Translations under genes and position numbers: made by a program | The notes under the pieces: generated by a model | The model's input: only the letters and a program-made list of their open reading frames with translations | Databases searched by the model: none | What the model was told of the DNA's origin: nothing | DNA from: Bacteroidia bacterium | Lineage (GTDB): Bacteria > Bacteroidota > Bacteroidia > Cytophagales > JAAEPT01 | DNA length: 64,000 nt | Assembly (NCBI GenBank): GCA_030431525.1 | Contig: JAUIJC010000023.1 | Coordinates: 1 to 64,000, forward strand | Direction: 5' to 3' | Shown here: positions 1 to 64,000 of the stretch, one piece after another | How positions within the stretch are numbered: the first letter of the stretch is position 1 | Layout: each line of letters opens with the position of its first letter

Positions 1-19
1 TTTATCTACAGATAATGAG

Positions 20-75
20 TCCATTTTCCTGTCCGTTTGATTATTTACTTATATGACGCTGGACAGGGAAATGGA
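20..75. repeat. Hairpin, 15-base arms
   Basis: Arms at 20-34 and 61-75 pair over 15 bases with one G-T pair, around a 26-base loop. It lies beyond the 3' end of the minus-strand murein peptidase gene. No T run follows on either strand, so it is not a typical terminator. Bases 76-125 hold nothing recognisable. Confidence 0.5.
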
Positions 76-125
76 TTTTTCTTTTTGAAAGAAAGTTTTG
101 AACACGAGTGGTTTTACACCCGACG

Positions 126-848
126 TTAATGATTAGCCACCACCTTTCCCACCTCCTCAAAATCAACATGGTAATGCTCATCGTGGAGGTTATCAATGAT
201 TTTAGGAAGGGCGCGGACAAAGTAGATTCCACGGCGCTTCAGTTCCTTGCCGTATTTGGTTTTGAAAAGGCCAGCTTGTAGCTCAATCTTAAAAATCACC
301 TTCTTGATGCGAAGTCCCTCTTTTTTGGAGGCATCATCCAAGGCGATGATGTGCTTGGCCATGGTTTCGTAATCGATCTTCACCTTGCGGGTGCCCTTCA
401 TCCTTCCCGACTTGTCGAAGGCCATCAGGTAATGCCAAATACCGAGGTGGTCGTAAAAACGGAATTGCTTGTCCTTCTTTTTGAGAGGCGTCATAAAATC
501 CACACTGGTCCCGTTCTGATGGGTGCGGTGTGGTTTCATTTTTCCGCCGTGTTTGCGGGAACATTCCATCACCCGAAACTTCTGATTGGGGCAGGTTTTT
601 TCGCAAATTTGATAGGCCTCAATAACGGTCCGATAAACCTTGCTGTTCACATAAGCACGACGAAGAACACCATAACTGAACGGACTGAAATAGGAGAAGT
701 TTCCCGACTTATAGGGCAATCGAACACCATTTTTGAGCTCCCCCTTTCGAACCGTTCCCACGGATTGGCTCTTTACATTGGCCTTCTTCTTTTGGGCAAA
801 TCCCGATAATGAAAGTGTAAGAAAAATGATGGTCGCCCAATAGCGCAT
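126..848 (-). CDS. MepA-like penicillin-insensitive murein endopeptidase (M74)
   Basis: Probable periplasmic or exported zinc metallopeptidase of the MepA/LAS fold, which cuts cross-links between murein peptides. Residues 1-19 are a signal peptide ending in GFAQ. The family's G-x-L-x-x-G-x-x-L-P opening is present near residues 36-45. His110 and Asp117 lie in HxxGxxxDF, and His225-x-His227 in DEHYHVDF; by analogy with E. coli MepA, His110, Asp117 and His227 would bind zinc and His225 would act as base. Length 240 is near the family norm. It is the third gene of an operon, 6 bases after the protease gene. Substrate is inferred from family. Confidence 0.78.
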   Translation of the reverse strand: MRYWATIIFLTLSLSGFAQKKKANVKSQSVGTVRKGELKNGVRLPYKSGNFSYFSPFSYGVLRRAYVNSKVYRTVIEAYQICEKTCPNQKFRVMECSRKHGGKMKPHRTHQNGTSVDFMTPLKKKDKQFRFYDHLGIWHYLMAFDKSGRMKGTRKVKIDYETMAKHIIALDDASKKEGLRIKKVIFKIELQAGLFKTKYGKELKRRGIYFVRALPKIIDNLHDEHYHVDFEEVGKVVANH

Positions 849-854
849 AGGTCC

Positions 855-2513
855 TTAAGTTCTGACTAACACGTTGACAAAAGTTCCCTCCTCGGACATC
901 AATCGAATCAAAAAGACGCCTTTGCCGATGCCTCCAAGGTCCAGTAAAATGGCATCAGACTCCCCTAACATATTTTGCTTTCTTACAAAACCTCCAGAAA
1001 CCGTCAACACCTCAATGGCTTTGACCTTGCCGACGAGCTCATCGCAGGGCACCACATAAACCTGACTCTCGGTCGTAGGATTTGGGAAAATCCTGAAATC
1101 TAAATCCGCCTGCGACAACACTGGACTTGGAACTCCCGTAACCACTTCTTGGGCTCGCTGAAAAGTGGGAATACCATAGCCTAACTCACTATCTGGCGTT
1201 GAAACCTGACTGCCCGCCTGTTTCATAACATCAAGCAACTGAAGCGAAGTCATATCAGGATAAGCCTGCCAAATGCCTGCCGCCAATCCCGCCAAAATCG
1301 GGGAAGCGAATGAAGTCCCCGACCCTTTGATGATATTGCCATTTGATTTGCCCACATAAAGGCTGGCTCCTGGAGCCGCTACATCAGGCTTGAATCTGCC
1401 ATCTGCTGTAGGGCCTGGCGAACTAAAAGAGGCCTTATCTCCATCGGATCCTACCGCTCCCACCGCCAAAACCGTTTCCACATCGGCAGGGAAAAGCAAA
1501 GCCTTCCAAGAGCTGTTGCCCTCATTGCCCGCTGCATTGACAATCAACATCCCCTTTTGGCTGGCAATACTGGCTGCCTTACTGATAATGGCCGTTTTTC
1601 CGTCAAGCTCTTCCTTTTCATAGTCCTGACTGGAATCATCAAAATTGTAGTAACCCAAAGAGGTGTTAATGATGTCAACGCCCATGCTATCGGCTCGTTC
1701 GGCGGCCATCAACCAGTTAAATTCCTCCTCGCGGTATTCATTGCTGGTGTTCTCACTTTTGAACAAGCAATAGCTGGCTTCATAGGCCGAACCAATTAAG
1801 CTACCCTCTTGGTAGGCCGCCATCACGGAAAGCACATTGGTACCATGCTCGGCATCATCATAAACATTTTCCTCTCGGTCCGAGAAATCATAGGTGGCTA
1901 CAATTCTTCCATCTTGATACAGGTGATCAAAAAAATCAAGCTGGTCGGCATCCTTAAATCCAGCATCCACAACGGCAATCAACAGCCCTTCTCCCTTAAA
2001 TCCTTGGCGGTGCATTTCATCGGCGCCCAGCATTTCCATTTGCCAAGTGGATGGCCCATACAAGGGATCCTCCAGTAAAATGCCGCATCGCTTAATTTTC
2101 TGACTCCCTTGAAACGCCTCTCCTGCAATTCGTTCAACTTGGCTTGGACCGTTCGGACTCAAAAACACGACTGAATCCACGAAGCCTAAACCATTCACCA
2201 CTTGGCTCAAACTATCCGAAGCAAGAAAATATGCCCCATTAAACCATCGGGAACGATACCAAACATCCGTTCCCAAAGCAGTCAATGAGTCCACATATTC
2301 CCCATTCACAGGCAAATCCTCCTCAAGGATATCAATTCCTTGTTTTTCCCTGCGTTCAATGGCACGCTGCGACAAATAGCCTTGGGGATTAGCCAAAAGC
2401 TCATCCGAGACAGGCTTGTCTGTGAAATAGGCGAAATAGCGATTGACCTGCCCAAAACCTTGGGAGGCCACCAAAAAAGTCAAAAAAGTGATCAGTGCTG
2501 AAGTGTATCTCAC
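855..2513 (-). CDS. Secreted subtilisin-like serine protease with T9SS type A sorting domain
   Basis: S8-family protease, probably carried across the outer membrane by the type IX system. Residues 1-21 are a signal peptide (ends GFGQ). A propeptide-like stretch follows to about 150. The catalytic triad is visible: Asp183 in VVDAGF, His223 in EHGTNV and Ser near 403 in GTSFASP. The C-terminal 80 residues contain FPNPT and end in a beta-rich sorting domain (type A). The start is GTG at 2513, overlapping the stop of the upstream lipoprotein gene by 4 bases, which suggests translational coupling. Substrate unknown. Confidence 0.88.
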   Translation of the reverse strand: MRYTSALITFLTFLVASQGFGQVNRYFAYFTDKPVSDELLANPQGYLSQRAIERREKQGIDILEEDLPVNGEYVDSLTALGTDVWYRSRWFNGAYFLASDSLSQVVNGLGFVDSVVFLSPNGPSQVERIAGEAFQGSQKIKRCGILLEDPLYGPSTWQMEMLGADEMHRQGFKGEGLLIAVVDAGFKDADQLDFFDHLYQDGRIVATYDFSDREENVYDDAEHGTNVLSVMAAYQEGSLIGSAYEASYCLFKSENTSNEYREEEFNWLMAAERADSMGVDIINTSLGYYNFDDSSQDYEKEELDGKTAIISKAASIASQKGMLIVNAAGNEGNSSWKALLFPADVETVLAVGAVGSDGDKASFSSPGPTADGRFKPDVAAPGASLYVGKSNGNIIKGSGTSFASPILAGLAAGIWQAYPDMTSLQLLDVMKQAGSQVSTPDSELGYGIPTFQRAQEVVTGVPSPVLSQADLDFRIFPNPTTESQVYVVPCDELVGKVKAIEVLTVSGGFVRKQNMLGESDAILLDLGGIGKGVFLIRLMSEEGTFVNVLVRT

Positions 2514-3175
2514 GGCTGGCTGATAAGGGTTTGAATCTCCTCGTATCCGATTGGCGGACTGCTGAAGTCCTGACGATTGGTAAACTTGCGGTATTTATAC
2601 ACCAAGCCCACATTTTCGGCATAAACCTCTGTGGACAGCTGTATATCAATCTGGTTGGAAATATCGCTCTGGACCACCTCGCAAACTGAAGGATAGACAA
2701 GACTGTCTCCCAACTCATAGGAAGTGCCCAAAGACTCAATCGTATAATTCTGCGCCGCCGACACATTCTTGGCATTTCCATCCCAAGATTTTCCTTTCTC
2801 AAGAGGAAATGACAAACGAACATAACGGCGATTATTCTCCGTCCGCTCATAGGAATAATCCGTCAGTACGGCCGTCCATACCGAATCAAGTCCCCACTCT
2901 TGGCCTTGGTCAACACTTTTATAGCGATAAAGGACATAGGCCAACTCATCCTGCTGACGGAGGGTATCCTTCACTACCTCAGCCAACCAATAACTTGTAC
3001 TATTTTCCCCGAAGTTTGTCCATTCCGTGCGGGAAACTGTGTACACACTGGAATCGCCAATGGCCAATGGAATATACTCCTTGCCCAAATTCACATCACT
3101 TGGATCCACCGTTTCGGAACCACATGAGGTCAACAAGGCCAGCAAGAGACTTCCAAAAAACAATATTCTATGCAT
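2510..3175 (-). CDS. Predicted lipoprotein, function unknown
   Basis: First gene of the operon with the S8 protease and the MepA-like peptidase. The ATG at 3175 is chosen because it begins a clean lipoprotein signal with lipobox LLTSC (Cys18); the frame is open further upstream but that part is not signal-like. The mature part is about 200 residues, mostly beta, with no domain I recognise. It begins with a segment (EYIPLAIGDSSVYTV) that is common in Bacteroidota lipoproteins of unknown role. The 4-base overlap with the protease start ties the two products together; an accessory or inhibitor role is only a guess. Confidence 0.7.
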   Translation of the reverse strand: MHRILFFGSLLLALLTSCGSETVDPSDVNLGKEYIPLAIGDSSVYTVSRTEWTNFGENSTSYWLAEVVKDTLRQQDELAYVLYRYKSVDQGQEWGLDSVWTAVLTDYSYERTENNRRYVRLSFPLEKGKSWDGNAKNVSAAQNYTIESLGTSYELGDSLVYPSVCEVVQSDISNQIDIQLSTEVYAENVGLVYKYRKFTNRQDFSSPPIGYEEIQTLISQP

Positions 3176-3371
3176 TGAACTTCCCAATAATTTAAGATTC
3201 ATCCGACCATCCTCACCTATCATTACCAACACGGCATTACAAAAAAGATTCCCAATTCTGCCCCAACAGAAAAAGAGAGCTTATGTAACTTGCGGGTTCT
3301 TAATGCCCTTTTCATCTCGACAGAGGTGAAAAGTAAGCACTTCATTGCAAACTGAGAAACAAATATAGCCG

Positions 3372-3971
3372 ATGGCACTCAAAACCTTAGTCAAAGTTGG
3401 AGAGGTGAACAACCTTAGTGATGCGCGCTACTGCGCGGGAATGGGCGTGGAGTTGATAGGCTTCCAACTGGAAAACGACCACGAGAAATTCGTGGACCAA
3501 AACACCTACAAGGCCATCACGGGCTGGCTGGAAGGCGTAAAATTTGTCGGGGAGTTTGAATCCAGCAGTTTTGAATCCATCCAAGAAGCCCATAAAAATT
3601 ACGAGTTTGACTTCGTCCAAGTTGCTGATCCAAGCATCGTGGAGGAAGTAAAAAAACTTGAAATTCCAGTCATCCTCAAAACAAACCTACAGGATTGGGA
3701 GGCCCTCCCAAAAACCTTGGACGCCGACTACCTTTTGGTAGAATCCGAAAAAGAACAGCTTTCCGACGATGACAAAGTAAAATTGGAGGAAGTCGCCCAA
3801 AGCCTTCCTGTGATTCTTGGTTTTGGTTTGGAGGCGGACAGCGTTGCTGACTTGTTGGACAACTCTGCCATCAAAGGAATTGCTTTGAAAGGTGGTGAGG
3901 AAATCCGTCCTGGGTACAAGGACTTTGATGAGCTTGCTGATATTTTGGAGGCGATTGAAGAGGAGTATTAA
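3372..3971 (+). CDS. TrpF-like (phosphoribosylanthranilate isomerase-like) TIM-barrel protein, probably not catalytic as PRAI
   Basis: The 199-residue protein follows the TrpF pattern from end to end: an opening K-V-G-E-x-x-N-L-x-D-A-R-Y, GVELIGF at 25-31, a GFGLEADSV segment near 150-158, and a C-terminal RPGYKDFDEL close to the TrpF ending. However, the KICG motif carrying the catalytic Cys is KVGE here, and the Asp plus GGTGxxFDW region is replaced by LLVESEKEQ and an acidic stretch. I read it as a TrpF paralogue that has lost the isomerase residues. It stands alone, with no trp gene near it in the window. Function unknown. Confidence 0.65.
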   Translation: MALKTLVKVGEVNNLSDARYCAGMGVELIGFQLENDHEKFVDQNTYKAITGWLEGVKFVGEFESSSFESIQEAHKNYEFDFVQVADPSIVEEVKKLEIPVILKTNLQDWEALPKTLDADYLLVESEKEQLSDDDKVKLEEVAQSLPVILGFGLEADSVADLLDNSAIKGIALKGGEEIRPGYKDFDELADILEAIEEEY

Positions 3972-3987
3972 TTTCTGAAATACTCTT

Positions 3988-4056
3988 ACCCAAAAAGGGG
4001 GAATTAGACCTGACAGGTTTTCAAAACCTGTCAGGTCTAATTCCCCCTTTTTGGGT
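3988..4056. repeat. Perfect 34-bp inverted repeat with 1-base loop
   Basis: Arms 3988-4021 and 4023-4056 are exact reverse complements over 34 bases with only C4022 between them. The core is TGACAGGTTTTCAAAACC. It lies 16 bases after the TrpF-like gene and before the convergent acyltransferase gene. It could act as a bidirectional terminator, but its length and perfection point to a mobile or recombinogenic palindrome. Confidence 0.9.
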
Positions 4057-4111
4057 TTTATAAAAACTATAAAACTGGGTCAGATACTTTAGAGAACCAA
4101 TCAATATGATT

Positions 4112-5188
4112 TCAAACCACCGAACTTACCCCCTCATTCTTAGGCAGATTTCTACTTTTTTTCAATTTCAAAAATGGTTTTTCAAACAGGTGAAATGAAG
4201 CGATACTTGCAATCACTGTACAAGCTAAGGCGAGAGCAGAAGATACACTCCAATGCACTTGACCTGCCATTTTCATTAACACCTTACCTATAAGCAGAAT
4301 GAATATCGTATGGTACAGATACATCCCATACGTATACTTTCCTAACCTGCTTATCCAATAGCTTTCTTTAATCTCTATCGCATTATTCCCACATAAGGTC
4401 AGAGATATCAATACCATAAACCCAAACCCGAGGAAAAGAGGTGACATAACACCAAATATCGATTTAGGTACTAAGAAGATAAGGAAAGCTAAAATGTATT
4501 TGAGGCTAAGTGGGATTGACTCAACCTTTTTAAACAGAATTGGTTTTTCGATTAACAGGTATGCTGGAATGGCCCCAAAAGCGAAGTAGTTAAAATTGGT
4601 TGCCAAATCGAGCTGATCAATATTGTAGAGGTCATACACATAGCATAGTATTGTTGACAAGACAATCCCAGACAGTATAACTGCAGGAATTTTTTTCGGT
4701 GAAACATAGCATAACACCAAGGCCCATACGATATAAAAATGTTCATTGACACAAAGAGACCACATGACACGCAGTGGGGCGCCATCTGGAAAGGTCCCCG
4801 TCAACATCATTTTATAGTTCTCAAGGAAAAGGGATGAAACCAAAATGTTTGGCTCATAGCCTTCACTCGAAGAAGACATACCCAAATATGTGAGGATATA
4901 GGGCGTGCAAAAAGCGAACAAAATTAGGGCATAGAAAAGCGGGTAAATTCTAAGCCCTCTGTTTTTGAAGAACCTTTTCAAATCAACATCACCTTTCTGC
5001 TTTTTCTGGTATAGTAGATTATAGGTGATTAAGAATCCACTCAACACAAAAAAGAAGAACACTCCACCTTTCTTTAGAATCAAATTGGCATATTCATTAT
5101 CAGAAGAGGAAGAGTGAAGAAGGAATACCAATAGGAAAAATAGAAACCTAAGAGCGTCAAAAGTATGGAAGTATTGCTTGCTTTTCAT
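4112..5188 (-). CDS. Acyltransferase 3 family membrane protein (OafA/YrhL type)
   Basis: Integral inner-membrane O-acyltransferase that would transfer acetyl or other acyl groups to a cell-surface glycan or other acceptor. The N terminus has the family signature FDALRFLFFLLVFLLHS with the conserved His, and GGVFFFFVLSGFLITYNL follows. About ten hydrophobic segments span residues 10-340. Length 358 is typical of the domain alone, without an SGNH extension. It is a single gene, flanked by a palindrome and by trmB. Acceptor cannot be told from sequence. Confidence 0.87.
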   Translation of the reverse strand: MKSKQYFHTFDALRFLFFLLVFLLHSSSSDNEYANLILKKGGVFFFFVLSGFLITYNLLYQKKQKGDVDLKRFFKNRGLRIYPLFYALILFAFCTPYILTYLGMSSSSEGYEPNILVSSLFLENYKMMLTGTFPDGAPLRVMWSLCVNEHFYIVWALVLCYVSPKKIPAVILSGIVLSTILCYVYDLYNIDQLDLATNFNYFAFGAIPAYLLIEKPILFKKVESIPLSLKYILAFLIFLVPKSIFGVMSPLFLGFGFMVLISLTLCGNNAIEIKESYWISRLGKYTYGMYLYHTIFILLIGKVLMKMAGQVHWSVSSALALACTVIASIASFHLFEKPFLKLKKSRNLPKNEGVSSVV

Positions 5189-5329
5189 GCGTTAAAATGG
5201 ACCCTATTTACAACCCATATTGGCATTGATAGGAAACTGCTCAATGGAATTAGTGGATACTATAAGAGCCAAGGAAGTTCCCTGGCTCTATTTGAAAATT
5301 TGTATCAGACTGGCTTTTCAAAGCTTGTC

Positions 5330-5989
5330 TCACCCCAACCTAAACCTCAAATAATTAATCTTTATTCCCTCTGCCAAGTACTTCTTTTCATAGGTGGTCT
5401 TGATGCCGTGGTGCATGTCCAAAAACTCCGAATTGTAGAGGTCTTCGGTTTGTGCCAATACCTCCAATTTTTGTTCGGCAATTACCTCGCAAGCGTATTC
5501 GTAAAGTGGAAAGCTATCCGTTTTTAGGTTGATGATGCCTCCCTTCTTAAGCACCTTTCTGTAACGGTCCAAAAAGCGTGGGCTAATCAAACGGCGGTGT
5601 CTATCGGCCTTTTTCGGCCGTGGATCAGGGAAGGTCACCCAGATTTCAGCAACTTCCTCCTTTTCAAAAAAGGTTTCAATCAGCGAAATATGCGTTCTCA
5701 AAAAGGCGGCATTGGACAGGTTTTTCTCCTTGGCCACTTGGCTTCCCTTCCAGATGCGATTGCCCTTGATGTCTACCCCAATAAAATTGCGATTTGATTC
5801 TACCTCGGCCAGTCCTGTGGTGTACTCTCCGCGTCCGCAGCCCAACTCCAGCACGATATCCTGCGCATTCTTGAAATGCTCCTTATTCCACTTCCCCTTG
5901 ATTCCCTCAAAGATTTCCTTGCCCTCCTGAATTACATTTTCAGCCCTATCATTCTGATCAAATCGAATCAGTTTCTGTCTTCCCGCCAT
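5330..5989 (-). CDS. trmB: tRNA (guanine-N7-)-methyltransferase
   Basis: Makes m7G46 in tRNA variable loops, using S-adenosylmethionine. The SAM motif LELGCGRGEYTTGLA is near residues 47-61, and the family signature WVTFPDPRPKKADRHRRL follows in the middle. The ATG at 5989 gives 219 residues beginning MAGRQKLIRF. The frame stays open 28 codons further upstream, but those codons are only a translated intergenic repeat (6001-6079), so the longer start is rejected. It lies downstream of folC on the same strand, 91 bases apart. Confidence 0.93.
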   Translation of the reverse strand: MAGRQKLIRFDQNDRAENVIQEGKEIFEGIKGKWNKEHFKNAQDIVLELGCGRGEYTTGLAEVESNRNFIGVDIKGNRIWKGSQVAKEKNLSNAAFLRTHISLIETFFEKEEVAEIWVTFPDPRPKKADRHRRLISPRFLDRYRKVLKKGGIINLKTDSFPLYEYACEVIAEQKLEVLAQTEDLYNSEFLDMHHGIKTTYEKKYLAEGIKINYLRFRLG

Positions 5990-6000
5990 TTTTGTTTTTA

Positions 6001-6079
6001 GTACGGAGTACTGAGTATCGAGTACGGAGCTTGCAGCCTTACATGGGCTCAATACTCCGTACTCTGTACTCAATACTCA
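6001..6079. repeat. TACTC-type inverted repeat between folC and trmB
   Basis: Two arms (about 6001-6030 and 6048-6079) built from short units such as GTACGGAGTACTGAGTAT and its complement. They form an imperfect hairpin around GCAGCCTTACATGG. The right arm reaches the folC stop. A short piece of the same sequence recurs at 47029-47055, and similar but different repeats are at 15621-15690 and 33869-33945. Confidence 0.75.
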
Positions 6080-6080
6080 T

Positions 6081-7307
6081 TCACAATACTTCCGCCACCA
6101 CAAAGGTGCTTCCTCCTACAAATACCAAATCATTAGCTTGAGCCTCCGCTTGGGCAGCTTTTAACGCTTCTTTTACATCTGGCACTACCTTCCCCTTCAA
6201 TCCAAGGGATTCAGCCTTTTGAGCCAATTCGGCTGCAGCCAAGGCCCGTGGCATATTTGCATTACAAAAATAATAATTCGCCTCTTTAGGAAACAGGGAC
6301 AAGACTTTAGAGATGTCCTTGTCGTTCACCATGCCAAGCACGATATGGAGTTTCTCCCATTGGAGTTTTTGGATTTCATTGATGACCGCCTTCACGCCAT
6401 CCTCGTTGTGGCCCGTATCGCAATAGGTCAATGGCTTCTCGGAAAGCTTTTGCCAACGACCCGTAAAACCAGTAATTTCCCTGAAGTTTTCGAGGGCTTG
6501 ATCAACGATTTCTTCGGGGAGAACATAGTGGTTTCTTAGCTGCTCGATGGCCGCTAATGCAGTGCGTTGGTTCTTTTTTTGGTAATCGGGAATGTGGGGG
6601 GAGACAGGGCGGTGCCCTGTCTCTACGGGGTCAAACGCCTTGATCAGAGGGGCATTTAATTTCTTGGCTTGTTCCTCAAATACAGGGAAAGTTTCTGGAT
6701 GAAATTCACCAATCACCACAGGAGTATCCTGTTTAATAATCCCTGCTTTTTCAAATGCGATTTCTGCCAAAGTGTTCCCCAATAAAGCCTGATGGTCCAA
6801 ACCAATATTGGTAATGACTGACACCAGTGGCTTAATGATATTGGTGGAATCAAATCGTCCCCCAAGGCCTACTTCAACCACAGCTACCTCAACTTCCTCA
6901 TCACGGAAATGTTCAAACGCCATGGCAACGGTCATCTCAAAAAAGGAAGGTTTCAGTTCCTTGATAAGTGCCTTATGGTTCTCCACAAAGTTGATGACAG
7001 CCTCCTCTGAAATCTCCGACCCATTGACCTTGATGCGCTCAGTGAAATTCTTGAGGTGTGGTGAAGTGTAAAGGCCTGTCTTTACCCCAGCACGTTGCAG
7101 AACAGCAGCAAGCATGTGGGAAGTGCTGCCCTTTCCATTGGTTCCAGCCACATGTACTGCCTTAAAAGCCTTTTCAGGATGTCCTAAGGCCTCACAAAAA
7201 CGAAGGATTTTATCCAGTTTGTAATTCAATGCCGAAGCGCCCTGTTGCTGATACATCGGCAATTGGGTGTAGAGAAAATCAAGAGTTTGTTGATAATTCA
7301 AGGACAT
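6081..7307 (-). CDS. folC: Bifunctional folylpolyglutamate synthase / dihydrofolate synthase
   Basis: Mur-ligase family enzyme that adds glutamate to dihydropteroate or to folates using ATP. The P-loop GTNGKGSTSHMLA is near residues 53-65, the central domain carries EVGLGGRFDSTN, and the C-terminal ligase domain has CDTGHNEDGV. Length 408 fits the family. Unusually, codons around 224-238 are made from a palindromic intergenic repeat (6601-6623 and flank), giving the peptide ETGHRPVSPHIP just before the conserved DYQKKN. The segment lies in a variable loop and keeps the frame open, so the enzyme may still work. Confidence 0.93.
   Translation of the reverse strand: MSLNYQQTLDFLYTQLPMYQQQGASALNYKLDKILRFCEALGHPEKAFKAVHVAGTNGKGSTSHMLAAVLQRAGVKTGLYTSPHLKNFTERIKVNGSEISEEAVINFVENHKALIKELKPSFFEMTVAMAFEHFRDEEVEVAVVEVGLGGRFDSTNIIKPLVSVITNIGLDHQALLGNTLAEIAFEKAGIIKQDTPVVIGEFHPETFPVFEEQAKKLNAPLIKAFDPVETGHRPVSPHIPDYQKKNQRTALAAIEQLRNHYVLPEEIVDQALENFREITGFTGRWQKLSEKPLTYCDTGHNEDGVKAVINEIQKLQWEKLHIVLGMVNDKDISKVLSLFPKEANYYFCNANMPRALAAAELAQKAESLGLKGKVVPDVKEALKAAQAEAQANDLVFVGGSTFVVAEVL
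6596..6630. repeat. Palindromic repeat copy inside folC
   Basis: GAGACAGGGC (6601-6610) and GCCCTGTCTC (6614-6623) form a hairpin, followed by TACGGGG. The same sequence forms both ends of the composite element at 29371-29486. Here only one half-element is present and it is read in frame as part of FolC. Confidence 0.88.
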
Positions 7308-7408
7308 AAACTTCCTAAAGGCTTGAGCGAAAGAGGAATCAAAGAATGAGGGAGATTCTTTTTCGTAAATTGCAATCCCAAATTTCTATCGAAAAAATAT
7401 AAGTTCGA

Positions 7409-9457
7409 ATGAAGGCACCAATTTTCTTTGCCTTGTGGCTATTTTCCTCAGCCATTTTTGCCCAATCCCTCCAATTCGCCCAAGAAGGTCAAAAGATTAA
7501 ATCGTTGGTGGAGTCCTTCCACTATCAGCCTCATGTATTGAATAAAAACTACTCAGAGGCAGTTTTTGACCTCTTTGTGGATGACCTTGATCCGTATCAC
7601 CTCCTTTTTACCCAAGTTGAAATCAACGAATTGAAGGCTTTACAGGGGAGCATTCAAAGCAGCATCGACGAGGATACGGACTGTGAGCTGATTGAAAACC
7701 TCACCCTGCTTTACCCAAAAATCCTTGAGCGGGCACAAAAAAAACTGGAGGGGTTCAACAGCCAAAAACTGAATTTTAACGAGAACGAAAGTTTTTCGCA
7801 GGACGAGTTGCTCACCACCTTTGCGAAAGATGATGCAGCACTCACCATCCGCTGGAAAAAATGGCTGAAGCTTTTTGCCTTGTACTATGGCGAGGATCTC
7901 GTAGCCGAAGATTCAACATTGATCCTGAATTCGGCTTGCGCCAAAGTACATGACAAAGCCATCAACCATTTCAGCTGCTTCCTTGAAGACAGGCAAATTG
8001 AAGAGGAAAAGGTTAATGCCCTACTCTCCTATTACCTGCTTGACGCTTTAGCACACCGCTTAGACCCACACACAGTATTTTTTACGGCTCGTCAAAAACA
8101 GATTTTTGAGTCCTTCCTCTCCACTGAAGAAGAAACCTTCGGCATTTCCTTCGAAAAGAATGAACAGGGAATGCTCATGATTGGAGATTTAGCTCCGGGA
8201 AGTGCTGCTTGGCGCTCGAACCTTCTCCATTCAGGAGATAAAATCAAACGCATCCAATGGGCTGAGGATGATGTAGTGGACCTTGATTGTATTTCGCCTC
8301 AAGGCTTGGAGCAAAGCCTAAACAGCGACCCGCGTCGGGAAATTACCTTGGTCATTCAAACTGATGCTGGTGAAAGCCAAATCCGTTTGGAAAAGGGCCT
8401 GCAAGAAGTTCAGGAGAATACGGTAACCGGCTTTTTGCTCAAAGGCGAAAAAACCATGGGCTATATGGCCATCCCGTCCTTCTACACGGAATGGGCTGGC
8501 GACCGCTCCCAAGGTGTGGCGCAGGACGTGGCCAAGGAGTTGCTCAAACTCAAAATGGAAAACATCGAGGGATTGGTTATCGACCTTCGAGACAATGGCG
8601 GAGGCTCATTGGCGGAGGCAAGCCGCTTTGCTGGCATTTTCATTAATGTCGGACCTCTAGCTTTGTCCAAAGACCAGACGGGCGCCATCGAAATCATCAA
8701 GGACATGAGCCGTGGAAGCATCTTTAACGGTCCCTTGGTGATTCTACTCAACGGAAATAGTGCTTCAGCCTCCGAGATTTTGGCGGGTTCACTGCAAGAC
8801 CACGGTCGAGCGGTGATTGTTGGCGGACAGTCTTACGGAAAGTTTTCCTCCCAAATCGTCCTGCCATTGGACATCCATCCTACCCAACCCGACCTTTCTC
8901 AGGACTTCACGAATTCCAATTATTTGAAGGTGACCATTTCACAGCTCTTCCGTTTGAATGGAGGCAGTTCCCAAACACGTGGCGTCACCCCAGATATTCT
9001 TCTTCCAGATCCGAAGGCACCACACATCACCCGCGAGGTGGAGCACAACTATGTCTTGCTACCCGACTCTGTAGTCAAAAAGGTCTATTTTCAGCCAAAG
9101 GCCTTACCTATCCAAAAACTTCAGGAAAGTAGCGCTGCGCGCCGAACCGCTTCCAAGCACTTTGAACAGGTGGCTCAGCTCAACCAAGAAATCATCGCCT
9201 TGGAAGAACAGGAGATCCCATTGAACGCCGAGGCCTTTCAGGCTTATTCTGATAAGAAACTAACGACCAATACTGCCCTGTGGGACTTGGTTGCCCGAAA
9301 ATCTGAAGCCTTTAAGGTGGCTAACAACTCCTTTGACGAAAGTGTGTTGAGCCTTGATGAAATCAAGCGCCAGCTCAATGAACAACAAAAGGAACATATC
9401 AGCCATGACATTTATGTCGAAGAAGCCTTCGAGGTGCTTTGCGACATGACCGAGTAA
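7409..9457 (+). CDS. Carboxy-terminal processing (tail-specific) protease, Prc-like, S41
   Basis: Periplasmic serine protease of the Prc/CtpA family, which degrades or trims envelope proteins from the C terminus. Signal peptide 1-18 (ends IFAQ). The N-terminal Prc domain (30-230) includes DDLDPYHLLFTQ. A PDZ domain spans about 240-330, and the S41 core has LVIDLRDNGGG at about 389-399. The nucleophile lies in SASASE (451-456) and the lysine partner in GGQSYGKFSSQ (near 477). The C-terminal extension to 682 matches long Prc forms. The next gene starts 24 bases later on the same strand, so the two are probably cotranscribed. Confidence 0.9.
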   Translation: MKAPIFFALWLFSSAIFAQSLQFAQEGQKIKSLVESFHYQPHVLNKNYSEAVFDLFVDDLDPYHLLFTQVEINELKALQGSIQSSIDEDTDCELIENLTLLYPKILERAQKKLEGFNSQKLNFNENESFSQDELLTTFAKDDAALTIRWKKWLKLFALYYGEDLVAEDSTLILNSACAKVHDKAINHFSCFLEDRQIEEEKVNALLSYYLLDALAHRLDPHTVFFTARQKQIFESFLSTEEETFGISFEKNEQGMLMIGDLAPGSAAWRSNLLHSGDKIKRIQWAEDDVVDLDCISPQGLEQSLNSDPRREITLVIQTDAGESQIRLEKGLQEVQENTVTGFLLKGEKTMGYMAIPSFYTEWAGDRSQGVAQDVAKELLKLKMENIEGLVIDLRDNGGGSLAEASRFAGIFINVGPLALSKDQTGAIEIIKDMSRGSIFNGPLVILLNGNSASASEILAGSLQDHGRAVIVGGQSYGKFSSQIVLPLDIHPTQPDLSQDFTNSNYLKVTISQLFRLNGGSSQTRGVTPDILLPDPKAPHITREVEHNYVLLPDSVVKKVYFQPKALPIQKLQESSAARRTASKHFEQVAQLNQEIIALEEQEIPLNAEAFQAYSDKKLTTNTALWDLVARKSEAFKVANNSFDESVLSLDEIKRQLNEQQKEHISHDIYVEEAFEVLCDMTE

Positions 9458-9481
9458 ACTTTTCACCCAATCTATATCCCT

Positions 9482-10519
9482 ATGAAACGAACAGTTTTAG
9501 CATTGATCATGATGGCCGTTGCCGCCCTCATGTCATTTATCCCTGCCGATAACGCACCGAACGCCGGCGCTTACATGGGCAGCATCAACATTGAGTTCGA
9601 GGACATCCAGAAGGAAATGTGGGACTACACCCGTGCTGTGGCCCACAATAAAAGTGCTCGCAAAATTGACAAAAGGAGAACTTCCCTTCTCTCAACAATT
9701 GCCTCTGCACAAAAGCGTATCGCTCGCACAAAAGCCTTTGAAGGTGATGTTTCTTACCGAAACGCCGTGGTTGATTACTTGACCATGAACTACAATATCC
9801 TGAATCAGGATTACGCCAAAATTGTAGACTTGGAGGCCATCGCAGAACAGTCTTACGACATGATGGAAGCCTACCTTATGGCACAAGAGGCTGCCAGCAC
9901 AAAAATGAAGGAGGCGGGTGAAAAGCTTGACAATGCTCAGAAATCCTTTGCCAAGGAGCACGACATTACCTTGACCGAAGGAACCGATAAGCGCGGTGAA
10001 AAACTGGAAGAGGCTGGAAAGGTATTCAACTACTACAACAAGGTTTACCTTATTTTCTTTAAGAGCTTTATCCAAGAGAGTTTTATGCTGGAGGCGCAGA
10101 ATGCTGCTAACCTCAATGAAATGGAGCAAAACAAAGGTGCTTTGAACGAATACGCCAACCAAGGCATCAAGGATTTGGCTGCACTTCCTGCTTATAAAGG
10201 CGACAAAAGCCTGAAGCTTTCCTGCCATGCCTTGTTGAAATTCTACGCTGATGAAACGTCAAAGCACTACGGCAAAATCACCAACTTCTATTTGAAGAAG
10301 GAACGCTTTGAGCAGATTCAAAAATCCTTTGAGGCTAAATCAGAGAAGAAGCGTACGCAAGCGGATGTGGACCAGTACAACAATGCATTGAAGGAATATA
10401 ATGCTGCCATCGAGGCTTACAATTCCACCAATGAGCTTCTTAACAAAGAGCGCTCAGAATTGCTCGATCGCTGGAACAAGACCGTGAAGAAGTTTACTTC
10501 TACTCACGTGAGCCGTTAA
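9482..10519 (+). CDS. Exported alpha-helical protein of unknown function (possibly LIC11966-type surface protein)
   Basis: 345 residues with a signal peptide (1-20, then IPADNAP). The rest is strongly helical, charged and coiled-coil-like, with many Ala, Lys, Glu and Asn and no Cys apart from one near 250. I recognise no catalytic motif. The general pattern (exported, about 350 residues, helical repeats with Tyr-Asn pairs) recalls the family named for Leptospira LIC11966, but I cannot confirm this. It follows the tail-specific protease by 24 bases and ends at a strong terminator, so it may be a partner or substrate of the protease. Confidence 0.6.
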   Translation: MKRTVLALIMMAVAALMSFIPADNAPNAGAYMGSINIEFEDIQKEMWDYTRAVAHNKSARKIDKRRTSLLSTIASAQKRIARTKAFEGDVSYRNAVVDYLTMNYNILNQDYAKIVDLEAIAEQSYDMMEAYLMAQEAASTKMKEAGEKLDNAQKSFAKEHDITLTEGTDKRGEKLEEAGKVFNYYNKVYLIFFKSFIQESFMLEAQNAANLNEMEQNKGALNEYANQGIKDLAALPAYKGDKSLKLSCHALLKFYADETSKHYGKITNFYLKKERFEQIQKSFEAKSEKKRTQADVDQYNNALKEYNAAIEAYNSTNELLNKERSELLDRWNKTVKKFTSTHVSR

Positions 10520-10578
10520 GACTTTAGAGATTAGACGTTGGACATTAGCGTCAATCAAGCCTAACAATACCACAAATG

Positions 10579-10614
10579 AAAAAGCCCGTTGGATGTTATT
10601 CCAACGGGCTTTTT
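10579..10614. terminator. Bidirectional rho-independent terminator
   Basis: Fifteen-base arms 10579-10593 and 10600-10614 (core AGCCCGTTGGA) with a 6-base loop and A/T tails on both sides. It separates the convergent helical-protein gene (plus) and TonB-like gene (minus). Confidence 0.9.
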
Positions 10615-10632
10615 CACGTTTAACAGCTTCAG

Positions 10633-11538
10633 TTATTTTCCTCGGATGCGCCAAGTAATGGTCACATTCCTATTCTCTGAGTCGTCACCTTGATCGATAA
10701 GAATTGCCCTTCGGGCCTCAATCTCTCGTTTGATCCACTCCTGCTGTGAAGGAGTGAAACTGGTGCCATTCTCAAAACCAACAACAAAGACACGTCCAGA
10801 ACCTTCTTCCACTCGCACACGGACAATGGCCGTACCCGAAATTTGGTTCTCCTTAATCTCTTGAGGAATCTTAGGTTCAGATAATCTCCAATCCTTCAGA
10901 CCATAGGCACTAAAGCTACTACCCTCACCTCCAGCATCAGGACCTTTGGTTTTGTCATCCCCCTCTTGTCCTCCACCTTCCATATTGAAGGTTTTGGTTT
11001 CCTTGCCTCTTTCAGTACCCTTGTTACCAGCCTCATCATCATCACCCTTTCCACCTCCTGTAGGGAAAGTCTTTGTTTTTGGCTTAGTAACTTCCTTTTC
11101 CTGAGTGTCCTCTTTTGGCTCCTCCTTGGGTTTAGGCTCTGTTTTGGTTGGCTCGGTTTCTTTCGCAGCTTCTGTTGGTGAGTCATCCTCTTGGGTCATC
11201 ACCTCATCCTGCGTGTCTTCCGATGGAGTTTCTTCTGGAGTGGTTTCCTCAGGGGTTTCCTCAGGCTGAACCTCCTCCATTTGCTCCTGCTCCTCCTCGT
11301 ACTGTTCTTCCGCCTCCTCAACAGCCTTCTCCTCGGATTCGGACATTTTACCCATGGCATCATCGCCATAAGTCAAATCCACACCGATTTCCTCAATAGG
11401 TTTTGTACCCTCCAATGCTCCTCCCCCAGAACACATTGCCAACCCAATAAAAATGAGTAGCAACAGGCTGTGGAGCAGAATGGAGACTATCCATGCTCTG
11501 CGTTCGTCGTCCTTATTATGTACGTATGTTCCGTTCAC
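10633..11538 (-). CDS. TonB/TolA-like energy transducer
   Basis: Spans the inner membrane and periplasm and would pass proton-motive force from ExbB-ExbD to the outer membrane. A single transmembrane helix is at about 15-36 (AWIVSILLHSLLLLIFIGLA). Residues 70-200 form a long Glu/Pro/Thr/Lys-rich linker. The C-terminal 90 residues resemble TonB-C (PKIPQEIKENQISGTAIVRV, then a final ITWRIRGK strand). The GTG start at 11538 follows directly after the exbD stop (11539), so translation is probably coupled. The helix lacks a clear SHLS motif; His23 in SILLHS may be its equivalent. Whether it serves Ton-type uptake or a Tol-like role is open. Confidence 0.8.
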   Translation of the reverse strand: MNGTYVHNKDDERRAWIVSILLHSLLLLIFIGLAMCSGGGALEGTKPIEEIGVDLTYGDDAMGKMSESEEKAVEEAEEQYEEEQEQMEEVQPEETPEETTPEETPSEDTQDEVMTQEDDSPTEAAKETEPTKTEPKPKEEPKEDTQEKEVTKPKTKTFPTGGGKGDDDEAGNKGTERGKETKTFNMEGGGQEGDDKTKGPDAGGEGSSFSAYGLKDWRLSEPKIPQEIKENQISGTAIVRVRVEEGSGRVFVVGFENGTSFTPSQQEWIKREIEARRAILIDQGDDSENRNVTITWRIRGK

Positions 11539-11943
11539 TTAATCTTGGGGTTTAACCTCAAAGGAAACTTTCACTTTCAATTCTTTGAGCAGACCCACTA
11601 CTTTGAGCCCATCTCCCAAACGAATATCTTCGTCAGCTTTGATGACAACGGCATCTTTGGAGATATCACCCTTGCTCAACTTTTCCCTCACCTTGCTTCT
11701 TAAATCAACGAATTGGATTTCCTCTTCGTCGATATAATACTTCAAATCTTTAGTGACGATAATTTTCACCTTCTCGTTTTGGGTGATCACCGAATCATTC
11801 ACCTTCGGCACATTCACTGGCAAAGAAGTCGGGGTCACAAAACTGGAGGTCAACATGAAGAAGATCAACAACAGGAAAACGATGTCCGTCATGGAGGACA
11901 TGTTAAATGTTGGGTCAACTTGGTGTCTTGACTTAAGATTCAT
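11539..11943 (-). CDS. exbD: ExbD/TolR family proton-channel protein
   Basis: 134-residue protein with one N-terminal transmembrane helix. The motif SSMTDIVFLLLIFFMLTSSF (about residues 16-35) carries the conserved membrane Asp that takes part in proton flow. The periplasmic domain follows (residues 40-134) with the usual IKADEDIRLGDGLKVV segment. It sits between exbB and the TonB-like gene, 51 bases after exbB and with no gap before the next gene. Could equally be called TolR; the two families cannot be told apart here. Confidence 0.9.
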   Translation of the reverse strand: MNLKSRHQVDPTFNMSSMTDIVFLLLIFFMLTSSFVTPTSLPVNVPKVNDSVITQNEKVKIIVTKDLKYYIDEEEIQFVDLRSKVREKLSKGDISKDAVVIKADEDIRLGDGLKVVGLLKELKVKVSFEVKPQD

Positions 11944-11994
11944 AATTCAATGCGTTTTGCGTTAAAAGTGTTTTTGAAAGCAACTTCTAACGGC

Positions 11995-12684
11995 TTAACG
12001 TGACTCTTGAAGCAAGTCGAGGAATTCTACTGAGGAGTATTCCATTCCATGAAGGATGCGCTGCACACGACCCGATAGGAAGTTGTAGGCTACATAAGCG
12101 ATAATACCTACAATCAAACCAGCCGCAGTCGTCACCATTGCTTCGTTGATACCACCCGCCAAATCACTTGGGCTCACGGCCTGACCTTCTTTCGCAGCAA
12201 TCTCTTGGAAGGCAGAGATCATTCCCATTACCGTACCCAAGAATCCGAGCATTGGTGCCGCACCAGAAATGGTCGCCAAGGAAGAAAGGTTACGCTCCAA
12301 GTTATTCACTTCGATACGACCACGGTTTTCAATCGCGCCTTCAATGGTTTTCAATGGGCTTCCAATGCGCTCCAGACCTTTGCCCAACATCCGTGACACA
12401 GGAGTGTCCACCTGAGAACAGTATTTTTTTGCTTCATCAAGATTGCCAGACAAAACGTGCTTCTTCACATTCTCGGCAATCATTTCTGCATTCTTATTTG
12501 CCTTACCGATTGTTTGCGTGCGCTCCACGAAAATGTAAACCGCATAAATGGACATCAAAAACAGCGGCAAAAATACCCACCAGCTATCCAATAGCACCTG
12601 AACCATCGGATGTTCCATAAAGCTTCCTGAAGACGCAACCACTTCCTCTGAAGAGTCACCCAGCATCAAATTCTGCAACAACAT
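11995..12684 (-). CDS. exbB: MotA/TolQ/ExbB family proton channel protein
   Basis: Three-helix inner-membrane protein that forms the proton channel with ExbD. Helices lie at about 30-50 (WWVFLPLFLMSIYAVYIFVE), 135-160 (ISGAAPMLGFLGTVMGMISA, the family signature) and 180-205 (TTAAGLIVGIIAYVAYNFLS). The ATG at 12684 is preferred; a TTG three codons upstream is also in frame. It is the first gene of an exbB-exbD-tonB-like unit; a terminator just upstream (12793-12838) separates it from the HU/SPOR gene. Confidence 0.9.
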   Translation of the reverse strand: MLLQNLMLGDSSEEVVASSGSFMEHPMVQVLLDSWWVFLPLFLMSIYAVYIFVERTQTIGKANKNAEMIAENVKKHVLSGNLDEAKKYCSQVDTPVSRMLGKGLERIGSPLKTIEGAIENRGRIEVNNLERNLSSLATISGAAPMLGFLGTVMGMISAFQEIAAKEGQAVSPSDLAGGINEAMVTTAAGLIVGIIAYVAYNFLSGRVQRILHGMEYSSVEFLDLLQESR

Positions 12685-12792
12685 GTAAATCAATAATTAA
12701 AGTAAGAAGGATAAGGCCAGTCCTTGCAATCGCACTTTTGTAAAGATTGGCGATTGCTGACATAGCCCCACTAAAATATGCACAAACCAATA

Positions 12793-12838
12793 AAAAAAGG
12801 GATTGTTCCCGAAAATAGTTCGGAAACAGCCCCTTTTA
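12793..12838 (-). terminator. Rho-independent terminator after the HU/SPOR gene
   Basis: On the minus strand, an arm ending GGGGCTGTTTCCGAA pairs with TTCGGGAACAATCCC, with a few G-T pairs, and runs into a T tract. A second small palindrome (ACTGACTTAGTCAGT, 12842-12856) touches the gene end. It implies that exbB-exbD-tonB has its own promoter. Confidence 0.75.
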
Positions 12839-12857
12839 AGGACTGACTTAGTCAGTT

Positions 12858-13928
12858 TTATTTATTGCGAAGAATCCAGACGCCAGAGCCGTATCTCAAA
12901 CGGTAGCCCTGCAATTCTTTCAAGGCTTCATTCCAAGTGCCATAGCTGGAAACTGAAACCCTGTAACGGCCTTCACCTTCAACGATCTCACCGCTGCCCA
13001 TTTTGCCGATTTCTCTTTCAGCCATGGAACGGCGAGCGAATGAACCAACAATAATGTGGAAGTCTTTGGAAGAATTAACCGCTGGAGCAGCTTCCTCGTG
13101 CACTACCGCTGTTTGTTCTCCAGCGGCTGCTTCGTTGGCAAAGTCATCATCCTTAGCTGTCTCGGCCTCTTCATTAGCACCAGAGGTAGGAATCATGGAC
13201 GCCTCACTGTCGGCTACCACCTGATTGTCCTCCACCAAATGATCATCACCACCGTGCTTTTGCTTGTTCATGTACATGAACGTCAAGCCACCAGCCAACA
13301 AGAAAATGACAGCAGGAATGACCAAAAACAATGTTTTCTTCTTTCCTTTCTTTGGCTGCTCCTCGCCTTGTTCCTGAGCTACTGGCTCTTTCTTAGGCTG
13401 CGGCGCAGATTCCGGATTCGATGGAGTTTCGGAAGCTGGCTTGGCAGCCGTAGGACGACGAACAACTGGACGGGGCTGGACAGGTCTGATTCTCTTCATG
13501 TCTTCTTGATCTCTTTCAATGGGTTTGAAAAACAACTCCGGCAGAGCAAAGCTGTCCTCCAAGAAATTCTCTCGGATTTCGGGTTCGAAAAGCAATGTTT
13601 GTTCCTCGCTCAAAAGGAACTTGCCTATTCCTTCCACAAGAAACTCGCCATCTTGGTTCAATGTTTCGCGAAATTTTTCAACGAACTCATTGATTTTGGC
13701 CAAAGCTTCCTCTCTGGAAAGTTGCTCGCCCTGAGCTACTGCATCAACTAAGAGCCCATCATTTCGCTGCAAGCTTTCATTAAAAGCCAAGCGCTTTGAA
13801 GGCGGACGCAAAGCATTTTTCAGGTCATGCACATCGGCGCCCTGATAATCTGCAAGCAAGCCACCCAAGGATGGAATGATAACGCAGTCGTGCTCGTAGA
13901 GCAGTTCTTTAACGTAGTTAAAAACCAT
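12858..13928 (-). CDS. HU-CCDC81-type and SPOR domain membrane protein
   Basis: Bacteroidota-specific architecture. Residues 1-140 are two HU-like (CCDC81-type) domains, opening CVIIPSLGGLLADYQG. A Pro/Lys/Glu-rich linker follows, then one transmembrane helix near 195-217 (LFLVIPAVIFLLAGGLTFMY), an acidic periplasmic linker, and a C-terminal SPOR domain at about 275-355 (FHIIVGSFARRSMAEREI). SPOR domains bind glycan strands stripped of stem peptides at division sites, so the protein probably links a cytoplasmic HU-type domain to septal murein, somewhat like FtsN. It lies 12 bases after the barrel gene, in one transcript with it. Confidence 0.85.
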   Translation of the reverse strand: MVFNYVKELLYEHDCVIIPSLGGLLADYQGADVHDLKNALRPPSKRLAFNESLQRNDGLLVDAVAQGEQLSREEALAKINEFVEKFRETLNQDGEFLVEGIGKFLLSEEQTLLFEPEIRENFLEDSFALPELFFKPIERDQEDMKRIRPVQPRPVVRRPTAAKPASETPSNPESAPQPKKEPVAQEQGEEQPKKGKKKTLFLVIPAVIFLLAGGLTFMYMNKQKHGGDDHLVEDNQVVADSEASMIPTSGANEEAETAKDDDFANEAAAGEQTAVVHEEAAPAVNSSKDFHIIVGSFARRSMAEREIGKMGSGEIVEGEGRYRVSVSSYGTWNEALKELQGYRLRYGSGVWILRNK

Positions 13929-13940
13929 TTTAGATAACGT

Positions 13941-15584
13941 CTAAAACGAGTAAGTTAATCCAACTAAGGTATTTATTCCCTTATTTGGATAATACAGATA
14001 CCGCTGATACTTCTGAGAAGCAATGTTATTCAACTGCCAGAAAATGGACAATCGATTATTCCAACGGTAATCAATAGCCAAGTTAATGTCGATGATGCCA
14101 TCCAATTTGGTATCCACACCATCAAAATCACGGCCGTACAGCCCACTAAGATAATAAATCTCAGTATTTAGCAAGACTTTGTCCTTGATTTTGTAGCCAC
14201 CATATAAGCTTGCCGTAAAGTTTGGACGATGATAGGCTTCAGACAAGGTCTTCAAGTTATACCCAACATACTCCCCTTTCAGTCCAAGCTCGAAGGCTTT
14301 TCGCATGTACATCAACTCTCCTGAGATTCTTCCCAAGATGGCGCGATCGGTCTCGTATTCAACATCAAACTTTTCTGGATTCAGGGAGTCGTTTACAAAG
14401 AAGTAGAGGTTGTCATAATTCTGCACTCCCGCACGAAGCTCAAAGGCAAAATGCTTGGCAAACCCTCCACGTACTCCTCCATACACATCCCATTTCCGTG
14501 TGCTGTTGAACAGTGAAATATTCGTATCAAGAAAATGGTTTTCCCAGGCCAACTGCCTGTAGTTCACATGGTCAACTCCACCTGTTAGACCTGCAAACAC
14601 ATGCAAATCATGAGGTTGGTTGATTGTGAAATCCACCTGTAAAACAGGGAAAACGTGAAAATCGTTCTTATCGCCAATGGTGTCGTTTTCGTAGGTGAGG
14701 TTGGCACCTGCCCGAATATCAAAGCCATCGAACACAAAATCATAGTATGGCGTGGCACCAACTTGAATACGGCTGATGCCGTCCCCTTCTGAATATTGAC
14801 CAAAGAAAGTCTGGATATCCAAGCCCAAAGAATCATTTCCATTCAAGGCATAAACAGGACGCGCGCCCAAGGCGACTTCAAATTCTTGGTTCTCAAAAGA
14901 GTTGTTGATGAAATGAAGTCCTAAGTTTCCGTCATAGTCAATGCTGGACTTTGGGTTCAAATTCTTCACCCCGACATCCGCGCGGAAAAGGTTGTAAACA
15001 ATCTTCTCTGGTTCAGAAGGAAACAATGAATCAGAAATAGGCAATTCATAAACGCCATAATAGCGCCCTCCCCAACGGTCATAACCAATGGAGCCCGTCC
15101 ATTCGGCATTCCGCTGGAAGGACTTTCCGTATAGCTCCAAATTCGTCTCGCTTTCCCGAGAATCCTTCTTCCTTACCGGACCTCGCAAAGAGGACAAATG
15201 ACGAGCGTAAACGCCCCACGCCATATCCTTGTTCCGCTTGGAATTGAAATGCCCCTCGGCATAAGGCGTGGTGTAATTACCAAAACCCGCACGGACATAG
15301 TTGCCCCACAAGGCCGGCTTTTTATCCGGCTTAATGCCGTAAACCCTGTAGGATGGATCCAACGGGCTCAATGGCAAATTATAGCTCTTGAGCTGAAAAG
15401 TCTGAGGAGTTACCTGTTGCTCCTTTCGCGGTGGAAGGTTGACCTTGTCGTATTCGCGACGGGCTGTATCCAAACTCACCCCAAGCTCATAGGTCTGCTC
15501 AAACTGTGTGACACTATCCTCCTGCCCCATCACCAAGAACGGGGAGCTCAACGCAAGGAATAGAAGCAATAATCGGCTATACAT
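13941..15584 (-). CDS. Outer-membrane beta-barrel protein (TonB-dependent-receptor-like, no plug)
   Basis: 547 residues with a signal peptide ending LVMGQ and a short periplasmic N-terminal region. Then many amphipathic beta strands with aromatic girdles run to a C-terminal LVGLTYSF, the usual outer-membrane barrel ending with Phe. No plug domain or clear TonB box is seen, so ligand import is doubtful. It sits between the large TPR protein (upstream, 133 bases) and the HU/SPOR protein (downstream, 12 bases), which suggests it anchors a trans-envelope assembly in the outer membrane. Confidence 0.75.
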   Translation of the reverse strand: MYSRLLLLFLALSSPFLVMGQEDSVTQFEQTYELGVSLDTARREYDKVNLPPRKEQQVTPQTFQLKSYNLPLSPLDPSYRVYGIKPDKKPALWGNYVRAGFGNYTTPYAEGHFNSKRNKDMAWGVYARHLSSLRGPVRKKDSRESETNLELYGKSFQRNAEWTGSIGYDRWGGRYYGVYELPISDSLFPSEPEKIVYNLFRADVGVKNLNPKSSIDYDGNLGLHFINNSFENQEFEVALGARPVYALNGNDSLGLDIQTFFGQYSEGDGISRIQVGATPYYDFVFDGFDIRAGANLTYENDTIGDKNDFHVFPVLQVDFTINQPHDLHVFAGLTGGVDHVNYRQLAWENHFLDTNISLFNSTRKWDVYGGVRGGFAKHFAFELRAGVQNYDNLYFFVNDSLNPEKFDVEYETDRAILGRISGELMYMRKAFELGLKGEYVGYNLKTLSEAYHRPNFTASLYGGYKIKDKVLLNTEIYYLSGLYGRDFDGVDTKLDGIIDINLAIDYRWNNRLSIFWQLNNIASQKYQRYLYYPNKGINTLVGLTYSF

Positions 15585-15620
15585 CGAAATGTTAAATCTA
15601 ATGGGTCAATTAAGTATCAA

Positions 15621-15690
15621 GTACAATGTATCGTGTATTATGACCTTAGTCATGGGACAATCATTGTACTTGATACACGATACATTGTAC
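15621..15690. repeat. Inverted repeat, GTACAATGTATCGTGTAT type
   Basis: Eighteen-base exact inverted arms at 15621-15638 and 15673-15690. The loop contains a further small hairpin (ATGAC-CTTA-GTCAT). It fills the gap between the TPR and barrel genes and may reduce read-through. Related to 33869-33945. Confidence 0.85.
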
Positions 15691-15717
15691 AAATGACCAG
15701 TAGTCTGGGACGTCTCC

Positions 15718-18700
15718 TTATTTGTCGTCAATATCCAATTCCTCCGGCTCCTCCAACAAGTCCTCATCGCTACCTTGCTCCGTAGGTTGTTCTTCCACTT
15801 TCCCGCTTTCCAAGTCAATCTCTTGAACTTTCTCTTTGCGGGCCTCAGCCTCTTTGTCGTCCAGCATTTTAATGCGACGCTTGGCTTCATCCACCACTTC
15901 TCCACCTGGGAAATAATCCACCAAAGACTGATAGGTTTCACGCGCTTGGAAGTCCTCGTTCATCGATTCATAGCTCTCACCAATCAACAAGAAACAGTTA
16001 CCAACCCACTCTGGATAGGCCATAAAATGGTCTGACGAACGCGCCAAGGTATCAATGGCTTCCGAATACTTCTCTTGGTCATAGAGTACTTTACCAGCCA
16101 TGTAATTGGCTTCGGCGCCATTCTCATCCTGAGAAGTCTGCATCAGCTCCACAAAACCGGTGTAAGCCAAGTCCAGATTACCTTTTTTGTAGTTGGCTTT
16201 CGCCTTATACAGAGAAGCCTCAGGCTTATGTCCACCAGCGGCAATCAATTGATCGGCAAAGGTCTTGGTGGAATCATATTGGCCCAAAGCATAGCAAGAT
16301 TCCATCAGTCCCTGAAGGGCTTTGCGCTGTTGCGACTGGGAAGTAACAACTTCCAACCACTTTTCGTGATAGGTTTTGGAATCGGGATAATCCTCAACAT
16401 GGGCGTTCAAACGCGCCAAGCTGCGGACTGTTCGCATGTAGTTTGTTCCTGCACCTTCTTTCAGCAGCTCCTCGAAACGCCTCTCCGCTTCATCGTAATT
16501 CTCCAAGCTATAGTAGGAATCACCCAAGAAATAAAGCGCCTCTCCACGCTTCTTGCTCTTTGGATACTTGTCGAGGAAGTTTTCAAACTTGCCTACTGCC
16601 TGATCGTAATGACCGTCGTAGAAGAAACGGACAGCACCATCGAACACCAAATTCTCAGTCGTCTCGGAATTCGGGTTACAGCTGGCGTAATCATCCTCCA
16701 ACTTGTTATAGCGATTGATCTTTGTATTGTCTGAAGAGCCAGGCTGAATCAAAAGCTCACGAGCCACTTGAATGGCATCATTGGCCGCAGGGTTGGTACA
16801 ATAAAGGGAAAGGATAGTTTCCATATCCTCCAACGCCAACTTCTCATCGCCACGGTTTTGGTAAGAGATTCCGCGCTTCAGGTAAGCCAATGGAATCAAC
16901 TCGCTATTCTTCTCCTTATTGATGAAAAAGGTAAAGTGCTTGGAGGCATCAGCGAAGCGCTGATTTTCATAACTCAAGTTTGCTTTCTTGTAAGTCGCCT
17001 CCGTTCTGTATGGCGACTCCCCAAACTCTTGGATAACGATGTCATAGTTTTTAGACGCCTCGTCAACATTACCCTGACGTCCCAACACTTCTGCTTTTCT
17101 GAGGTGTGCATAAGCACGTCCTCTCCTGCCAGAAGCAATGGCCTTGTCATAACTTTTCAAGGCTTGGTCATAATCCCTCAAGAGGAAATTACAATCCCCG
17201 ATTCTCAACAATGCGTTTCCGTAATGTTGACGGTCCCGTTGGTTCTCCAACTTTTGGGCGTAAACCTCAAAGTGCTGTAGCGCTTTTCGGTACTGCTCTT
17301 GGCTGGCTTGCGCATCGCCTTGCTCAGCCAAACGACCAGCGGCATTGAAATAGGAATAACCAATGCCGTAGCGTGATTTCAAATGATATTCGGAATTCGC
17401 CTCGGCATTTCTGAAAACAGCAGCGTAATCATTCTTGGCCTCGTCCCACATGTAGCGTCTGGACTTGGTCTCAGCCCTCCAGAAGTAAGCTTGAACCAAA
17501 AGGTCCTTGTCATATGGGTAGCCAATGGATTTTGTAAAGTAATCCATCGCCTCCTGCGTGCGGCTCTTATTGAACATTTCCGTACCACGGCGGAAAGTTA
17601 CTTCTTGATAAGCCTCCTTGATGGATTCACTCTTATACCCCAAGCTTTCGATATACTTGATGGCCTCCTCGTAGTCGTTCGTATGGCGATAGGATTGAGC
17701 TAACAACTCCTTGGATTCAGAACCATGCTTGCTGTTCGGAAAGGTCTGCTCAAAGTTTTTCAGGGTCTTAATCGATCGATCATAGTTACCCTGCTCATAA
17801 TGAAGCTTGCCCAAGTCAAACATGGCTGATTCCTTCACTCCTTGGTGGAAATCAGCACGAGAAGCCGCTTCCAAAGCCGACAACGCATATTGTTTGTTAT
17901 CCAAAGCCAAATAGGCCTCGCCCAAATAATAAGAAGCAAACTGCCCCAAAGAATCCTCAGATGAAGCCACCTGTTTCAGACTCTCAGCAGCCTCCTCATT
18001 GTTTCCCAACTGAAGGTTGGAATAACCCAAACGATAAAGTAGCTCAGGGTCCTTCTTTCCTTTCTTGGCATATTCCTCCAAGTACTTGGTAGCCTTCTCG
18101 TATTCCTCACGGTCGAAATAGGCACTTCCCACCAAACCAGCAATCTTGTCGGCATCTTTCACCTTTTGGTTGCTCTCCAACAAGGGAATAGCATACTCCA
18201 ACAACTTGTCCTTGTTTTCGCTTTGCTTGTAGTAAATCAAGCTCTTCATATAAGGCACTACAGCCTTATAGGTGGCATTCTCACCAGCAATATCAAAATC
18301 AGCCAATGCCTCAGGATAGTTGCCTTTTTTCTCGTTGATAACACCAGAATAGTAGGCTGAAGCGTAGGTGTACTTGTTCTTCTTCACATCGTGCTTGAGC
18401 ACGTTGAACAATGGTGCGGCCTTATCCACCTGTTTGTCTTGGTAGTACGCATAAGCCAAATTGAATTTGGCAGCCTGCTCCTCCTCAGCGCTCAACAAGT
18501 CCAAGTCAGCCTCTTCATAATATTGAATGGCCTTTTCCCACTTCTTCTTATTCCAGTAATAATTACCGAGATCAAAGTAAGCTCGCTTAGAAAGCGGATG
18601 ATGTGGATGCTCCTGAACAAAGTCTTGGAACATCTGCTCGGCCACGGGCTGATCGAGATTCAGGGCACAATTCGCCTTGTAATACTCAGCATTGACCCGC

Positions 18701-18897
18701 TGGAGCTCATTGGCGTCCTCACTGGCCAAATACCGATCGAAGGAGCGGCTGGCCGCCCCATATTTTTGCTTCTCCAGCAACTCCGTCGCACGACGATAGT
18801 GACGCTGCCCATTGGTTTCCCATTGGGTGTTTTGAGCATTGAGAGAAAGGAGGGTTCCGCAGAACAGCAGAATTGAGAAAAGAAACTTCTTACGCAT
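15718..18897 (-). CDS. Large periplasmic tetratricopeptide repeat protein
   Basis: 1059 residues from the ATG at 18897, chosen because it opens a signal peptide (MRKKFLFSILLFCGTLLSLNAQ shortened at NAQ). The frame is open 35 codons further up but that part is not signal-like. Almost the whole length is TPR helices (YxxGNYxxAIxxY-type units), broken near 660-690, with a charged C-terminal tail rich in Glu and Asp. It would be a scaffold in the periplasm, in the manner of CpoB/YbgF but far longer. It is the first gene of the TPR-barrel-HU/SPOR unit. Confidence 0.85.
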   Translation of the reverse strand: MRKKFLFSILLFCGTLLSLNAQNTQWETNGQRHYRRATELLEKQKYGAASRSFDRYLASEDANELQRVNAEYYKANCALNLDQPVAEQMFQDFVQEHPHHPLSKRAYFDLGNYYWNKKKWEKAIQYYEEADLDLLSAEEEQAAKFNLAYAYYQDKQVDKAAPLFNVLKHDVKKNKYTYASAYYSGVINEKKGNYPEALADFDIAGENATYKAVVPYMKSLIYYKQSENKDKLLEYAIPLLESNQKVKDADKIAGLVGSAYFDREEYEKATKYLEEYAKKGKKDPELLYRLGYSNLQLGNNEEAAESLKQVASSEDSLGQFASYYLGEAYLALDNKQYALSALEAASRADFHQGVKESAMFDLGKLHYEQGNYDRSIKTLKNFEQTFPNSKHGSESKELLAQSYRHTNDYEEAIKYIESLGYKSESIKEAYQEVTFRRGTEMFNKSRTQEAMDYFTKSIGYPYDKDLLVQAYFWRAETKSRRYMWDEAKNDYAAVFRNAEANSEYHLKSRYGIGYSYFNAAGRLAEQGDAQASQEQYRKALQHFEVYAQKLENQRDRQHYGNALLRIGDCNFLLRDYDQALKSYDKAIASGRRGRAYAHLRKAEVLGRQGNVDEASKNYDIVIQEFGESPYRTEATYKKANLSYENQRFADASKHFTFFINKEKNSELIPLAYLKRGISYQNRGDEKLALEDMETILSLYCTNPAANDAIQVARELLIQPGSSDNTKINRYNKLEDDYASCNPNSETTENLVFDGAVRFFYDGHYDQAVGKFENFLDKYPKSKKRGEALYFLGDSYYSLENYDEAERRFEELLKEGAGTNYMRTVRSLARLNAHVEDYPDSKTYHEKWLEVVTSQSQQRKALQGLMESCYALGQYDSTKTFADQLIAAGGHKPEASLYKAKANYKKGNLDLAYTGFVELMQTSQDENGAEANYMAGKVLYDQEKYSEAIDTLARSSDHFMAYPEWVGNCFLLIGESYESMNEDFQARETYQSLVDYFPGGEVVDEAKRRIKMLDDKEAEARKEKVQEIDLESGKVEEQPTEQGSDEDLLEEPEELDIDDK

Positions 18898-18921
18898 TTG
18901 CCAACAAAAGTTTTCAACGAG

Positions 18922-18929
18922 CAAAATTA
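18922..18929 (-). promoter_or_regulatory. Possible -7 element upstream of the TPR gene
   Basis: On the minus strand the bases read TAATTTTG, fitting the Bacteroidota -7 consensus TAnnTTTG, about 25 bases before the TPR gene start. A TTTG that could be the -33 part is 15 bases further up, shorter than usual spacing. Weak evidence. Confidence 0.3.
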
Positions 18930-19073
18930 GCAGAAATGCCCCAACAAAAAAGGAGATGGCCGTCCTCCTCACTGAACTGGACTGCGATTTTGGCCAGCTC
19001 AACTCCCCTTGCCAATTTCCAACCCACTGAGCCGTTATAAAGGCAATTGTCTGAAATAGAAGCCTTAGGCCTT

Positions 19074-19463
19074 ATGATTACTCAACGATTCAACTCCCAA
19101 GACCACATTCTTACCATTTGTCCAGAAGGAAAAATAACTCCTGAAGACATTCAAGGTTTGGAAAACAAAATGGATTTGTTGCTTCGGAAATACGGGAAGC
19201 TCAATGGTGTTTTGCTCGACCTCAAGGAAGTTCCCTTCTGGAATGGGTTCAAATCCTTTATGGCGCACATGCGTTTTATCAAGGCGCACCACAAGGACAT
19301 TGACCGATTGGCAGTAGTTACCAGCAAACATTTCCTTGGTCTTATTCCATGGATGGCTGATTACTTCACCACAGCCGACTTGAAGTATTTCAAGGAGAAT
19401 GAGCGCAACCTTGCGTTTATCTGGCTAAGGGATGAAACGCAGGAGAAACGGAAGGTTTCATAG
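19074..19463 (+). CDS. SpoIIAA-like (STAS/SEC14-fold) cytoplasmic protein
   Basis: 129 residues from the ATG at 19074; a TTG nine codons upstream is the only other option. The pattern of EGKITPEDIQ, GVLLDLKEVPFWNGFKSF, then DRLAVVTSK and a final LAFIWL fits the SpoIIAA-like family of SEC14/STAS fold, which are small cytoplasmic proteins of unclear role. It diverges from the TPR gene and is followed by a composite repeat. No partner is visible nearby. Confidence 0.72.
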   Translation: MITQRFNSQDHILTICPEGKITPEDIQGLENKMDLLLRKYGKLNGVLLDLKEVPFWNGFKSFMAHMRFIKAHHKDIDRLAVVTSKHFLGLIPWMADYFTTADLKYFKENERNLAFIWLRDETQEKRKVS

Positions 19464-19466
19464 TGA

Positions 19467-19602
19467 CATGGGGGTCAACCCCTCCTGTGTCCTCCCCTTA
19501 TCCAAGGGGAGGAGAATGTTACAGAGAACACATAGTCAGACTATGGGCTGTTGGTTTCTCCTCCCCTTTCAAAGGGGAGGATACAGGTGGGGTTGCCCCA
19601 TG
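19467..19602. repeat. Composite element with 45-48-bp inverted ends (CCTCCCCTT type)
   Basis: Left arm 19467-19514 and right arm 19558-19602 are inverted copies, close to 85 percent identical by eye. Each contains its own hairpin (CCTCCCCTT / AAGGGGAGG). The spacer holds a small hairpin CATAGTCAGACTATG. It begins 4 bases after the SpoIIAA-like gene stop. Confidence 0.85.
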
Positions 19603-19653
19603 GTTTGCTGTTAGGATTGAAAACAACACCCTTTTTAAACTTGATTGCACACA

Positions 19654-19687
19654 AAAAAGGCCACCCAGATTTCTGAGTGGCCTTTTT
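19654..19687. terminator. Bidirectional terminator
   Basis: Arms AAAAAGGCCAC (19654-19664) and GTGGCCTTTTT (19677-19687) with A and T tails. It ends the giant surface-protein gene on the minus strand and can also stop plus-strand transcripts. Confidence 0.88.
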
Positions 19688-19707
19688 ACTAATTCTATGT
19701 TTCTCGT

Positions 19708-22700
19708 TTATCGAGCGATGGTGACTGTTCCTCGGAAGGACTGTGAACCGCCGTTTGGTTCCAGTACGAAGAAGTAAACGCCATCCGGCAACTCCTTTCC
19801 TTCTCTGGTACCGTTCCAAGGCTCATAGCCGTTGTATTGCTCATGCACCAAGTTACCCCAGCGGTTGAAGATTTGAATGTGCATCTGAGGATACACCTCC
19901 AAACCTGTGATAATCCAAGTGTCATTGTATCCATCACCGTTTGGCGTGAAGGCATCAGCGAATTTGATGGACTCCGTCACGGTGAGGTTGTACTTGATTT
20001 CAGTACTACACAAGCCTTGATTTGTGAGCGTCAATGTTACTGTAGAAGTTTCAGTTGGGTAGCCTTTTACATACAGGTCTCCTTCCTCCAAAGCAACTGC
20101 TGGATCAATGTTCCAAACATAGCTATCATAAGCAGAACCCGCAGCCTCAATCGTGGCTTCATCGTCCTCAATGATAAAGTAGTTCGGGTCAGTGATAAAC
20201 GCTCCTTTTGGAGTCTCAACAACATTTACCGTCAGTTTATTCGACTCCACTTCCGTTGGGCAAGAGCCATTGGCTAAGGTCACATAATAAACACCTGACT
20301 GCGACAAATCCACTGAATCCACTTGGTACTTTTCACCTGTAGCAACCTGGCCTGTTGGCTCAAACCACCAAGTAGCATCATTAACATCAGCGACAGCATC
20401 AACAACCATCAACTCCAAGGCATCATTTTCACAGATGCTTACTTGATCTTGCTTGCCATCCAAAGTTTGAACAATTGGGCTTGGGTTAGGATAGATAGTA
20501 ACAGTGGCTGTAGCCGTTTCCTCATTTGGTGTAACTACACAAGGTGCACCAGAACTTACCTTCACTTCAAGTACATCCCCATCCATCAACTGGTCTCCCT
20601 TGGAGTAAATGAAACTTGTTTCATCAAACTCTTCAACGCCATTCTTTAACCACCTATATGACGGGGATTCTGTGCCTTTAGCATCTGCCAACATGAATAC
20701 AGGCAACCCTTCACAACCCACAAAATCTTCAAGGGAAACCTCTGGAACAACATTCGGAGTCACATTGATTGTCAAAGGATCCGAAGTTATCAAAGGCGTT
20801 GTTACACAAACATCAGCATCAGTAATGATTACCTCCAAGGACACTTCCACATTTCCACTCGTTAAACTACTTATCTCCAGCTCCTCTGGCTTTGTGGTCG
20901 TTTGATTCAGGTTATTAATCTTCCAAATATAATCCTGAGTTGCACCAGCGTTCTCAAGACTCTTAATCGAAATGACAGCCTGCTCGCCCTCACAGTAAGC
21001 TCCAATCTTATCAGCCTCAATCGTAACTTTTGGAATAGCCAGCGGTGTTACATCTGCGATAATTGTATTTGTCGAGGTGACGACCTGACTCCCAACCACA
21101 CAGGTCTCACTTACAGTCAAGGTAGCCTTTACGATGTCACCATCCAGCAAATATGATGGGGAATAGGTATTTCCAGTATGCATAGATGCATTGTTCACAA
21201 ACCATTCAACAGTGGTAACACCTGCACCCTCTTGAACTGGAGTTGCAGAGAAATTGATGTTATCCCCCTCACAAACTGGCATCCCTGTAGTGGCTTGGAT
21301 AGTAACGGAAGGATCAAGCTTTGGAGTGTATTTGGCAGTAAGCGGATCAGAATCATCAAATGGCAATGTAGCACATGCCGAAAGGTTCTCCATTTTCACC
21401 ATTACAGTCTGGCCATCAGTCAGCACCATACTGAAGTTTTCCCCAGTCTGAGTAGTTATGTTATTATCAACATACCAAGTAAAGGTGGTTAGTCCATCCT
21501 CCTTACCTTCAGCCTTCGTCACTTTAGCTTCAAATGGTGAACCCTCACAAATTGGACTGGAAGAAGTTTCTATAATTTCTACAACTGGTATTACAGCACT
21601 CGTCACCTTTATCTTCTCAACATCAGAAGATACCTGCGCTGTGGTGATACAACCTGCATCACTTGTCATCTTCACATACACCTCATCACCATGATTCAAA
21701 CTCACCGGAGTGTACTTGTCATTGGTTTCCAAAGACTGTTCAATAGTGTTCAATACCCATACAAACGTTGGACTTGTTCCTTCATTCTCCATATTTACAA
21801 CACTGAAGGTTGTGGATGGAGATAGATCACATAGCGTATTTGCAGCTGCAATGATTTCCACTTTTGGTTCCTGCGGAGCATTAACCGTCACACTTGCTGC
21901 AGAGGCATTAGCCGCATCCGTTGTCACACAAGTTTCCGAAACGGTCATCTTCACCTCAACCACATCACCATTATCAAGAGCGGATGTCTTATACTCAGTT
22001 TCAGAACCTGTTTGGACAGAAATGGTATTCACAAACCACTCAAATTGTGGGTCAACCCAAGTACCACCTGAAGGAACAGCCGTATAGGTTACCTCATCTC
22101 CTTTACAGATGCTTGATTTATCCACTTGAATAGATACATCTGGTATGGCTGGAGGACCGACATTGATGGTCACCTCATTAGAAGTTGCTGTCGGGGATGT
22201 AGTACAAGTCTCTGAACTGGTCAATACCGCAGTCACCTTGTCACCATTTGTGAAACCTGTGCTCTTGTACTCGCTTCCATTACCAACAGAAGTAGTTCCG
22301 ACAAACCACTCATAGGTCGGACTTGAGCCTGCATTGTCTTCTGAATCAATGCTGAAGATTACCTCCTCACCAGTACAGATACTTGTTTTGTCTGCAATAA
22401 TCTGAATATCAGGAGTCAAGTTTGGATTAACCTTGATTGGAACTTTATTAGACTCAACCGTTTGGGTGGAAACCACGCAGGTCTCATCAACCTTCAACTT
22501 CACATGAACCTCCTGACCATCTGTCAATGATGATGATTTAAAAGTTTCATTAGTTTCTCCTGCCACTGAGTTTCCAGCCACAAACCACTGATAGGTTGGT
22601 GAACTGCCCAAACCAGATTTACTGTCAATAGAGAAACTTACTTCCTCACCTTCACAGATGGTCGTCTTATCAGCTGAAATTGTAATCGATGGGTCAAGCT

Positions 22701-25700
22701 TGGTAGTCACATTCACAGTAACCTCATTGGATGCTACCGGAGTATTTACACAAGCCTCTGCGTAAGAAACCTCAACAGAAATTTTCTCACCATCAACTAA
22801 GTCTGTGCTGTTATAGGTTGCTGAATTCGAACCAACATTTCCATTCACAGATGACTTCCACTGGTAGGTCGGAGTCGTTCCTCCATCAGTAATTGTCGCA
22901 GTGAAAGTAACATCAGTACCCTCACAGATATTGTTGACATCCTCGGCAACATCCACCTTTGGATCAATTAAATCTACACGGGTGATGGTCACATCATCTG
23001 TCTTGTCCAAACAGTGCCCGTTTACACTTGAAACAGAATAAGTGAAAATGTTATCACCAATCACCAAACCCGTGGCGTCATTTCCTGAAAGACTTGCAGA
23101 AGTATTCACAGACCAAGTACCACCAGTAACTGCACCTGGGTCTAAGGTGATGTTACCTACACAAATGTTTTGGTCAGTAGTTACGATGCTTGGCTGAGAT
23201 GGCTCGGCATCAATCGTTACAGTGATGGCATCTGAAACCTCGAAACAGGTACTTTCTGCTGGATCCTCAGCACGCACCGTAATGGTGTGGGTACCAACAC
23301 CCAAAGCCATTAATTTGTCATTTCTCAAAATTGTAGAATCCTCTCCAGAGTGAATTTCGACACTCCCACTCAACCAAACATAGTTTGCTCCAGCATCAAC
23401 ATTTGTAGCTGTAAGTGTTTGTACACTTTCGTCTTCACATAATTCCAAGTTTCCTTCTGCTATGCCAGGTTTACTTGGCTGGGTGCAGACTACACAACTT
23501 TTCGCAGTCACATCCATGGTCAGAGGGAAGCATCCCTCTTGTGGGTAATAAGTACCTAAGTCTTCAAACTTTAAATTCGTAAAAGGAATCTCCGCACCAG
23601 CAGAGATACTTACATATCCTGGAATAGATGTCGTGCCAGCTCCATTAGCCATTAAAGAAACATTCGGTATAGTCATAGTGTAACTACCTGGCTGTAAAAC
23701 TGCGTTTACAACAACTTCATTATTCTCACCTCCTCCATTAGCAGCAACAACTGAAACAGGGATGGTCTGACCAGAAGGACCTGTAATTTCTAAATTACCA
23801 TTGTAGAACTGTCCTTGAGCAGGACATGAATTTGTTAACCTAAAACAACTCGTTTCAAAGGACACAAGCCTTACTGGTTTATTAACAGTAAAACTAAACG
23901 TCGAAGGACCTACATACGCCAAACTATTACCTCCTAAAACTGGTGTCAATGCACTAGGAGCTACTTTATCAATAGTCAATTGAATAATATCTCCTTCAGA
24001 AATGGAACTTGGTGGAGTCCAAGAAAGCACATCATTTGGTGCCTGGATTCCTAAAGAATTCCCACCATAAAACCACTCCCATTGATTGCCATCACCGAAG
24101 GATAACTCATTCGACTCATTCAAACATATTTCTTCTATCTCGGGTCCATCAATCTGTAGATTAATGGTGTTTGAAGTCGTTTGACAGCTTACATCTAATG
24201 GCATATTAGCATCCCTCACCTCCACGAAGTAGGTCCCCTCTTCTGTTAGAGTAAATACCCCACTTTCATTCGTTTCAACAGCTGCACCATCCTTCCAAAG
24301 TTCGTAGGAAAACTTGCCTACCCCCCCAGTTACAGTAGTAAGGTTGTAACCTGAAAGAATGGCATTTTCACAAACGCTGACGTTGCCATCAATATTGACA
24401 CCCTTATTTCTTAATTGAGCGCTTTCAGGATTAAAGCAGGAAACCAAACAGCTTGGATCTTTCAATACCGTCACAGAATCCTTCAATGTACACTGAGGGT
24501 TATCTTTATTGATAGCCGTGACTACATAAGTGACATCCTCATTGTCCAACACTGGTGCCTTGCCGACAAACTCAGTTGGGGTCTGACTTACTTCATTAAC
24601 GGCAGGAGTCCATGCAAACTCATAAGCTGGAGGATCATAAGGACATGAAACGACGTAAAAATCTTCTTCTACGATCTCCCCAAACTTTACATTGTTTTTA
24701 GGCAGAGGTACGGTTATTAATTCATTGTCATCTTCATCAAAAAGTTTTGTTTGATAATCATCACCTATTGAACCGTTATAAGTCGCTAAAGTGTGCCCAA
24801 AGAAAATGGTATCCCCTGAATAAAGTTGAAACTCATGTTCAAATATCTGAGCATTAGTACTAACACTATACTTAGAAGGTGCAGGATATTCTTTGGTGTA
24901 AAAATCAGAGATTTGTTCGCCTCTGGAAGTCCTTACAGACGCCCTGTACGAAAAATTCCATTGAAACGTAACTGGGTTCCAAGTTTTTACTTTCCAAGTA
25001 CATGGTTGAGGCAACTCTTCGATTTTAGCCTCAATATCTGCCACACAGTTATCAATATTGACTAATTCAGCTTCTACATACTCATTAATTTCAGTATTGT
25101 AGCCTACTACAATATTGGTAAAGGCTTTACAATCAGAATCCAGAAGATCCGTCAATTCAAAGGAATAAGACCCATCCCTTAACCCTTCTATCAACACAGT
25201 ATTACCCGAGGATGTAAATGTCTTTTCAACTACACCCAAGGTAGTACTTGCTTCATATTTCACCTCATAATTAGCTGGTGCATCGGTCAAGGTTAGAGTA
25301 ATCGACCCTTCACTGGTTCCTTTACATTCAGTATTTATAGCTGATGATGAAGCTCTAAATGGACATAGTGAACAGTCTTCACTTTTTACCCAAAAACCAT
25401 TTGCATTCCTTGGGTCTTTACAAGGGTTATCATCATTGACACCTATTCGATAACAATTCCCCTCATCATTACAAATTTCAGCTCCATACGAGGCCTCTTC
25501 TGCCACCGAAGGAGAAATCACCAATTCCCTTTCTGTAGAGATGATAGTCGTTGGATCATCATTTCTATACCATTTGAAAGTAGGGTTGCTTCCTCCTCCA
25601 CTTTCAACTACTAATTCAAGTGTAACGGATTCTCCAACACATAATTCTGTATTACCCGAAACTATCTCGATACTACCGTATGGCACTTTGTTACCAGAAC

Positions 25701-26913
25701 ATTCTGTAGGATTCGTTACAGTTGTAGGACTCCCTTGAACCGCAAGAGGATATGAATAAGGAAGCGCTAAAATGATTTCATCGATAACAGGCCCCATTTC
25801 ACTAAAAGGAACTGTGCCACCTAAGCCTCCTGCTAATTCTTCAAATTTTGCTTGAACGACAGGGGTTACGTCTGTTGGGAAATTTACAGATCTATAAAAC
25901 CTTGATATTATCGACAAATAACGTTCAACATCAGTCCAAGCAATATCTTCATTATAAAACCCTCCAAAGATTGCATCATACGCTGGGTCTGAAGGATATT
26001 GATTACTCGTCACATCATTTTCCAACAAGGCAATATACATCGCAACGTCTGCAACATACCCCCCAGCCGCTTCAGTAAGCCCTGTCCAGTTATCATTTGC
26101 TGATTGACTTCCATCAAAAAAACTCACATTCGGTTGAAAACCATTAATACCTATATTATAACCTGATGCTGAAACCTTCACGTAGGCATATTCATCGGCT
26201 GCACAGTCAATACTTTCATATACATCAAAACCTAATGCATTATTATATACTTCCTTTGTGTAAATATCATAATAAGACTTAGCAAGAGCTCCATTCACAA
26301 AGTTTCCATCTCCGCCTAAGATATTTTCTACTTCAACTGCTGAATAAGGCAAAACAGTTGGATAATTCTGAATCAATTGTACTAAACCTGGACCATTTAA
26401 GTTAGCTCCAGCTGCAGCATCCTGAAACGAAAAACACGTAATATCCCCACCCTGATACAAGGTTTCAAATGGCGCTGCCGAAGCATCAAAAGCTGTTTTA
26501 TCTGTTGAATACAAAGGCGGTGCTTTACTTGGATCATTCCAAACATCTGTTGAGTTACACACAAACTCGGTTTCTTGCATGACCGTTGCCAGCCAATATC
26601 CAATCTGGGGGTTTTCAACCCTATGGATAATATTCCTCTGGTAATTCCATGCATGTGCAATTGCCATTGCATATTCAGGTTTATTCGATGGAATGTAAAC
26701 TCTCCTTCGTTCGTTGACGCTTTTATTCCTTAGAATTTCCCCTTGCCCTAAATAAATCCCGTCTGCTCTTGTAGGATCAGTTGGTGTTTGGGTTTTTATA
26801 AATGTAACTCTGGAAAAATGACCTTCACCAGGGTAAGAAGGACAATCGTTTTGCCCGTACCCCCAAGTACCAAAAAGCGCAAACGAAAAGACTAACAGTA
26901 ATAATTTTCTCAT
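19708..26913 (-). CDS. Giant secreted surface protein: lysozyme-like N-terminal segment, Ig-like repeats, CHU_C (T9SS type B) sorting domain
   Basis: 2401 residues from the ATG at 26913, which opens a signal peptide (ends GTWGYGQ). Residues 80-345 contain MQETEF (112-117), GPGLVQLI (174-181) and YNIGINGF (252-259), spaced like the Glu, G-L-M-Q and A-Y-N-x-G motifs of lytic transglycosylases; this assignment is my inference. An Ig-like domain follows (about 385-475), then mixed beta domains. From about 1315 to 2235 there are ten diverged Ig-like repeats of about 92 residues (ICEG..., SPTYQWFV..., LxDGxxVxV..., CV). The last 85 residues (FTPNGDGYND, FNRWGN, PDGVYFFVL) are the gliding-associated CHU_C domain. 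It ends at a terminator. Likely an adhesin or surface-attached hydrolase. Confidence 0.85.
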   Translation of the reverse strand: MRKLLLLVFSFALFGTWGYGQNDCPSYPGEGHFSRVTFIKTQTPTDPTRADGIYLGQGEILRNKSVNERRRVYIPSNKPEYAMAIAHAWNYQRNIIHRVENPQIGYWLATVMQETEFVCNSTDVWNDPSKAPPLYSTDKTAFDASAAPFETLYQGGDITCFSFQDAAAGANLNGPGLVQLIQNYPTVLPYSAVEVENILGGDGNFVNGALAKSYYDIYTKEVYNNALGFDVYESIDCAADEYAYVKVSASGYNIGINGFQPNVSFFDGSQSANDNWTGLTEAAGGYVADVAMYIALLENDVTSNQYPSDPAYDAIFGGFYNEDIAWTDVERYLSIISRFYRSVNFPTDVTPVVQAKFEELAGGLGGTVPFSEMGPVIDEIILALPYSYPLAVQGSPTTVTNPTECSGNKVPYGSIEIVSGNTELCVGESVTLELVVESGGGSNPTFKWYRNDDPTTIISTERELVISPSVAEEASYGAEICNDEGNCYRIGVNDDNPCKDPRNANGFWVKSEDCSLCPFRASSSAINTECKGTSEGSITLTLTDAPANYEVKYEASTTLGVVEKTFTSSGNTVLIEGLRDGSYSFELTDLLDSDCKAFTNIVVGYNTEINEYVEAELVNIDNCVADIEAKIEELPQPCTWKVKTWNPVTFQWNFSYRASVRTSRGEQISDFYTKEYPAPSKYSVSTNAQIFEHEFQLYSGDTIFFGHTLATYNGSIGDDYQTKLFDEDDNELITVPLPKNNVKFGEIVEEDFYVVSCPYDPPAYEFAWTPAVNEVSQTPTEFVGKAPVLDNEDVTYVVTAINKDNPQCTLKDSVTVLKDPSCLVSCFNPESAQLRNKGVNIDGNVSVCENAILSGYNLTTVTGGVGKFSYELWKDGAAVETNESGVFTLTEEGTYFVEVRDANMPLDVSCQTTSNTINLQIDGPEIEEICLNESNELSFGDGNQWEWFYGGNSLGIQAPNDVLSWTPPSSISEGDIIQLTIDKVAPSALTPVLGGNSLAYVGPSTFSFTVNKPVRLVSFETSCFRLTNSCPAQGQFYNGNLEITGPSGQTIPVSVVAANGGGENNEVVVNAVLQPGSYTMTIPNVSLMANGAGTTSIPGYVSISAGAEIPFTNLKFEDLGTYYPQEGCFPLTMDVTAKSCVVCTQPSKPGIAEGNLELCEDESVQTLTATNVDAGANYVWLSGSVEIHSGEDSTILRNDKLMALGVGTHTITVRAEDPAESTCFEVSDAITVTIDAEPSQPSIVTTDQNICVGNITLDPGAVTGGTWSVNTSASLSGNDATGLVIGDNIFTYSVSSVNGHCLDKTDDVTITRVDLIDPKVDVAEDVNNICEGTDVTFTATITDGGTTPTYQWKSSVNGNVGSNSATYNSTDLVDGEKISVEVSYAEACVNTPVASNEVTVNVTTKLDPSITISADKTTICEGEEVSFSIDSKSGLGSSPTYQWFVAGNSVAGETNETFKSSSLTDGQEVHVKLKVDETCVVSTQTVESNKVPIKVNPNLTPDIQIIADKTSICTGEEVIFSIDSEDNAGSSPTYEWFVGTTSVGNGSEYKSTGFTNGDKVTAVLTSSETCTTSPTATSNEVTINVGPPAIPDVSIQVDKSSICKGDEVTYTAVPSGGTWVDPQFEWFVNTISVQTGSETEYKTSALDNGDVVEVKMTVSETCVTTDAANASAASVTVNAPQEPKVEIIAAANTLCDLSPSTTFSVVNMENEGTSPTFVWVLNTIEQSLETNDKYTPVSLNHGDEVYVKMTSDAGCITTAQVSSDVEKIKVTSAVIPVVEIIETSSSPICEGSPFEAKVTKAEGKEDGLTTFTWYVDNNITTQTGENFSMVLTDGQTVMVKMENLSACATLPFDDSDPLTAKYTPKLDPSVTIQATTGMPVCEGDNINFSATPVQEGAGVTTVEWFVNNASMHTGNTYSPSYLLDGDIVKATLTVSETCVVGSQVVTSTNTIIADVTPLAIPKVTIEADKIGAYCEGEQAVISIKSLENAGATQDYIWKINNLNQTTTKPEELEISSLTSGNVEVSLEVIITDADVCVTTPLITSDPLTINVTPNVVPEVSLEDFVGCEGLPVFMLADAKGTESPSYRWLKNGVEEFDETSFIYSKGDQLMDGDVLEVKVSSGAPCVVTPNEETATATVTIYPNPSPIVQTLDGKQDQVSICENDALELMVVDAVADVNDATWWFEPTGQVATGEKYQVDSVDLSQSGVYYVTLANGSCPTEVESNKLTVNVVETPKGAFITDPNYFIIEDDEATIEAAGSAYDSYVWNIDPAVALEEGDLYVKGYPTETSTVTLTLTNQGLCSTEIKYNLTVTESIKFADAFTPNGDGYNDTWIITGLEVYPQMHIQIFNRWGNLVHEQYNGYEPWNGTREGKELPDGVYFFVLEPNGGSQSFRGTVTIAR

Positions 26914-27070
26914 AGGACTATCATTGTTCCTTAACACATCCATGCAATTTACCATATTGCCTTGGAATAAGTATATCTACTTTCTATGGGAAATGTAAAC
27001 ACCTTGGAAATGATTAAAAGTTCGAACAACCCTCAAAAAGAGACCTTTTTGTAAGATTCTGAGCAGTTCA

Positions 27071-27100
27071 CAAAAAAAAGGGAGTCTTTCGAACTCCCTT
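27071..27100 (-). terminator. Rho-independent terminator of tex
   Basis: Arms AAGGGAGT (27078-27085) and ACTCCCTT (27093-27100). On the minus strand the hairpin is followed by eight T residues, 27 bases after the tex stop. Confidence 0.9.
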
Positions 27101-27126
27101 ATAATTAATGATTTATTAAAACTCCT

Positions 27127-29337
27127 TCAGGAAAACTTCCCTTTCAACATGGCCAGCTTATCAGCCAAATCATTGGTATCAGACGTTTTCTCTGATTTCA
27201 CCCTTTTTTTCGGTGTTTGAACTTGATTACCAGCATTTCCCTTCATGGAAAGGGCAATCCTTTTTCTGGCCAAATCAACCTCTGTAACGATCACATTTAC
27301 CTTCTGCCCTACTTTCACTACTTCGTTTGGATCACTCACAAATCGGTCGGCCAATTGGCTAATATGCACCAGACCATCCTGGTGAACACCAACATCCACA
27401 AAGGCGCCAAACTTGGTAACATTCGTTACGATGCCAGGCAATTGCATCCCGATTTTCAGGTCCTCTGGATGGTGAACCGAATCATCGAATGAGAATACCT
27501 CGAAAGCCTCACGTGGGTCACGGCCTGGCTTTTCAAGTTCGTCCAAAATATCTTTCAGGGTTGGAATCCCGATAGAGTCGGTCACATAACGGTTGAGGTC
27601 GATGGACTTTCTCAAAGCTGAATCCTCCATCAATTTGGCAATGGTTGTTCCCAAATCAGAGGCCATTTTCTTGACCGCCTCGTAGCTTTCAGGATGGACG
27701 GCACTTGCATCCAATGGGTTCTTAGCACCACGGATACGCAGGAATCCAGCGGACTGCTCGAAGGCTTTTGGGCCAAGGCCTTTCACCTTTTTCAGTTGGG
27801 CACGACTGGTAAAAGGACCGTTTTCTTTACGGTATTGGATGATGTTTTCCGCCATTTTTGGTCCCACTCCCGAGACATAGGCCAACAATTGCTTACTCGC
27901 CGTATTGACCTCCACGCCCACTTTGTTCACACAGCTCATCACCACATCATCCAAACCTTTTTTCAAGGAAGACTGGTCCACATCGTGCTGGTACTGTCCC
28001 ACCCCAATGGATTTAGGATCAATCTTTACCAACTCCGCCAAAGGGTCCACCAATCGGCGTCCAATCGACACGGCCCCACGGACGGTAACATCATAATCAG
28101 GGAACTCCTCGCGGGCCACCTCGGAGGCTGAGTAAATGGACGCTCCACTTTCATTCACCACAATGACAGGAATTCCCAAGTCCAAGTTTTTCACAAAACG
28201 CTCAGTCTCCCTCCCTGCGGTGCCATTGCCCACAGCGACAGCCTCCAAGCCATATTTCTTCACCAAATCCTTGACAACTGCACCTGCCTTGGCCACCTCA
28301 TTTTGTGGCTCATTTGGATAGATCGCTGTATTGGTAAGCAGGTTTCCTTGTTTATCCAAGCAGACCAATTTACAACCTGTACGAAAGCCTGGGTCCAAGG
28401 CCAAAATGGATTTTTCGCCCAATGGCGAGGCCAATAACAACTCTCGGAGGTTTTCAGAAAATACGCGAATAGCCTCTTCGTCGGCCTTCTTTTTCAGCTC
28501 GGCGCGCATCTCATTTTCCAAGGAAGGTTTCAGCAAACGCTTGTAAGCATCGTCAGTCGCCAACTTTAATTGCTTGGCGCATTCCCCATTTCCCTTGACG
28601 AACTGGTCGTCTAATACGTGAACAGCTTCATCGGCATCAGGAGCAATATTCAAGGACAGCATGCCTTCATTTTCTCCTCGGAACATGGCCAACAATCGGT
28701 GAGAAGGCGCCTTGGAAATTGGCTCGTTCCAATCAAAATAATCTTGGTATTTGGACGCATCTTCCTTCTTTCCACGGGCAACTTTACAGGCCACCTCTCC
28801 TTTTCTTCGGAAAACCTTCCGCAACTTTTCACGGCATTCGGCATCCTCACTGATTTGCTCGGCAATGATATGGCGGGCACCTTCCAAGGCTTCCTCCACA
28901 TCAGCGAGATGTTTCTTGGCTTCCTGCGAAAGCCCTACACCTTTGCCCGAAAAAATAAGGTCAGCCAATGGCTGAAGGCCTTTTTCCTTAGCGATGGTTG
29001 CCTTCGTCCTGCGTTTCTTTTTAAAGGGCAAATACAAGTCTTCTACCTTGGCCAAGGTCTTGGCCTCCAAAATGGCTTTCTTCAATTCAGCTGTCAGTAA
29101 GCCTTGTTCATCAATAGCTTTCAGGACACTTTCCTTGCGTTTCTCCAGTTCCTGAAGTTTTTCCCACGCATCACGAACCTGAGCAATGGCCACCTCATCC
29201 AAACCTCCTGTGCGCTCTTTTCTGTATCGAGCAATGAAGGGAACAGTCGCCCCTTCTTCAAAAAGTGCTAAAACGTTTTCCACTCCCTTCAAAGGGAGCC
29301 CCAAAGCTTTTGAAATAGCATTCGCAGTCTTTTCCAT
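27127..29337 (-). CDS. tex: Tex-family S1 RNA-binding protein
   Basis: 736-residue cytoplasmic nucleic-acid-binding protein related to Bordetella Tex and yeast Spt6, thought to act in transcription. N-terminal helical region opens with the family's ALGLPLKGVENVLALFEEGA. A YqgF/RNase-H-like domain is near 330-450 (LALDPGFRTGCK). Helix-hairpin-helix motifs are near 500-570 (YVSGVGPKMAENI). A C-terminal S1 domain is near 650-720 (GIVTNVTKFGAFVDVG, DGLVHISQL). Length is normal. A lone gene with its own terminator. Confidence 0.95.
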   Translation of the reverse strand: MEKTANAISKALGLPLKGVENVLALFEEGATVPFIARYRKERTGGLDEVAIAQVRDAWEKLQELEKRKESVLKAIDEQGLLTAELKKAILEAKTLAKVEDLYLPFKKKRRTKATIAKEKGLQPLADLIFSGKGVGLSQEAKKHLADVEEALEGARHIIAEQISEDAECREKLRKVFRRKGEVACKVARGKKEDASKYQDYFDWNEPISKAPSHRLLAMFRGENEGMLSLNIAPDADEAVHVLDDQFVKGNGECAKQLKLATDDAYKRLLKPSLENEMRAELKKKADEEAIRVFSENLRELLLASPLGEKSILALDPGFRTGCKLVCLDKQGNLLTNTAIYPNEPQNEVAKAGAVVKDLVKKYGLEAVAVGNGTAGRETERFVKNLDLGIPVIVVNESGASIYSASEVAREEFPDYDVTVRGAVSIGRRLVDPLAELVKIDPKSIGVGQYQHDVDQSSLKKGLDDVVMSCVNKVGVEVNTASKQLLAYVSGVGPKMAENIIQYRKENGPFTSRAQLKKVKGLGPKAFEQSAGFLRIRGAKNPLDASAVHPESYEAVKKMASDLGTTIAKLMEDSALRKSIDLNRYVTDSIGIPTLKDILDELEKPGRDPREAFEVFSFDDSVHHPEDLKIGMQLPGIVTNVTKFGAFVDVGVHQDGLVHISQLADRFVSDPNEVVKVGQKVNVIVTEVDLARKRIALSMKGNAGNQVQTPKKRVKSEKTSDTNDLADKLAMLKGKFS

Positions 29338-29370
29338 GGAGACAATTTAAGGCTATTTCTTTGACATGCA

Positions 29371-29486
29371 CGTAGAGACAGGGCATTGCCCTGTCTAAAC
29401 CGCCTAAGTTGGCGCAGATACCCCAGTGTCAATTTATTTGGAGGCTTGCTGTGGGTGTGAAGACAGGGCAATACCCTGTCTCTACG
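29371..29486. repeat. Composite element with 26-bp palindromic inverted ends (GAGACAGGGC type)
   Basis: Left end 29371-29396 and right end 29461-29486 are inverted copies with one mismatch, and each folds on itself (ACAGGGC-ATT-GCCCTGT). The 64-base spacer includes CGCCTAAGTTGGCG. It lies between tex and the T9SS type A gene, touching the stop of the latter at 29482. A single half-copy is inside folC. Confidence 0.9.
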
Positions 29487-32016
29487 GGAATACAATTGGA
29501 AAAACCTTCTGCTCCCCTTCAAATTCAACTTCCAACAAATACATCCCCTGCGGAACATCCATCAAAAAACTGGCTGTCCCTCCTTCATTCACCTCCAAAT
29601 CTCCAGACCAAAATAGTCTTCCACTCATATCTGTTATCGAACAATAAAGAGATTCCCCAGCGTGGTTCGTCCCCACTTTTATATTCACCTTTCCGTCAAA
29701 AACAGGATTGGGGAAAACCATCAACTGACTTTCAGTTGGCTGGAATGAAATGTCTCCTAGCACTTCGAGCGTGCCATTCGTATCTCGCTGAATCAAGCGA
29801 TAGTACACCACCTCATTAGGCAAGTCTTCCTCTAACCATTGATAACTCAATGAATCGTTGGCGAGCACAAACGTGACTTCCTGAAACTCTACACCATCAA
29901 ACGACTTTTGGAGGATGTATCCTTCATTTCGATACTCCGAAACTGTCAGCCAATTGAGTTGCAACCCGCCATCCTTTTCCTCTACTGAAAAATCCAATAA
30001 CTCCACGGGAAGCACAATCGGACTTCCCAAAGCAATGGCAAAGTGAGAAAAACTCGTTAATCCTTTCAAACTGGTGGTTACTTCACTTGAAGTTGAAGTG
30101 ATTTCCCCAGCATTACCCAATACCTCCCAAGACGAAACCACATCCGCCCTTTTGAGCATACGGCCAGAGTTTCCAACATTCCAATTACTATGACCTCTGG
30201 AAGTGACAATCACATTATAAATACCTGAAGTAGGCTGTTGGTCTGGCTCCACAGCCCAATAGCCATAATCCAAAAACTCAGTGACCTCCTTTCCTTCGGC
30301 CTCAATAGCTGGATTTATTGCTCCAAGATTGGTTTGATTGAACGAAGCACTCAAGTCATTCACACCAACCAAATCGGTCATTTCAATAGAAACTGGGTTG
30401 TAGAAATCCGAGGAGCCCACAGGAAAAACATAAGTTGACTGCACATCCACAGCTCGCTTCAACTCTCCTACCACATAACTGTTTTCTCCAAAACCGATTA
30501 ATGCACTGGAATCTGGATTGGTGATTTCCAAAACGTGTCCATTGGTATTCAAAACACCACTCACAAATTCCAACTTCGCCACTGAGAGATTGCCCTCTAA
30601 AAAAAGTCCATCTGGACCTGCATCCAGCTTAAAAGTAACACTGTCCGAAAACAGTAAACTTCCCGTTCCAGCAATGGAATTTTCACCTGTAAAAGACGAT
30701 GCCCTCGAAGGAGAAAAATTGAATGTTGCACCATTTTCCACTAGCAAGTCCCCAACTTCCAAATCAAGGGCTTTCTGGTTAGTGGCCGTTGTGATTTTCA
30801 GTGTGCCTTGAGCAATCACTAAAGAGTCTATTTCTCCCTGATTTGAACTGCCGAAAAGGACATTCACGGTTCCATCATAATCGAATGCAAAGTGGCTGTA
30901 AATCCGTCCTCCAAATGATGGCTGACTGTTTTGCTGGTGGATATACCAACTACCCTCCTCAAAATAAACCTTGGAATTTGGAGCCGTCAGACCAAATGGA
31001 TTTCCGCCATCCTTGCTGATATACTGACTGCCACTTTTAAAGACCACGGTGTTTTCGGAGCCAGAATCCCCAAAGGGATTTCCAGAGAAATTTTCCCCTT
31101 GAAAAACTGCTCCATCCTCAAAATTTACGGATGCAGAATCTTCTGCTAACAGCCGATGAGGCTCATCGCTTGGCCCATCAAACACCACTTTTCCCGAAAC
31201 GGAGGCATTTGCTCCTGACAATAACGAAAGCTCAAAAGCTTGGTCATCATAAATGGTCAAAATGGACGTTGCATCCACAGTCATTGACTGATTGACACTC
31301 AATCCACCGTCTCCTGAGAGCTTGATTTCTGAACCATTCTCCAACTGAAGACTAGCAATTTCTTGAGGTGAAATATTTGAAACATCAGAGATAACTCCAT
31401 CAAAAATCAAGGTATCCCAAGTGGTTGCACTGTTCCGCTCTGGCGACCAATTTGAAGGGTTTTGGAAATCATCACCCATGTTACCTGTCCATACATAACT
31501 GAACTGGCTCACCGAACCACCATCATAGCCCAACCAAGAAATATCATCCAACACAATTTGCTTTGTCCCTACTGACCGAAATTCCAGCGTAAACAGTCCT
31601 GAAACAGCAATATTTGAAAGCGTAAAATCCTCCACCTGATCCATTTGGCTTAGGGTAAACTCCCCCGTTTCCACTCCGTTAATCCAAACTTGAACGCTTC
31701 TTTCTGAAGCTGTTCCAGAGGTGAAATATGAACGTAGATTAAAGTTCAATTCCCAAATCCCGCCTGTCGCGGAGGTCTTTACATAGCCAGTTCCTGAAGT
31801 TGAAAACCCAATGGATTGCCCTGAAATCTGGTAAGAAGCACTTGGATTTCGGGCTTGTTCATATTCCCAAGCCAAACCATTGTCCCCGACATAACTCCCA
31901 GACGAATAGGCGCTTCCCGAAAGAATATGGTTAGAAAAAGTTTCACCTCCTTGGGCAAAGGATGCTTGTAGGGAAAGAAACATCCCCGCAAGCAGAAAAA
32001 AATAGCGTGGCATCAT
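29482..32016 (-). CDS. Secreted protein with T9SS type A sorting domain
   Basis: 844 residues, signal peptide to about residue 22 (LSLQASFAQ). The N-terminal 150 residues look like a carbohydrate-binding-type beta sandwich (WELNFNLRSYFTSG, VWINGV, VLDDISWLG). A middle region of low complexity and beta repeats recalls autotransporter-like pectin-lyase folds. The C-terminal 85 residues (VFPNPVFDGKVNI, MSGRLFW, QGMYLLEVEF) are a type A T9SS sorting domain. ATG at 32016 and 32013 both fit; GTG at 32019 is less likely. The stop overlaps a composite repeat. No enzymatic motif seen; probably an adhesin or surface polymer binder. Confidence 0.82.
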   Translation of the reverse strand: MMPRYFFLLAGMFLSLQASFAQGGETFSNHILSGSAYSSGSYVGDNGLAWEYEQARNPSASYQISGQSIGFSTSGTGYVKTSATGGIWELNFNLRSYFTSGTASERSVQVWINGVETGEFTLSQMDQVEDFTLSNIAVSGLFTLEFRSVGTKQIVLDDISWLGYDGGSVSQFSYVWTGNMGDDFQNPSNWSPERNSATTWDTLIFDGVISDVSNISPQEIASLQLENGSEIKLSGDGGLSVNQSMTVDATSILTIYDDQAFELSLLSGANASVSGKVVFDGPSDEPHRLLAEDSASVNFEDGAVFQGENFSGNPFGDSGSENTVVFKSGSQYISKDGGNPFGLTAPNSKVYFEEGSWYIHQQNSQPSFGGRIYSHFAFDYDGTVNVLFGSSNQGEIDSLVIAQGTLKITTATNQKALDLEVGDLLVENGATFNFSPSRASSFTGENSIAGTGSLLFSDSVTFKLDAGPDGLFLEGNLSVAKLEFVSGVLNTNGHVLEITNPDSSALIGFGENSYVVGELKRAVDVQSTYVFPVGSSDFYNPVSIEMTDLVGVNDLSASFNQTNLGAINPAIEAEGKEVTEFLDYGYWAVEPDQQPTSGIYNVIVTSRGHSNWNVGNSGRMLKRADVVSSWEVLGNAGEITSTSSEVTTSLKGLTSFSHFAIALGSPIVLPVELLDFSVEEKDGGLQLNWLTVSEYRNEGYILQKSFDGVEFQEVTFVLANDSLSYQWLEEDLPNEVVYYRLIQRDTNGTLEVLGDISFQPTESQLMVFPNPVFDGKVNIKVGTNHAGESLYCSITDMSGRLFWSGDLEVNEGGTASFLMDVPQGMYLLEVEFEGEQKVFPIVFP

Positions 32017-32317
32017 CACTCAAAAAAATCACCAAGAAACTGATTTTCAAGGCCATGAAAATGCTTTTGACGCATTGGAATTGAAATACCAAAAATGAGG
32101 GTTTACGGACTTTTTCAAAGCGTCTAAATCAGGCTTCACAAGCTAAAATAGCCGTTATCAGCCCGTTTTTACGGATTTAGACCACACTCAATTCTTTAGC
32201 CCAAAAACAAGGCATTTTTTCATTCCAAAGAGAAAAATCTCAATGAATGTTAATTCTCCACCAAAACGAAGTGTTTTCAGAGTACCTTCTTAACGTCAGG
32301 TTCCGTAATTTTGCCGA
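32017..32317. other. Divergent intergenic region, about 300 bases
   Basis: AT-rich gap between the T9SS type A gene (minus) and guaA (plus). I see no ORF, RNA gene or strong hairpin. It must hold promoters for both genes. TAATTTTG at 32306-32313 fits the -7 consensus for guaA, but it would leave almost no leader and no good -33 box is at the right spacing. Confidence 0.6.
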
Positions 32318-33847
32318 ATGGAAGAGAAAATCATTATCCTAGACTTTGGCTCCCAGTACACGCAGTTGATTGCGCGTCGCATCAGGGAGTGCAATGTATA
32401 TTGCGAGATTCATCCTTATAACCACCTGCCTGAGTTTGACGAAAGCGTGAAGGGTTTGATCCTTTCAGGTAGCCCATGTTCCGTTCGTGAGGCCGATGCC
32501 CCGAACGTTGACTTGGACCAATTTAAAGGACGCTTCCCAATCTTGGGTATTTGCTTTGGCGCTCAGTTGATCGCCCACAAGCATGGCAACGAGGTCAAGC
32601 CTTCTTCCCACCGTGAGTATGGCCGTGCTTTGTTGACCAACGTGAAGTCAAACGAAGTCCTTTTCAAGGATGTGGCTGACATGTCACAGGTTTGGATGTC
32701 ACATGGTGACACCATCCAAGGACTTGGCGAGGAATTCGAAATCATCGCCCAAACCTCCTCTATCCCTGTTGCGGCCTACCGCATCAAAAACGAGGACATT
32801 TACGGCATCCAGTTCCACCCTGAAGTTACCCACTCTGTGGACGGAACAACGATCATCAAAAACTTCTTGGTTGACATCTGTGGCCTTTCACAGGATTGGA
32901 CCCCTGAGCACTTTGTTGAGGAGTCTGTAGCTGCCCTCAAGGAGCAACTTGGTGATGACAAAGTTGTGCTCGGTCTTTCAGGTGGTGTGGATTCTTCCGT
33001 TGCCGCTGTTTTGATTGACAAAGCCATCGGCAAAAACCTCTACTGTATTTTCGTAGACAACGGCCTCTTGCGCAAGAACGAATACGAAGAAGTATTGGAT
33101 TCTTACAAGCACATGGGCTTGAACGTGATTGGTGTTGACGCCAAGCAGGATTTCTATGATGCCTTGAAAGGCTTGAAGGATCCTGAGGACAAGCGTAAGG
33201 CCATTGGTCGTACCTTCATCGAGGTCTTCGACCGCGAAGCACACAAAATCGAAGGTGTTAAGTGGTTGGGTCAAGGAACCATCTACCCTGACGTTATCGA
33301 GTCTGTATCGGTTAAAGGTCCTTCTGCTACCATCAAGTCTCACCACAATGTTGGTGGTCTTCCTGAGAAAATGAACCTCAAGATTGTTGAGCCATTGCGT
33401 TCCCTCTTCAAGGATGAGGTTCGTCGCGTTGGTAAGGCACTTGAGATTGACCAAAACATCTTGGGTCGTCACCCATTCCCAGGCCCAGGCTTGGCTATCC
33501 GTATCTTGGGCGACATCACCGAGGAAAAAGTAAAAGTCCTTCAAGAAGTTGACGCCATCTTTATTGGTGGCCTGAAAGAATCTGGTCTTTACGACGAGGT
33601 TTGGCAGGCTGGCGTAATGTTGCTTCCTGTTCAGTCGGTAGGCGTAATGGGTGATGAGCGTACCTACGAAAATGTAGTAGCTCTTCGCGCTGTGACCAGC
33701 CACGACGGCATGACTGCCGACTGGTCCCGTTTGCCTTACGACTTCTTGGCTGATATATCCAACAAGGTCATCAACAGAGTGAAAGGAGTTAACCGTGTCG
33801 TTTATGACATCAGCTCCAAACCACCTGCGACCATTGAGTGGGAATAA
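32318..33847 (+). CDS. guaA: GMP synthase (glutamine-hydrolysing)
   Basis: Converts XMP to GMP using glutamine and ATP. The N-terminal class I amidotransferase has the catalytic Cys in [11 protein letters not shown] and the His-Glu in FHPEV. The ATP-pyrophosphatase domain carries the PP-loop [12 protein letters not shown], and the C-terminal dimerisation domain ends with KPPATIEWE, as in nearly all GuaA. Length 509 is normal. A lone gene followed by a repeat. Confidence 0.97.
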
Positions 33848-33868
33848 TCTGCAACTGACATATTAGTT

Positions 33869-33945
33869 GTACAATGTATCATGTATCATGTACTATGACA
33901 GTTCACACGGGCTTCATAGTACATGATACTTTGTACTTGATACAC
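33869..33945. repeat. Inverted repeat, GTATCATGTACTATGA type
   Basis: Exact 16-base arms at 33883-33898 and 33914-33929, with a wider weaker match out to 33869 and 33945. It is related in sequence to the 15621-15690 repeat. Lies between guaA and the LpoA-like gene. Confidence 0.82.
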
Positions 33946-33963
33946 AAAATTTCTTAAGCTCCT

Positions 33964-35664
33964 ATGCGTTTTCGCCCTCTGATTTTCACCCTCATTTTTC
34001 TAAGCTCATTCGTATCCTTTGCCCAATCCACCGCCAAGGAATATGAGAAGCGTTTCCTTTTTGCCAAAGAGCTCCTTCGTACCGAGCAATACGATAAATC
34101 CTTTGAGGAATTCAAAAAATTAGCCGACGGAAACATCAAGAACCGTTTCTCGGACATCTCCCATTATTACTGCGGACTATCCGCTTATCACCTGCAGCGT
34201 TGGCCAGATACACGCTTCATTTTGGTGAAACTCCTCAAAAGCCGTCCATCTTGGAAACGAAGGGACGAGGCATTCTACCTCCTTGCAGCTGCGAATTTTG
34301 AGGAAAAATCTTACGACAAGGCCTTCCAATACTTGGATACCCTCCAAAAAGCCGACATCAAAAAGGACGGTGAAAAAATGGAGGCCCATTACCTTCATCA
34401 GGTGAACAGTGTCGACACGCTGAAGACTTGGCATGAAGCACGTTTGAAAGACAATGTTGTTGCTCAGCGACTTGCCGAGGTGCTCAATTACTCCATTCAA
34501 AGCTATCAAGACAAGCTTCTCCTTCAGTACTTGATTCAAGACTATAAACTTGACCCAAAGAAGTTCTCAATGGCTTCGATGAAAAGCGTCAAAAAAGACG
34601 TTTATCGAGTGGCCCTTCTCCTTCCATTGGAATTGGACAAGCCTGAGAATTACAGAAAGAGCCGTCGCTATTTTGAGTTTTTGGAGGGAGTTCGGATGGC
34701 CAAACAGGATTTGATTTTAGAAGGTCAATCCATCGAACTCTTCGTTTATGACACCAAACGCGATACGGCCACCACAAACAAAATTGTAGCCTTGCCTGAG
34801 TTGTGTGGAATGGATTTGTTGATTGGCCCAGTTCTTTACGAAAACTCGGAGATTGTTTCGGGCTTTGCTGAATTTCACGGCATTAACTATGTAAACCCAT
34901 TCCTCAAGGATGATGCATTGGTCGATGGCCGAAGCATGTCATTTTTGGCTTTCCCTTCCAACAGCATGGAGGGCATCAAGACTGCAGACTACATTGTCAA
35001 GGCTAACGACACGACGAACACTGCCATTATTTTCTATTCCGAAGGATGGGCTGATTCTGTGAACGCTTATGCACATGCAGCTCGACTGGATTCCTTGGGC
35101 AAGAAAGTGAAAGCACTACGAAAAATCACGTTGGAAGAGGTTCAAGGAAACACACGTGATTTCAATGAGGAATTGGCCAAAATGCTTGAAGACGAAGATT
35201 TGAGCCACATTTACGTTGCTGCCGACCAAAACCTTATTGCCGCCAGCCTCATGAGTGTGTTTGAGCAAAACAATGTGAGCGCGCCAATCTTTGTTCCTTC
35301 AAAATGGCTGGACATCAAGTTGCTGAACTACGACCAGTTCCTGCGCCGAAATGTCCATTTCATCTATCCCGACTACGAGGATTTGAACAAGCCTGAGCTT
35401 CTGAAGTTCCGCACAGCCTTTGGTGCCAGAACAAACCTCAAGCCGTTGACTAACGGTGCCACAATGGGCTACGAAGTCATGAACTTCTACGGTCATGCCA
35501 TGAAGCTCTACGGCAACCGATTTAACCAAAACATTCAGTCATCTGGCTTCACCCCTGGCAAAACCCTTTATGGTTTTGATTACTCGATGGGAAATGCCAA
35601 TGCCGTTGTCCCAATTTTCAAATTCGATTCGGATTACAAATTAGATTGGGTGAACCGCCAATAA
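33964..35664 (+). CDS. TPR plus type 1 periplasmic-binding protein (LpoA-like)
   Basis: 566 residues, signal peptide 1-21 (SSFVSFAQ) without a lipobox. TPR-type helices cover about 20-190. Residues 210-560 follow the type 1 periplasmic-binding fold (VYRVALLLPLELDKPENYRK, DLLIGPVLYENSE, HIYVAADQNLIAASLM, then ATMGYEVMNFYGHA). The TPR plus PBP1 order is that of LpoA, an outer-membrane activator of penicillin-binding protein 1A. A role in murein synthesis is likely but inferred. A weak hairpin lies downstream (35681-35717). Confidence 0.75.
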   Translation: MRFRPLIFTLIFLSSFVSFAQSTAKEYEKRFLFAKELLRTEQYDKSFEEFKKLADGNIKNRFSDISHYYCGLSAYHLQRWPDTRFILVKLLKSRPSWKRRDEAFYLLAAANFEEKSYDKAFQYLDTLQKADIKKDGEKMEAHYLHQVNSVDTLKTWHEARLKDNVVAQRLAEVLNYSIQSYQDKLLLQYLIQDYKLDPKKFSMASMKSVKKDVYRVALLLPLELDKPENYRKSRRYFEFLEGVRMAKQDLILEGQSIELFVYDTKRDTATTNKIVALPELCGMDLLIGPVLYENSEIVSGFAEFHGINYVNPFLKDDALVDGRSMSFLAFPSNSMEGIKTADYIVKANDTTNTAIIFYSEGWADSVNAYAHAARLDSLGKKVKALRKITLEEVQGNTRDFNEELAKMLEDEDLSHIYVAADQNLIAASLMSVFEQNNVSAPIFVPSKWLDIKLLNYDQFLRRNVHFIYPDYEDLNKPELLKFRTAFGARTNLKPLTNGATMGYEVMNFYGHAMKLYGNRFNQNIQSSGFTPGKTLYGFDYSMGNANAVVPIFKFDSDYKLDWVNRQ

Positions 35665-35745
35665 AAAACAACCATGCAGCCAAGCTCAAAGGACAATTTC
35701 ACGCTTCTTTGAGCTTGTGTTTCATAAGACATATAAGTAATTACC

Positions 35746-37038
35746 ATGAACCACAGCCATAGCCAAACGCTTTTTGATAACGCCAAAAACTCCATCCCTG
35801 GAGGAGTGAACTCCCCTGTCCGTGCCTTTAAAGCCGTAGGAGGAAACCCAGTTTTCTTCAAATCAGCCAAAGGCGCTTTCATGTATGACGTGGATGGCAA
35901 CGCCTACACAGATTACATCAACTCTTGGGGACCAATGATTTTGGGTCATGCTTTCCCAAAGGTTGAAGAGGCTGTTATCGCTGCGGTAAAAAAATCGTTG
36001 TCGTTTGGCGCACCTACAGGGGCAGAAGTGGACATGGCTGAGCTTATTTGTTCCATGGTTCCATCCATTGAAAAAGTACGGATGGTAAACTCAGGAACCG
36101 AAGCGACAATGTCCGCCATTCGATTGGCTCGTGGATTTACCAAGCGTGACAAAATCATCAAGTTCGAAGGTTGCTACCACGGACATGGCGACTCATTCCT
36201 TATTGCAGCTGGAAGTGGCGCGGTTACGATGGGAAGCCCTGACAGCCCAGGTGTTACACAAGGAACCGCCAAAGACACCTTGACTGCACGTTTCAATGAT
36301 TTGGAGCAAGTTCAGGCCTTGGTGGAAGCCAACAAAAATGATATCGCAGCCATTATCTTGGAACCTGTTGCGGGTAACATGGGCTGTGTTCTTCCAAATG
36401 AAAGCTTTTTAGAAGGCCTCCGTCAGCTTTGTGACAAGGAGGATATCGTCCTCATCTTTGACGAGGTGATGACAGGATTCCGTCTTTCCAAGGCTGGAGC
36501 CCAAGGATTGCTTGGCGTACAACCAGATTTGACCACTTTTGGTAAAGTGATTGGCGGAGGTATGCCAGTTGGTGCTTACGGTGGACGCAAGGACATCATG
36601 AGCCAAATTTCCCCTGAAGGACCTGTTTATCAAGCAGGCACCTTGTCTGGAAACCCTGTAGCTATGGCCGCTGGTTTTGCCATGCTCACTGAGCTCAATG
36701 AGCGTCCTGAAATTTACCAGCAATTGGAGAACACGACTAAGGCCATTGTTTCAGGCATTCAAACAAACCTGAACGAGCTTGGCTTGGATTACAGCATCAA
36801 CCAAATCGGTTCGATGTTCAGCCTCTTCTTCACCAGCAAAAAAGTGGAAGATTTTGAGGATGCTAAAGGCTGTAACCTTGAACTCTTCGGGCGTTATTTC
36901 CGAGAAATGCTGGACAAAGGAATCTACTTGGCTCCTTCTCAATTTGAAACGCTGTTCATTTCCTCTGAAATCAACGAGGAACTTGTCGGACAGTTTGTTC
37001 AAGCCAACAAAGAGGTGCTTGTAAAACTACATGGCTAA
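35746..37038 (+). CDS. hemL: Glutamate-1-semialdehyde 2,1-aminomutase
   Basis: PLP enzyme of the C5 pathway that makes 5-aminolevulinate from glutamate semialdehyde. It opens [18 protein letters not shown]. The PLP lysine lies in [17 protein letters not shown] near residue 265. Other conserved segments are [18 protein letters not shown] and [10 protein letters not shown]. Length 430 is normal. Followed by proC after 54 bases and by dcd, probably in one transcript. Confidence 0.96.
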
Positions 37039-37092
37039 GCCATAAGGTTATTAGTGAAGACTGCCCCACTTGGGAAAAGTATTTAGATAAAG

Positions 37093-37902
37093 ATGAAAGT
37101 AGCCATCATTGGATGTGGAAATATGGGCTATGCTTATGCCCGCTCCTTCATCAACAACCACTTGGTCAAAAACGAGGACTTGTTGATTATCGAGCAAAAT
37201 GAGGAACGTGCAGATTGGTTGAAGAATCGTGGGATTGGCAATGTTGTGCCAACAGCAACTGGAGCTCTTGGTGATTGTGATGCGGTAATTATCGCCGTAA
37301 AGCCCCAAGGATTTCAGGAGGCCGCACAAGTGCTCAAACCTTTGCTGAAAGAAGGTCAAATCATCATCTCCATCATGGCTGGAGTAAAAATTGACTCCAT
37401 TGTTAAGGCGTTGGGACAAGAGTTGGTGGTTCGAGCGATGCCAAACACTCCAAGCCAATTGGGACAAGGCATCACTGGTTATACTGTTACCGACGGCATT
37501 TCCATGGACCGTCTTTCTAAAATTGACTCCCTCCTAAAAAGTAACGGAAAAACCGTCTTGGTGGAGAAAGAAGAGCAATTGGATGCTGTTACCGCACTCA
37601 GCGGAAGCGGACCTGCGTATTGGTTCTATCTCACAAGGGCTATGGTGAAAGCAGGCGTGGAACTCGGTCTTGACGAACGCACTGCTTCCCTTTTGGTGGA
37701 AGAAACCTTACACGGCTCCTATTACCTCATGGTGAAGGACGCTAAATCTTATGATGACTTGATTGAGGCTGTACGCTCAAAAGGTGGCACTACAGACGCC
37801 GCTTTAAAAAGCTTTGACGCCAACCAAGTCGATGAAAAAATTGTTGAGGCCCTGAAAGCCTGTCATGACAGGGCTGGGGAGCTCTCCAAACTGATTGGAT
37901 AA
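37093..37902 (+). CDS. proC: Pyrroline-5-carboxylate reductase
   Basis: Last step of proline synthesis, NAD(P)H-dependent. N-terminal Rossmann motif GCGNMGYAYA, then AMPNTPSQLGQGITGY, and the C-terminal signature with LSGSGPAYWF and RSKGGTTDAALKSFD. Length 269 is normal. Its TAA stop shares one base with the ATG of dcd (TAATG at 37900-37904), indicating translational coupling. Confidence 0.96.
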   Translation: MKVAIIGCGNMGYAYARSFINNHLVKNEDLLIIEQNEERADWLKNRGIGNVVPTATGALGDCDAVIIAVKPQGFQEAAQVLKPLLKEGQIIISIMAGVKIDSIVKALGQELVVRAMPNTPSQLGQGITGYTVTDGISMDRLSKIDSLLKSNGKTVLVEKEEQLDAVTALSGSGPAYWFYLTRAMVKAGVELGLDERTASLLVEETLHGSYYLMVKDAKSYDDLIEAVRSKGGTTDAALKSFDANQVDEKIVEALKACHDRAGELSKLIG

Positions 37903-38438
37903 TGATTCTTACAGATACTGAAATATTAAAGGAGATTGATTTGGGCAGCATCCTTATTGAGCCCTACGACCCAAAATGCTTGGGTACAAACTCCTACGAT
38001 GTGCACTTGGGAAAACACTTGGCTACTTATGAAGACGAAGTGTTGGACGCCAAGAAACATAACAAGATTAAACACTTTGAAATCCCTGAGGAGGGTTTTG
38101 TCTTGGAGCCAGGTACGCTGTACCTCGGCGTGACCAAAGAATACACTGAAACGCATAACCATGTGCCTTTCCTTGAAGGAAAATCCAGCACGGGACGTCT
38201 AGGTATCGACATCCACGCAACAGCAGGCAAGGGTGATGTAGGCTTCTGCAACACGTGGACCTTGGAGATTTCAGTAACCCATCCAGTTCGTGTTTACGTT
38301 GGAATGCCGATTGGACAACTCATTTACTTCAAAGTGGAAGGAGACGTTGAGAACCTCTACCACTCCAAGGACAACGCAAAATATACCAACCGCACCATCA
38401 AGCCTGTTGAGTCAATGATGTGGAAAAACAAATGGTAA
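37902..38438 (+). CDS. dcd: dCTP deaminase
   Basis: Deaminates dCTP to dUTP for thymidylate supply. The homotrimeric fold's signature KSSTGRLGIDIHATAG is at about 89-104, and the catalytic Glu lies in WTLEISV near 125. The conserved NSYDVHLG is near residue 27. Length 178 is typical. Starts on the last base of the proC stop and ends before a bidirectional terminator. Confidence 0.95.
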   Translation: MILTDTEILKEIDLGSILIEPYDPKCLGTNSYDVHLGKHLATYEDEVLDAKKHNKIKHFEIPEEGFVLEPGTLYLGVTKEYTETHNHVPFLEGKSSTGRLGIDIHATAGKGDVGFCNTWTLEISVTHPVRVYVGMPIGQLIYFKVEGDVENLYHSKDNAKYTNRTIKPVESMMWKNKW

Positions 38439-38474
38439 ACGAATAATAAGCAAGAGACCTCAATCCTTTGCTAC

Positions 38475-38528
38475 AGAAAAACGCCCTTGCAGAACTACAA
38501 TTATTTAGTCCTGTAAGGGCGTTTTTCT
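38475..38528. terminator. Bidirectional terminator after dcd
   Basis: Eighteen-base arms 38475-38492 and 38511-38528 (core AACGCCCTTGCAG) with one G-T pair and A/T-rich tails on both sides. It separates convergent dcd and the AraC-family gene. Confidence 0.88.
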
Positions 38529-38559
38529 TATTGGGCAAATCCATTGACCCAATGATTTT

Positions 38560-39396
38560 TCAGGGCGCAAAGCTAGCTCCTCCCCTTGTTCCCTTCCGAC
38601 ATTCGGTGAGAAACTTTTTGGGCGGAATCCCGAACGTCCTTTTAAAGAGTTGGGAAAAATCCGAGGGGCTTTCGAACCCTGCTTCTTTTAATAGAGTAGC
38701 CTCACCGATTCCATTCATCACTCCCACAATCACACTGGCGATACTGGTCCAAAGAATAAACTCACGGACAGACATGCCTACCTGACCATAAAACATAAAG
38801 TTCAGCTGACCAGAAGTTTGATGCACTTGCTCTGCCACCTCTTCCTCCCACAGGTCATGAGAAAAATGGCCCTCGATGTAGTGAAAGGCCTTAGACACTT
38901 TTCCTCCCATATCCCAAGCATGGAAATCTTGTCCTGACCAAGAAGCTATCAATCTGTCCACAAGGTCTCCCAACCCATTGTAATTGGGTGTTATGCTATA
39001 GGCGCTAATCTTTTCCAAGATTGGAGCAACCTCACTCACAGAAAGCGGCATTATGGCTTGCCCATCAGCCAAAAGATTATTCTTAATCATTTCGGCCTTT
39101 TTGCTCTGTGCGGGAATGAACAAGGCACACACCAGCTCATCATCCACCTTACATTCATAAGACTCATCCACATTCACTAAAATGGCCTTATGCTCTTCCC
39201 AAGGACCACCCGCATAGCGAAATGATAGCGGGCGCCCCAAGGAAATGAAAATCTGTAAGGTGCTGTGGTAGTTGGCAAACCAATCGATACCATAGCGAAA
39301 CAATAGGAAGGTATCGCGGAGAAAGATATTCGAGCTTGTCGGAATATCCCGCTCCTCCCTGCTTCGGTTCCACTCTTTGAAGGTTGACTTTACCAT
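38560..39396 (-). CDS. AraC-family transcriptional regulator
   Basis: 278 residues. The C-terminal 100 residues hold two helix-turn-helix motifs typical of AraC/XylS (VAEQVHQTSGQLNFMFY, then KEAGFESPSDFSQLFKRTFG and PPKKFL). The N-terminal 170 residues are an uncharacterised sensor with no cupin motif I can recognise. The gene lies 6 bases after the dehalogenase-like hydrolase gene and is transcribed with it, so it may control that operon. Ligand unknown. Confidence 0.9.
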   Translation of the reverse strand: MVKSTFKEWNRSREERDIPTSSNIFLRDTFLLFRYGIDWFANYHSTLQIFISLGRPLSFRYAGGPWEEHKAILVNVDESYECKVDDELVCALFIPAQSKKAEMIKNNLLADGQAIMPLSVSEVAPILEKISAYSITPNYNGLGDLVDRLIASWSGQDFHAWDMGGKVSKAFHYIEGHFSHDLWEEEVAEQVHQTSGQLNFMFYGQVGMSVREFILWTSIASVIVGVMNGIGEATLLKEAGFESPSDFSQLFKRTFGIPPKKFLTECRKGTRGGASFAP

Positions 39397-39402
39397 AACT
39401 AC

Positions 39403-40311
39403 TTAGCCAACCATTCGTTGTTTTTGGAAGCCATTCAGCCCCAAACTGATTTCTTCCTGCCAAACTTTAATAGCCTTGGAAACCTCTTTCCCGCACTTCT
39501 CAGTGAAGAGATGTCCAGCATCCAAAGGAAGAACCGTATGAACGGGGAACAACTTCTTGAGCTCTAGCAGCTCATGGGTGTCAAACATTCTATCCCGCAT
39601 ACCCCATGGAAGAAGTACTGGCATTTGATTCACCTTTGGAAGCATACTCACCACCTCATTAAGAAATGGCCAAGCATGGCGCAATTCCCTTGGGAAAACG
39701 GATTGAGCCAATCGATTCCGTTTTTCTTCGAAAGGCATCATGTACATTTTCTCCACCTCTTCGCTCATTTCTCCCTTAACCCCTACGGCCAATAGAAGCT
39801 TTGCTACCCCATTAAAAGCCTTGGCACAAAACCTTCCGATAAAGCCTCCGGCAATGGCGCTAAACAAGCGATGTTTGAAGCGATGAATTGGCCAAGCAAA
39901 AGTATTCCCAAGAACAAATCCCCTGAACCTGTCTTGATTCCTTCCTGCCACCCAAAGCCCAATCGGTCCGCCCCAGTCATGGGCCACCAAGGTCACGTCT
40001 TCAAGATTCAACTCATTGACAAAATCCTCTACTACCTCAGCCTGCTCCCTTGCGGTAAACTCAAAAAAGCTTGGAGCCACAGAAAGCCCAAACCCACTCA
40101 GGTCCATGGCGATGCAACGGAAACGTTCACTCAACTCCGAGATCATGTCTCTATACATGAACGACCAAGTTGGATTCCCGTGCAAGAAAAACAGCACTGG
40201 CCCATCTCCTTCATCGACGTAGTGAATTCTGGACCCATTCTCCAAGTCCACGAAATGACGTTTGAATGGGAATAGGTAATGTGGTACGTTGAATTTGTTG
40301 TTGGTTTCCAT
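39403..40311 (-). CDS. Alpha/beta hydrolase, haloalkane dehalogenase / OleB-like
   Basis: 302 residues from the ATG at 40311. The oxyanion segment HGNPTWSFMYR is near residue 50. The nucleophile is Asp in VAHDWGGPIGL with the halide-binding Trp next to it. The acid Asp is probably in WGMRDRMFD (after strand 7) and the base His in DAGHLFTEK. This acid position fits dehalogenase subfamilies I/III, but OleB, a beta-lactone decarboxylase of long-chain olefin synthesis, shares the same motifs. No oleA, oleC or oleD gene is in the window. It precedes an AraC-type regulator by 6 bases. Confidence 0.82.
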   Translation of the reverse strand: METNNKFNVPHYLFPFKRHFVDLENGSRIHYVDEGDGPVLFFLHGNPTWSFMYRDMISELSERFRCIAMDLSGFGLSVAPSFFEFTAREQAEVVEDFVNELNLEDVTLVAHDWGGPIGLWVAGRNQDRFRGFVLGNTFAWPIHRFKHRLFSAIAGGFIGRFCAKAFNGVAKLLLAVGVKGEMSEEVEKMYMMPFEEKRNRLAQSVFPRELRHAWPFLNEVVSMLPKVNQMPVLLPWGMRDRMFDTHELLELKKLFPVHTVLPLDAGHLFTEKCGKEVSKAIKVWQEEISLGLNGFQKQRMVG

Positions 40312-40371
40312 AATCCTCTCGGCTTTCCTTTTCAGGGAAAAAACGATGGGAGGACAGGAAAAGTATAAATC

Positions 40372-40402
40372 AAAAAAAGCCATCCACGATGGTGGATGGC
40401 TT
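40372..40402 (-). terminator. Rho-independent terminator of porT
   Basis: Arms AAGCCATCCAC (40377-40387) and GTGGATGGCTT (40392-40402) with a 4-base loop. On the minus strand a T tract of seven follows. It ends the ubiE-porT transcript before the hydrolase gene. Confidence 0.88.
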
Positions 40403-40433
40403 ACAAAGCTATATCAAATCAGAACTTCAGTGG

Positions 40434-41183
40434 CTATTCAAAAAGGAACAGCACGGTTACGGTATAGGTAGAAAGCCTATCAATGTTCCGAGACAAGAAC
40501 TTATCCTCCTTATCAAACACGTTCACAAGCCCGTAGGAGAAGCGCAATTCGGGAGCAAATTTGAAGAATGGAAAATAGATGTCCATTCCTATTCCAGTCT
40601 CCAACGTCAAATCAAACCGCTGGGTAACCAGTTGATTTTCATCACTCACCCCTTTTTCTTTCTTGCGACCGACCTGCACACTTGGCGCCAAACCACCCAC
40701 AACATAGAATCGGTGATCTCCACGACGCATTGACTTGTACTTCAGCAACAAAGGAAACTGAACAACAGAAGCCTCAAAAATCGCATCTAATGGATCCTCC
40801 TCTCCCTTGAGGTTGAATCGGATACGTCGTTCGTAGAAAGAGACCGTAGGCAAAAGCCTTAGATCCAATTGATCTCTCCAACGCAAATTGACGATAAAAC
40901 CCAAGGAGAAGCCCAATCCAGACTGCGGATAAACCGATTGGATGGTGTCAGATTGCGCATTGACAAACTCCTGTGATTGCACCATTCGAAAACCTGACTG
41001 ATTCAAGCCAAGCAGGAAGCCATAGTGCAAAAGTTTGTCGTCATAGTTTGGCAAATTGTGCGGGTAAGGCGTACTCCGATATTGAGCAGCAGCGAAGCCC
41101 GAACCAAGAACCAAAAGGAAAAGACTGCAAATTACTTTTGAGCCACGTAGATGGAGCTTATGCCAAATGTCAAAGGCTTGCAT
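40434..41183 (-). CDS. porT: T9SS component PorT/SprT-like outer-membrane barrel
   Basis: 249 residues with an unusually long basic lead (KLHLRGSK) before the signal peptide core, which ends GSGFAAAQ. The motif NLPNYDDKLLHYGFLLGLN near 43-61 fits the start of PorT, an outer-membrane barrel needed for type IX secretion and gliding. An eight-strand barrel runs to the C-terminal TVTVLFLFE. The gene overlaps the end of ubiE by 52 bases, as its ATG at 41183 is inside ubiE. Linkage of ubiE and porT is, as I recall, common in Bacteroidota. Terminated at 40372-40402. Confidence 0.75.
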   Translation of the reverse strand: MQAFDIWHKLHLRGSKVICSLFLLVLGSGFAAAQYRSTPYPHNLPNYDDKLLHYGFLLGLNQSGFRMVQSQEFVNAQSDTIQSVYPQSGLGFSLGFIVNLRWRDQLDLRLLPTVSFYERRIRFNLKGEEDPLDAIFEASVVQFPLLLKYKSMRRGDHRFYVVGGLAPSVQVGRKKEKGVSDENQLVTQRFDLTLETGIGMDIYFPFFKFAPELRFSYGLVNVFDKEDKFLSRNIDRLSTYTVTVLFLFE

Positions 41184-41869
41184 TTAGTGCTTTTAAAGTT
41201 GAGTTTCTCAAGAATCTTAAGGAAGTCATCACCATCAGGAAAGGCCCCTACAGACTCTGGAAGGTAAGTGTAGGCTGAATTATCCTTGGAAATGACCTTG
41301 CCGATAACTGGCAACACATTCTTGAAATAGAAGTTATATAACTGCTTGAACGGGAAGGATTTTGGCTTGGAAAACTCCAATACGATGATTGCTCCCCCAG
41401 GACGCAAACAACGGTAAATCTCAGCCAAACCTTTCTCCAAGTTCTCAAAGTTACGGACGCCAAAAGCAGCAATTGCCGCATCAAAGGTACCTGTCTCGAA
41501 CTGAAGGTTTTCGGAATCTCCAAGGTGGAGTTCAATGCGATCCTCCAAGCCCATTTTCTTGAGCTTTTTCCTTCCTTCGGAAAGCATGCCCTCAGAAATA
41601 TCAACGCCAACTACCTTGTCTGGACCAGCGTTAAGTGCCTCAATGGCAAAGTCCCCAGTGCCTGTAGCAATGTCCAATACTTTGTTTGGAGCAAACTGCT
41701 TCAAAATCTTTACCGCCTTCTTGCGCCAAAGGATGTCAATCCCCATGCTTAAGAAGTGGTTCAAAAAATCATAATTTTTTGAAATGTTGTTAAACATTTC
41801 CGCAACCTGTGCCTTCTTGGCCGCATCCTTCTCCTTATAAGGAACGACGACCTTCGCTGATTTCGTCAT
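41132..41869 (-). CDS. ubiE: Demethylmenaquinone methyltransferase
   Basis: SAM-dependent C-methyltransferase (MenG/UbiE) that completes menaquinone. 245 residues from ATG 41869. The signature YDFLNHFLSMGIDILWR is near residue 34-50, the SAM motif VLDIATGTGDFAIEAL near 64, and the post motif LRPGGAIIVLEFS near 155. A start 12 codons earlier is in frame but adds residues absent from the family. It overlaps porT by 52 bases. Confidence 0.95.
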   Translation of the reverse strand: MTKSAKVVVPYKEKDAAKKAQVAEMFNNISKNYDFLNHFLSMGIDILWRKKAVKILKQFAPNKVLDIATGTGDFAIEALNAGPDKVVGVDISEGMLSEGRKKLKKMGLEDRIELHLGDSENLQFETGTFDAAIAAFGVRNFENLEKGLAEIYRCLRPGGAIIVLEFSKPKSFPFKQLYNFYFKNVLPVIGKVISKDNSAYTYLPESVGAFPDGDDFLKILEKLNFKSTKCKPLTFGISSIYVAQK

Positions 41870-41964
41870 AGACTGCAAGTTAGACAGAATTGGCCAAAAT
41901 AGCACACGTGATTTTCGCGGCTATTCTGGCAAAACTCTTACTCGTTCAGTTGCTTGTATTTTGT

Positions 41965-43998
41965 TCACTGTTCACCTGACCCAAGTTCAAGCAAACGGAG
42001 TTCGGTTCTTCTATTCAATGCTCGCCCCTCGGTTTCATCATCATTGGAAGCCAATGGACGTGTTTCTCCGTAACCCTTGGATTCCACTCTGCTTGGATCT
42101 ACCCCTTGTTCAATCAAATAATTCCGTACCGATTCGGCACGCTTCTCTGACAAAACCATGTTGTAGTGATCCTTGCCAATATGGTCTGTGTGGCCGCCAA
42201 TCTCAATCCGCATTCCTGGGTTAGAGTTCACCAAATTGAGTACTTCTTGCAACTCAGGAATAGACCTGTCTGAAAGGTGGTACTTATCATGCTCAAAATA
42301 AACGTGCTTAAGCAAATAGGTCTCTCCAACCTCTGGCTTTCTCAAGAAAAGATGCTCCTCAATTTTTTGAGGCTTATCCAAATTTCCTGGTACGGACAAA
42401 TCAACAATCCCATACATGTAACCTTCGGCATCTACCGTAAAGACATAATTTTGGTCTTTATCAAGGTTGAATGTTTTTACCATTCTACCGTTAAGCACAT
42501 CTACAGAGTCAATTGGCTCTTCCTCACCTTCATAGAAAATTCGGACTTTGGCAGGAATTGGTTCTCGGGAATCTCGGTCTGCAATTTCCAGTATTACTGT
42601 GACTCCTTCCTTTTGAGAAGAAACTACTTCAATCTTCTCCTTCTCAAACTTTTCACGCCTCAAACGACGGGTTAACGCTGTAAGTTGCTTTTTAGTACTT
42701 GGAACAATGAAATATAAATCTTGTCCTCCCTTACTTCCTTGTTTGTAGGAAGCATAGTAGAATTTTCCACTGACAGCACCTTTGGTAAAAAATAGGTCGT
42801 CATCCGCCGAGTTGATTGGATATCTCAGGTTCTCTGGAGTACCCCACTCTCCCTTTGTAGAATCATAAACAGACTTGTACAAATCATAACCGCCCATGCC
42901 CTTATGGCCTTTGGAGCTGAAATACAAGGTCGAGGTAGAGTCGTCATAATATGGCCCCTCCTCATCAAAATTGGTATTGATTACGGTTCCCAAGTTCTCG
43001 GCTTTGCCCCATTTTCCGTTCTTCTTCTTGCGGCACATGTAAATATCGCTGCGCCCAATCCCCTCTGGGTGGTCACTGGAATAGAACAACATTTGTCCAT
43101 CAGCTGAAAAACAAATGGAGGTCTCCCGATATTCTGTATTCAATTCCTTCAAAGGCTTGGGCTTTGTCCATTTATTCTTCTTGTGCTCAGAATAATAAAT
43201 GTCACCTCCGTTCTCAGGACGATAGATGTACAGCGTTTGTCCATCAGGAGACAGACCTACATTGGACTCGTGAGAAGTAGAGTTCACAGGAAGCCCCATG
43301 TTCTTAGGCTCTGTCCATTTTCCATCTACTTTATAGGACACATAGATATCCTCGAAGTAATTGTTATCCTTGTCCTTCTCATTCCCAGAAACTCCTCCAG
43401 GCCTTCTGGATGTGAAATACATGGTCTCTTCATCCCTCGAAAAAGTCGGAGCATATTCCTGATAAGGGGAGTTAATTGGATCCCCCATATTCACAATCTC
43501 CACAAAACCAGGATCAGTAACGTATTCAAAGGCATTTCCGCACTCATAAATGCGACGCCTTACCTTCTCCAACTCATACTCAACATTCATCCCCTCAAAC
43601 ATCCGCCTATTGGTCTGCAGCTCCACCTCATACATCTCATAGCGAGCTATCGCAGAATCAAATTCATAGCGAAAACGGAACCCCTCACCAATGTAGAAAA
43701 GTAATTTATTGGAGACCGTCATATTTAACTCAAGGGCCTTTTTCAAATGAAAAACGGCATCTTCCTTATGTGTATGTGAGGCCAACATTGCTCGTCCTAC
43801 CATCAGATGAGTATGCGGATTATTGGGGTTAATCTCCAATGCTTTCGAATACAAATCGATGGCGTCCTTGAAGTCACCATATTGGAAATCCTCATCCGCC
43901 TCCTTAATAAGAGATTTTTCTGTCTGGTTCTGAGCTTGCGCCGCAAAGCCACAAGTAAGGAAAAGACTAACTAAAAATCGTCCAAACCATTTCAACAT
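41965..43998 (-). CDS. OmpA-family protein with TPR, PD40 propeller and CRD domains (PorE-like)
   Basis: 677 residues, signal peptide ending AAQA. TPR units at about 30-110, PD40/WD40-like propeller repeats at 165-440 (FSRDEETMYFTSRR, LSPDGQTLYIYRPE, FSADGQMLFYSSDH), a carboxypeptidase-regulatory-like domain at 450-545, and an OmpA peptidoglycan-binding domain at 560-675 (HTDHIGKDHYNMVLSEKRAE). This order matches PorE, which ties the T9SS to murein, but Bacteroidota have several such paralogues. Cys in LFLTCGFAA is not a good lipobox. It lies 95 bases upstream of ubiE-porT on the same strand. Confidence 0.82.
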   Translation of the reverse strand: MLKWFGRFLVSLFLTCGFAAQAQNQTEKSLIKEADEDFQYGDFKDAIDLYSKALEINPNNPHTHLMVGRAMLASHTHKEDAVFHLKKALELNMTVSNKLLFYIGEGFRFRYEFDSAIARYEMYEVELQTNRRMFEGMNVEYELEKVRRRIYECGNAFEYVTDPGFVEIVNMGDPINSPYQEYAPTFSRDEETMYFTSRRPGGVSGNEKDKDNNYFEDIYVSYKVDGKWTEPKNMGLPVNSTSHESNVGLSPDGQTLYIYRPENGGDIYYSEHKKNKWTKPKPLKELNTEYRETSICFSADGQMLFYSSDHPEGIGRSDIYMCRKKKNGKWGKAENLGTVINTNFDEEGPYYDDSTSTLYFSSKGHKGMGGYDLYKSVYDSTKGEWGTPENLRYPINSADDDLFFTKGAVSGKFYYASYKQGSKGGQDLYFIVPSTKKQLTALTRRLRREKFEKEKIEVVSSQKEGVTVILEIADRDSREPIPAKVRIFYEGEEEPIDSVDVLNGRMVKTFNLDKDQNYVFTVDAEGYMYGIVDLSVPGNLDKPQKIEEHLFLRKPEVGETYLLKHVYFEHDKYHLSDRSIPELQEVLNLVNSNPGMRIEIGGHTDHIGKDHYNMVLSEKRAESVRNYLIEQGVDPSRVESKGYGETRPLASNDDETEGRALNRRTELRLLELGSGEQ

Positions 43999-44127
43999 AT
44001 TATCGGGGGTCTATGTGTGCGAAAAAGTCCATTGATAGGACTTTTATTCTCAATCTTCCGTACCTCTTTTCATTTTTTTCCAATTGGAAGACCTGAGTTT
44101 TGTGGGTAAAGTTAATCCCAAGTACCG

Positions 44128-44135
44128 TACTTTTG
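44128..44135 (+). promoter_or_regulatory. Possible -7 element upstream of engB
   Basis: TACTTTTG fits TAnnTTTG and lies 35 bases before the engB ATG. The nearest upstream TTG (44100-44102) is 25 bases away, longer than the usual 19-21, so the match is only partial. Confidence 0.35.
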
Positions 44136-44170
44136 TACAAAATTCATCATTCGCTTGACCAATATTCACC

Positions 44171-44782
44171 ATGATCAAGGATGCTCGCTTTGTAAAAAGC
44201 AGTCAAAACTTGGAGCAATGTCCAGAGGCTAACTATCCTGAATATGCCTTTATTGGCCGTTCAAATGTGGGAAAATCCTCCCTCATCAACATGCTGGCCA
44301 ATGACAAGAAACTTGCCAAGACATCCTCCACGCCGGGCAAGACACAACTTATCAACCATTTTTTAATTGACCAAACTTGGTACTTAGTTGACTTGCCGGG
44401 TTATGGCTGGGCGCAAGTGGGCCAAAAAATGCGGGAAGAATGGGAAAAGCACATCAACAACTACCTTATTGGACGTGAGACACTTCAATGCATTTTTGTA
44501 TTGATAGACATCCGTCACGAGCCGCAGAAAAACGACCTCCAGATGATGGAGTGGTTGGCTAAGAACGGGTTACCCTTTGCGATAATTTTTACAAAATCGG
44601 ACAAACTCACAAAAAACGCCACGCACTCCTCTCTCAGTCGTTATCGAAAACAAATGCTGAGAATCTGGGAAGAAATGCCCCAGTATTTCGTTACCTCTTC
44701 ACAGCATAAATTGGGCAAAGAGGAGATTCTCGCATTCGTGGACGAATTGAATGAAAATTTCGTTCAACAGAAAGGCTATTGA
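44171..44782 (+). CDS. engB: Ribosome biogenesis GTP-binding protein EngB/YsxC
   Basis: Essential small GTPase for 50S subunit assembly. G1 GRSNVGKSSLIN is near residues 29-40, G3 DLPGYGWA near 76, and G4 TKSDKL near 142. 203 residues is typical. Starts at ATG 44171 and faces away from the PorE-like gene. The DUF5606 gene follows 125 bases later with its own promoter-like box. Confidence 0.95.
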   Translation: MIKDARFVKSSQNLEQCPEANYPEYAFIGRSNVGKSSLINMLANDKKLAKTSSTPGKTQLINHFLIDQTWYLVDLPGYGWAQVGQKMREEWEKHINNYLIGRETLQCIFVLIDIRHEPQKNDLQMMEWLAKNGLPFAIIFTKSDKLTKNATHSSLSRYRKQMLRIWEEMPQYFVTSSQHKLGKEEILAFVDELNENFVQQKGY

Positions 44783-44801
44783 TTGCCGACGCCCTTTAAC
44801 G

Positions 44802-44809
44802 TAAGTTTG
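44802..44809 (+). promoter_or_regulatory. Possible -7 element for the DUF5606 gene
   Basis: TAAGTTTG fits the Bacteroidota -7 consensus TAnnTTTG. TTG at 44783-44785 could be the -33 part but at 16 bases is close. The ATG is about 100 bases downstream, leaving a leader without obvious structure. Confidence 0.4.
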
Positions 44810-44907
44810 TAGGCATTGGGTCAACTATTTCCTTCTTGGAAAAGGAGAATTTAGTCATCCCAAAACCGACAAGAATTACTCATACTACTTATAAAACTTC
44901 TTGAGTC

Positions 44908-45336
44908 ATGGACTTGAAACAATTTGCGGCCGTTGCTGGAAAAAGCGGTCTTTATAAAGTTGTAAAACCTACACGTTCGGGTGTTATTTTGGAAGCCTTG
45001 GACGAAAAGAAATCTAAGTGCGTAGCAAACGCCAACAGCCGAGTTTCCCTGTTGAAAGAGATTTCGATTTACACCACTGATGCAGAAGGGGCCGTACTTT
45101 TGGAGGAGGTTTTCCAAACCATCAATGACAAATACGGCAAGGACCTTCCTGTTTCTGCCCAAGACGATGTGAATGCGTTGAGTGGTTTCCTCACTGAAAT
45201 TGTTCCAGAATATGACGAGGACCGCGTTTACCACTCTGACATGAAGAAGTTGGTGACTTGGTACCAAACCATTGCTTCTTATGCCCCTGAAGCTTTTGAA
45301 AAAGCTGAGGAAGACAAAAAAGAAGAGAAGGCTTAA
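44908..45336 (+). CDS. DUF5606 domain protein
   Basis: 142 residues, cytoplasmic, no signal. The opening MDLKQFAAVAGKSGLYKVV and the central RVSLLKEISIYTTD are typical of the DUF5606 family found in Bacteroidota; the C-terminal half (HSDMKKLVTWYQTI) is the linked helical domain. Charged tail rich in Lys and Glu. Function is not known to me. It ends just before a strong terminator (45351-45391). Confidence 0.85.
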   Translation: MDLKQFAAVAGKSGLYKVVKPTRSGVILEALDEKKSKCVANANSRVSLLKEISIYTTDAEGAVLLEEVFQTINDKYGKDLPVSAQDDVNALSGFLTEIVPEYDEDRVYHSDMKKLVTWYQTIASYAPEAFEKAEEDKKEEKA

Positions 45337-45350
45337 TCAAATTGATTAGC

Positions 45351-45391
45351 ACAAAAAAGGCCTGAGCTGACTAAGCTCAGGCCTTTTTTGT
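45351..45391. terminator. Bidirectional terminator after DUF5606 gene
   Basis: Eighteen-base arms 45351-45368 and 45374-45391 with core GGCCTGAGCT, a 5-base loop and A6/T6 tails. Confidence 0.92.
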
Positions 45392-45408
45392 TGGGCATCG
45401 CCTTCCCT

Positions 45409-45575
45409 TAGCAAAAGAAAAACAATAAACTGCCCCAGTCGTCTTGTTCTTTTGTCCACTGTTCGTCGCAACTTGATTTGCGATAGCTACGGCTATCCCC
45501 GCATCAATTTGCCACGAACAGCAAACAAAATAACTGCGCCTTAGTGGACCAGTTTATTATTTCACTTTCGCTTAA
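45409..45575. repeat. Long imperfect palindrome of about 165 bp
   Basis: The two halves (45409-45487 and 45491-45575) are inverted copies at roughly three-quarters identity by eye. Shared blocks include AATAAACTG/CAGTTTATT and CTGTTCGT/ACGAACAG, centred on GATAGC-TAC-GGCTATC. The right end touches the stop codon of the minus-strand barrel gene. It may be a decayed MITE-like element. Confidence 0.7.
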
Positions 45576-46159
45576 AGATCATACAAAAGGGAAAATTGCA
45601 AAACGTTATTTCGCCAAATCCCTGTGCCTATAATATTACTGGAGGACTTATAGATATTGTAGATAGAATAGGAAAAACGTCCTTCTAACCAAAGTTTAGG
45701 CAAAAGCTCATAGCCCACCCCAGCAATCAAATTCATATCCGTGTTTCGAAAAATATCCGTGGAAACCGAAACATTGGAATTTGAAACAGAAGCATCAAGC
45801 AAATAGCCGATAGAAACCCCAAAAGGCAGAGATAAATCCTGTTGAAATGGACGGAAATCAGCTAACAGAGCCGCTTCCAAATAATGAAGCCGATAGCGCT
45901 GTCCTAAACCAAAATCTTTTCCCGAAGCCCTACTTCCTTTCTGGATGTAATAAAGCTCTTGTCGAAAACGCCATACCCTTCCTGTATCTGGAAAGGAAAC
46001 TCCGGCACCAGCCAAAAACCCAAGTTTGTTGTATCCCCCCAAGCCATCACCGTCAATCTGGGAAATATTGATTCCACCACGTAAATGACCCTTAAAACTT
46101 TGTCCAAACCCCAAGCTGGCCGTCAGGAACAGAAATATGATTAACAAAGATTTTCTCAT
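45572..46159 (-). CDS. Small outer-membrane beta-barrel protein (porin/PorT-family type)
   Basis: 195 residues, signal peptide ending SLGFGQ, then repeated short amphipathic strands (GHLRGGINISQI, LGFLAGAGVSF) to a C-terminal LLYDL. This is the eight-strand OMP_b-brl type common in Bacteroidota, and different from the T9SS PorT at 40434. Function unknown. Its stop overlaps the long palindrome. It diverges from the peroxiredoxin gene. Confidence 0.75.
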   Translation of the reverse strand: MRKSLLIIFLFLTASLGFGQSFKGHLRGGINISQIDGDGLGGYNKLGFLAGAGVSFPDTGRVWRFRQELYYIQKGSRASGKDFGLGQRYRLHYLEAALLADFRPFQQDLSLPFGVSIGYLLDASVSNSNVSVSTDIFRNTDMNLIAGVGYELLPKLWLEGRFSYSIYNIYKSSSNIIGTGIWRNNVLQFSLLYDL

Positions 46160-46239
46160 GGCATAAAGGTATAACCTATAAGGATGAAATTAAAAACCTA
46201 TCCTCCAACTGACCAAGTCCTCATTACTCAGGTTTTCTC

Positions 46240-46271
46240 TTGACTAATTGGAGCGGTCAGAACTAACTTCG
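46240..46271 (+). promoter_or_regulatory. Possible promoter of the peroxiredoxin gene
   Basis: TTG at 46240-46242, a 21-base spacer, then TAACTTCG (46264-46271), one base from the TAnnTTTG consensus. The ATG is 30 bases downstream. Spacing fits the Bacteroidota sigma factor. Confidence 0.4.
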
Positions 46272-46300
46272 TCAAAACCTTTAATCAAACCATTGCTATC

Positions 46301-46930
46301 ATGAGCATTGTAGGAAAAAAAGCTCCTGTTTTCGAAGCGAACGCTGTTATCAACGGTGGCGAAATCGTAGAAAACTTCTCCCTTGAGCAATTCAAAGGAC
46401 AGAAATATACAGTGTTGTTCTTCTACCCATTGGACTTCACTTTCGTTTGCCCAACTGAGCTTTTCGCTTTCCAAGAGAAATTGGCTGAGTTTGAGAAGCG
46501 CGGTGTTGCCGTTGTTGGTTGTTCCGTTGACTCTGAGCACACGCACTGGGCTTGGTTGAACACTCCAAAAAACAAAGGTGGTATCGAAGGCATCAAGTAC
46601 CCATTGGTATCTGACCTTTCTAAAACCATCGCTACTAACTTCGGTGTTCTCGCTGGTGACTACACTTACAACGAGGAAGGCGAATTGGTATTCGAAGGTG
46701 CTCCTGTAGCTTACCGCGGTACTTTCTTAATCGACAAAGAAGGTGTTGTTCGCCACGCTACTATCAACGACCTTCCATTGGGTCGTAACATCGACGAAAC
46801 TATCCGTATGGTGGACGCCCTCATCCACAACGAAAAGCACGGTGAGGTTTGCCCAGCTAACTGGTCTGAAGGCAAAGACGCTATGAACGCTACTGCCGAA
46901 GGTGTTGCTGAGTACCTCTCATCTCACTAA
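46301..46930 (+). CDS. 2-Cys peroxiredoxin (AhpC/Prx1 type)
   Basis: Thiol peroxidase that reduces hydrogen and organic peroxides. The peroxidatic Cys lies in FVCPTELFAF near residue 50 and the resolving Cys in GEVCPANW near 172. Residues PLVSDLSKTIATNFGVL are typical of the Prx1 group. Length 209. Codon choice looks strongly favoured (few rare codons, GGT/GCT rich), which suggests high expression. Terminator at 46962-46992. Confidence 0.93.
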   Translation: MSIVGKKAPVFEANAVINGGEIVENFSLEQFKGQKYTVLFFYPLDFTFVCPTELFAFQEKLAEFEKRGVAVVGCSVDSEHTHWAWLNTPKNKGGIEGIKYPLVSDLSKTIATNFGVLAGDYTYNEEGELVFEGAPVAYRGTFLIDKEGVVRHATINDLPLGRNIDETIRMVDALIHNEKHGEVCPANWSEGKDAMNATAEGVAEYLSSH

Positions 46931-46961
46931 GGCATTGCCTCTTTGAGGCCTTTATGTATTG

Positions 46962-46992
46962 AACCCCGCAGGTTTTCCCTGTGGGGTTTTTC
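46962..46992 (+). terminator. Rho-independent terminator of the peroxiredoxin gene
   Basis: Arms AACCCCGCAGG (46962-46972) and CCTGTGGGGTT (46978-46988), one G-T pair, then a T tract. Confidence 0.9.
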
Positions 46993-47028
46993 ATTACACC
47001 GATTTGGTGGTCCATACAAATTGCTCCC

Positions 47029-47055
47029 TACTCGGTACTTTGTACTCCGTACTCA
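47029..47055. repeat. TACTC-type repeat before the KDO transferase gene
   Basis: CTCGGTACTTTGTACTCCG and following bases carry the same units as 6001-6079. The frame of the next gene is open through it, but it is a repeat, not coding. Confidence 0.65.
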
Positions 47056-47060
47056 AAAAA

Positions 47061-48308
47061 ATGCTCTACTCCATCTCCATCAGCCTTTACAAAACCTTGG
47101 TGCGCACCGTCGCTCCATTCAACCCAAAGGCAAAGTTGTGGCTCGAAGGCCGAAAAAACTGGCAGGACCGCATGCGCCAAGCCATGGAAGGAGAAACGGC
47201 ACCCATAGCATGGTTTCACTGCGCCTCATTGGGTGAGTTTGAGCAAGGAAGACCCGTCATTGAAGCCTTCCGAGAGGCATTCCCACACTTCAAAATTTTG
47301 CTCACCTTCTTCTCCCCTTCGGGCTATGAGGTGCGAAAAAACTACGAGGGGGCAGACTACATTTTTTATCTCCCAGAGGACAGTGAGAAGAACGCCAAGC
47401 AATTCATTGAAATCGCCAAACCACAGATTGCCTTCTTCGTCAAATACGAGTTTTGGCATTACTACTTTAAGGCGCTCAAGGAGCAAAAGACCCCAATACT
47501 CTCCATCTCTGCCATTTTCAGGGACAAGCAGATTTACTTCAAGCCCTACGGAAGTTTCTACCGAAACATCCTCAAACAGGTGGACCATTTCTTTGTCCAA
47601 GGCAAACACTCCAAGACTCTTTTAAAGGAGCATGACATCACTAACGCCACCATCGCTGGTGACACCCGTTTTGACCGCGTAAAGCAGATTTGCGACCAAG
47701 CCAAAGACATTCCTTTGGCTGAGCAATTCACCCAAGGCAAACCCACCTTGGTCATTGGCTCCGCTTGGAAGCAGGACATGGACGTGTTGATGCCTTTCCT
47801 GAATGATTTTGAGCATCCGCTAAAAGTCATTTTGGCGCCACATGAAATCCACGACAGCGAGATTGAAGGCTATCGCAAAACCTTCCACAAAAAATCAATC
47901 CGCTTCTCACAAGCCACACTGGAAACTGTCCAAGAGGCTGATTTGTTAATCATTGACAACGTGGGCATGCTCTCCTCCCTTTACCGCTACGGCACCTTCG
48001 CTTACATTGGTGGTTCTTTCGGAAAAGGCCTACACAACACCTTGGAAGCTGGCACGTATGGCATGCCTATTTTCTTCGGGAACAAGAATTACCAGAAGTT
48101 CAAGGAGGCCGTAGAGCTCAGTGAATTAGGCGGTGCATTTCCAATTGGAAGCACAGAAGAATTCACCAATACATTCCGTTCGCTATATGAAAATGAGGGC
48201 AAGCGAACAAAAGCCTCAAACATTTGTCGTCAATACATTGCCGATAATGTAGGCGCAACAGCCAAAATCATCGATTTTTGTAAGGAATTATTGACTCCAA
48301 AGGCATGA
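47061..48308 (+). CDS. waaA: 3-deoxy-D-manno-octulosonic acid (KDO) transferase
   Basis: GT30 glycosyltransferase that adds KDO to lipid A precursor at the inner membrane. 415 residues from ATG 47061. The segment CASLGEFEQGRPVIEAF holds the catalytic Glu, and the C-terminal half has GSFGKGLHNTLEAGTYGMPI for CMP-KDO binding. A start 34 codons upstream is in frame but consists of repeat and terminator sequence. Shares four bases with rsgA (48305-48308), so both are in one operon. Confidence 0.94.
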   Translation: MLYSISISLYKTLVRTVAPFNPKAKLWLEGRKNWQDRMRQAMEGETAPIAWFHCASLGEFEQGRPVIEAFREAFPHFKILLTFFSPSGYEVRKNYEGADYIFYLPEDSEKNAKQFIEIAKPQIAFFVKYEFWHYYFKALKEQKTPILSISAIFRDKQIYFKPYGSFYRNILKQVDHFFVQGKHSKTLLKEHDITNATIAGDTRFDRVKQICDQAKDIPLAEQFTQGKPTLVIGSAWKQDMDVLMPFLNDFEHPLKVILAPHEIHDSEIEGYRKTFHKKSIRFSQATLETVQEADLLIIDNVGMLSSLYRYGTFAYIGGSFGKGLHNTLEAGTYGMPIFFGNKNYQKFKEAVELSELGGAFPIGSTEEFTNTFRSLYENEGKRTKASNICRQYIADNVGATAKIIDFCKELLTPKA

Positions 48309-49228
48309 TGACGGGAACCGTTACCAAATCCACCGGCTCGTGGTACCATATTTTGACCGCTGAAGGCGACACCTTTTTAGGTAGGCTACGAGGGAAAATC
48401 CGTCTACAAGGCCTGAAAGTGACCAACCCGATTGCCGTTGGCGACAAGGTAGCCTTTGACTTGGAAAACGAGGACGAGAACACGGTAACCATCACCGAAA
48501 TCCTGCCCCGCGACAATTACGTGGTGCGTAAATCCACTCGGAAAACCGCCCATGCCCACATCGTAGCATCCAACATTGACCAAGCCGTCATCATCGCCAC
48601 ACTTCGGATGCCTCGTACCTCATTGGGTTTCATCGACCGATGTTTAGTCACCACTGAATCTTTCCGAATTCCCACCACCATCGTTTTCAACAAGGCCGAC
48701 CTCCTCAAAGAAAAGGAGCTCGAAATTATCGAAGATTTGCGGGAATTGTACATCTCATTGGGTTATGGTTTCCTACTAACCTCCTGCGAAACAGGCCAAG
48801 GGATTGAGGAATTCAAGGCCAGCTTGGAAGGCAAAATCTCATTGCTCACCGGACACTCTGGCGCTGGCAAATCCACTCTATCCAACCAAGCCATTCCAGG
48901 ACTAGAGCTCCATACCAAGGATGTTTCCAAATGGTCCAAAAAGGGTCAGCACACCACCACCCACGCTGAAATGCATCGAGCTGGTGAAAGTACCTTCGTC
49001 ATCGACACTCCTGGAATTAAAGAGGTCGGATTGATGGACATGGAAAAAGCGGAAATCTCACATTACTTCCCTGAAATGCGCGACCTGCTCAACCAATGCA
49101 AATTCGCCAACTGCACCCACATGCACGAACCACAGTGCGCTGTCATCGAGGCGGTTGAAAATGGTGAAATAGCGCTTTCTCGCTATACCAATTACATGGG
49201 GATGGTGGAGGAATATGATTTTAAATAA
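48305..49228 (+). CDS. rsgA: Small ribosomal subunit GTPase RsgA
   Basis: Circularly permuted GTPase that acts late in 30S assembly. N-terminal OB fold, then G4 (NKADLL) near 123, G1 (GHSGAGKSTLSN) near 182, and G3 (DTPGIKEVG) near 235. The C-terminal zinc site is C-x5-C-x-H-x5-C (CKFANCTHMHEPQC) near 263-280. Starts inside the stop of waaA. 307 residues, normal length. Confidence 0.95.
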   Translation: MMTGTVTKSTGSWYHILTAEGDTFLGRLRGKIRLQGLKVTNPIAVGDKVAFDLENEDENTVTITEILPRDNYVVRKSTRKTAHAHIVASNIDQAVIIATLRMPRTSLGFIDRCLVTTESFRIPTTIVFNKADLLKEKELEIIEDLRELYISLGYGFLLTSCETGQGIEEFKASLEGKISLLTGHSGAGKSTLSNQAIPGLELHTKDVSKWSKKGQHTTTHAEMHRAGESTFVIDTPGIKEVGLMDMEKAEISHYFPEMRDLLNQCKFANCTHMHEPQCAVIEAVENGEIALSRYTNYMGMVEEYDFK

Positions 49229-49249
49229 ATGAAATGATTCGGTGCCACA

Positions 49250-49354
49250 AGCACAGGACCTTGTCCTGTGCTAGCATATTTCGCCCTTAAAGGGCTTCCC
49301 GATTGATAGCCCTGTAAGGGCGGAATATGTCAACGATGGATGAATAATCCATCG
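49250..49354. repeat. Cluster of three palindromes downstream of rsgA
   Basis: AGCACAGGAC/GTCCTGTGCT (49250-49272), then ATATTTCGCCCTT paired with AAGGGCGGAATAT (49276-49328, containing a further AGGGCT/AGCCCT pair), then CGATGGAT/ATCCATCG (49334-49354). They fill the gap between convergent rsgA and the GT2 gene. Confidence 0.85.
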
Positions 49355-49366
49355 ACATCACCCACA

Positions 49367-50320
49367 TCACCGCGTCAATCGATAAATCCCCTGCACCGCA
49401 CATTCCAACCGGACTGCACTCAAAAAATAAATAAGACGAGTGGTTAAATCCCGCCCTCGAAGTTCTCCCAAAAGTCCCCAATAGTCCTGAACCAATTTTT
49501 TATGGCCTTGCAAAACGGCCATTCTCAGCTCATGCCTGCATCGACTCGCCAAGGCTTTTAGCTCTTTATCATCCCGACAAAGGGCTTTTGCCTTTAAGCA
49601 CACCTGATAAGTCGATTCCAACAAGGGAAAACATTTTTCTCCACGGAAATGCGTGGAAAGGGAATTCCCTACTCGCCTTCGCTGGGTCAGGATTTCATCC
49701 AGGTAATAAAACTTCCAGTCCCGCGCTCCCCGCACCCACACATCAAAATCCTCATAGGCCAACTGCTCATCATAGCCTCCAAGTTTCCTCAGCATTTCAG
49801 TGCGGAACATCATTGAAGGAGGACAAATAAAATAACGGGCTACAACCTCCGAAAACACATCACCCGAAGGGACATCCTTTTCCGCAGATGCATGTACCCT
49901 CAAAAAATTGGACTGCTCATCAATTTCCTCAGCATTGGTGAACACCATTCCCCACTCGGCTCCCAAAGCTTCAAAGGCCTCCACTTGGCGGGAAATCCGT
50001 TGGGGCAACATCACATCATCCGTGGCAAAATCAATCAGGTATTTTCCCTTGGCCAAGACCAAAGCCCGATTAAACGCCCGACAATTTCCCTCTGAAATTT
50101 CACTCCGTAAGAACTGCCAATCTTGTTCTTGGGCAAAATCCTCCAAGATTTCAGCTGAGCCGTCCTTGCTCCCATCATCCACCAAAATCACCTCCAAATA
50201 AGGATAATCCTGCGCCAATACAGAATCCAAGGCCTCTGGAATGAAAGGCTCATGATTGTGGCAAAGACAGATAATGGAAACTAATGGGGAGGACACGATA
50301 AATTCTGTTTCAAAGTGCAA
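49367..50320 (-). CDS. Family 2 glycosyltransferase
   Basis: GT-A fold transferase using a nucleotide sugar. The nucleotide-binding VDDGSKDGSAEI is near residues 47-58, and DXD-like FATDDVMLP near 100. A second half carries YEDFDVWVRGA, the acceptor-side ED motif. No transmembrane helix except a weak one near the end. The frame has no ATG at its start: TTG at 50320 or GTG at 50296 are candidates, so the start is uncertain. It faces the flippase cluster across a composite element, and may serve the same glycan. Confidence 0.85.
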   Translation of the reverse strand: MHFETEFIVSSPLVSIICLCHNHEPFIPEALDSVLAQDYPYLEVILVDDGSKDGSAEILEDFAQEQDWQFLRSEISEGNCRAFNRALVLAKGKYLIDFATDDVMLPQRISRQVEAFEALGAEWGMVFTNAEEIDEQSNFLRVHASAEKDVPSGDVFSEVVARYFICPPSMMFRTEMLRKLGGYDEQLAYEDFDVWVRGARDWKFYYLDEILTQRRRVGNSLSTHFRGEKCFPLLESTYQVCLKAKALCRDDKELKALASRCRHELRMAVLQGHKKLVQDYWGLLGELRGRDLTTRLIYFLSAVRLECAVQGIYRLTR

Positions 50321-50687
50321 GGTAAGGAAACGGGGCTTTTAATCGAAAAATCACGAAATTTGACATGATAAATCCTGCCATACAGCAGAGCTAAAGGAAG
50401 CTTGTTAAGAAACTATCAAGACTTCACTGTTGTTGTCCCCAATCCTCAGGGCAACCGCAAGAATGACGCATACTGCGTAGCGACGCTTTGAAAGCGTCGA
50501 GACCAAGACAGCGAAGCTGGATTGCAGTCCCAAAAAGTGCCCTTTACAGATGAATTGTCTGTAATTTGCCTTTGGCAAATTAGTTTCGACGCTTTCAAAG
50601 CGTCGCTACGAGAGCACAGAACATCATAGTTTTATTTCTTGCGGTTGCCCTGCCAATCCTGACCACTTCTCCTTTCAAAGCAATTAA
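50321..50687. other. Intergenic region of about 370 bases holding a nested composite element
   Basis: No ORF of credible coding quality. The space is mostly the nested inverted repeats at 50447-50652. Promoters for the divergent GT2 and flippase genes must be within it, but I see no clear consensus box. Confidence 0.7.
50447..50652. repeat. Nested composite element: 17-bp outer and 25-bp inner inverted repeats
   Basis: Outer arms 50447-50463 and 50636-50652 match exactly (17 bases, core GGGCAACCGCAAG). Inner arms 50476-50500 and 50586-50610 match over 25 bases, and each forms its own hairpin (CGACGCTTTGAAAGCGTCG). The centre has two more small hairpins (ACAGATGAATTGTCTGT and AATTTGCCTTTGGCAAATT). 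Confidence 0.92.
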
Positions 50688-51992
50688 ATGCTACTTAATA
50701 ACATCAGTCAATTCAAAAGCCTTCAAGCGTATCTTCTACGTGGTGCCTCAGTAGGCATATTATTGAAAGTGGCTGAGATGGGACTTGCGTTTGGGAGTAA
50801 TGTGATCATAGCAAATCTCTTAACACCTTCAGAATATGGGGTGTTTTCCTATTTTTTTTCCATAGCCCTCCTTCTTGGAACAATTGCATCCATAGGATTT
50901 GAACCATACCTCACCCGCGAAATTGGATCCTTGGCATCGGGTGACAACCAATTTATCATTCGCAGGCTTCTTCGGTTTTCAAGACATTCAGTATTTCTGG
51001 CCTCAATACTTATTTCTGGTGTTGCCTTACTGATCGGGGTACTGTTCTTTTTTACTGGTGAGCACAAAATGGCATTTAGCATCTCCATGCTCTCCATTCC
51101 ACTATTTGCCCTTTCATTATTAAACCAAGGCGCTTTAAAAGGGCATAAAAAAATTTTAAGTGGCTTGGCCTCCAATAGCCTCATTCGACCTGTAACATTT
51201 TTAGGACTTATGGCTGGGATGTGGTTGTACAACGGAGCAATCACCTTGGAACAGTTTGTCCTATTCAATATTTGCTCATTCGCAGCTTCTTGGATTGTTG
51301 GAGACCTCAGATTGCGTCAACTCTCCAAGACAACTATGCTTTCCCAAAAGCCTAATCTTGAGGTTGATTTTAAACTCCGCAATGTAACCCCCTTCATGTT
51401 CTTGGGAGCTTTAACAGTGATTCACGGCAGTATAGACACCCTTATGCTGGGTTCATTTTCAGATAATGAAAGCATTGGACTCTTTAATGTTGCCAATAAA
51501 ATTGCCACGGTTTGCTCCCTCCTATTATTTGCTTCAAATACAGCACTCGCTCCTGTCATTGCCGAACTGAATCATAAAAAAGACCTCACCACCATTCAAG
51601 TTGTGGTCACCAAAACCATAAGATATATAGGCCTCCTATCCATCCCGGCCATTGGCCTTCTTGGGATCTTCGGAAAGGAGTTTTTAATGCTATTCGGAAA
51701 GGGATATGAACAAGCCTACCCCGTATTAATTGTTCTCCTCGTTGGCCACTTCATAAACATCATTGCTGGGCCTGTAGGGAACTTGGCGAATATGACGGGA
51801 AATGAAAAGCTAACCAACAAAGCCATGGGAATTAGCATCGTCATCAACATTGTATTAAATGCCATCTTGATTCCCTTGTTCGGAGGTGTTGGGGCAGCGA
51901 TTGCCTCAACAATAAGCTTTATCGTCTGGAATGTTTACTTAATTTTTACAGTAAAGAAGGCGACAGGCATTAACACTACTGTTTTTGGATAA
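50688..51992 (+). CDS. Polysaccharide flippase, Wzx/MATE type
   Basis: 434-residue inner-membrane protein with about 12-14 hydrophobic helices, beginning LRGASVGILLKVAEMGLAFG. Typical of the MurJ/Wzx/oligosaccharide flippase superfamily, which moves lipid-linked glycans across the inner membrane. Its TAA is followed directly by the ATG of the asparagine-synthase-like gene, so the two are coupled. Wzx-type substrate not predictable. Confidence 0.88.
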   Translation: MLLNNISQFKSLQAYLLRGASVGILLKVAEMGLAFGSNVIIANLLTPSEYGVFSYFFSIALLLGTIASIGFEPYLTREIGSLASGDNQFIIRRLLRFSRHSVFLASILISGVALLIGVLFFFTGEHKMAFSISMLSIPLFALSLLNQGALKGHKKILSGLASNSLIRPVTFLGLMAGMWLYNGAITLEQFVLFNICSFAASWIVGDLRLRQLSKTTMLSQKPNLEVDFKLRNVTPFMFLGALTVIHGSIDTLMLGSFSDNESIGLFNVANKIATVCSLLLFASNTALAPVIAELNHKKDLTTIQVVVTKTIRYIGLLSIPAIGLLGIFGKEFLMLFGKGYEQAYPVLIVLLVGHFINIIAGPVGNLANMTGNEKLTNKAMGISIVINIVLNAILIPLFGGVGAAIASTISFIVWNVYLIFTVKKATGINTTVFG

Positions 51993-53549
51993 ATGATGAG
52001 TGAAATCATAACGGATTTATCGCAATTCAAAACCACCAGTTTTGACAACGCCAATAAATTTTACGCAAAGGGCTACGCTTTCTATCAAGGAACCTGTCTT
52101 GATGAAGAGGGACTATTGAAGCTGCTCGAAGGAAAAAGCATTATTGAAACTGAGGAACTGATTGGCGAATTGGATGGCGATTTTTCAGTTATTTCTATTC
52201 AAGAACAAGAAACCCTGGTGTCAATCAGCCCATCGCGCGCTTTTCCGCTTTTTTATAAATCCACGAATGACAGATTAGAAATTCGCGACAGTCTGCATCA
52301 TCAGAAACTGACAGGCAATCCCTCCCTAATAAACCATTTCTTACTTACTGGGGTCACTCCATCCAATACAACCCTTGCTGAAGGATGGCATCAAATCGAG
52401 CCTGGAAGCACCGTAGTTTTTAGCAATGGGAAAATCAAAAGAACTTCCAGCTTCCAATTACCGATAAGTGAACAGGTTTCTGATTCACCCACCATCGAAG
52501 AAAACCTTTCTTTGCTCTTCGATCGAATCATTGCAAGACTTGGGGGAAGGCAGGCCTGCATTCCTTTATCTGGAGGATTGGATTCAAGGCTGATCCTGGC
52601 TGGATTAGTACAAAGGGGTTACAAAAATATCTTCTGCTTCACCTACGGAAAAACGGACAGCTTTGAGGCGACAACTGCACAAAAGCTATGCTCCTTGCTA
52701 CAGGTGGATTGGCATTTTGTAGAATACACGGATGAAGTGTTGACAAATTACTTTTCCGAGACCTATAAAAAGTATGAGGATGATAGTTTCCATTATTCCT
52801 CGCTTCCTTATGAACAGGATTTTTTTGCGGTTCAGCAACTACACGATAAAAATTTGATTGAGGATAACGCTGTATTTCTTCCTGGTTTTGGAGCAGATGT
52901 GTTGGCAGGAAGCTGGATACCAATCCTTCCTGAATTAAACAAAGCCAGTTTCACCATAGAAGGAGTAGCGAATCACTTGTTAAATAGCTCGAAGTTCTTT
53001 TGTCAAAAAACCGAGAGACTTCCATTAAAAGACTTGATTTTAGCCGACATACAAACCATGGATGTCGTTGACCTAAGCAGCTACGTTCGCGCCATAGAAA
53101 GCTGGGGAATCAAAAATAGGCTCATGAAATACCAAGGCAATTCATGCCGAGCGTATGAATATTTTGGATACGATTTTATGCTCCCGTTTTTATCCAAAGC
53201 CAACATCACCTTCTGGCTCCAACAGCCACTACACAGCCGAGTGGACAAAAAATCATATAAGGAACATATTTCCGAAAACCTGTTTAGACCATTGGGAATC
53301 GATTTTCATTTCAAGAATATTTCGTCTCTTGATACACATGCCAGCCTTACAGTCAGGCTCAAATCCATTACTCCTAAATTCATTCGAAAAATAGGTAAGC
53401 TCTTATTTATCAATACCAAAAAGCAAGACGTTAACAACTTCATGTCCCTCAATGACATGATTCTTGAAAAATTAAACCGTAGGGATCTGAACAAGGAGCA
53501 AAACATCAACTTTGTTGAAGCTAACTATTTACTTAGTAGGAGAAAGTAG
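51993..53549 (+). CDS. Asparagine-synthase-like ligase without amidotransferase Cys
   Basis: 518 residues. The C-terminal half has the ATP-pyrophosphatase PP-loop IPLSGGLDSRLILAG near 189-203, as in asparagine synthetase B and its relatives. The N-terminal Ntn-type domain (residues 30-120, with IGELDGDFSVISI and SRAFPLFY) is present but the nucleophilic Cys after Met1 is missing; the protein starts MMSEIITDL. The same loss occurs in beta-lactam synthetase and lasso-peptide cyclase, which use amines instead of glutamine ammonia. It lies between two flippase genes, so amidation of a glycan or glycoconjugate is plausible but inferred. Confidence 0.78.
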   Translation: MMSEIITDLSQFKTTSFDNANKFYAKGYAFYQGTCLDEEGLLKLLEGKSIIETEELIGELDGDFSVISIQEQETLVSISPSRAFPLFYKSTNDRLEIRDSLHHQKLTGNPSLINHFLLTGVTPSNTTLAEGWHQIEPGSTVVFSNGKIKRTSSFQLPISEQVSDSPTIEENLSLLFDRIIARLGGRQACIPLSGGLDSRLILAGLVQRGYKNIFCFTYGKTDSFEATTAQKLCSLLQVDWHFVEYTDEVLTNYFSETYKKYEDDSFHYSSLPYEQDFFAVQQLHDKNLIEDNAVFLPGFGADVLAGSWIPILPELNKASFTIEGVANHLLNSSKFFCQKTERLPLKDLILADIQTMDVVDLSSYVRAIESWGIKNRLMKYQGNSCRAYEYFGYDFMLPFLSKANITFWLQQPLHSRVDKKSYKEHISENLFRPLGIDFHFKNISSLDTHASLTVRLKSITPKFIRKIGKLLFINTKKQDVNNFMSLNDMILEKLNRRDLNKEQNINFVEANYLLSRRK

Positions 53550-53658
53550 ACATCAAGCGTTCAGCCAATTATCCTCCCCATTGTAGAGGGCTTACTCGAA
53601 CAAAACCTCCCTCCAAGGTGTTCCCCGAAAATACTCGTCCACTCGCTCAAAAAACACT

Positions 53659-54921
53659 GTGCTAAAAGCTGTTCTTTCCACCTTTTCAAGCCGACTACTG
53701 CAACAGCTGTCCAACTTTTTGGTGATAATCCTAAGCACCAATCTTTTTGGGGTGGAAGGCCGAGGAAACATTAGCCTTTTTGTCACCAACATGGCCTTGT
53801 TGATTCTATTCAACAATGTAATTGGCGGACAAACCATTATTTATTTAACCCCCCGTCGGAATATTTACCAACTCCTAATCCCAAGTTATCTGTGGAGCAC
53901 ACTCTGCACAATAGTCGGCAGTATGTTGTTGTATATCTTGGGCTTTGTACCTGAAAGTCAGTTCGTGCATTTGATTTTTATCACCCTGCTGAACTCCTTT
54001 GTCGCGGACAACCTGATGCTTTTGTTGGGGCGTGAAAAAATCCACCAGCATAACCTATTGGGACTTTTTCAAACGGTTTCCATTCTCATTTGGCTTGTGG
54101 TCTTCTTTGAGGTTTTTCAGCTGAAGGAAATCACTACTTACCTGTATGCACTGTACTTAGCCTTTGGCTCCTCTTTCTTGCTCAGCATCCCTTTGATGGT
54201 AAGGCTCCAGAAAAACTTTACCTTCAAAGGATTAAAAAGTACCGTCAAAAAGGCCATCCGTTACGGATTCATCTCCCAATCGGCCAACCTAATCCAATTC
54301 CTCAATTACCGATTGGGGTACTATTTCATTGCCTTCTACCAAACCTCAGAAAAGGATTTAGGCATTTTCTCCGTGGCTGTATCACTGTCAGAGTCCGTGT
54401 GGCTTATCGGCCGAAGCCTGGCCACCGTACAGCTCTCTAAAATCTCAAACTCAAAGGATGAAGCCTATTCCACCAAGATCACCCTACAAGCCTTCAAAGG
54501 AAGCTTCCTGCTCACCACTTTGGCCGTAGGAGGCCTTTTTCTTTTCCCATGGGAATGGCTCCTTCCCATTTTCAAAAGTCAGGAACTGATTGACAGCCTC
54601 CCAAAACTGTTTCTCTACCTTGGTCCTGGAATCGTTGCCTTGGGCACCACGGCCACCATTGCTCCTTACTACAGCGGACGCGGAAAGTACATCATCAACG
54701 TGTATTCTTCTGGAATAGGGCTTCTATTCACCTTGTTGGGCTGCCTGGTTTTCATCCCTTATTTCGGGATTCTCGGCGCCGCCATGACCAACTCCCTTAG
54801 CTATGTGGCGCTCTCCATTTATTTCATGAGCGTCTTTGGGCGCGACAACCAACTAACTATTTGGGATTATATCCCGAGATTGAGCGACTTGAATCAACTA
54901 CCAATTCCTTTCAAAAAGTAA
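53659..54921 (+). CDS. Second polysaccharide flippase
   Basis: 420 residues, about 12-14 hydrophobic helices (FLVIILSTNLFGVEGRGNIS, then IAPYYSGRGKYIINVY near the end), of the polysaccharide-biosynthesis/MATE-like superfamily. Distinct in sequence from the 50688 flippase. The GTG at 53659 is the chosen start; no ATG is in frame near it. It lies 109 bases after the ligase gene and its stop overlaps the next start by one base. Confidence 0.83.
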   Translation: MLKAVLSTFSSRLLQQLSNFLVIILSTNLFGVEGRGNISLFVTNMALLILFNNVIGGQTIIYLTPRRNIYQLLIPSYLWSTLCTIVGSMLLYILGFVPESQFVHLIFITLLNSFVADNLMLLLGREKIHQHNLLGLFQTVSILIWLVVFFEVFQLKEITTYLYALYLAFGSSFLLSIPLMVRLQKNFTFKGLKSTVKKAIRYGFISQSANLIQFLNYRLGYYFIAFYQTSEKDLGIFSVAVSLSESVWLIGRSLATVQLSKISNSKDEAYSTKITLQAFKGSFLLTTLAVGGLFLFPWEWLLPIFKSQELIDSLPKLFLYLGPGIVALGTTATIAPYYSGRGKYIINVYSSGIGLLFTLLGCLVFIPYFGILGAAMTNSLSYVALSIYFMSVFGRDNQLTIWDYIPRLSDLNQLPIPFKK

Positions 54922-55334
54922 TGGAAAACCTATACCTCTCAGAGTACCTCGAAGAAATCGAAAAACACATTGTCATCGAAGGCGACGAGCACACCATCTA
55001 CGCCTATCTTTTGAACAATGATGCTGAAAACACCATTATCCTATCGGGGTTTGTGTGTTCCCGAGGAACGCTGGTTGATAGTTTAGAGGCCGTTGAAACC
55101 TACCTTGAAAAAGGCTTTGCCCCAGTATTGGCCAAACCTTTTGCCAATGAGTTCTCAGTCGAAAAAGAGGTAAAAGCAGAGGATATTGACATTGACTTTG
55201 AGGATAACGCCATCACCGTTACCATCAATCACATCATCTTCTTGGTAATCGATTTAGAGCAAGGAAAATCGTTCTCCTTGGGATTAGCTGAGGAAGGGCC
55301 TTATGGATTTCCTTTGGGTACAGGGCAAAACTAA
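54921..55334 (+). CDS. Acidic protein of unknown function
   Basis: 137 residues, no signal peptide or membrane segment, many Glu and Asp (net charge strongly negative), alternating beta and helical stretches, ending EGPYGFPLGTGQN. I do not recognise it. The ATG at 54921 shares a base with the flippase stop, which argues for translational coupling and a real gene. A start 20 codons earlier lies inside the flippase gene and is less likely. Confidence 0.65.
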   Translation: MENLYLSEYLEEIEKHIVIEGDEHTIYAYLLNNDAENTIILSGFVCSRGTLVDSLEAVETYLEKGFAPVLAKPFANEFSVEKEVKAEDIDIDFEDNAITVTINHIIFLVIDLEQGKSFSLGLAEEGPYGFPLGTGQN

Positions 55335-55356
55335 AAACTCACATATTTTTTCAACA

Positions 55357-56094
55357 ATGCCATTTTCAAAAACCCTTTTCACAGGAATTTTTGTCCTGCT
55401 CTCATTCTCCCTATTTGGTCAATCTCAATACTATTTGGATGAGTCTGAGTCAGACACCTCCTTCCAACATTTTATAGAGGAATTGACTGAAATTGTGGCT
55501 CAACGGGATACGACAAGGCTATTTCTGCTATTGGCTGACAGTATAATTGAAAGCAAGGATGGGTGTGATTATGGAACCAAAACATGCTTTATTGAAAGCA
55601 TGAGATTTCGAGAAGATGGGGATACTTCCTATTTCTGGACAGACGCAGAAAAAGTACTCTCCTTTGGTTTCTACCAACAACTTCAATCACCAGAATATCC
55701 ATTAAGCCGATTGGAAAAAGGAGAAAAGAATTTTCAGGCTCCTTCTTATCTAAAAATTGGTTTTGACCCATTCACTACACTTTTTGTCCATGCCGAACGG
55801 GTCAATGTCCGAGAAAAGCCAACTGTCAATTCAAAGGTCCTTACTCAAATCACCCACGACACTCTTTCCTATTTCAATGTCATGATTGATGAAGCAAATG
55901 GGATAAATTGGCCCAGGAACACTGCATGGACTGATGCTGAGGGATATTCTTGGGTTCCTGTAAAACTACGAGACGGGCGTTTTGGCTATATCGCTGAGCG
56001 GTTTACCTCTTTGAGTATTTTGAAGGAAATGACCATTTCAAAGATTAAGGAAGAATGGAAAATCGTGTCATTTTACAATCCTCCAGGTTGTTAA
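55357..56094 (+). CDS. Exported protein with bacterial SH3 domain
   Basis: 245 residues from ATG 55357, signal peptide ending LFGQ. A middle region with no known motif (CDYGTKTCFIE, two Cys that may pair) is followed by an SH3b-like domain at about 145-225 (HAERVNVREKPTVNSKVLTQ, then YSWVPVKLRDGRFGYIAERF). SH3b domains often bind cell wall. It follows the acidic protein by 22 bases. Its stop overlaps the convergent toxin gene by 4 bases. Confidence 0.72.
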   Translation: MPFSKTLFTGIFVLLSFSLFGQSQYYLDESESDTSFQHFIEELTEIVAQRDTTRLFLLLADSIIESKDGCDYGTKTCFIESMRFREDGDTSYFWTDAEKVLSFGFYQQLQSPEYPLSRLEKGEKNFQAPSYLKIGFDPFTTLFVHAERVNVREKPTVNSKVLTQITHDTLSYFNVMIDEANGINWPRNTAWTDAEGYSWVPVKLRDGRFGYIAERFTSLSILKEMTISKIKEEWKIVSFYNPPGC

Positions 56095-56459
56095 TCACAA
56101 TTACCTTCTTCTCCTTCAGGACTTGAAAAACTTTCCTCAATGATTCCTACCAACGCCTTTAATTGATGATCTGGAATATTTTCTTGGTCTGATTTATCAA
56201 AAATATCTACCAAGAAAACCGCATTATTAACAACCCTAAAGTGGGTAATCACTCTTGCTCCTCCACTTTTCCCCTTTCCCTTGCTTGTAATCGCCATTCG
56301 AACTTTATAGCAATCCATTCCAAGGGAGATTCCCAAATTTGGTTCCGCTTCAAGACTCTCAATCAGTTTGAGCAAATCCTTCTTAAGGGACTTATATTTC
56401 TTCGCCAATTTCTTAAGCCTCCGCTCAAAGTATGGCGTGACGATAACATCATAACTCAT
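56091..56459 (-). CDS. RelE/ParE-family toxin
   Basis: 122 residues. Opens SYDVIVTPYFERRLKKLAKKY, the helix pair of RelE/ParE toxins, and has the signature KVRMAITSKGKGKSGGARVI followed by FLVDIFDKSDQENI. RelE-type toxins are mRNA interferases, ParE-type act on gyrase; the sequence does not settle which. The C-terminal tail (SPEGEEGNCD) is a little longer than usual. It overlaps the antitoxin gene by 11 bases, and its stop overlaps the convergent SH3 gene. Confidence 0.85.
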   Translation of the reverse strand: MSYDVIVTPYFERRLKKLAKKYKSLKKDLLKLIESLEAEPNLGISLGMDCYKVRMAITSKGKGKSGGARVITHFRVVNNAVFLVDIFDKSDQENIPDHQLKALVGIIEESFSSPEGEEGNCD

Positions 56460-56667
56460 CGAGCAGATTCCTTGCAGATTTCAAGGCCTTCTTCCCTTCT
56501 TGATGAAGCTTGATGTCATTAAATGCCTCTGTCCAGTCCTGAAGCAATTGTTCCATTTTGGAATCGTCCTTGACTTCCTTAATGACTTTGACGTAGTTCA
56601 AGCTCCTGATAAGTTCCATAAAAAACGGAGCCTTGGAATTGTCGCTGATGTCCAATAAAACTTTCAT
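56449..56667 (-). CDS. Antitoxin of the RelE-type pair
   Basis: 72 residues, upstream of and overlapping the toxin gene by 11 bases. The C-terminal segment (QEGKKALKSARNLLDEL) fits Bacteroidota antitoxins that pair with this toxin type; the N-terminal half (LLDISDNSKAPFFMELIRSL) probably forms a dimerisation or DNA-binding unit. Autoregulation is likely by family analogy, but no operator palindrome is obvious in the 69 bases upstream. Confidence 0.8.
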   Translation of the reverse strand: MKVLLDISDNSKAPFFMELIRSLNYVKVIKEVKDDSKMEQLLQDWTEAFNDIKLHQEGKKALKSARNLLDEL

Positions 56668-56736
56668 AAATCATCTCAAGAGTGTTTCCTCACTCTAAGA
56701 ACGCAAAAACAATGCAATTTGGTTGGCTACATCCAC

Positions 56737-58281
56737 TCATAATTCAACCGCCGCCACTGCACACCGCTCCCCATCCATTGCCGCCGAAACAATTCCTCCG
56801 GCATAACCCGCTCCTTCACCACAAGGGAACAAGCCTTTGATTTGCGGATGCTCGCAGGTATCCTTGTCACGGGGAATGCGGACAGGCGATGAGGTACGGG
56901 ACTCTACACCTACAATTTGGGCCTCGTTGGTATAATAGCCCTTCATCTTTTTGCCGAAAGCCTTGAAGCCTTGTTTCAATACATGGGCAATTTTTTCAGG
57001 TAAGGCCTCATCCAAGTTGGTGGAAACCAATCCTGGCTGGTACGATGTTTCCGGCAAATCAGTGGACACCCTGCCTTTCACAAAATCCACCAGACGCTGA
57101 GCCGGCGCGGCCTGAGTCTGTCCAGCCACTTCCCAAGCCTTTCGCTCAATGGATGCCTGATAGGCCATGGCCGCCAACTCCTCCTCCTCGGAGAATGGAG
57201 CGAAATCTTCGGCTCCTACCGACACAACAATACCAGAGTTGGCATACTTGGAATCGCGTTTTGAAGGCGACATGCCATTCACCACAATCTCCTCTTGCGC
57301 CGTGGCAGAAGGAACGATAAACCCTCCTGGACACATACAGAACGAGAACATCCCAAAACGCTCTCCTTTGAATGGCACTTGATGGACCAAGGAATAAGGC
57401 GCAGCTGGCAAATGCTCGCCTCTGTCTATTCCACAATTGTACTGAATGTTGTCAATCAGCTTTTGTGGATGCTCGATGCGGACACCAAGGGCAAATGGCT
57501 TGGCCTCAATAAGTACTTTGCGGTTTTTTAGCAAGCGGAAAATATCACGGGCAGAATGGCCTGTAGCCAAAATGACGGCATCGGCTTTGAGCTTTTCATT
57601 GTCATTGATTTCAACGCCTTTGATTGCGTCTCCCTCAATCAAAAAATCTGTCACTCGGCTGTCGAAACGCACTTCCCCTCCGCAATCATTAATCGCTTCG
57701 CGTATAGCAGCGATGATTTTGGGTAATTTGTTTGTGCCGATGTGTGGATGCGCATCCACCAAAATATCTTCCTTGGCTCCAAAGGCCACCAATATTTCTA
57801 AGACACGCCTCAAATCACCACGTTTTTTAGACCGTGTATAAAGCTTGCCATCAGAATAAGTACCAGCCCCGCCTTCTCCAAAACAGTAGTTGGAATCGGG
57901 ATTGACGATGTTCTTTTTGTTGATGTTCGCCAGATCACGACGACGCGCCTGAACGTCCTTTCCCCGTTCCAACACAATGGGCTTCTTCCCTTGCTCAATC
58001 AATCGAAGTGCGGCGAAAAGTCCTGCCGGTCCGGCCCCCACAACAATGACTGGCTCCCTGTTCTCTACATTTTGAAGACGATCCTTCGACCATTCCAACA
58101 AGGGTGGCAACTCGGCATCAAACAGCTCCGCCTGTACCTGTACACGCACCGTTTTCTTGCGGGCGTCAATGGAGCGACGCACTAAACGGTAACGCTTTCC
58201 TTCGTATTTGGATTGGAAGAAACTGTCCAGTGCCTCTTGATTAAAGGCCACTTCTGGAGAAAGGGAAAGATCTATTTTCAC
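56737..58281 (-). CDS. NAD(P)/FAD-dependent oxidoreductase (COG2509 type)
   Basis: 514 residues. FAD-binding VVGAGPAGLFAALRL is near residue 79-93, followed by GEGGAGTYSDGKLYT and, at the C-terminal, FPCGEGAGYAGGIVSAAMDG, the second FAD motif. The architecture matches a widespread family of unknown substrate (uncharacterised FAD-dependent dehydrogenases, COG2509). Start is GTG at 58281. A stand-alone gene. Confidence 0.85.
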   Translation of the reverse strand: MKIDLSLSPEVAFNQEALDSFFQSKYEGKRYRLVRRSIDARKKTVRVQVQAELFDAELPPLLEWSKDRLQNVENREPVIVVGAGPAGLFAALRLIEQGKKPIVLERGKDVQARRRDLANINKKNIVNPDSNYCFGEGGAGTYSDGKLYTRSKKRGDLRRVLEILVAFGAKEDILVDAHPHIGTNKLPKIIAAIREAINDCGGEVRFDSRVTDFLIEGDAIKGVEINDNEKLKADAVILATGHSARDIFRLLKNRKVLIEAKPFALGVRIEHPQKLIDNIQYNCGIDRGEHLPAAPYSLVHQVPFKGERFGMFSFCMCPGGFIVPSATAQEEIVVNGMSPSKRDSKYANSGIVVSVGAEDFAPFSEEEELAAMAYQASIERKAWEVAGQTQAAPAQRLVDFVKGRVSTDLPETSYQPGLVSTNLDEALPEKIAHVLKQGFKAFGKKMKGYYTNEAQIVGVESRTSSPVRIPRDKDTCEHPQIKGLFPCGEGAGYAGGIVSAAMDGERCAVAAVEL

Positions 58282-58345
58282 CGGAATTGGGGAAAGGAAT
58301 TGTCAATGGGGGATTTGAGAAATTCTGAACAAGAATATTGCTTGA

Positions 58346-58461
58346 AAACCACCGTGAACACAGAGGAAGGGAGGTTTAAGAGACTCCTTTCCTCGAAACA
58401 AAATAATGTTTTAAGAATAAGAGGTCTCCTTTTCTCCCTTCCTCTGTGTTCTCTGTGGTTT
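58346..58461. repeat. Element with 28-bp inverted ends (ACACAGAGGAAGGGAG type)
   Basis: Arms 58346-58373 and 58434-58461 are inverted copies with one or two mismatches. Inner bases also show an inverted GAGACTCC/GGTCTC pair. It sits between the FAD oxidoreductase and MORN genes; part of the arms would read as an ORF but has no coding quality. Confidence 0.85.
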
Positions 58462-58481
58462 AATTCAGAATAGGCGATTTA

Positions 58482-60353
58482 TTAGAACAGATAACCGAAG
58501 CCAAGTTCAAACCTTGGTGTGAGGTAGAACGGTTCGTCTGCTACATTCTTGAACAAATCCTGACTGGATTTGGTCTTCACGAATTGTTCTTCTTGGTAGC
58601 GATAGCCAACACCACCACCAATATTTATATCAAAGGTAAACCCTGGCTCAGATACGGGGCCCAACAAGCGGATACCCACTTTCCAAGCGTATTCTACCGA
58701 ATACTCATCCAAGCGGGGGATTGCCTTGTCCTGCTCCATCGTAGCCTTCACGAAATAGCTGAGTTGGCGATAGCGCAATTGATGCGCAAAGTAGAAGAGT
58801 TGGCCTTTTTGATCTCGATAAGGCCTTTTTTTCAAGGTGTAGAGACGTTGATCCACACTAATCGAATGGCCACGGCTATACACTTTGTCCTCAGGAATGT
58901 CACTGGCCACTTGGAAGAATGGCCCTCGATGCAATCTGTATGTCAGGGCATAACCAAGGCGATCTTGGATGTAATACTCCAAAGTGACCGGCATTTGATT
59001 ACGAACCAGTCCCAAGGGATTGAACGAAAGGATAAGTCCCCGAAATTCATTTCGGCGTTTTACGAAGTGAGAACGAATATTTAGTCGTAAGCCAGATCGT
59101 TTTCCAGAAGGCCTTTTCACTGATTTTTTATCCTCCTTCTTCTCTTCATTACCAGCAGATTGGGTGGAATCAGCCTCTAAAGTATTCGTCTGATTTTCAG
59201 GATCCAACAATGGTGCATCTCCCTCCTGATCCAACATTACTAAGTGGCCAGCCACCTCGCCTTTTTCATTATAAAGTGTCCAACGGCCAACCCGCTTATC
59301 GCCCTCCATCGGGCCTTCCTGCTTCACCGTTCCATCTTTGTAAAAGGCCTTGTAATGTCCCGCTCCATTGGCGTAATCACACTTGCCTTCCACCGTACCA
59401 TCTTTGGAATAATAGGTCCAAGACCCTTCCTTTTCACCATTTTTCAAACGGCCCTCCACTTTCAACTTGCCATTGGCATAGTACTCCTTGTACTCCCCGT
59501 TTCCGTTGGAATATTGAGTTTCGCCCTTAAAAGCGCCGTTCTCATGGAACAGTTTCCAACTGCCCTGCATTTGGCCGTCTTCCATGTTACCTTCCGAGGC
59601 GACATTTCCATTTTGGTGATAGGTTTTCCAGAGACCATCTTTTTGGCCAGCCACGTAATTACCTTCCGTTGCTACTTTTCCATCTGGATAATAGAACTTC
59701 CAATTGCCCTCTCGATTCCCGTTTTGTTCGCCACCTTCAGCCACCAACTTCCCTTCCTCATCATAGTATTTCCAAACTCCCTGAGGTTTTCCATCCACCA
59801 ACTTGCCCTCAGCTTTGCGCTTTCCGTTTTCAAAAAACTCACGGTGCAAGGCGCCCTCCGGCTCGTAAACAGTTTGAGATTTTAGATGGCCCGATTCATA
59901 GTAATGCTTCCACGTCCCACGCTTCTCGCCGTCTAAATAGAGGCCGGTTTTATGCTCAATGCCGTTTTCATAATAAAAGGTCCATTGTCCTTGGCGTTTG
60001 CCATTGACGGTTGTTCCTTTCATTTTGTGGGCCCCATTCTCGTAATAATAGGTCCATTCAGCGCTTCCGCCTGCACCCATTTGGCCACGCATCCGCAGTC
60101 GGCCATTCTCAAAAAAATAGTCCCACTCGCCTGTGGGCACATTTCCTTTGTAGGAACCTTCCATCTTCTTATTTCCATTCTCGAAATAAGCGATGTATTT
60201 CCCGTCTAGTGTACCTTGGTCCGTCACATAAAAACGCTCCTTAGGCTTGGTACTGTCGGCATCATGCCAACGAGTCACAAGCTGTTGTCCTTTCAGGCTT
60301 AGACTTCCTGAAAGAAAAACAAGGAGGAACGTTATGTACCAAAGGTTTTTCAA
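58482..60353 (-). CDS. MORN_2-repeat protein fused to an outer-membrane barrel
   Basis: 623 residues; start is TTG at 60353, supported by the signal peptide MKNLWYITFLLVFLSGSLSLKG that follows. Residues 35-370 are about 14 MORN_2 units (YYENGxxKxxGxxxxGxxxGxW), a repeat often annotated as YwqK-type antitoxin. A linker with Lys/Glu (375-430) leads to an N-terminal-strand barrel (about 430-623) with LRLNIRSHFVK, YALTYRLHRGPFFQV and a final PRFELGFGYLF typical of outer-membrane barrels. The MORN part would then lie in the periplasm or outside. Function unknown. Confidence 0.78.
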   Translation of the reverse strand: MKNLWYITFLLVFLSGSLSLKGQQLVTRWHDADSTKPKERFYVTDQGTLDGKYIAYFENGNKKMEGSYKGNVPTGEWDYFFENGRLRMRGQMGAGGSAEWTYYYENGAHKMKGTTVNGKRQGQWTFYYENGIEHKTGLYLDGEKRGTWKHYYESGHLKSQTVYEPEGALHREFFENGKRKAEGKLVDGKPQGVWKYYDEEGKLVAEGGEQNGNREGNWKFYYPDGKVATEGNYVAGQKDGLWKTYHQNGNVASEGNMEDGQMQGSWKLFHENGAFKGETQYSNGNGEYKEYYANGKLKVEGRLKNGEKEGSWTYYSKDGTVEGKCDYANGAGHYKAFYKDGTVKQEGPMEGDKRVGRWTLYNEKGEVAGHLVMLDQEGDAPLLDPENQTNTLEADSTQSAGNEEKKEDKKSVKRPSGKRSGLRLNIRSHFVKRRNEFRGLILSFNPLGLVRNQMPVTLEYYIQDRLGYALTYRLHRGPFFQVASDIPEDKVYSRGHSISVDQRLYTLKKRPYRDQKGQLFYFAHQLRYRQLSYFVKATMEQDKAIPRLDEYSVEYAWKVGIRLLGPVSEPGFTFDINIGGGVGYRYQEEQFVKTKSSQDLFKNVADEPFYLTPRFELGFGYLF

Positions 60354-60429
60354 AAATGCGCTTTTACTTTGAGTCAGAATTCAAACAGGAATAAGACGCC
60401 TTCCGTTCGTTTTACCCCTGAGAAAGGAC

Positions 60430-60460
60430 AACCAGACAACTTCTGGAAAACTGTCTGGTT
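60430..60460. repeat. Hairpin downstream of the tryptophan dioxygenase gene
   Basis: Arms AACCAGACAACTT (60430-60442) and the paired AACTGTCTGGTT (to 60460) with one unpaired base, loop about 6. There is no long T run on the minus strand, so its action as a terminator is doubtful. Confidence 0.55.
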
Positions 60461-60482
60461 GAAATGGAGTCAAGCTTGATGC

Positions 60483-61436
60483 TTATTGAAGAAAGGTGTT
60501 CTCCACCCAAGCTTTGCCCCAATTCTCCTTTTCCTCCTGTGTCCAAATCTCAGGGAAGTAAATCACCTTTTGAAACTTAGGCGGTAGGTATTGTTGCCAG
60601 TTAGTGCCACCGGTTGCGCGCTCCACATGGTCGCCACGCTTTAAATAGCGAGCGGCGAAACGGTAATGCGCCAATGGCCAATTGACATTGGAATGAATGT
60701 CGTATTGTTTCAGAATTTCCAACAATTCTGGGTCCTGTTGTTCTTCTTTGGAGAGGGAATGGAATTTCGCAAGCAGGTTGGTTTCACGGAATTCCTTGCC
60801 TTTACGAATAATCAGCTTGGAGTATTTTTCCTCAAACTGGGTCAGCGTCAAGGTTTTTTTGCCGGTGGTAATATCAGTAGCACCTTCCTTCCAATACACA
60901 TGCTCGTAGATTTCCTCTATGGAGGCGTCTTCGGCAAATTTCCCTGCTTGGTCACCTCCTACCAAATTGCGGAAGTCCGTGGACCACAATTCCATCAAAC
61001 GGTACTGGATGGACTGGAAACCGCTTGACGGCGCCAAGGCCTTACGGAATTCCAAGAACTGGTCAGCGTCCATGCCACCTACCAACACGTCCGTTGATTG
61101 TACCAAAGCTGACCAATAGCTATTGATTCGCTTAAGGTGTTTGACGAAGAAATCCTTGTTTAGATTCTCATTGAAACCAATCTGCTCCAACTCATGCATA
61201 ATCACCTTGAAATACAACTCGGTGATTTGATGGTAGATGATAAAGGTGGTTTCATCTGGATACTTTGTTCGTGGCTTTTGCAAGTTTAGCAAGGCATCCA
61301 CACCCACATAATCCCAATAATTGACATAGTCGCGATAGTACAAGCCCTCCAAATGCGCCAACAGGTCTTCACCCACCGACTCATATTTTTCGCCCAATCG
61401 CTCAACAACCTCCAGTACTTTCTCGTCCAATGCCAT
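60483..61436 (-). CDS. kynA: Tryptophan 2,3-dioxygenase
   Basis: Haem enzyme that opens the indole ring of tryptophan to N-formylkynurenine. 317 residues from ATG 61436. The distal-pocket His is in FIIYHQITELYFK near 67-79, the substrate-binding Arg in FRKALAPSSGFQSIQYRL, the proximal His in PLAHYRFAARYL, and the C-terminal ATGGTNWQQYLPP is the usual GTGG motif. A longer start 32 codons upstream is in frame but covers repeat-like sequence. No other kynurenine-pathway gene is nearby. Confidence 0.92.
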   Translation of the reverse strand: MALDEKVLEVVERLGEKYESVGEDLLAHLEGLYYRDYVNYWDYVGVDALLNLQKPRTKYPDETTFIIYHQITELYFKVIMHELEQIGFNENLNKDFFVKHLKRINSYWSALVQSTDVLVGGMDADQFLEFRKALAPSSGFQSIQYRLMELWSTDFRNLVGGDQAGKFAEDASIEEIYEHVYWKEGATDITTGKKTLTLTQFEEKYSKLIIRKGKEFRETNLLAKFHSLSKEEQQDPELLEILKQYDIHSNVNWPLAHYRFAARYLKRGDHVERATGGTNWQQYLPPKFQKVIYFPEIWTQEEKENWGKAWVENTFLQ

Positions 61437-61595
61437 TTTACTGTGATGTAGTACGTATCTGGTATTAGGCATCATGTAGTTTCCCCACATAATACTTAAT
61501 ACACCCTTTACAGAAGGGTCAAATTTCGGCAAAAAATCACAAGCAACGAAACGCAGGGGAAATTCCTACCAAAGCTCAGTATCTTTACAGTTATC

Positions 61596-61705
61596 AGTGA
61601 GCAGTTAACAGTTATCAAGGCTGGAATTGGCGTGAACATTCAGTGGCCCATTCCCCAGCCCAAAATGATGTTAACTGCTACCTGTAAACTGTTAACTGAA
61701 CACCC
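61596..61705. repeat. AGTTAACAGTT-type inverted repeat before cysE
   Basis: Units such as GAGCAGTTAACAGTTATC and the inverted GATGTTAACTGCTACCTG flank AAGGCTGG/CCAGCCC. An imperfect hairpin of about 110 bases that the cysE frame reads through without being coding. Confidence 0.65.
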
Positions 61706-61706
61706 C

Positions 61707-62519
61707 ATGGATTTCATCAAGAAACTTCACGAAAAGCACATTCAAGCCAGTGCCGACAATTACCCGCCAACCTCTGCGGTGTCGAACTGGACGACCCATG
61801 TTTTACTGACCCTCTTCCCTGAGCAGTCAAAAACAAAGTGCGTGACCGTGGAGGCTTTGGAAGAAGCCATGGCCAATATGGAGGCTGAGCTAATTCACCT
61901 GCTCAACCTGATGGTGGACAAGCTCCCTAAAGATGCCGAAGGACTTGCCAAAGACTTTATCGCCAAGATTCCGGATATCTATGAGGACCTCTCGGAGGAT
62001 GTTCAGGCGATTCTAAATGGTGACCCTGCGGCGAAGAGTGAGTACGAAGTGATTCGGGCTTATCCTGGATTTTACGCCATCGCCTTCTATCGCATCGCCC
62101 ATGCCTTGCATCAGTTGAACATTCCTTTGATTCCAAGAATGATTACCGAGTGCGCCCACTCAAAAACGGGTATTGACATTCACCCTGGGGCAGTTATCGC
62201 TCCTTCATTTTTCATTGACCACGGCACCGGAATCGTTATCGGTGAAACATGTGTCATTGGTCGTGGCGTAAAGATTTATCAAGGGGTAACCTTGGGCGCC
62301 CTGTCCGTAGCTAAGGAAATGGCCGAAACGAAGCGCCATCCAACCATCGAGGAAAACGTGGTCATCTACTCTGGGGCAACCATCTTGGGTGGTAAAACCA
62401 TTATTGGTCGCGACAGCGTAATTGGTGGTAACGTTTGGTTGACCAAAAGCATTGAGCCGAATTCGATGGTGTATTACACGCCACAGATTAAGTTTAAGGT
62501 GGCTGAGGCTTCGGAATAA
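61707..62519 (+). CDS. cysE: Serine O-acetyltransferase
   Basis: Makes O-acetylserine for cysteine synthesis. 270 residues from ATG 61707; codons before it are repeat sequence. The C-terminal half is a left-handed beta helix of hexapeptides (FIDHGTGIVIGETCVIG, VKIYQGVTLGALSV). The catalytic His-Asp lie in GIDIHPGA and FIDHGTG. The N-terminal helical region (1-130) fits the EpsC-like form common in Bacteroidota. Followed by a composite repeat. Confidence 0.94.
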   Translation: MDFIKKLHEKHIQASADNYPPTSAVSNWTTHVLLTLFPEQSKTKCVTVEALEEAMANMEAELIHLLNLMVDKLPKDAEGLAKDFIAKIPDIYEDLSEDVQAILNGDPAAKSEYEVIRAYPGFYAIAFYRIAHALHQLNIPLIPRMITECAHSKTGIDIHPGAVIAPSFFIDHGTGIVIGETCVIGRGVKIYQGVTLGALSVAKEMAETKRHPTIEENVVIYSGATILGGKTIIGRDSVIGGNVWLTKSIEPNSMVYYTPQIKFKVAEASE

Positions 62520-62544
62520 ACCATCCATTGTGGATTTTCGAAAA

Positions 62545-62715
62545 CGTAGGGCACAAGGCCCTACGCAACGGAGCCCAACACATCGTTTCCATGCGATTTC
62601 AAACCATCATCCATCCGTAACTTGGCTCAAGACCCGACGCAACGAATCCCAACACATCGCCTCCATGCGATTTCAAACCATCATCCATCCGTAACGTAGG
62701 GCCTTGTGCCCTACG
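62545..62715. repeat. Composite element: 21-bp hairpin ends around two 59-bp direct repeats
   Basis: Ends 62545-62565 and 62695-62715 are exact inverted copies (CGTAGGGC, loop, GCCCTACG in each). Inside are direct repeats 62563-62621 and 62637-62695 that differ at about four positions; both contain CCATGCGATTTCAAACC. Only two units, unevenly spaced, so this is not a CRISPR. Confidence 0.93.
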
Positions 62716-62741
62716 CCTGTACCCTGCGAAAAAAGCACAAC

Positions 62742-64000
62742 ATGAAAACCACTTTTATCCTACCCTTTTTACTCCTCTCCTGCTTTCTGGCCAATGCACA
62801 ATTGCGCATCAAGGCGGTAGGCGACATCATGATGGGGTCCAAGACGCCAAGAACGATTGTTCCACCAAATAACGGCCAAGTCTTCATAGACTCCACAGCG
62901 CATTTATTGGAAGGTGCCGACATCACCTTTGGCAACTTGGAAGGCGTATTTGTCACTCCAGGTATTGAACCACAGAAGTGCTCGAAAGCCTCACGTGAGG
63001 CCAAACGGTGCTATGAATTCGGGATGAATGATTCCTTAGTTTATACCCTCAAGGAATTGCATTTTGATATCCTGAGCATGGACAACAACCACAACTCGGA
63101 TTACGGTCCGAAAGGCGTTGCCCACACTAAGAAAAAGCTCGGAGAATTGGAGATGCAGTTTGCCTCCAAGAAATCACCGACAACGATGACGCGCCAAGGC
63201 AAAAAAATCGCCTTTGTCGCCTTTGGTCACTCTTCCATCTCTTATCATGTGGCTGACTTGGAGAACACCCGAAAGGTGGTGTCCAGCCTCAAGAAAAATC
63301 ACGATTTGGTCTTTGTGTCCTTCCACGGTGGGGCCGAAGGGTTTGATGCCCAGCACACCCCAAACAAACAGGAAGAATATTACGGTGAAAACCGAGGCAA
63401 TGTCATCGCTTTCGCCCATACGGCCATTGACGCCGGCGCTGATTTGGTGATTGGCCACGGCCCACACGTACTCCGCGGATTGGAACTTTACAAAGGCCGT
63501 TTGATTTGTTATTCCTTGGGCAACTTTCTCACCTATGGCAATGTTTCCTTGACCGGAGTGAAAGGAAAAACCTGTGTAATGGACCTTTATGTAAGTCCAG
63601 AAACAGGTGAGTTCATCGGCGGACAAATTATTCCAGGCATGCAACACAGACCTGGAATTCCAGTTTACGACCCATCAAAGGATGCCATCAAAATCATCAA
63701 GGGCCTTACGAACTCTGATTTCCCAAAAAGCCGTCTCATCATTGAGGACGATGGCCGATTGCGCAATCCAGACTACGCCCCGATTGTCGTAGAGCCAGTA
63801 GTTCCCAAACCAACACAGGAGGAATTTCACCAAGAAATCAAAAGCCTCTACGCCTTAAAGCCAAGCATTGCTGATTCTACCTTTGAATTAGGGCTTGACT
63901 CCATTTGGAACAAAGTGGAAGGAGACACGACCACTTACCTACCCTTTTTGAGGGAAGAGCTCCAACGGCTGACTGACGTTCCACAGGGCTTTTACACTTT
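62742..64000 (+). CDS. CapA/PGA-synthesis-type protein, partial (runs off the window)
   Basis: The frame opens at ATG 62742 and is still open at the window end (419 codons). Signal peptide 1-19 (LLSCFLANAQ). It follows the CapA metallophosphatase-like pattern: KAVGDIMMG near 25, GNLEG near 70, SMDNNHNSDYG near 120, then HGGAEG, VIGHGPHVLRG and YSLGNFLTYG. CapA-type proteins have been linked to poly-gamma-glutamate capsule, but many homologues have other roles, and no capB or capC is visible here. Function is therefore uncertain. Confidence 0.83.
   Translation, partial: MKTTFILPFLLLSCFLANAQLRIKAVGDIMMGSKTPRTIVPPNNGQVFIDSTAHLLEGADITFGNLEGVFVTPGIEPQKCSKASREAKRCYEFGMNDSLVYTLKELHFDILSMDNNHNSDYGPKGVAHTKKKLGELEMQFASKKSPTTMTRQGKKIAFVAFGHSSISYHVADLENTRKVVSSLKKNHDLVFVSFHGGAEGFDAQHTPNKQEEYYGENRGNVIAFAHTAIDAGADLVIGHGPHVLRGLELYKGRLICYSLGNFLTYGNVSLTGVKGKTCVMDLYVSPETGEFIGGQIIPGMQHRPGIPVYDPSKDAIKIIKGLTNSDFPKSRLIIEDDGRLRNPDYAPIVVEPVVPKPTQEEFHQEIKSLYALKPSIADSTFELGLDSIWNKVEGDTTTYLPFLREELQRLTDVPQGFYT

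Follow-up and report, generated by a model that had tools for sequence, protein, structure and literature searches.

In the window, that is, the whole stretch of 64,000 nucleotides that was analysed, a palindrome of the GTAG REP type lies within folC, a gene of the folate pathway that is usually taken as essential (Table 1). The product of the folC ORF matches the FolC model TIGR01499 with 367.8 bits (cut-off 162.65), and this is the only match across the source genome. The P-loop GTNGKGS is kept, as are the residues around HNEDG, and the top 17 PDB matches to the AlphaFold2 model (30 sequences; mean pLDDT 90.7, pTM 0.90) are all FolC/FPGS, the best ones being from Yersinia pestis, E. coli and Thermotoga. 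The mean pLDDT per block is 77 at residues 221–230 and about 65 at residues 231–240, and the REP-bearing linker is predicted to be a low-confidence loop within a normal FolC fold. The model and the kept motifs fit an enzyme that would be intact and carry a flexible linker.

Table 1. Features discussed in the text; positions refer to the window or, for the transposases of other genomes, to the locus named
Feature	Position	Strand	Basis
folC, bifunctional folylpolyglutamate/dihydrofolate synthase, 408 aa	6081..7307	-	ORF, TIGR01499 match, single copy, predicted structure, PDB matches
GTAG-type REP, GTAGAGACAGGGCACCGCCCTGTCTC, perfect 10-bp stem, 3-nt loop	6601..6626	-	arm complementarity, genome-wide consensus
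Nine REP-made codons, VETGHRPVS, FolC residues 228-236	6600..6626	-	ORF translation
PHIP codons, residues 237-240, beyond the palindrome	6588..6599	-	sequence, FolC alignment
Intergenic REP copy, consensus, 0 differences	29372..29396	+	genome pattern search
Second REP copy, opposite orientation, 89 nt away from the 29372..29396 copy	29461..29485	-	
Transposases carrying an embedded REP	L174:1195-1830, L182:1251-1862		GTAG-type palindrome in frame

The arms of the folC copy (6601–6610 and 6614–6623) are complementary at 10 of 10 positions. As in the GTAG REP superfamily, a 5′ GTAG foot adjoins a short palindromic stem, the whole being within the 20–40 bp size range, and the copy lies entirely inside an intact, conserved ORF. 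It is preceded by the usual C and equals the consensus of its subfamily at 23 of 25 bases, GTAG foot included, both differences being located in the loop. Its 3′ end is CCCC; several other copies of the genome end with CTAC. The reading frame runs through it as GTA GAG ACA GGG CAC CGC CCT GTC TCC. The preliminary description of this DNA had reported a dispersed palindrome read in frame within folC, which the ORF, the FolC match and the genome-wide repeat search bear out. It had also placed the encoded peptide before DYQKKN: the loop position and the frame are right, but PHIP is encoded outside the palindrome.

Since the count of a 10-mer within the window alone is not significant (6 matches, 2.9 expected), it is the search of the whole genome (4.24 Mb) that proves the repeat status of the palindrome. 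With a 25-nt pattern and up to 3 mismatches, 63 matches were obtained, versus 0 for the reversed pattern used as control, and a broader pattern gave 69 rows that correspond to 48 distinct places. The folC palindrome is therefore more than a chance repeat. Two subfamilies, GTAGAGACAGGGC and GTAGAGACAAGGC, are found in the genome, and the conserved unit (45 copies) begins with the C that precedes GTAG and ends about 4 nt beyond the stem. Like other members of the superfamily, these REPs have many dispersed copies (48 places), mostly outside genes. The view that the palindrome is otherwise intergenic holds for most of them but not strictly, as at 10 of the 48 places (for example L004, L005, L149, L162 and C29:97458) an upstream ORF of at least 100 aa is terminated by the TAG of the GTAG foot. 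folC is the sole place of the 48 found to lie in the interior of an ORF with family-model support; several others are found under ORFs of 90–136 aa, and four lie where an ORF with an uncertain start has its 5′ end (L152, L155, L161 and C29:98947). These four were rejected as further interior cases; the ORFs of L152 and L155 have Pfam matches, but these do not cover the REP. If coding density is assumed to be 85–90%, interior REPs (one or a few among 46 places) are far below random placement. The two copies at 29372–29396 and 29461–29485, in opposed orientation, display the arrangement of a REP dimer. An unrelated inverted repeat, with 33-nt arms that are 79% alike, occupies the gap between folC and trmB (6000–6079), and a weak third match to it is present at 47035–47051.

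FolC was aligned with 108 relatives (109 rows, the duplicates L114 and L115 being left out). The N of YQxxN is invariant (109/109), and the column before xYQ is a G in 104 rows and a P in two, namely the FolC studied here (P240) and L083. The residues VETGHRPVS, whose presence in REP-free relatives had been named as counter-evidence in the preliminary description, were looked for and found in none of the 108 aligned relatives. The loop of these relatives at the REP site is unrelated and unconserved, in agreement with one of the two outcomes anticipated there, but there is no simple gap, which was the other. Indeed, the segment that starts at VVIG and ends at the Y of YQxxN varies from 37 to 72 residues over the 109 FolC, with 41 residues in the FolC studied here and 39 in its nearest relative, L034. 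On the basis of these lengths, the REP probably replaced part of the loop and was not cleanly added: compared with an ancestor of 39 residues, about seven loop residues are exchanged for nine, with loss of the usual DLxG. As L034 is only 56% identical, it provides no comparable empty site; a clean empty site in folC was thus ruled out as a comparison. The FolC loop QTGLRPV of L122 was also considered as a second REP insertion and rejected, since the likeness is superficial and its DNA contains no palindrome.

Besides transposases, one other host gene carrying the same palindrome was found. It encodes a 430-aa HTTM/VKGC protein (L144:688-1980, genome G025), in which the REP is read in frame as VETRQCLVST between the Pfam HTTM domain (11–261) and the VKGC lumenal domain (287–429). 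The congeners of L144, at 83–86% identity, have linkers of other lengths at the REP site, and were therefore rejected as empty sites: the linker was replaced, without clean insertion.

The folC REP is a further instance of an already known kind of event, because in-frame REPs have been described in the relevant passages of two studies (PMC3733652, PMC6006769). The first of these, which catalogued GTAG REPs (Di Nocera et al. 2013, PMC3733652), reports, in the part considered here, GTAG-footed palindromes of 20–40 bp that have many copies, provide TAG as a stop codon and, in some cases, lie wholly and in frame within ORFs, including housekeeping genes and many DNA repair genes; Bacteroidetes, by contrast, are named in that part for CGTC repeats. 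According to the sections of the second study that deal with them (Quentin et al. 2018, PMC6006769), TnpAREP of subclass 2.4 are common in Cyanobacteria and Bacteroidetes and are associated with double-foot REPs, defined by 5′ GT[AG]G and 3′ C[TC]AC, of which frame-keeping copies occur inside tnpAREP between HuH and Y. Palindromes with a GTAG foot, several of them ending with CTAC, are likewise found here in Bacteroidetes, as are in-frame copies in tnpAREP genes, and the same palindrome as in folC is present in such genes of other genomes. The present case differs from what these sections describe by its host gene, folC, by the lack of the 3′ CTAC foot in the folC copy and by the fact that no such transposase was found in the genome. 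A more distant parallel is provided by the Rickettsia palindromic elements (RPE), which, in the portion of PMC2229807 that concerns them, are also translated in frame within conserved proteins, among which an RPE-bearing guanylate kinase is active; RPE differ from the folC REP by their size (105–146 bp) and belong to another sequence family. In a literature search on folC with REP or palindromic insertion, no title among those listed dealt with such a case, the supplementary gene list of PMC3733652 lying outside that search. folC joins the genes with an in-frame REP, in a Cytophagales genome where no cognate transposase was found.

The source genome contains three Y1_Tnp genes. Two of them, L001 and L002, are IS200-like and the third, L003, matches the model of REP-associated tyrosine transposases (NF047646; 87.7 bits, cut-off 80). 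No folC-type REP lies within 1.5 kb of any of the three, and the organisation of a REPtron, i.e. the same REP on both sides of a RAYT gene, was therefore not observed. L003 was rejected as the mobiliser, as its motifs (NHVH and YIHQNP, assessed by eye) are like those of subclass 2.6, no such REP is nearby and its distribution hardly tracks that of the REP. Indeed, the REP (with up to one mismatch) is present in 14 of 390 genomes of the order, source genome included, and transposases of the L003 type in 9 of these 14 genomes versus 188 of the 376 others. No subclass-2.4-like transposase was found in the source genome at E <= 1e-12, nor at E <= 10, and the REPs of this genome therefore look orphaned. 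The 48 near-identical REPs without such a transposase found could correspond to an orphan family, a recent loss or an assembly gap.

In other Cytophagales, the same 25-nt pattern is found in frame inside transposase genes, i.e. L174/L222 (genome G343), L182/L228 (G239) and L223 (G387); all the tnpAREP genes in which the same REP was found in frame belong to genomes other than the source genome. More generally, 30 loci of transposases of the subclass 2.4 type (L222–L251) were screened for embedded palindromes, L237 being the one that could not be parsed. GTAG-type palindromes with differing arms are present in 19 of them, in the loop that follows the HUH motif MPNHxHG. These transposase-embedded REPs match the TnpAREP subclass 2.4 as presented in the sections of PMC6006769 cited above, and hence are known. 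The phase GTA-GAG-ACA is used in all four interior cases that were inspected singly, i.e. folC, the HTTM/VKGC gene and the transposases L174 and L182. By our reading, it is also used by 17 of the 19 embedded palindromes, among which L174 and L182 are counted again as L222 and L228, in counts that ignore shared descent; the other open phase is used by the remaining two (L250 and L251).

Globally, it is very probable that the surface linker of folC received a REP of the GTAG superfamily in this lineage, and that the REP survived there as a passenger. This REP, which is similar to the double-foot REPs of TnpAREP subclass 2.4, would presumably have been transposed into the linker by a TnpAREP that is not found in the genome now. 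Part of the old linker would have been exchanged for the REP, with loss of the conserved glycine, while the catalytic motifs stayed. Survival would result from three fits: a net length change that keeps the frame, the stop-free GTA-GAG-ACA phase and a linker free in length. The folC case shows by which route such inserts can survive, namely variable-length linkers and a stop-free phase. As to the origin, the REP may instead have arrived through recombination with another copy or gene conversion from it, or through template switching at a hairpin, with no transposase involved. This is a distinctly less probable route, yet one to be taken seriously, as it would agree with the lack of a cognate transposase found in the genome and with a change that is a replacement and not a clean insertion; against it, the flanks in folC, compared by eye, have no more extended homology in common with other REP sites.

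As to the effect, the peptide encoded by the REP would be translated and neutral, and we read VETGHRPVS as a tolerated passenger of a variable linker, which is enough for the data. The preliminary description went further and considered the repeat as domesticated. On such a reading, the peptide or an mRNA hairpin would now be useful in FolC or for its expression, which appears very improbable. The stem is perfect and the hairpin in the mRNA has a predicted energy of −18.9 kcal/mol, but the other copies of the genome are equally perfect, so that this perfection is uninformative about use, and the loop is unconserved in the relatives and modelled at low confidence. Selection or use is thus not supported, and a tolerated passenger also explains a copy that is two loop bases off the consensus. 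That the palindrome arose by chance, from ordinary codon drift in a loop that varies freely, has a negligible probability: several folC genes do contain chance palindromes with 8-nt arms, but the match to the REP consensus, GTAG foot and preceding C included, already contradicts it.

The phase bias suggests a further, speculative reading, to which we give only a small probability: REPs of the folC type could be pre-adapted to translation, as mobile linker cassettes whose stop-free phase is kept by life inside a transposase gene. A copy embedded in a transposase must remain without stop codons in one phase, namely GTA-GAG-ACA (peptide VETxxxxVS), and landings in the same phase in host linkers would therefore be harmless. 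Should the bias persist once descent is corrected for, it would tie selection on the transposase gene to the harmlessness of the REP in host genes. Among the transposases screened, L232 (G298) and L248 (G381), which belong to one genus, have the same loop with versus without the embedded REP and form an occupied/empty pair.

Follow-up and report, generated by a model that had tools for sequence, protein, structure and literature searches.

Introduction

The described systems closest to the locus analysed here include Tol-Pal (TolQRA-TolB-Pal-CpoB), the Ton system with its TonB-dependent transporter (TBDT), and PorE. Tol-Pal keeps the outer membrane in position during cell division. The contact between TolA and TolB is the same strand augmentation as that between TonB and the TonB box (PMC8928145). 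A 2025 survey found tol-pal loci to be absent from Bacteroidetes and proposed PorE as a substitute (PMC12204202).

We have analysed a stretch of 64,000 nucleotides from a Bacteroidia bacterium (the window), in which an earlier sequence-only reading had proposed that six adjacent minus-strand genes encode one trans-envelope system, analogous to Tol-Pal and with an energised ExbB-ExbD-TonB part. All six genes were confirmed at the coordinates given below, and the proposal of a single energised system gains from the finding that composition and gene order are conserved across the phylum. With Tol-Pal the locus shares a predicted 5:2-type motor, a transmembrane (TM) transducer, a TPR protein, a putative wall-binding part and an outer-membrane end, but instead of the TolB propeller and Pal it encodes a barrel integral to the membrane, plus a SPOR protein, and Pfam searches of the locus gave no OmpA-like protein such as Pal among the six products. 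The TPR protein of the window has 1059 residues, four times the length of CpoB (263 residues in E. coli), and scores 44.9 bits with the CpoB model, below its cut-off of 383. Among NCBIfam models, the window ExbB scores 98 bits with TolQ against 57 with ExbB (97.8 reached for a TolQ cut-off of 221), and the window ExbD scores 50 bits with TolR against 38 with ExbD (TolR cut-off 127); all four scores stay under the model cut-offs. The likeness to Tol-Pal holds for an energised trans-envelope analogue but not for Tol-Pal itself, as the genome is without TolB.

The Ton system has in common with the locus ExbB-ExbD-TonB, a 22-strand TBDT barrel and, in most homologues, a TonB-box-like strand; here, in contrast, the plug is missing, the TPR and SPOR partners are fixed and substrate-uptake genes were not seen. 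PorE, a CpoB-TolB-Pal-like fusion, resembles the locus in its proposed role, the coupling of outer membrane and wall without Tol-Pal in Bacteroidetes (PMC12204202), whereas it is a single lipoprotein associated with type IX secretion (T9SS), without a motor of its own and of unrelated architecture.

Gene order and conservation

The HU domain was searched across the phylum, about 20 kb was fetched around HU matches and around homologues found with profiles, and open reading frames were classified by profiles which, the barrel profile included, had been built from syntenic members only. Apart from the window, 16 loci have the complete order TPR-barrel-SPOR-ExbB-ExbD-TonB, and about 50 further loci have part of it (TPR-barrel in 17, barrel-to-TonB in 11, ExbB-ExbD-TonB in 9, and others). 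The order is kept over families in which the barrels are only 12–36% identical, and the genes are closely packed, with median gaps of −1 bp between TPR and barrel (49 loci), 15 bp between SPOR and ExbB (37 loci), 3 bp between ExbB and ExbD (50 loci) and 5 bp between ExbD and TonB (39 loci). Carriers with names include Rhodocytophaga, Fulvivirga and Cyclobacteriaceae. Judged by sequence comparison, the retention of gene order in families so far apart greatly exceeds what chance would give. We conclude that the six-gene system is real and widely conserved, and a search of open-licence papers turned up no previous account of the locus as a system.

The earlier reading had taken frequent separation of two units in related genomes as evidence against one system. 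Such separation does occur: in families f5–f10 of the same class TPR-barrel is usually unlinked from ExbB-ExbD-TonB, and in several class families of this kind the HU/SPOR gene has other neighbours; yet these genomes contain the two units all the same. The observation therefore argues against one obligate operon and not against one system, and the six parts very probably belong to a single system.

Flanking genes were also recorded. A Mur-ligase-type (FolC-like) gene follows TonB in three loci (L081, L159 and L145), in linked and unlinked arrangements, and in L081 HolA lies before TPR. Two loci of family f22 (L063 and L054) have FtsK upstream (confirmed by Pfam in L063), together with a product without a Pfam match and an LPG-synthase-TM protein, and their TPR gene is elsewhere in the genome. 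In the window itself, genes for a tail-specific S41 protease and, after it, a LIC11966-family surface protein (7409–10519, plus strand) are convergent with the six-gene locus, a SpoIIAA/STAS-like protein (19047–19463, plus strand) is divergent from the TPR gene, and positions 19708–26955 of the minus strand encode a 2415-residue protein of Ig repeats that carries a CHU_C signal for type IX secretion at its C-terminus. No RNA elements from Rfam were found in the 64,000 nucleotides.

The outer membrane barrel

The second gene (13941–15584, minus strand) encodes a 547-residue outer-membrane barrel with a signal peptide and a C-terminal Phe. The sequence-only reading had rightly called it an outer-membrane barrel but had missed its type, which a profile, an AF2 model and Foldseek together identify as that of a TonB-dependent receptor without a plug. 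The window barrel has no Pfam match of its own, and direct sequence searches of the PDB with the single window barrel or the HU/SPOR protein gave nothing useful. The barrel profile (A1), when run against the PDB, finds TonB-dependent receptors (FpvA, 7e-10); individual members match NCBIfam receptor models, and PF00593 is detected by Pfam in 3 of 26 members. The AF2 model (pLDDT 71) has 22 strands by count from residue 96 onward, with residues 1–93 unfolded and of low confidence. With this model the best Foldseek match is BtuB (4e-16, TM about 0.6), and all 50 matches listed belong to the TonB-dependent-receptor family. The Plug domain PF07715 was found in none of the 26 barrel homologues at E ≤ 0.1, in a search in which an ordinary TBDT, used as control, matches Plug at 5e-27. 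According to sequence and model, then, the protein is a TonB-dependent-receptor barrel without its plug, which makes the machine as much Ton-like as Tol-like.

Most barrel homologues carry a short TonB-box-like strand directly after the signal peptide, for example IELPDFVITG (L122), LPEFVITG (L119), SEEIVVTT (L062), PQDIEIRS (L056) and GVIDVVK (L103). The pattern occurs in 44 of 64 barrel N-termini compared with 3.5 ± 1.9 in shuffles, figures that serve as description and not as a blind test, since the pattern was picked after the sequences had been viewed. The N-terminus of the window barrel aligns at the position of the box and is degenerate there, with no clear TonB box. Family-level comparison supports both a TonB-box-like strand in most lineages and, as described below, a TonB-type C-terminus in the transducer.

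The motor and the TonB-like transducer

The ExbB/TolQ-like channel subunit (11995–12693, minus strand; PF01618, 2.7e-31) belongs to a subfamily of its own in the tree. Its channel residue Thr154 is invariant in the alignment (18/18). The ATG at 12684 is the more likely start, over the TTG at 12693. In the ExbB tree the window copy lies in a clade of 54 (support 0.90–0.98) that leaves out the two other ExbB genes of its own genome as well as TolQ and ExbB of E. coli; nor does it include the ExbBs of family f15. Members of the subfamily are found in 68 of the 84 genomes with the TPR protein and in 1 of the 34 without it, counts in which kinship is ignored. The ExbD/TolR-like axle (11539–11943, minus strand) matches PF02472 at 1.1e-23 and has the channel residue Asp20, invariant in 15 of 15 aligned sequences.

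The last gene (10633–11538, minus strand) encodes a TonB-like transducer of 301 residues in which alignment and an AF2 model indicate an N-terminal TM helix with an SxxxH motif, an acidic/proline-rich spacer and a TonB-type C-terminus. The window protein, C-terminus included, has no Pfam match of its own; TonB_C is matched by 8 of 15 homologues, and the C-terminus in the window is recognised only through these relatives. The AF2 model is poor (pLDDT 47), with a strand-strand-helix-strand arrangement at the C-terminus. The residues SILLH at the start of the TM helix agree with the SHLS motif (PMC8928145) in its S and its H, and the [ST]xxxH motif is kept in only 20 of 45 TonB homologues. Some TPR-positive lineages (loci L118, L120, L124, L129 and L135) are without this ExbB subfamily, yet their TonB adjoins the barrel or SPOR gene, indicating that the transducer is tied to the barrel and not to the motor.

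The HU/SPOR protein and the intergenic elements

Between barrel and motor lies the gene for an inner-membrane protein of 356 residues (12858–13928, minus strand), with two HU-CCDC81 domains (residues 1–127), a mid TM helix and a SPOR-like C-terminus, as assigned from Pfam and alignment A6. The HU domains of the window protein are clear (PF18174, 1.6e-18; PF18175, 1.8e-19), and HU-CCDC81_bac_2 is present in 16 of 19 homologues. SPOR is matched by Pfam in 12 of the 19; the window's own copy is unmatched and is recognised through its relatives only. The ligand of SPOR domains is denuded glycan at the septum (PMC6895207). The tandem HU-CCDC81, TM and SPOR architecture is that of known HU-CCDC81/SPOR proteins, which differ in that here the gene sits in a motor/barrel locus and that the HU half is lost in relatives within Cyclobacteriaceae/Flammeovirgaceae. 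Three such loci (L077, L079 and L081) encode TM and SPOR only, so that the constant part of the protein is TM plus SPOR and the HU half is optional. The domain make-up read from the sequence earlier does not extend, in its HU half, to the whole family. That the core function might be to tether the chromosome by way of HU was considered and rejected on the absence of HU from these three loci.

An intrinsic terminator lies 3′ of the HU/SPOR gene, between it and ExbB (12791–12837, minus strand). Its fold has an energy of −28.3 kcal/mol (z = −5.2), a value that 200 shuffles failed to reach, and a T-run follows the hairpin. Its strength makes the two transcripts proposed from the sequence credible in the window, but the short SPOR–ExbB gaps in relatives mark the split as a local feature.

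A palindromic repeat with 18-bp arms, GTACAATGTATCGTGTAT, occupies positions 15621–15690 between TPR and barrel, with no strand assigned. The palindrome occurs at 88 places in its own genome with at most 2 mismatches, against 0 for the reversed control; the arms are often paired about 60 bp apart, and another copy lies near window position 33869. A regulatory role for it between TPR and barrel was rejected, given some 88 copies across the genome; this REP-like element is probably not part of the machine.

The TPR scaffold and its distribution with respect to TolB

The first gene of the locus (15718–18897, minus strand, with its start at the ATG at 18897) encodes the 1059-residue TPR scaffold, which has many Pfam TPR matches and is predicted to be periplasmic from a type I signal peptide (MRKKFLFSILLFCGTLLSLNAQ). 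TPR and barrel each start with an apparent type I signal peptide, whose last residues are AQ or GQ. With a strict cut-off and with kinship ignored, the TPR family is present in 84 of the 118 genomes of the phylum sample and in 227 of 237 genomes of the class, almost always in one copy. TPR and full-length barrel occur together in 81 of the 118 phylum genomes, TPR only in 3 and barrel only in none.

TolB has a different distribution. The genome that holds the window gives no match to PF04052 or to a TolB profile made from four sequences of family f16 and E. coli TolB. Full-length TolB is found in all 26 genomes of f16, which lack the TPR/barrel pair, and in no genome with TPR (0 of 84). In f16 the genes for TolR, TolA and TolB are consecutive and are accompanied by a Pal-like gene (loci L141 and L142). 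The FMO protein, a green-sulfur marker, is present in all four f16 genomes tested, and the family apparently represents green sulfur bacteria. Eight genomes (those of families f11, f14 and f27, and G014) have neither TPR nor full-length TolB at the cut-offs used, and those genomes of f14 and f27 that were tested carry FMO.

The non-overlap of TolB and TPR in these genomes is the pattern expected of a replacement, and it amounts to about one evolutionary event because essentially a single clade underlies the exclusion. The pattern agrees with the published finding that Bacteroidetes lack tol-pal (PMC12204202).

Alternative explanations

One alternative is dedicated transport, in which the barrel is an open pore derived from a TBDT that exports or imports a large substrate with its own TonB, the TPR protein is a periplasmic adaptor that could guide cargo, and SPOR is only a wall anchor. 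The ancestry of the barrel, by profile and by Foldseek, is indeed that of a transporter, and a report on Myxococcus describes a TBDT, Oar, as needed for export of the protein PopC (PMC6434023). There is, however, no plug for TonB to displace; no conserved cargo, SusD-like or uptake gene was noticed in the loci, where the flanks (HolA, FolC-like, FtsK) vary; and the barrel system is single-copy and near-universal, unlike nutrient TBDTs. We regard dedicated transport as unlikely. Outer-membrane biogenesis, with lipid, LPS or outer-membrane proteins moved between the membranes by TonB force, would suit the near-universality and the giant periplasmic scaffold, and the TPR protein does score against BamD and LapB models; but these scores reflect generic repeat similarity, Pfam finds lipid-transfer, Lol, Lpt or BAM domains in none of the six products, and the SPOR component would be left unexplained. 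We regard this reading, too, as unlikely.

An accessory role in type IX secretion or gliding is suggested by a near-identical spread in the phylum sample, in which 83 of the 84 genomes with TPR have SprA. GldLM is the known T9SS motor. The two markers nevertheless come apart in both directions. Eight phylum genomes have SprA without TPR, and in the class TPR is kept in six of seven SprA-negative genomes (G002, G319, G145, G178, G230 and G167), the seventh, of 0.5 Mb, having neither. These six argue, on genome content, against the machine being a T9SS accessory, and we hold such a role to be very improbable. Both kinds of mismatch can be seen within family f60, where G254 and G277 have SprA without a TPR match while G145, G178 and G230 have TPR without SprA. 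Finally, the locus might consist of ordinary neighbours, an unrelated TPR-barrel pair next to a standard iron-uptake exbBD-tonB set, as the unlinked units and differing HU/SPOR neighbours of several class families would allow. Chance or unrelated adjacency was rejected on the gene order, held at very low identity in many families; moreover, loci that have lost ExbBD retain TonB next to the barrel, and the ExbB clade is separate from the genome's two other ExbB genes. We find this explanation hardly credible.

Proposed mechanism and role

Our own reading is that the six genes encode a machine driven by the proton-motive force, a Ton/Tol hybrid, which provides energised coupling of outer membrane and wall during constriction and so does the job of Tol-Pal in Bacteroidota; we put this forward at about even chances. 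We infer that the six proteins interact physically. ExbB-ExbD would be the inner-membrane motor, powered by the proton-motive force, and the dedicated TonB would reach across the periplasm and attach, in most lineages, to the TonB-box-like strand that the barrel carries at its free N-terminus. The pull on this N-terminus would be exerted by strand augmentation, like that of TonB on its receptor and of TolA on TolB (PMC8928145), and that TonB acts on the plug-less barrel in some such way seems to us rather probable. As the plug has been lost, the pull would not be spent on opening a nutrient gate; it may instead be handed on to the outer membrane as well as to the giant TPR scaffold, which would be attached to the barrel or lie next to it. 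By binding denuded glycan, the TM+SPOR protein would bring the assembly to the division septum (PMC6895207), with the net effect of an energised outer-membrane/wall coupling at constriction in place of Tol-Pal.

The septum enters this scheme mostly through the SPOR domain, and the position of the locus downstream of FtsK in family f22 (L063) hints weakly at division. We consider a role in constriction plausible, and a division role for the machine is a suggestion that we make tentatively, at slightly less than an even balance. More speculatively, the machine may represent a third phylum-wide class of force transducer beside Ton and Tol, in which a plug-less TBDT serves as a fixed anchor, a dedicated TonB with a giant TPR protein and SPOR constricts the outer membrane, Tol-Pal has been replaced in most Bacteroidota and the HU domains, where kept, may provide a tie to the chromosome; we think this possible rather than probable.

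Bacteroidota are a dominant phylum of gut, soil and sea, and how they attach and constrict their outer membrane without Tol-Pal needs explaining. There is a good case that the six-gene machine is what most of them use in its place, and the locus offers a concrete, motor-driven candidate with named genes for that job. If this is true, a TonB-dependent receptor has been turned from a nutrient gate into a mechanical anchor, and if the machine is essential it would be a weak point specific to Bacteroidota.
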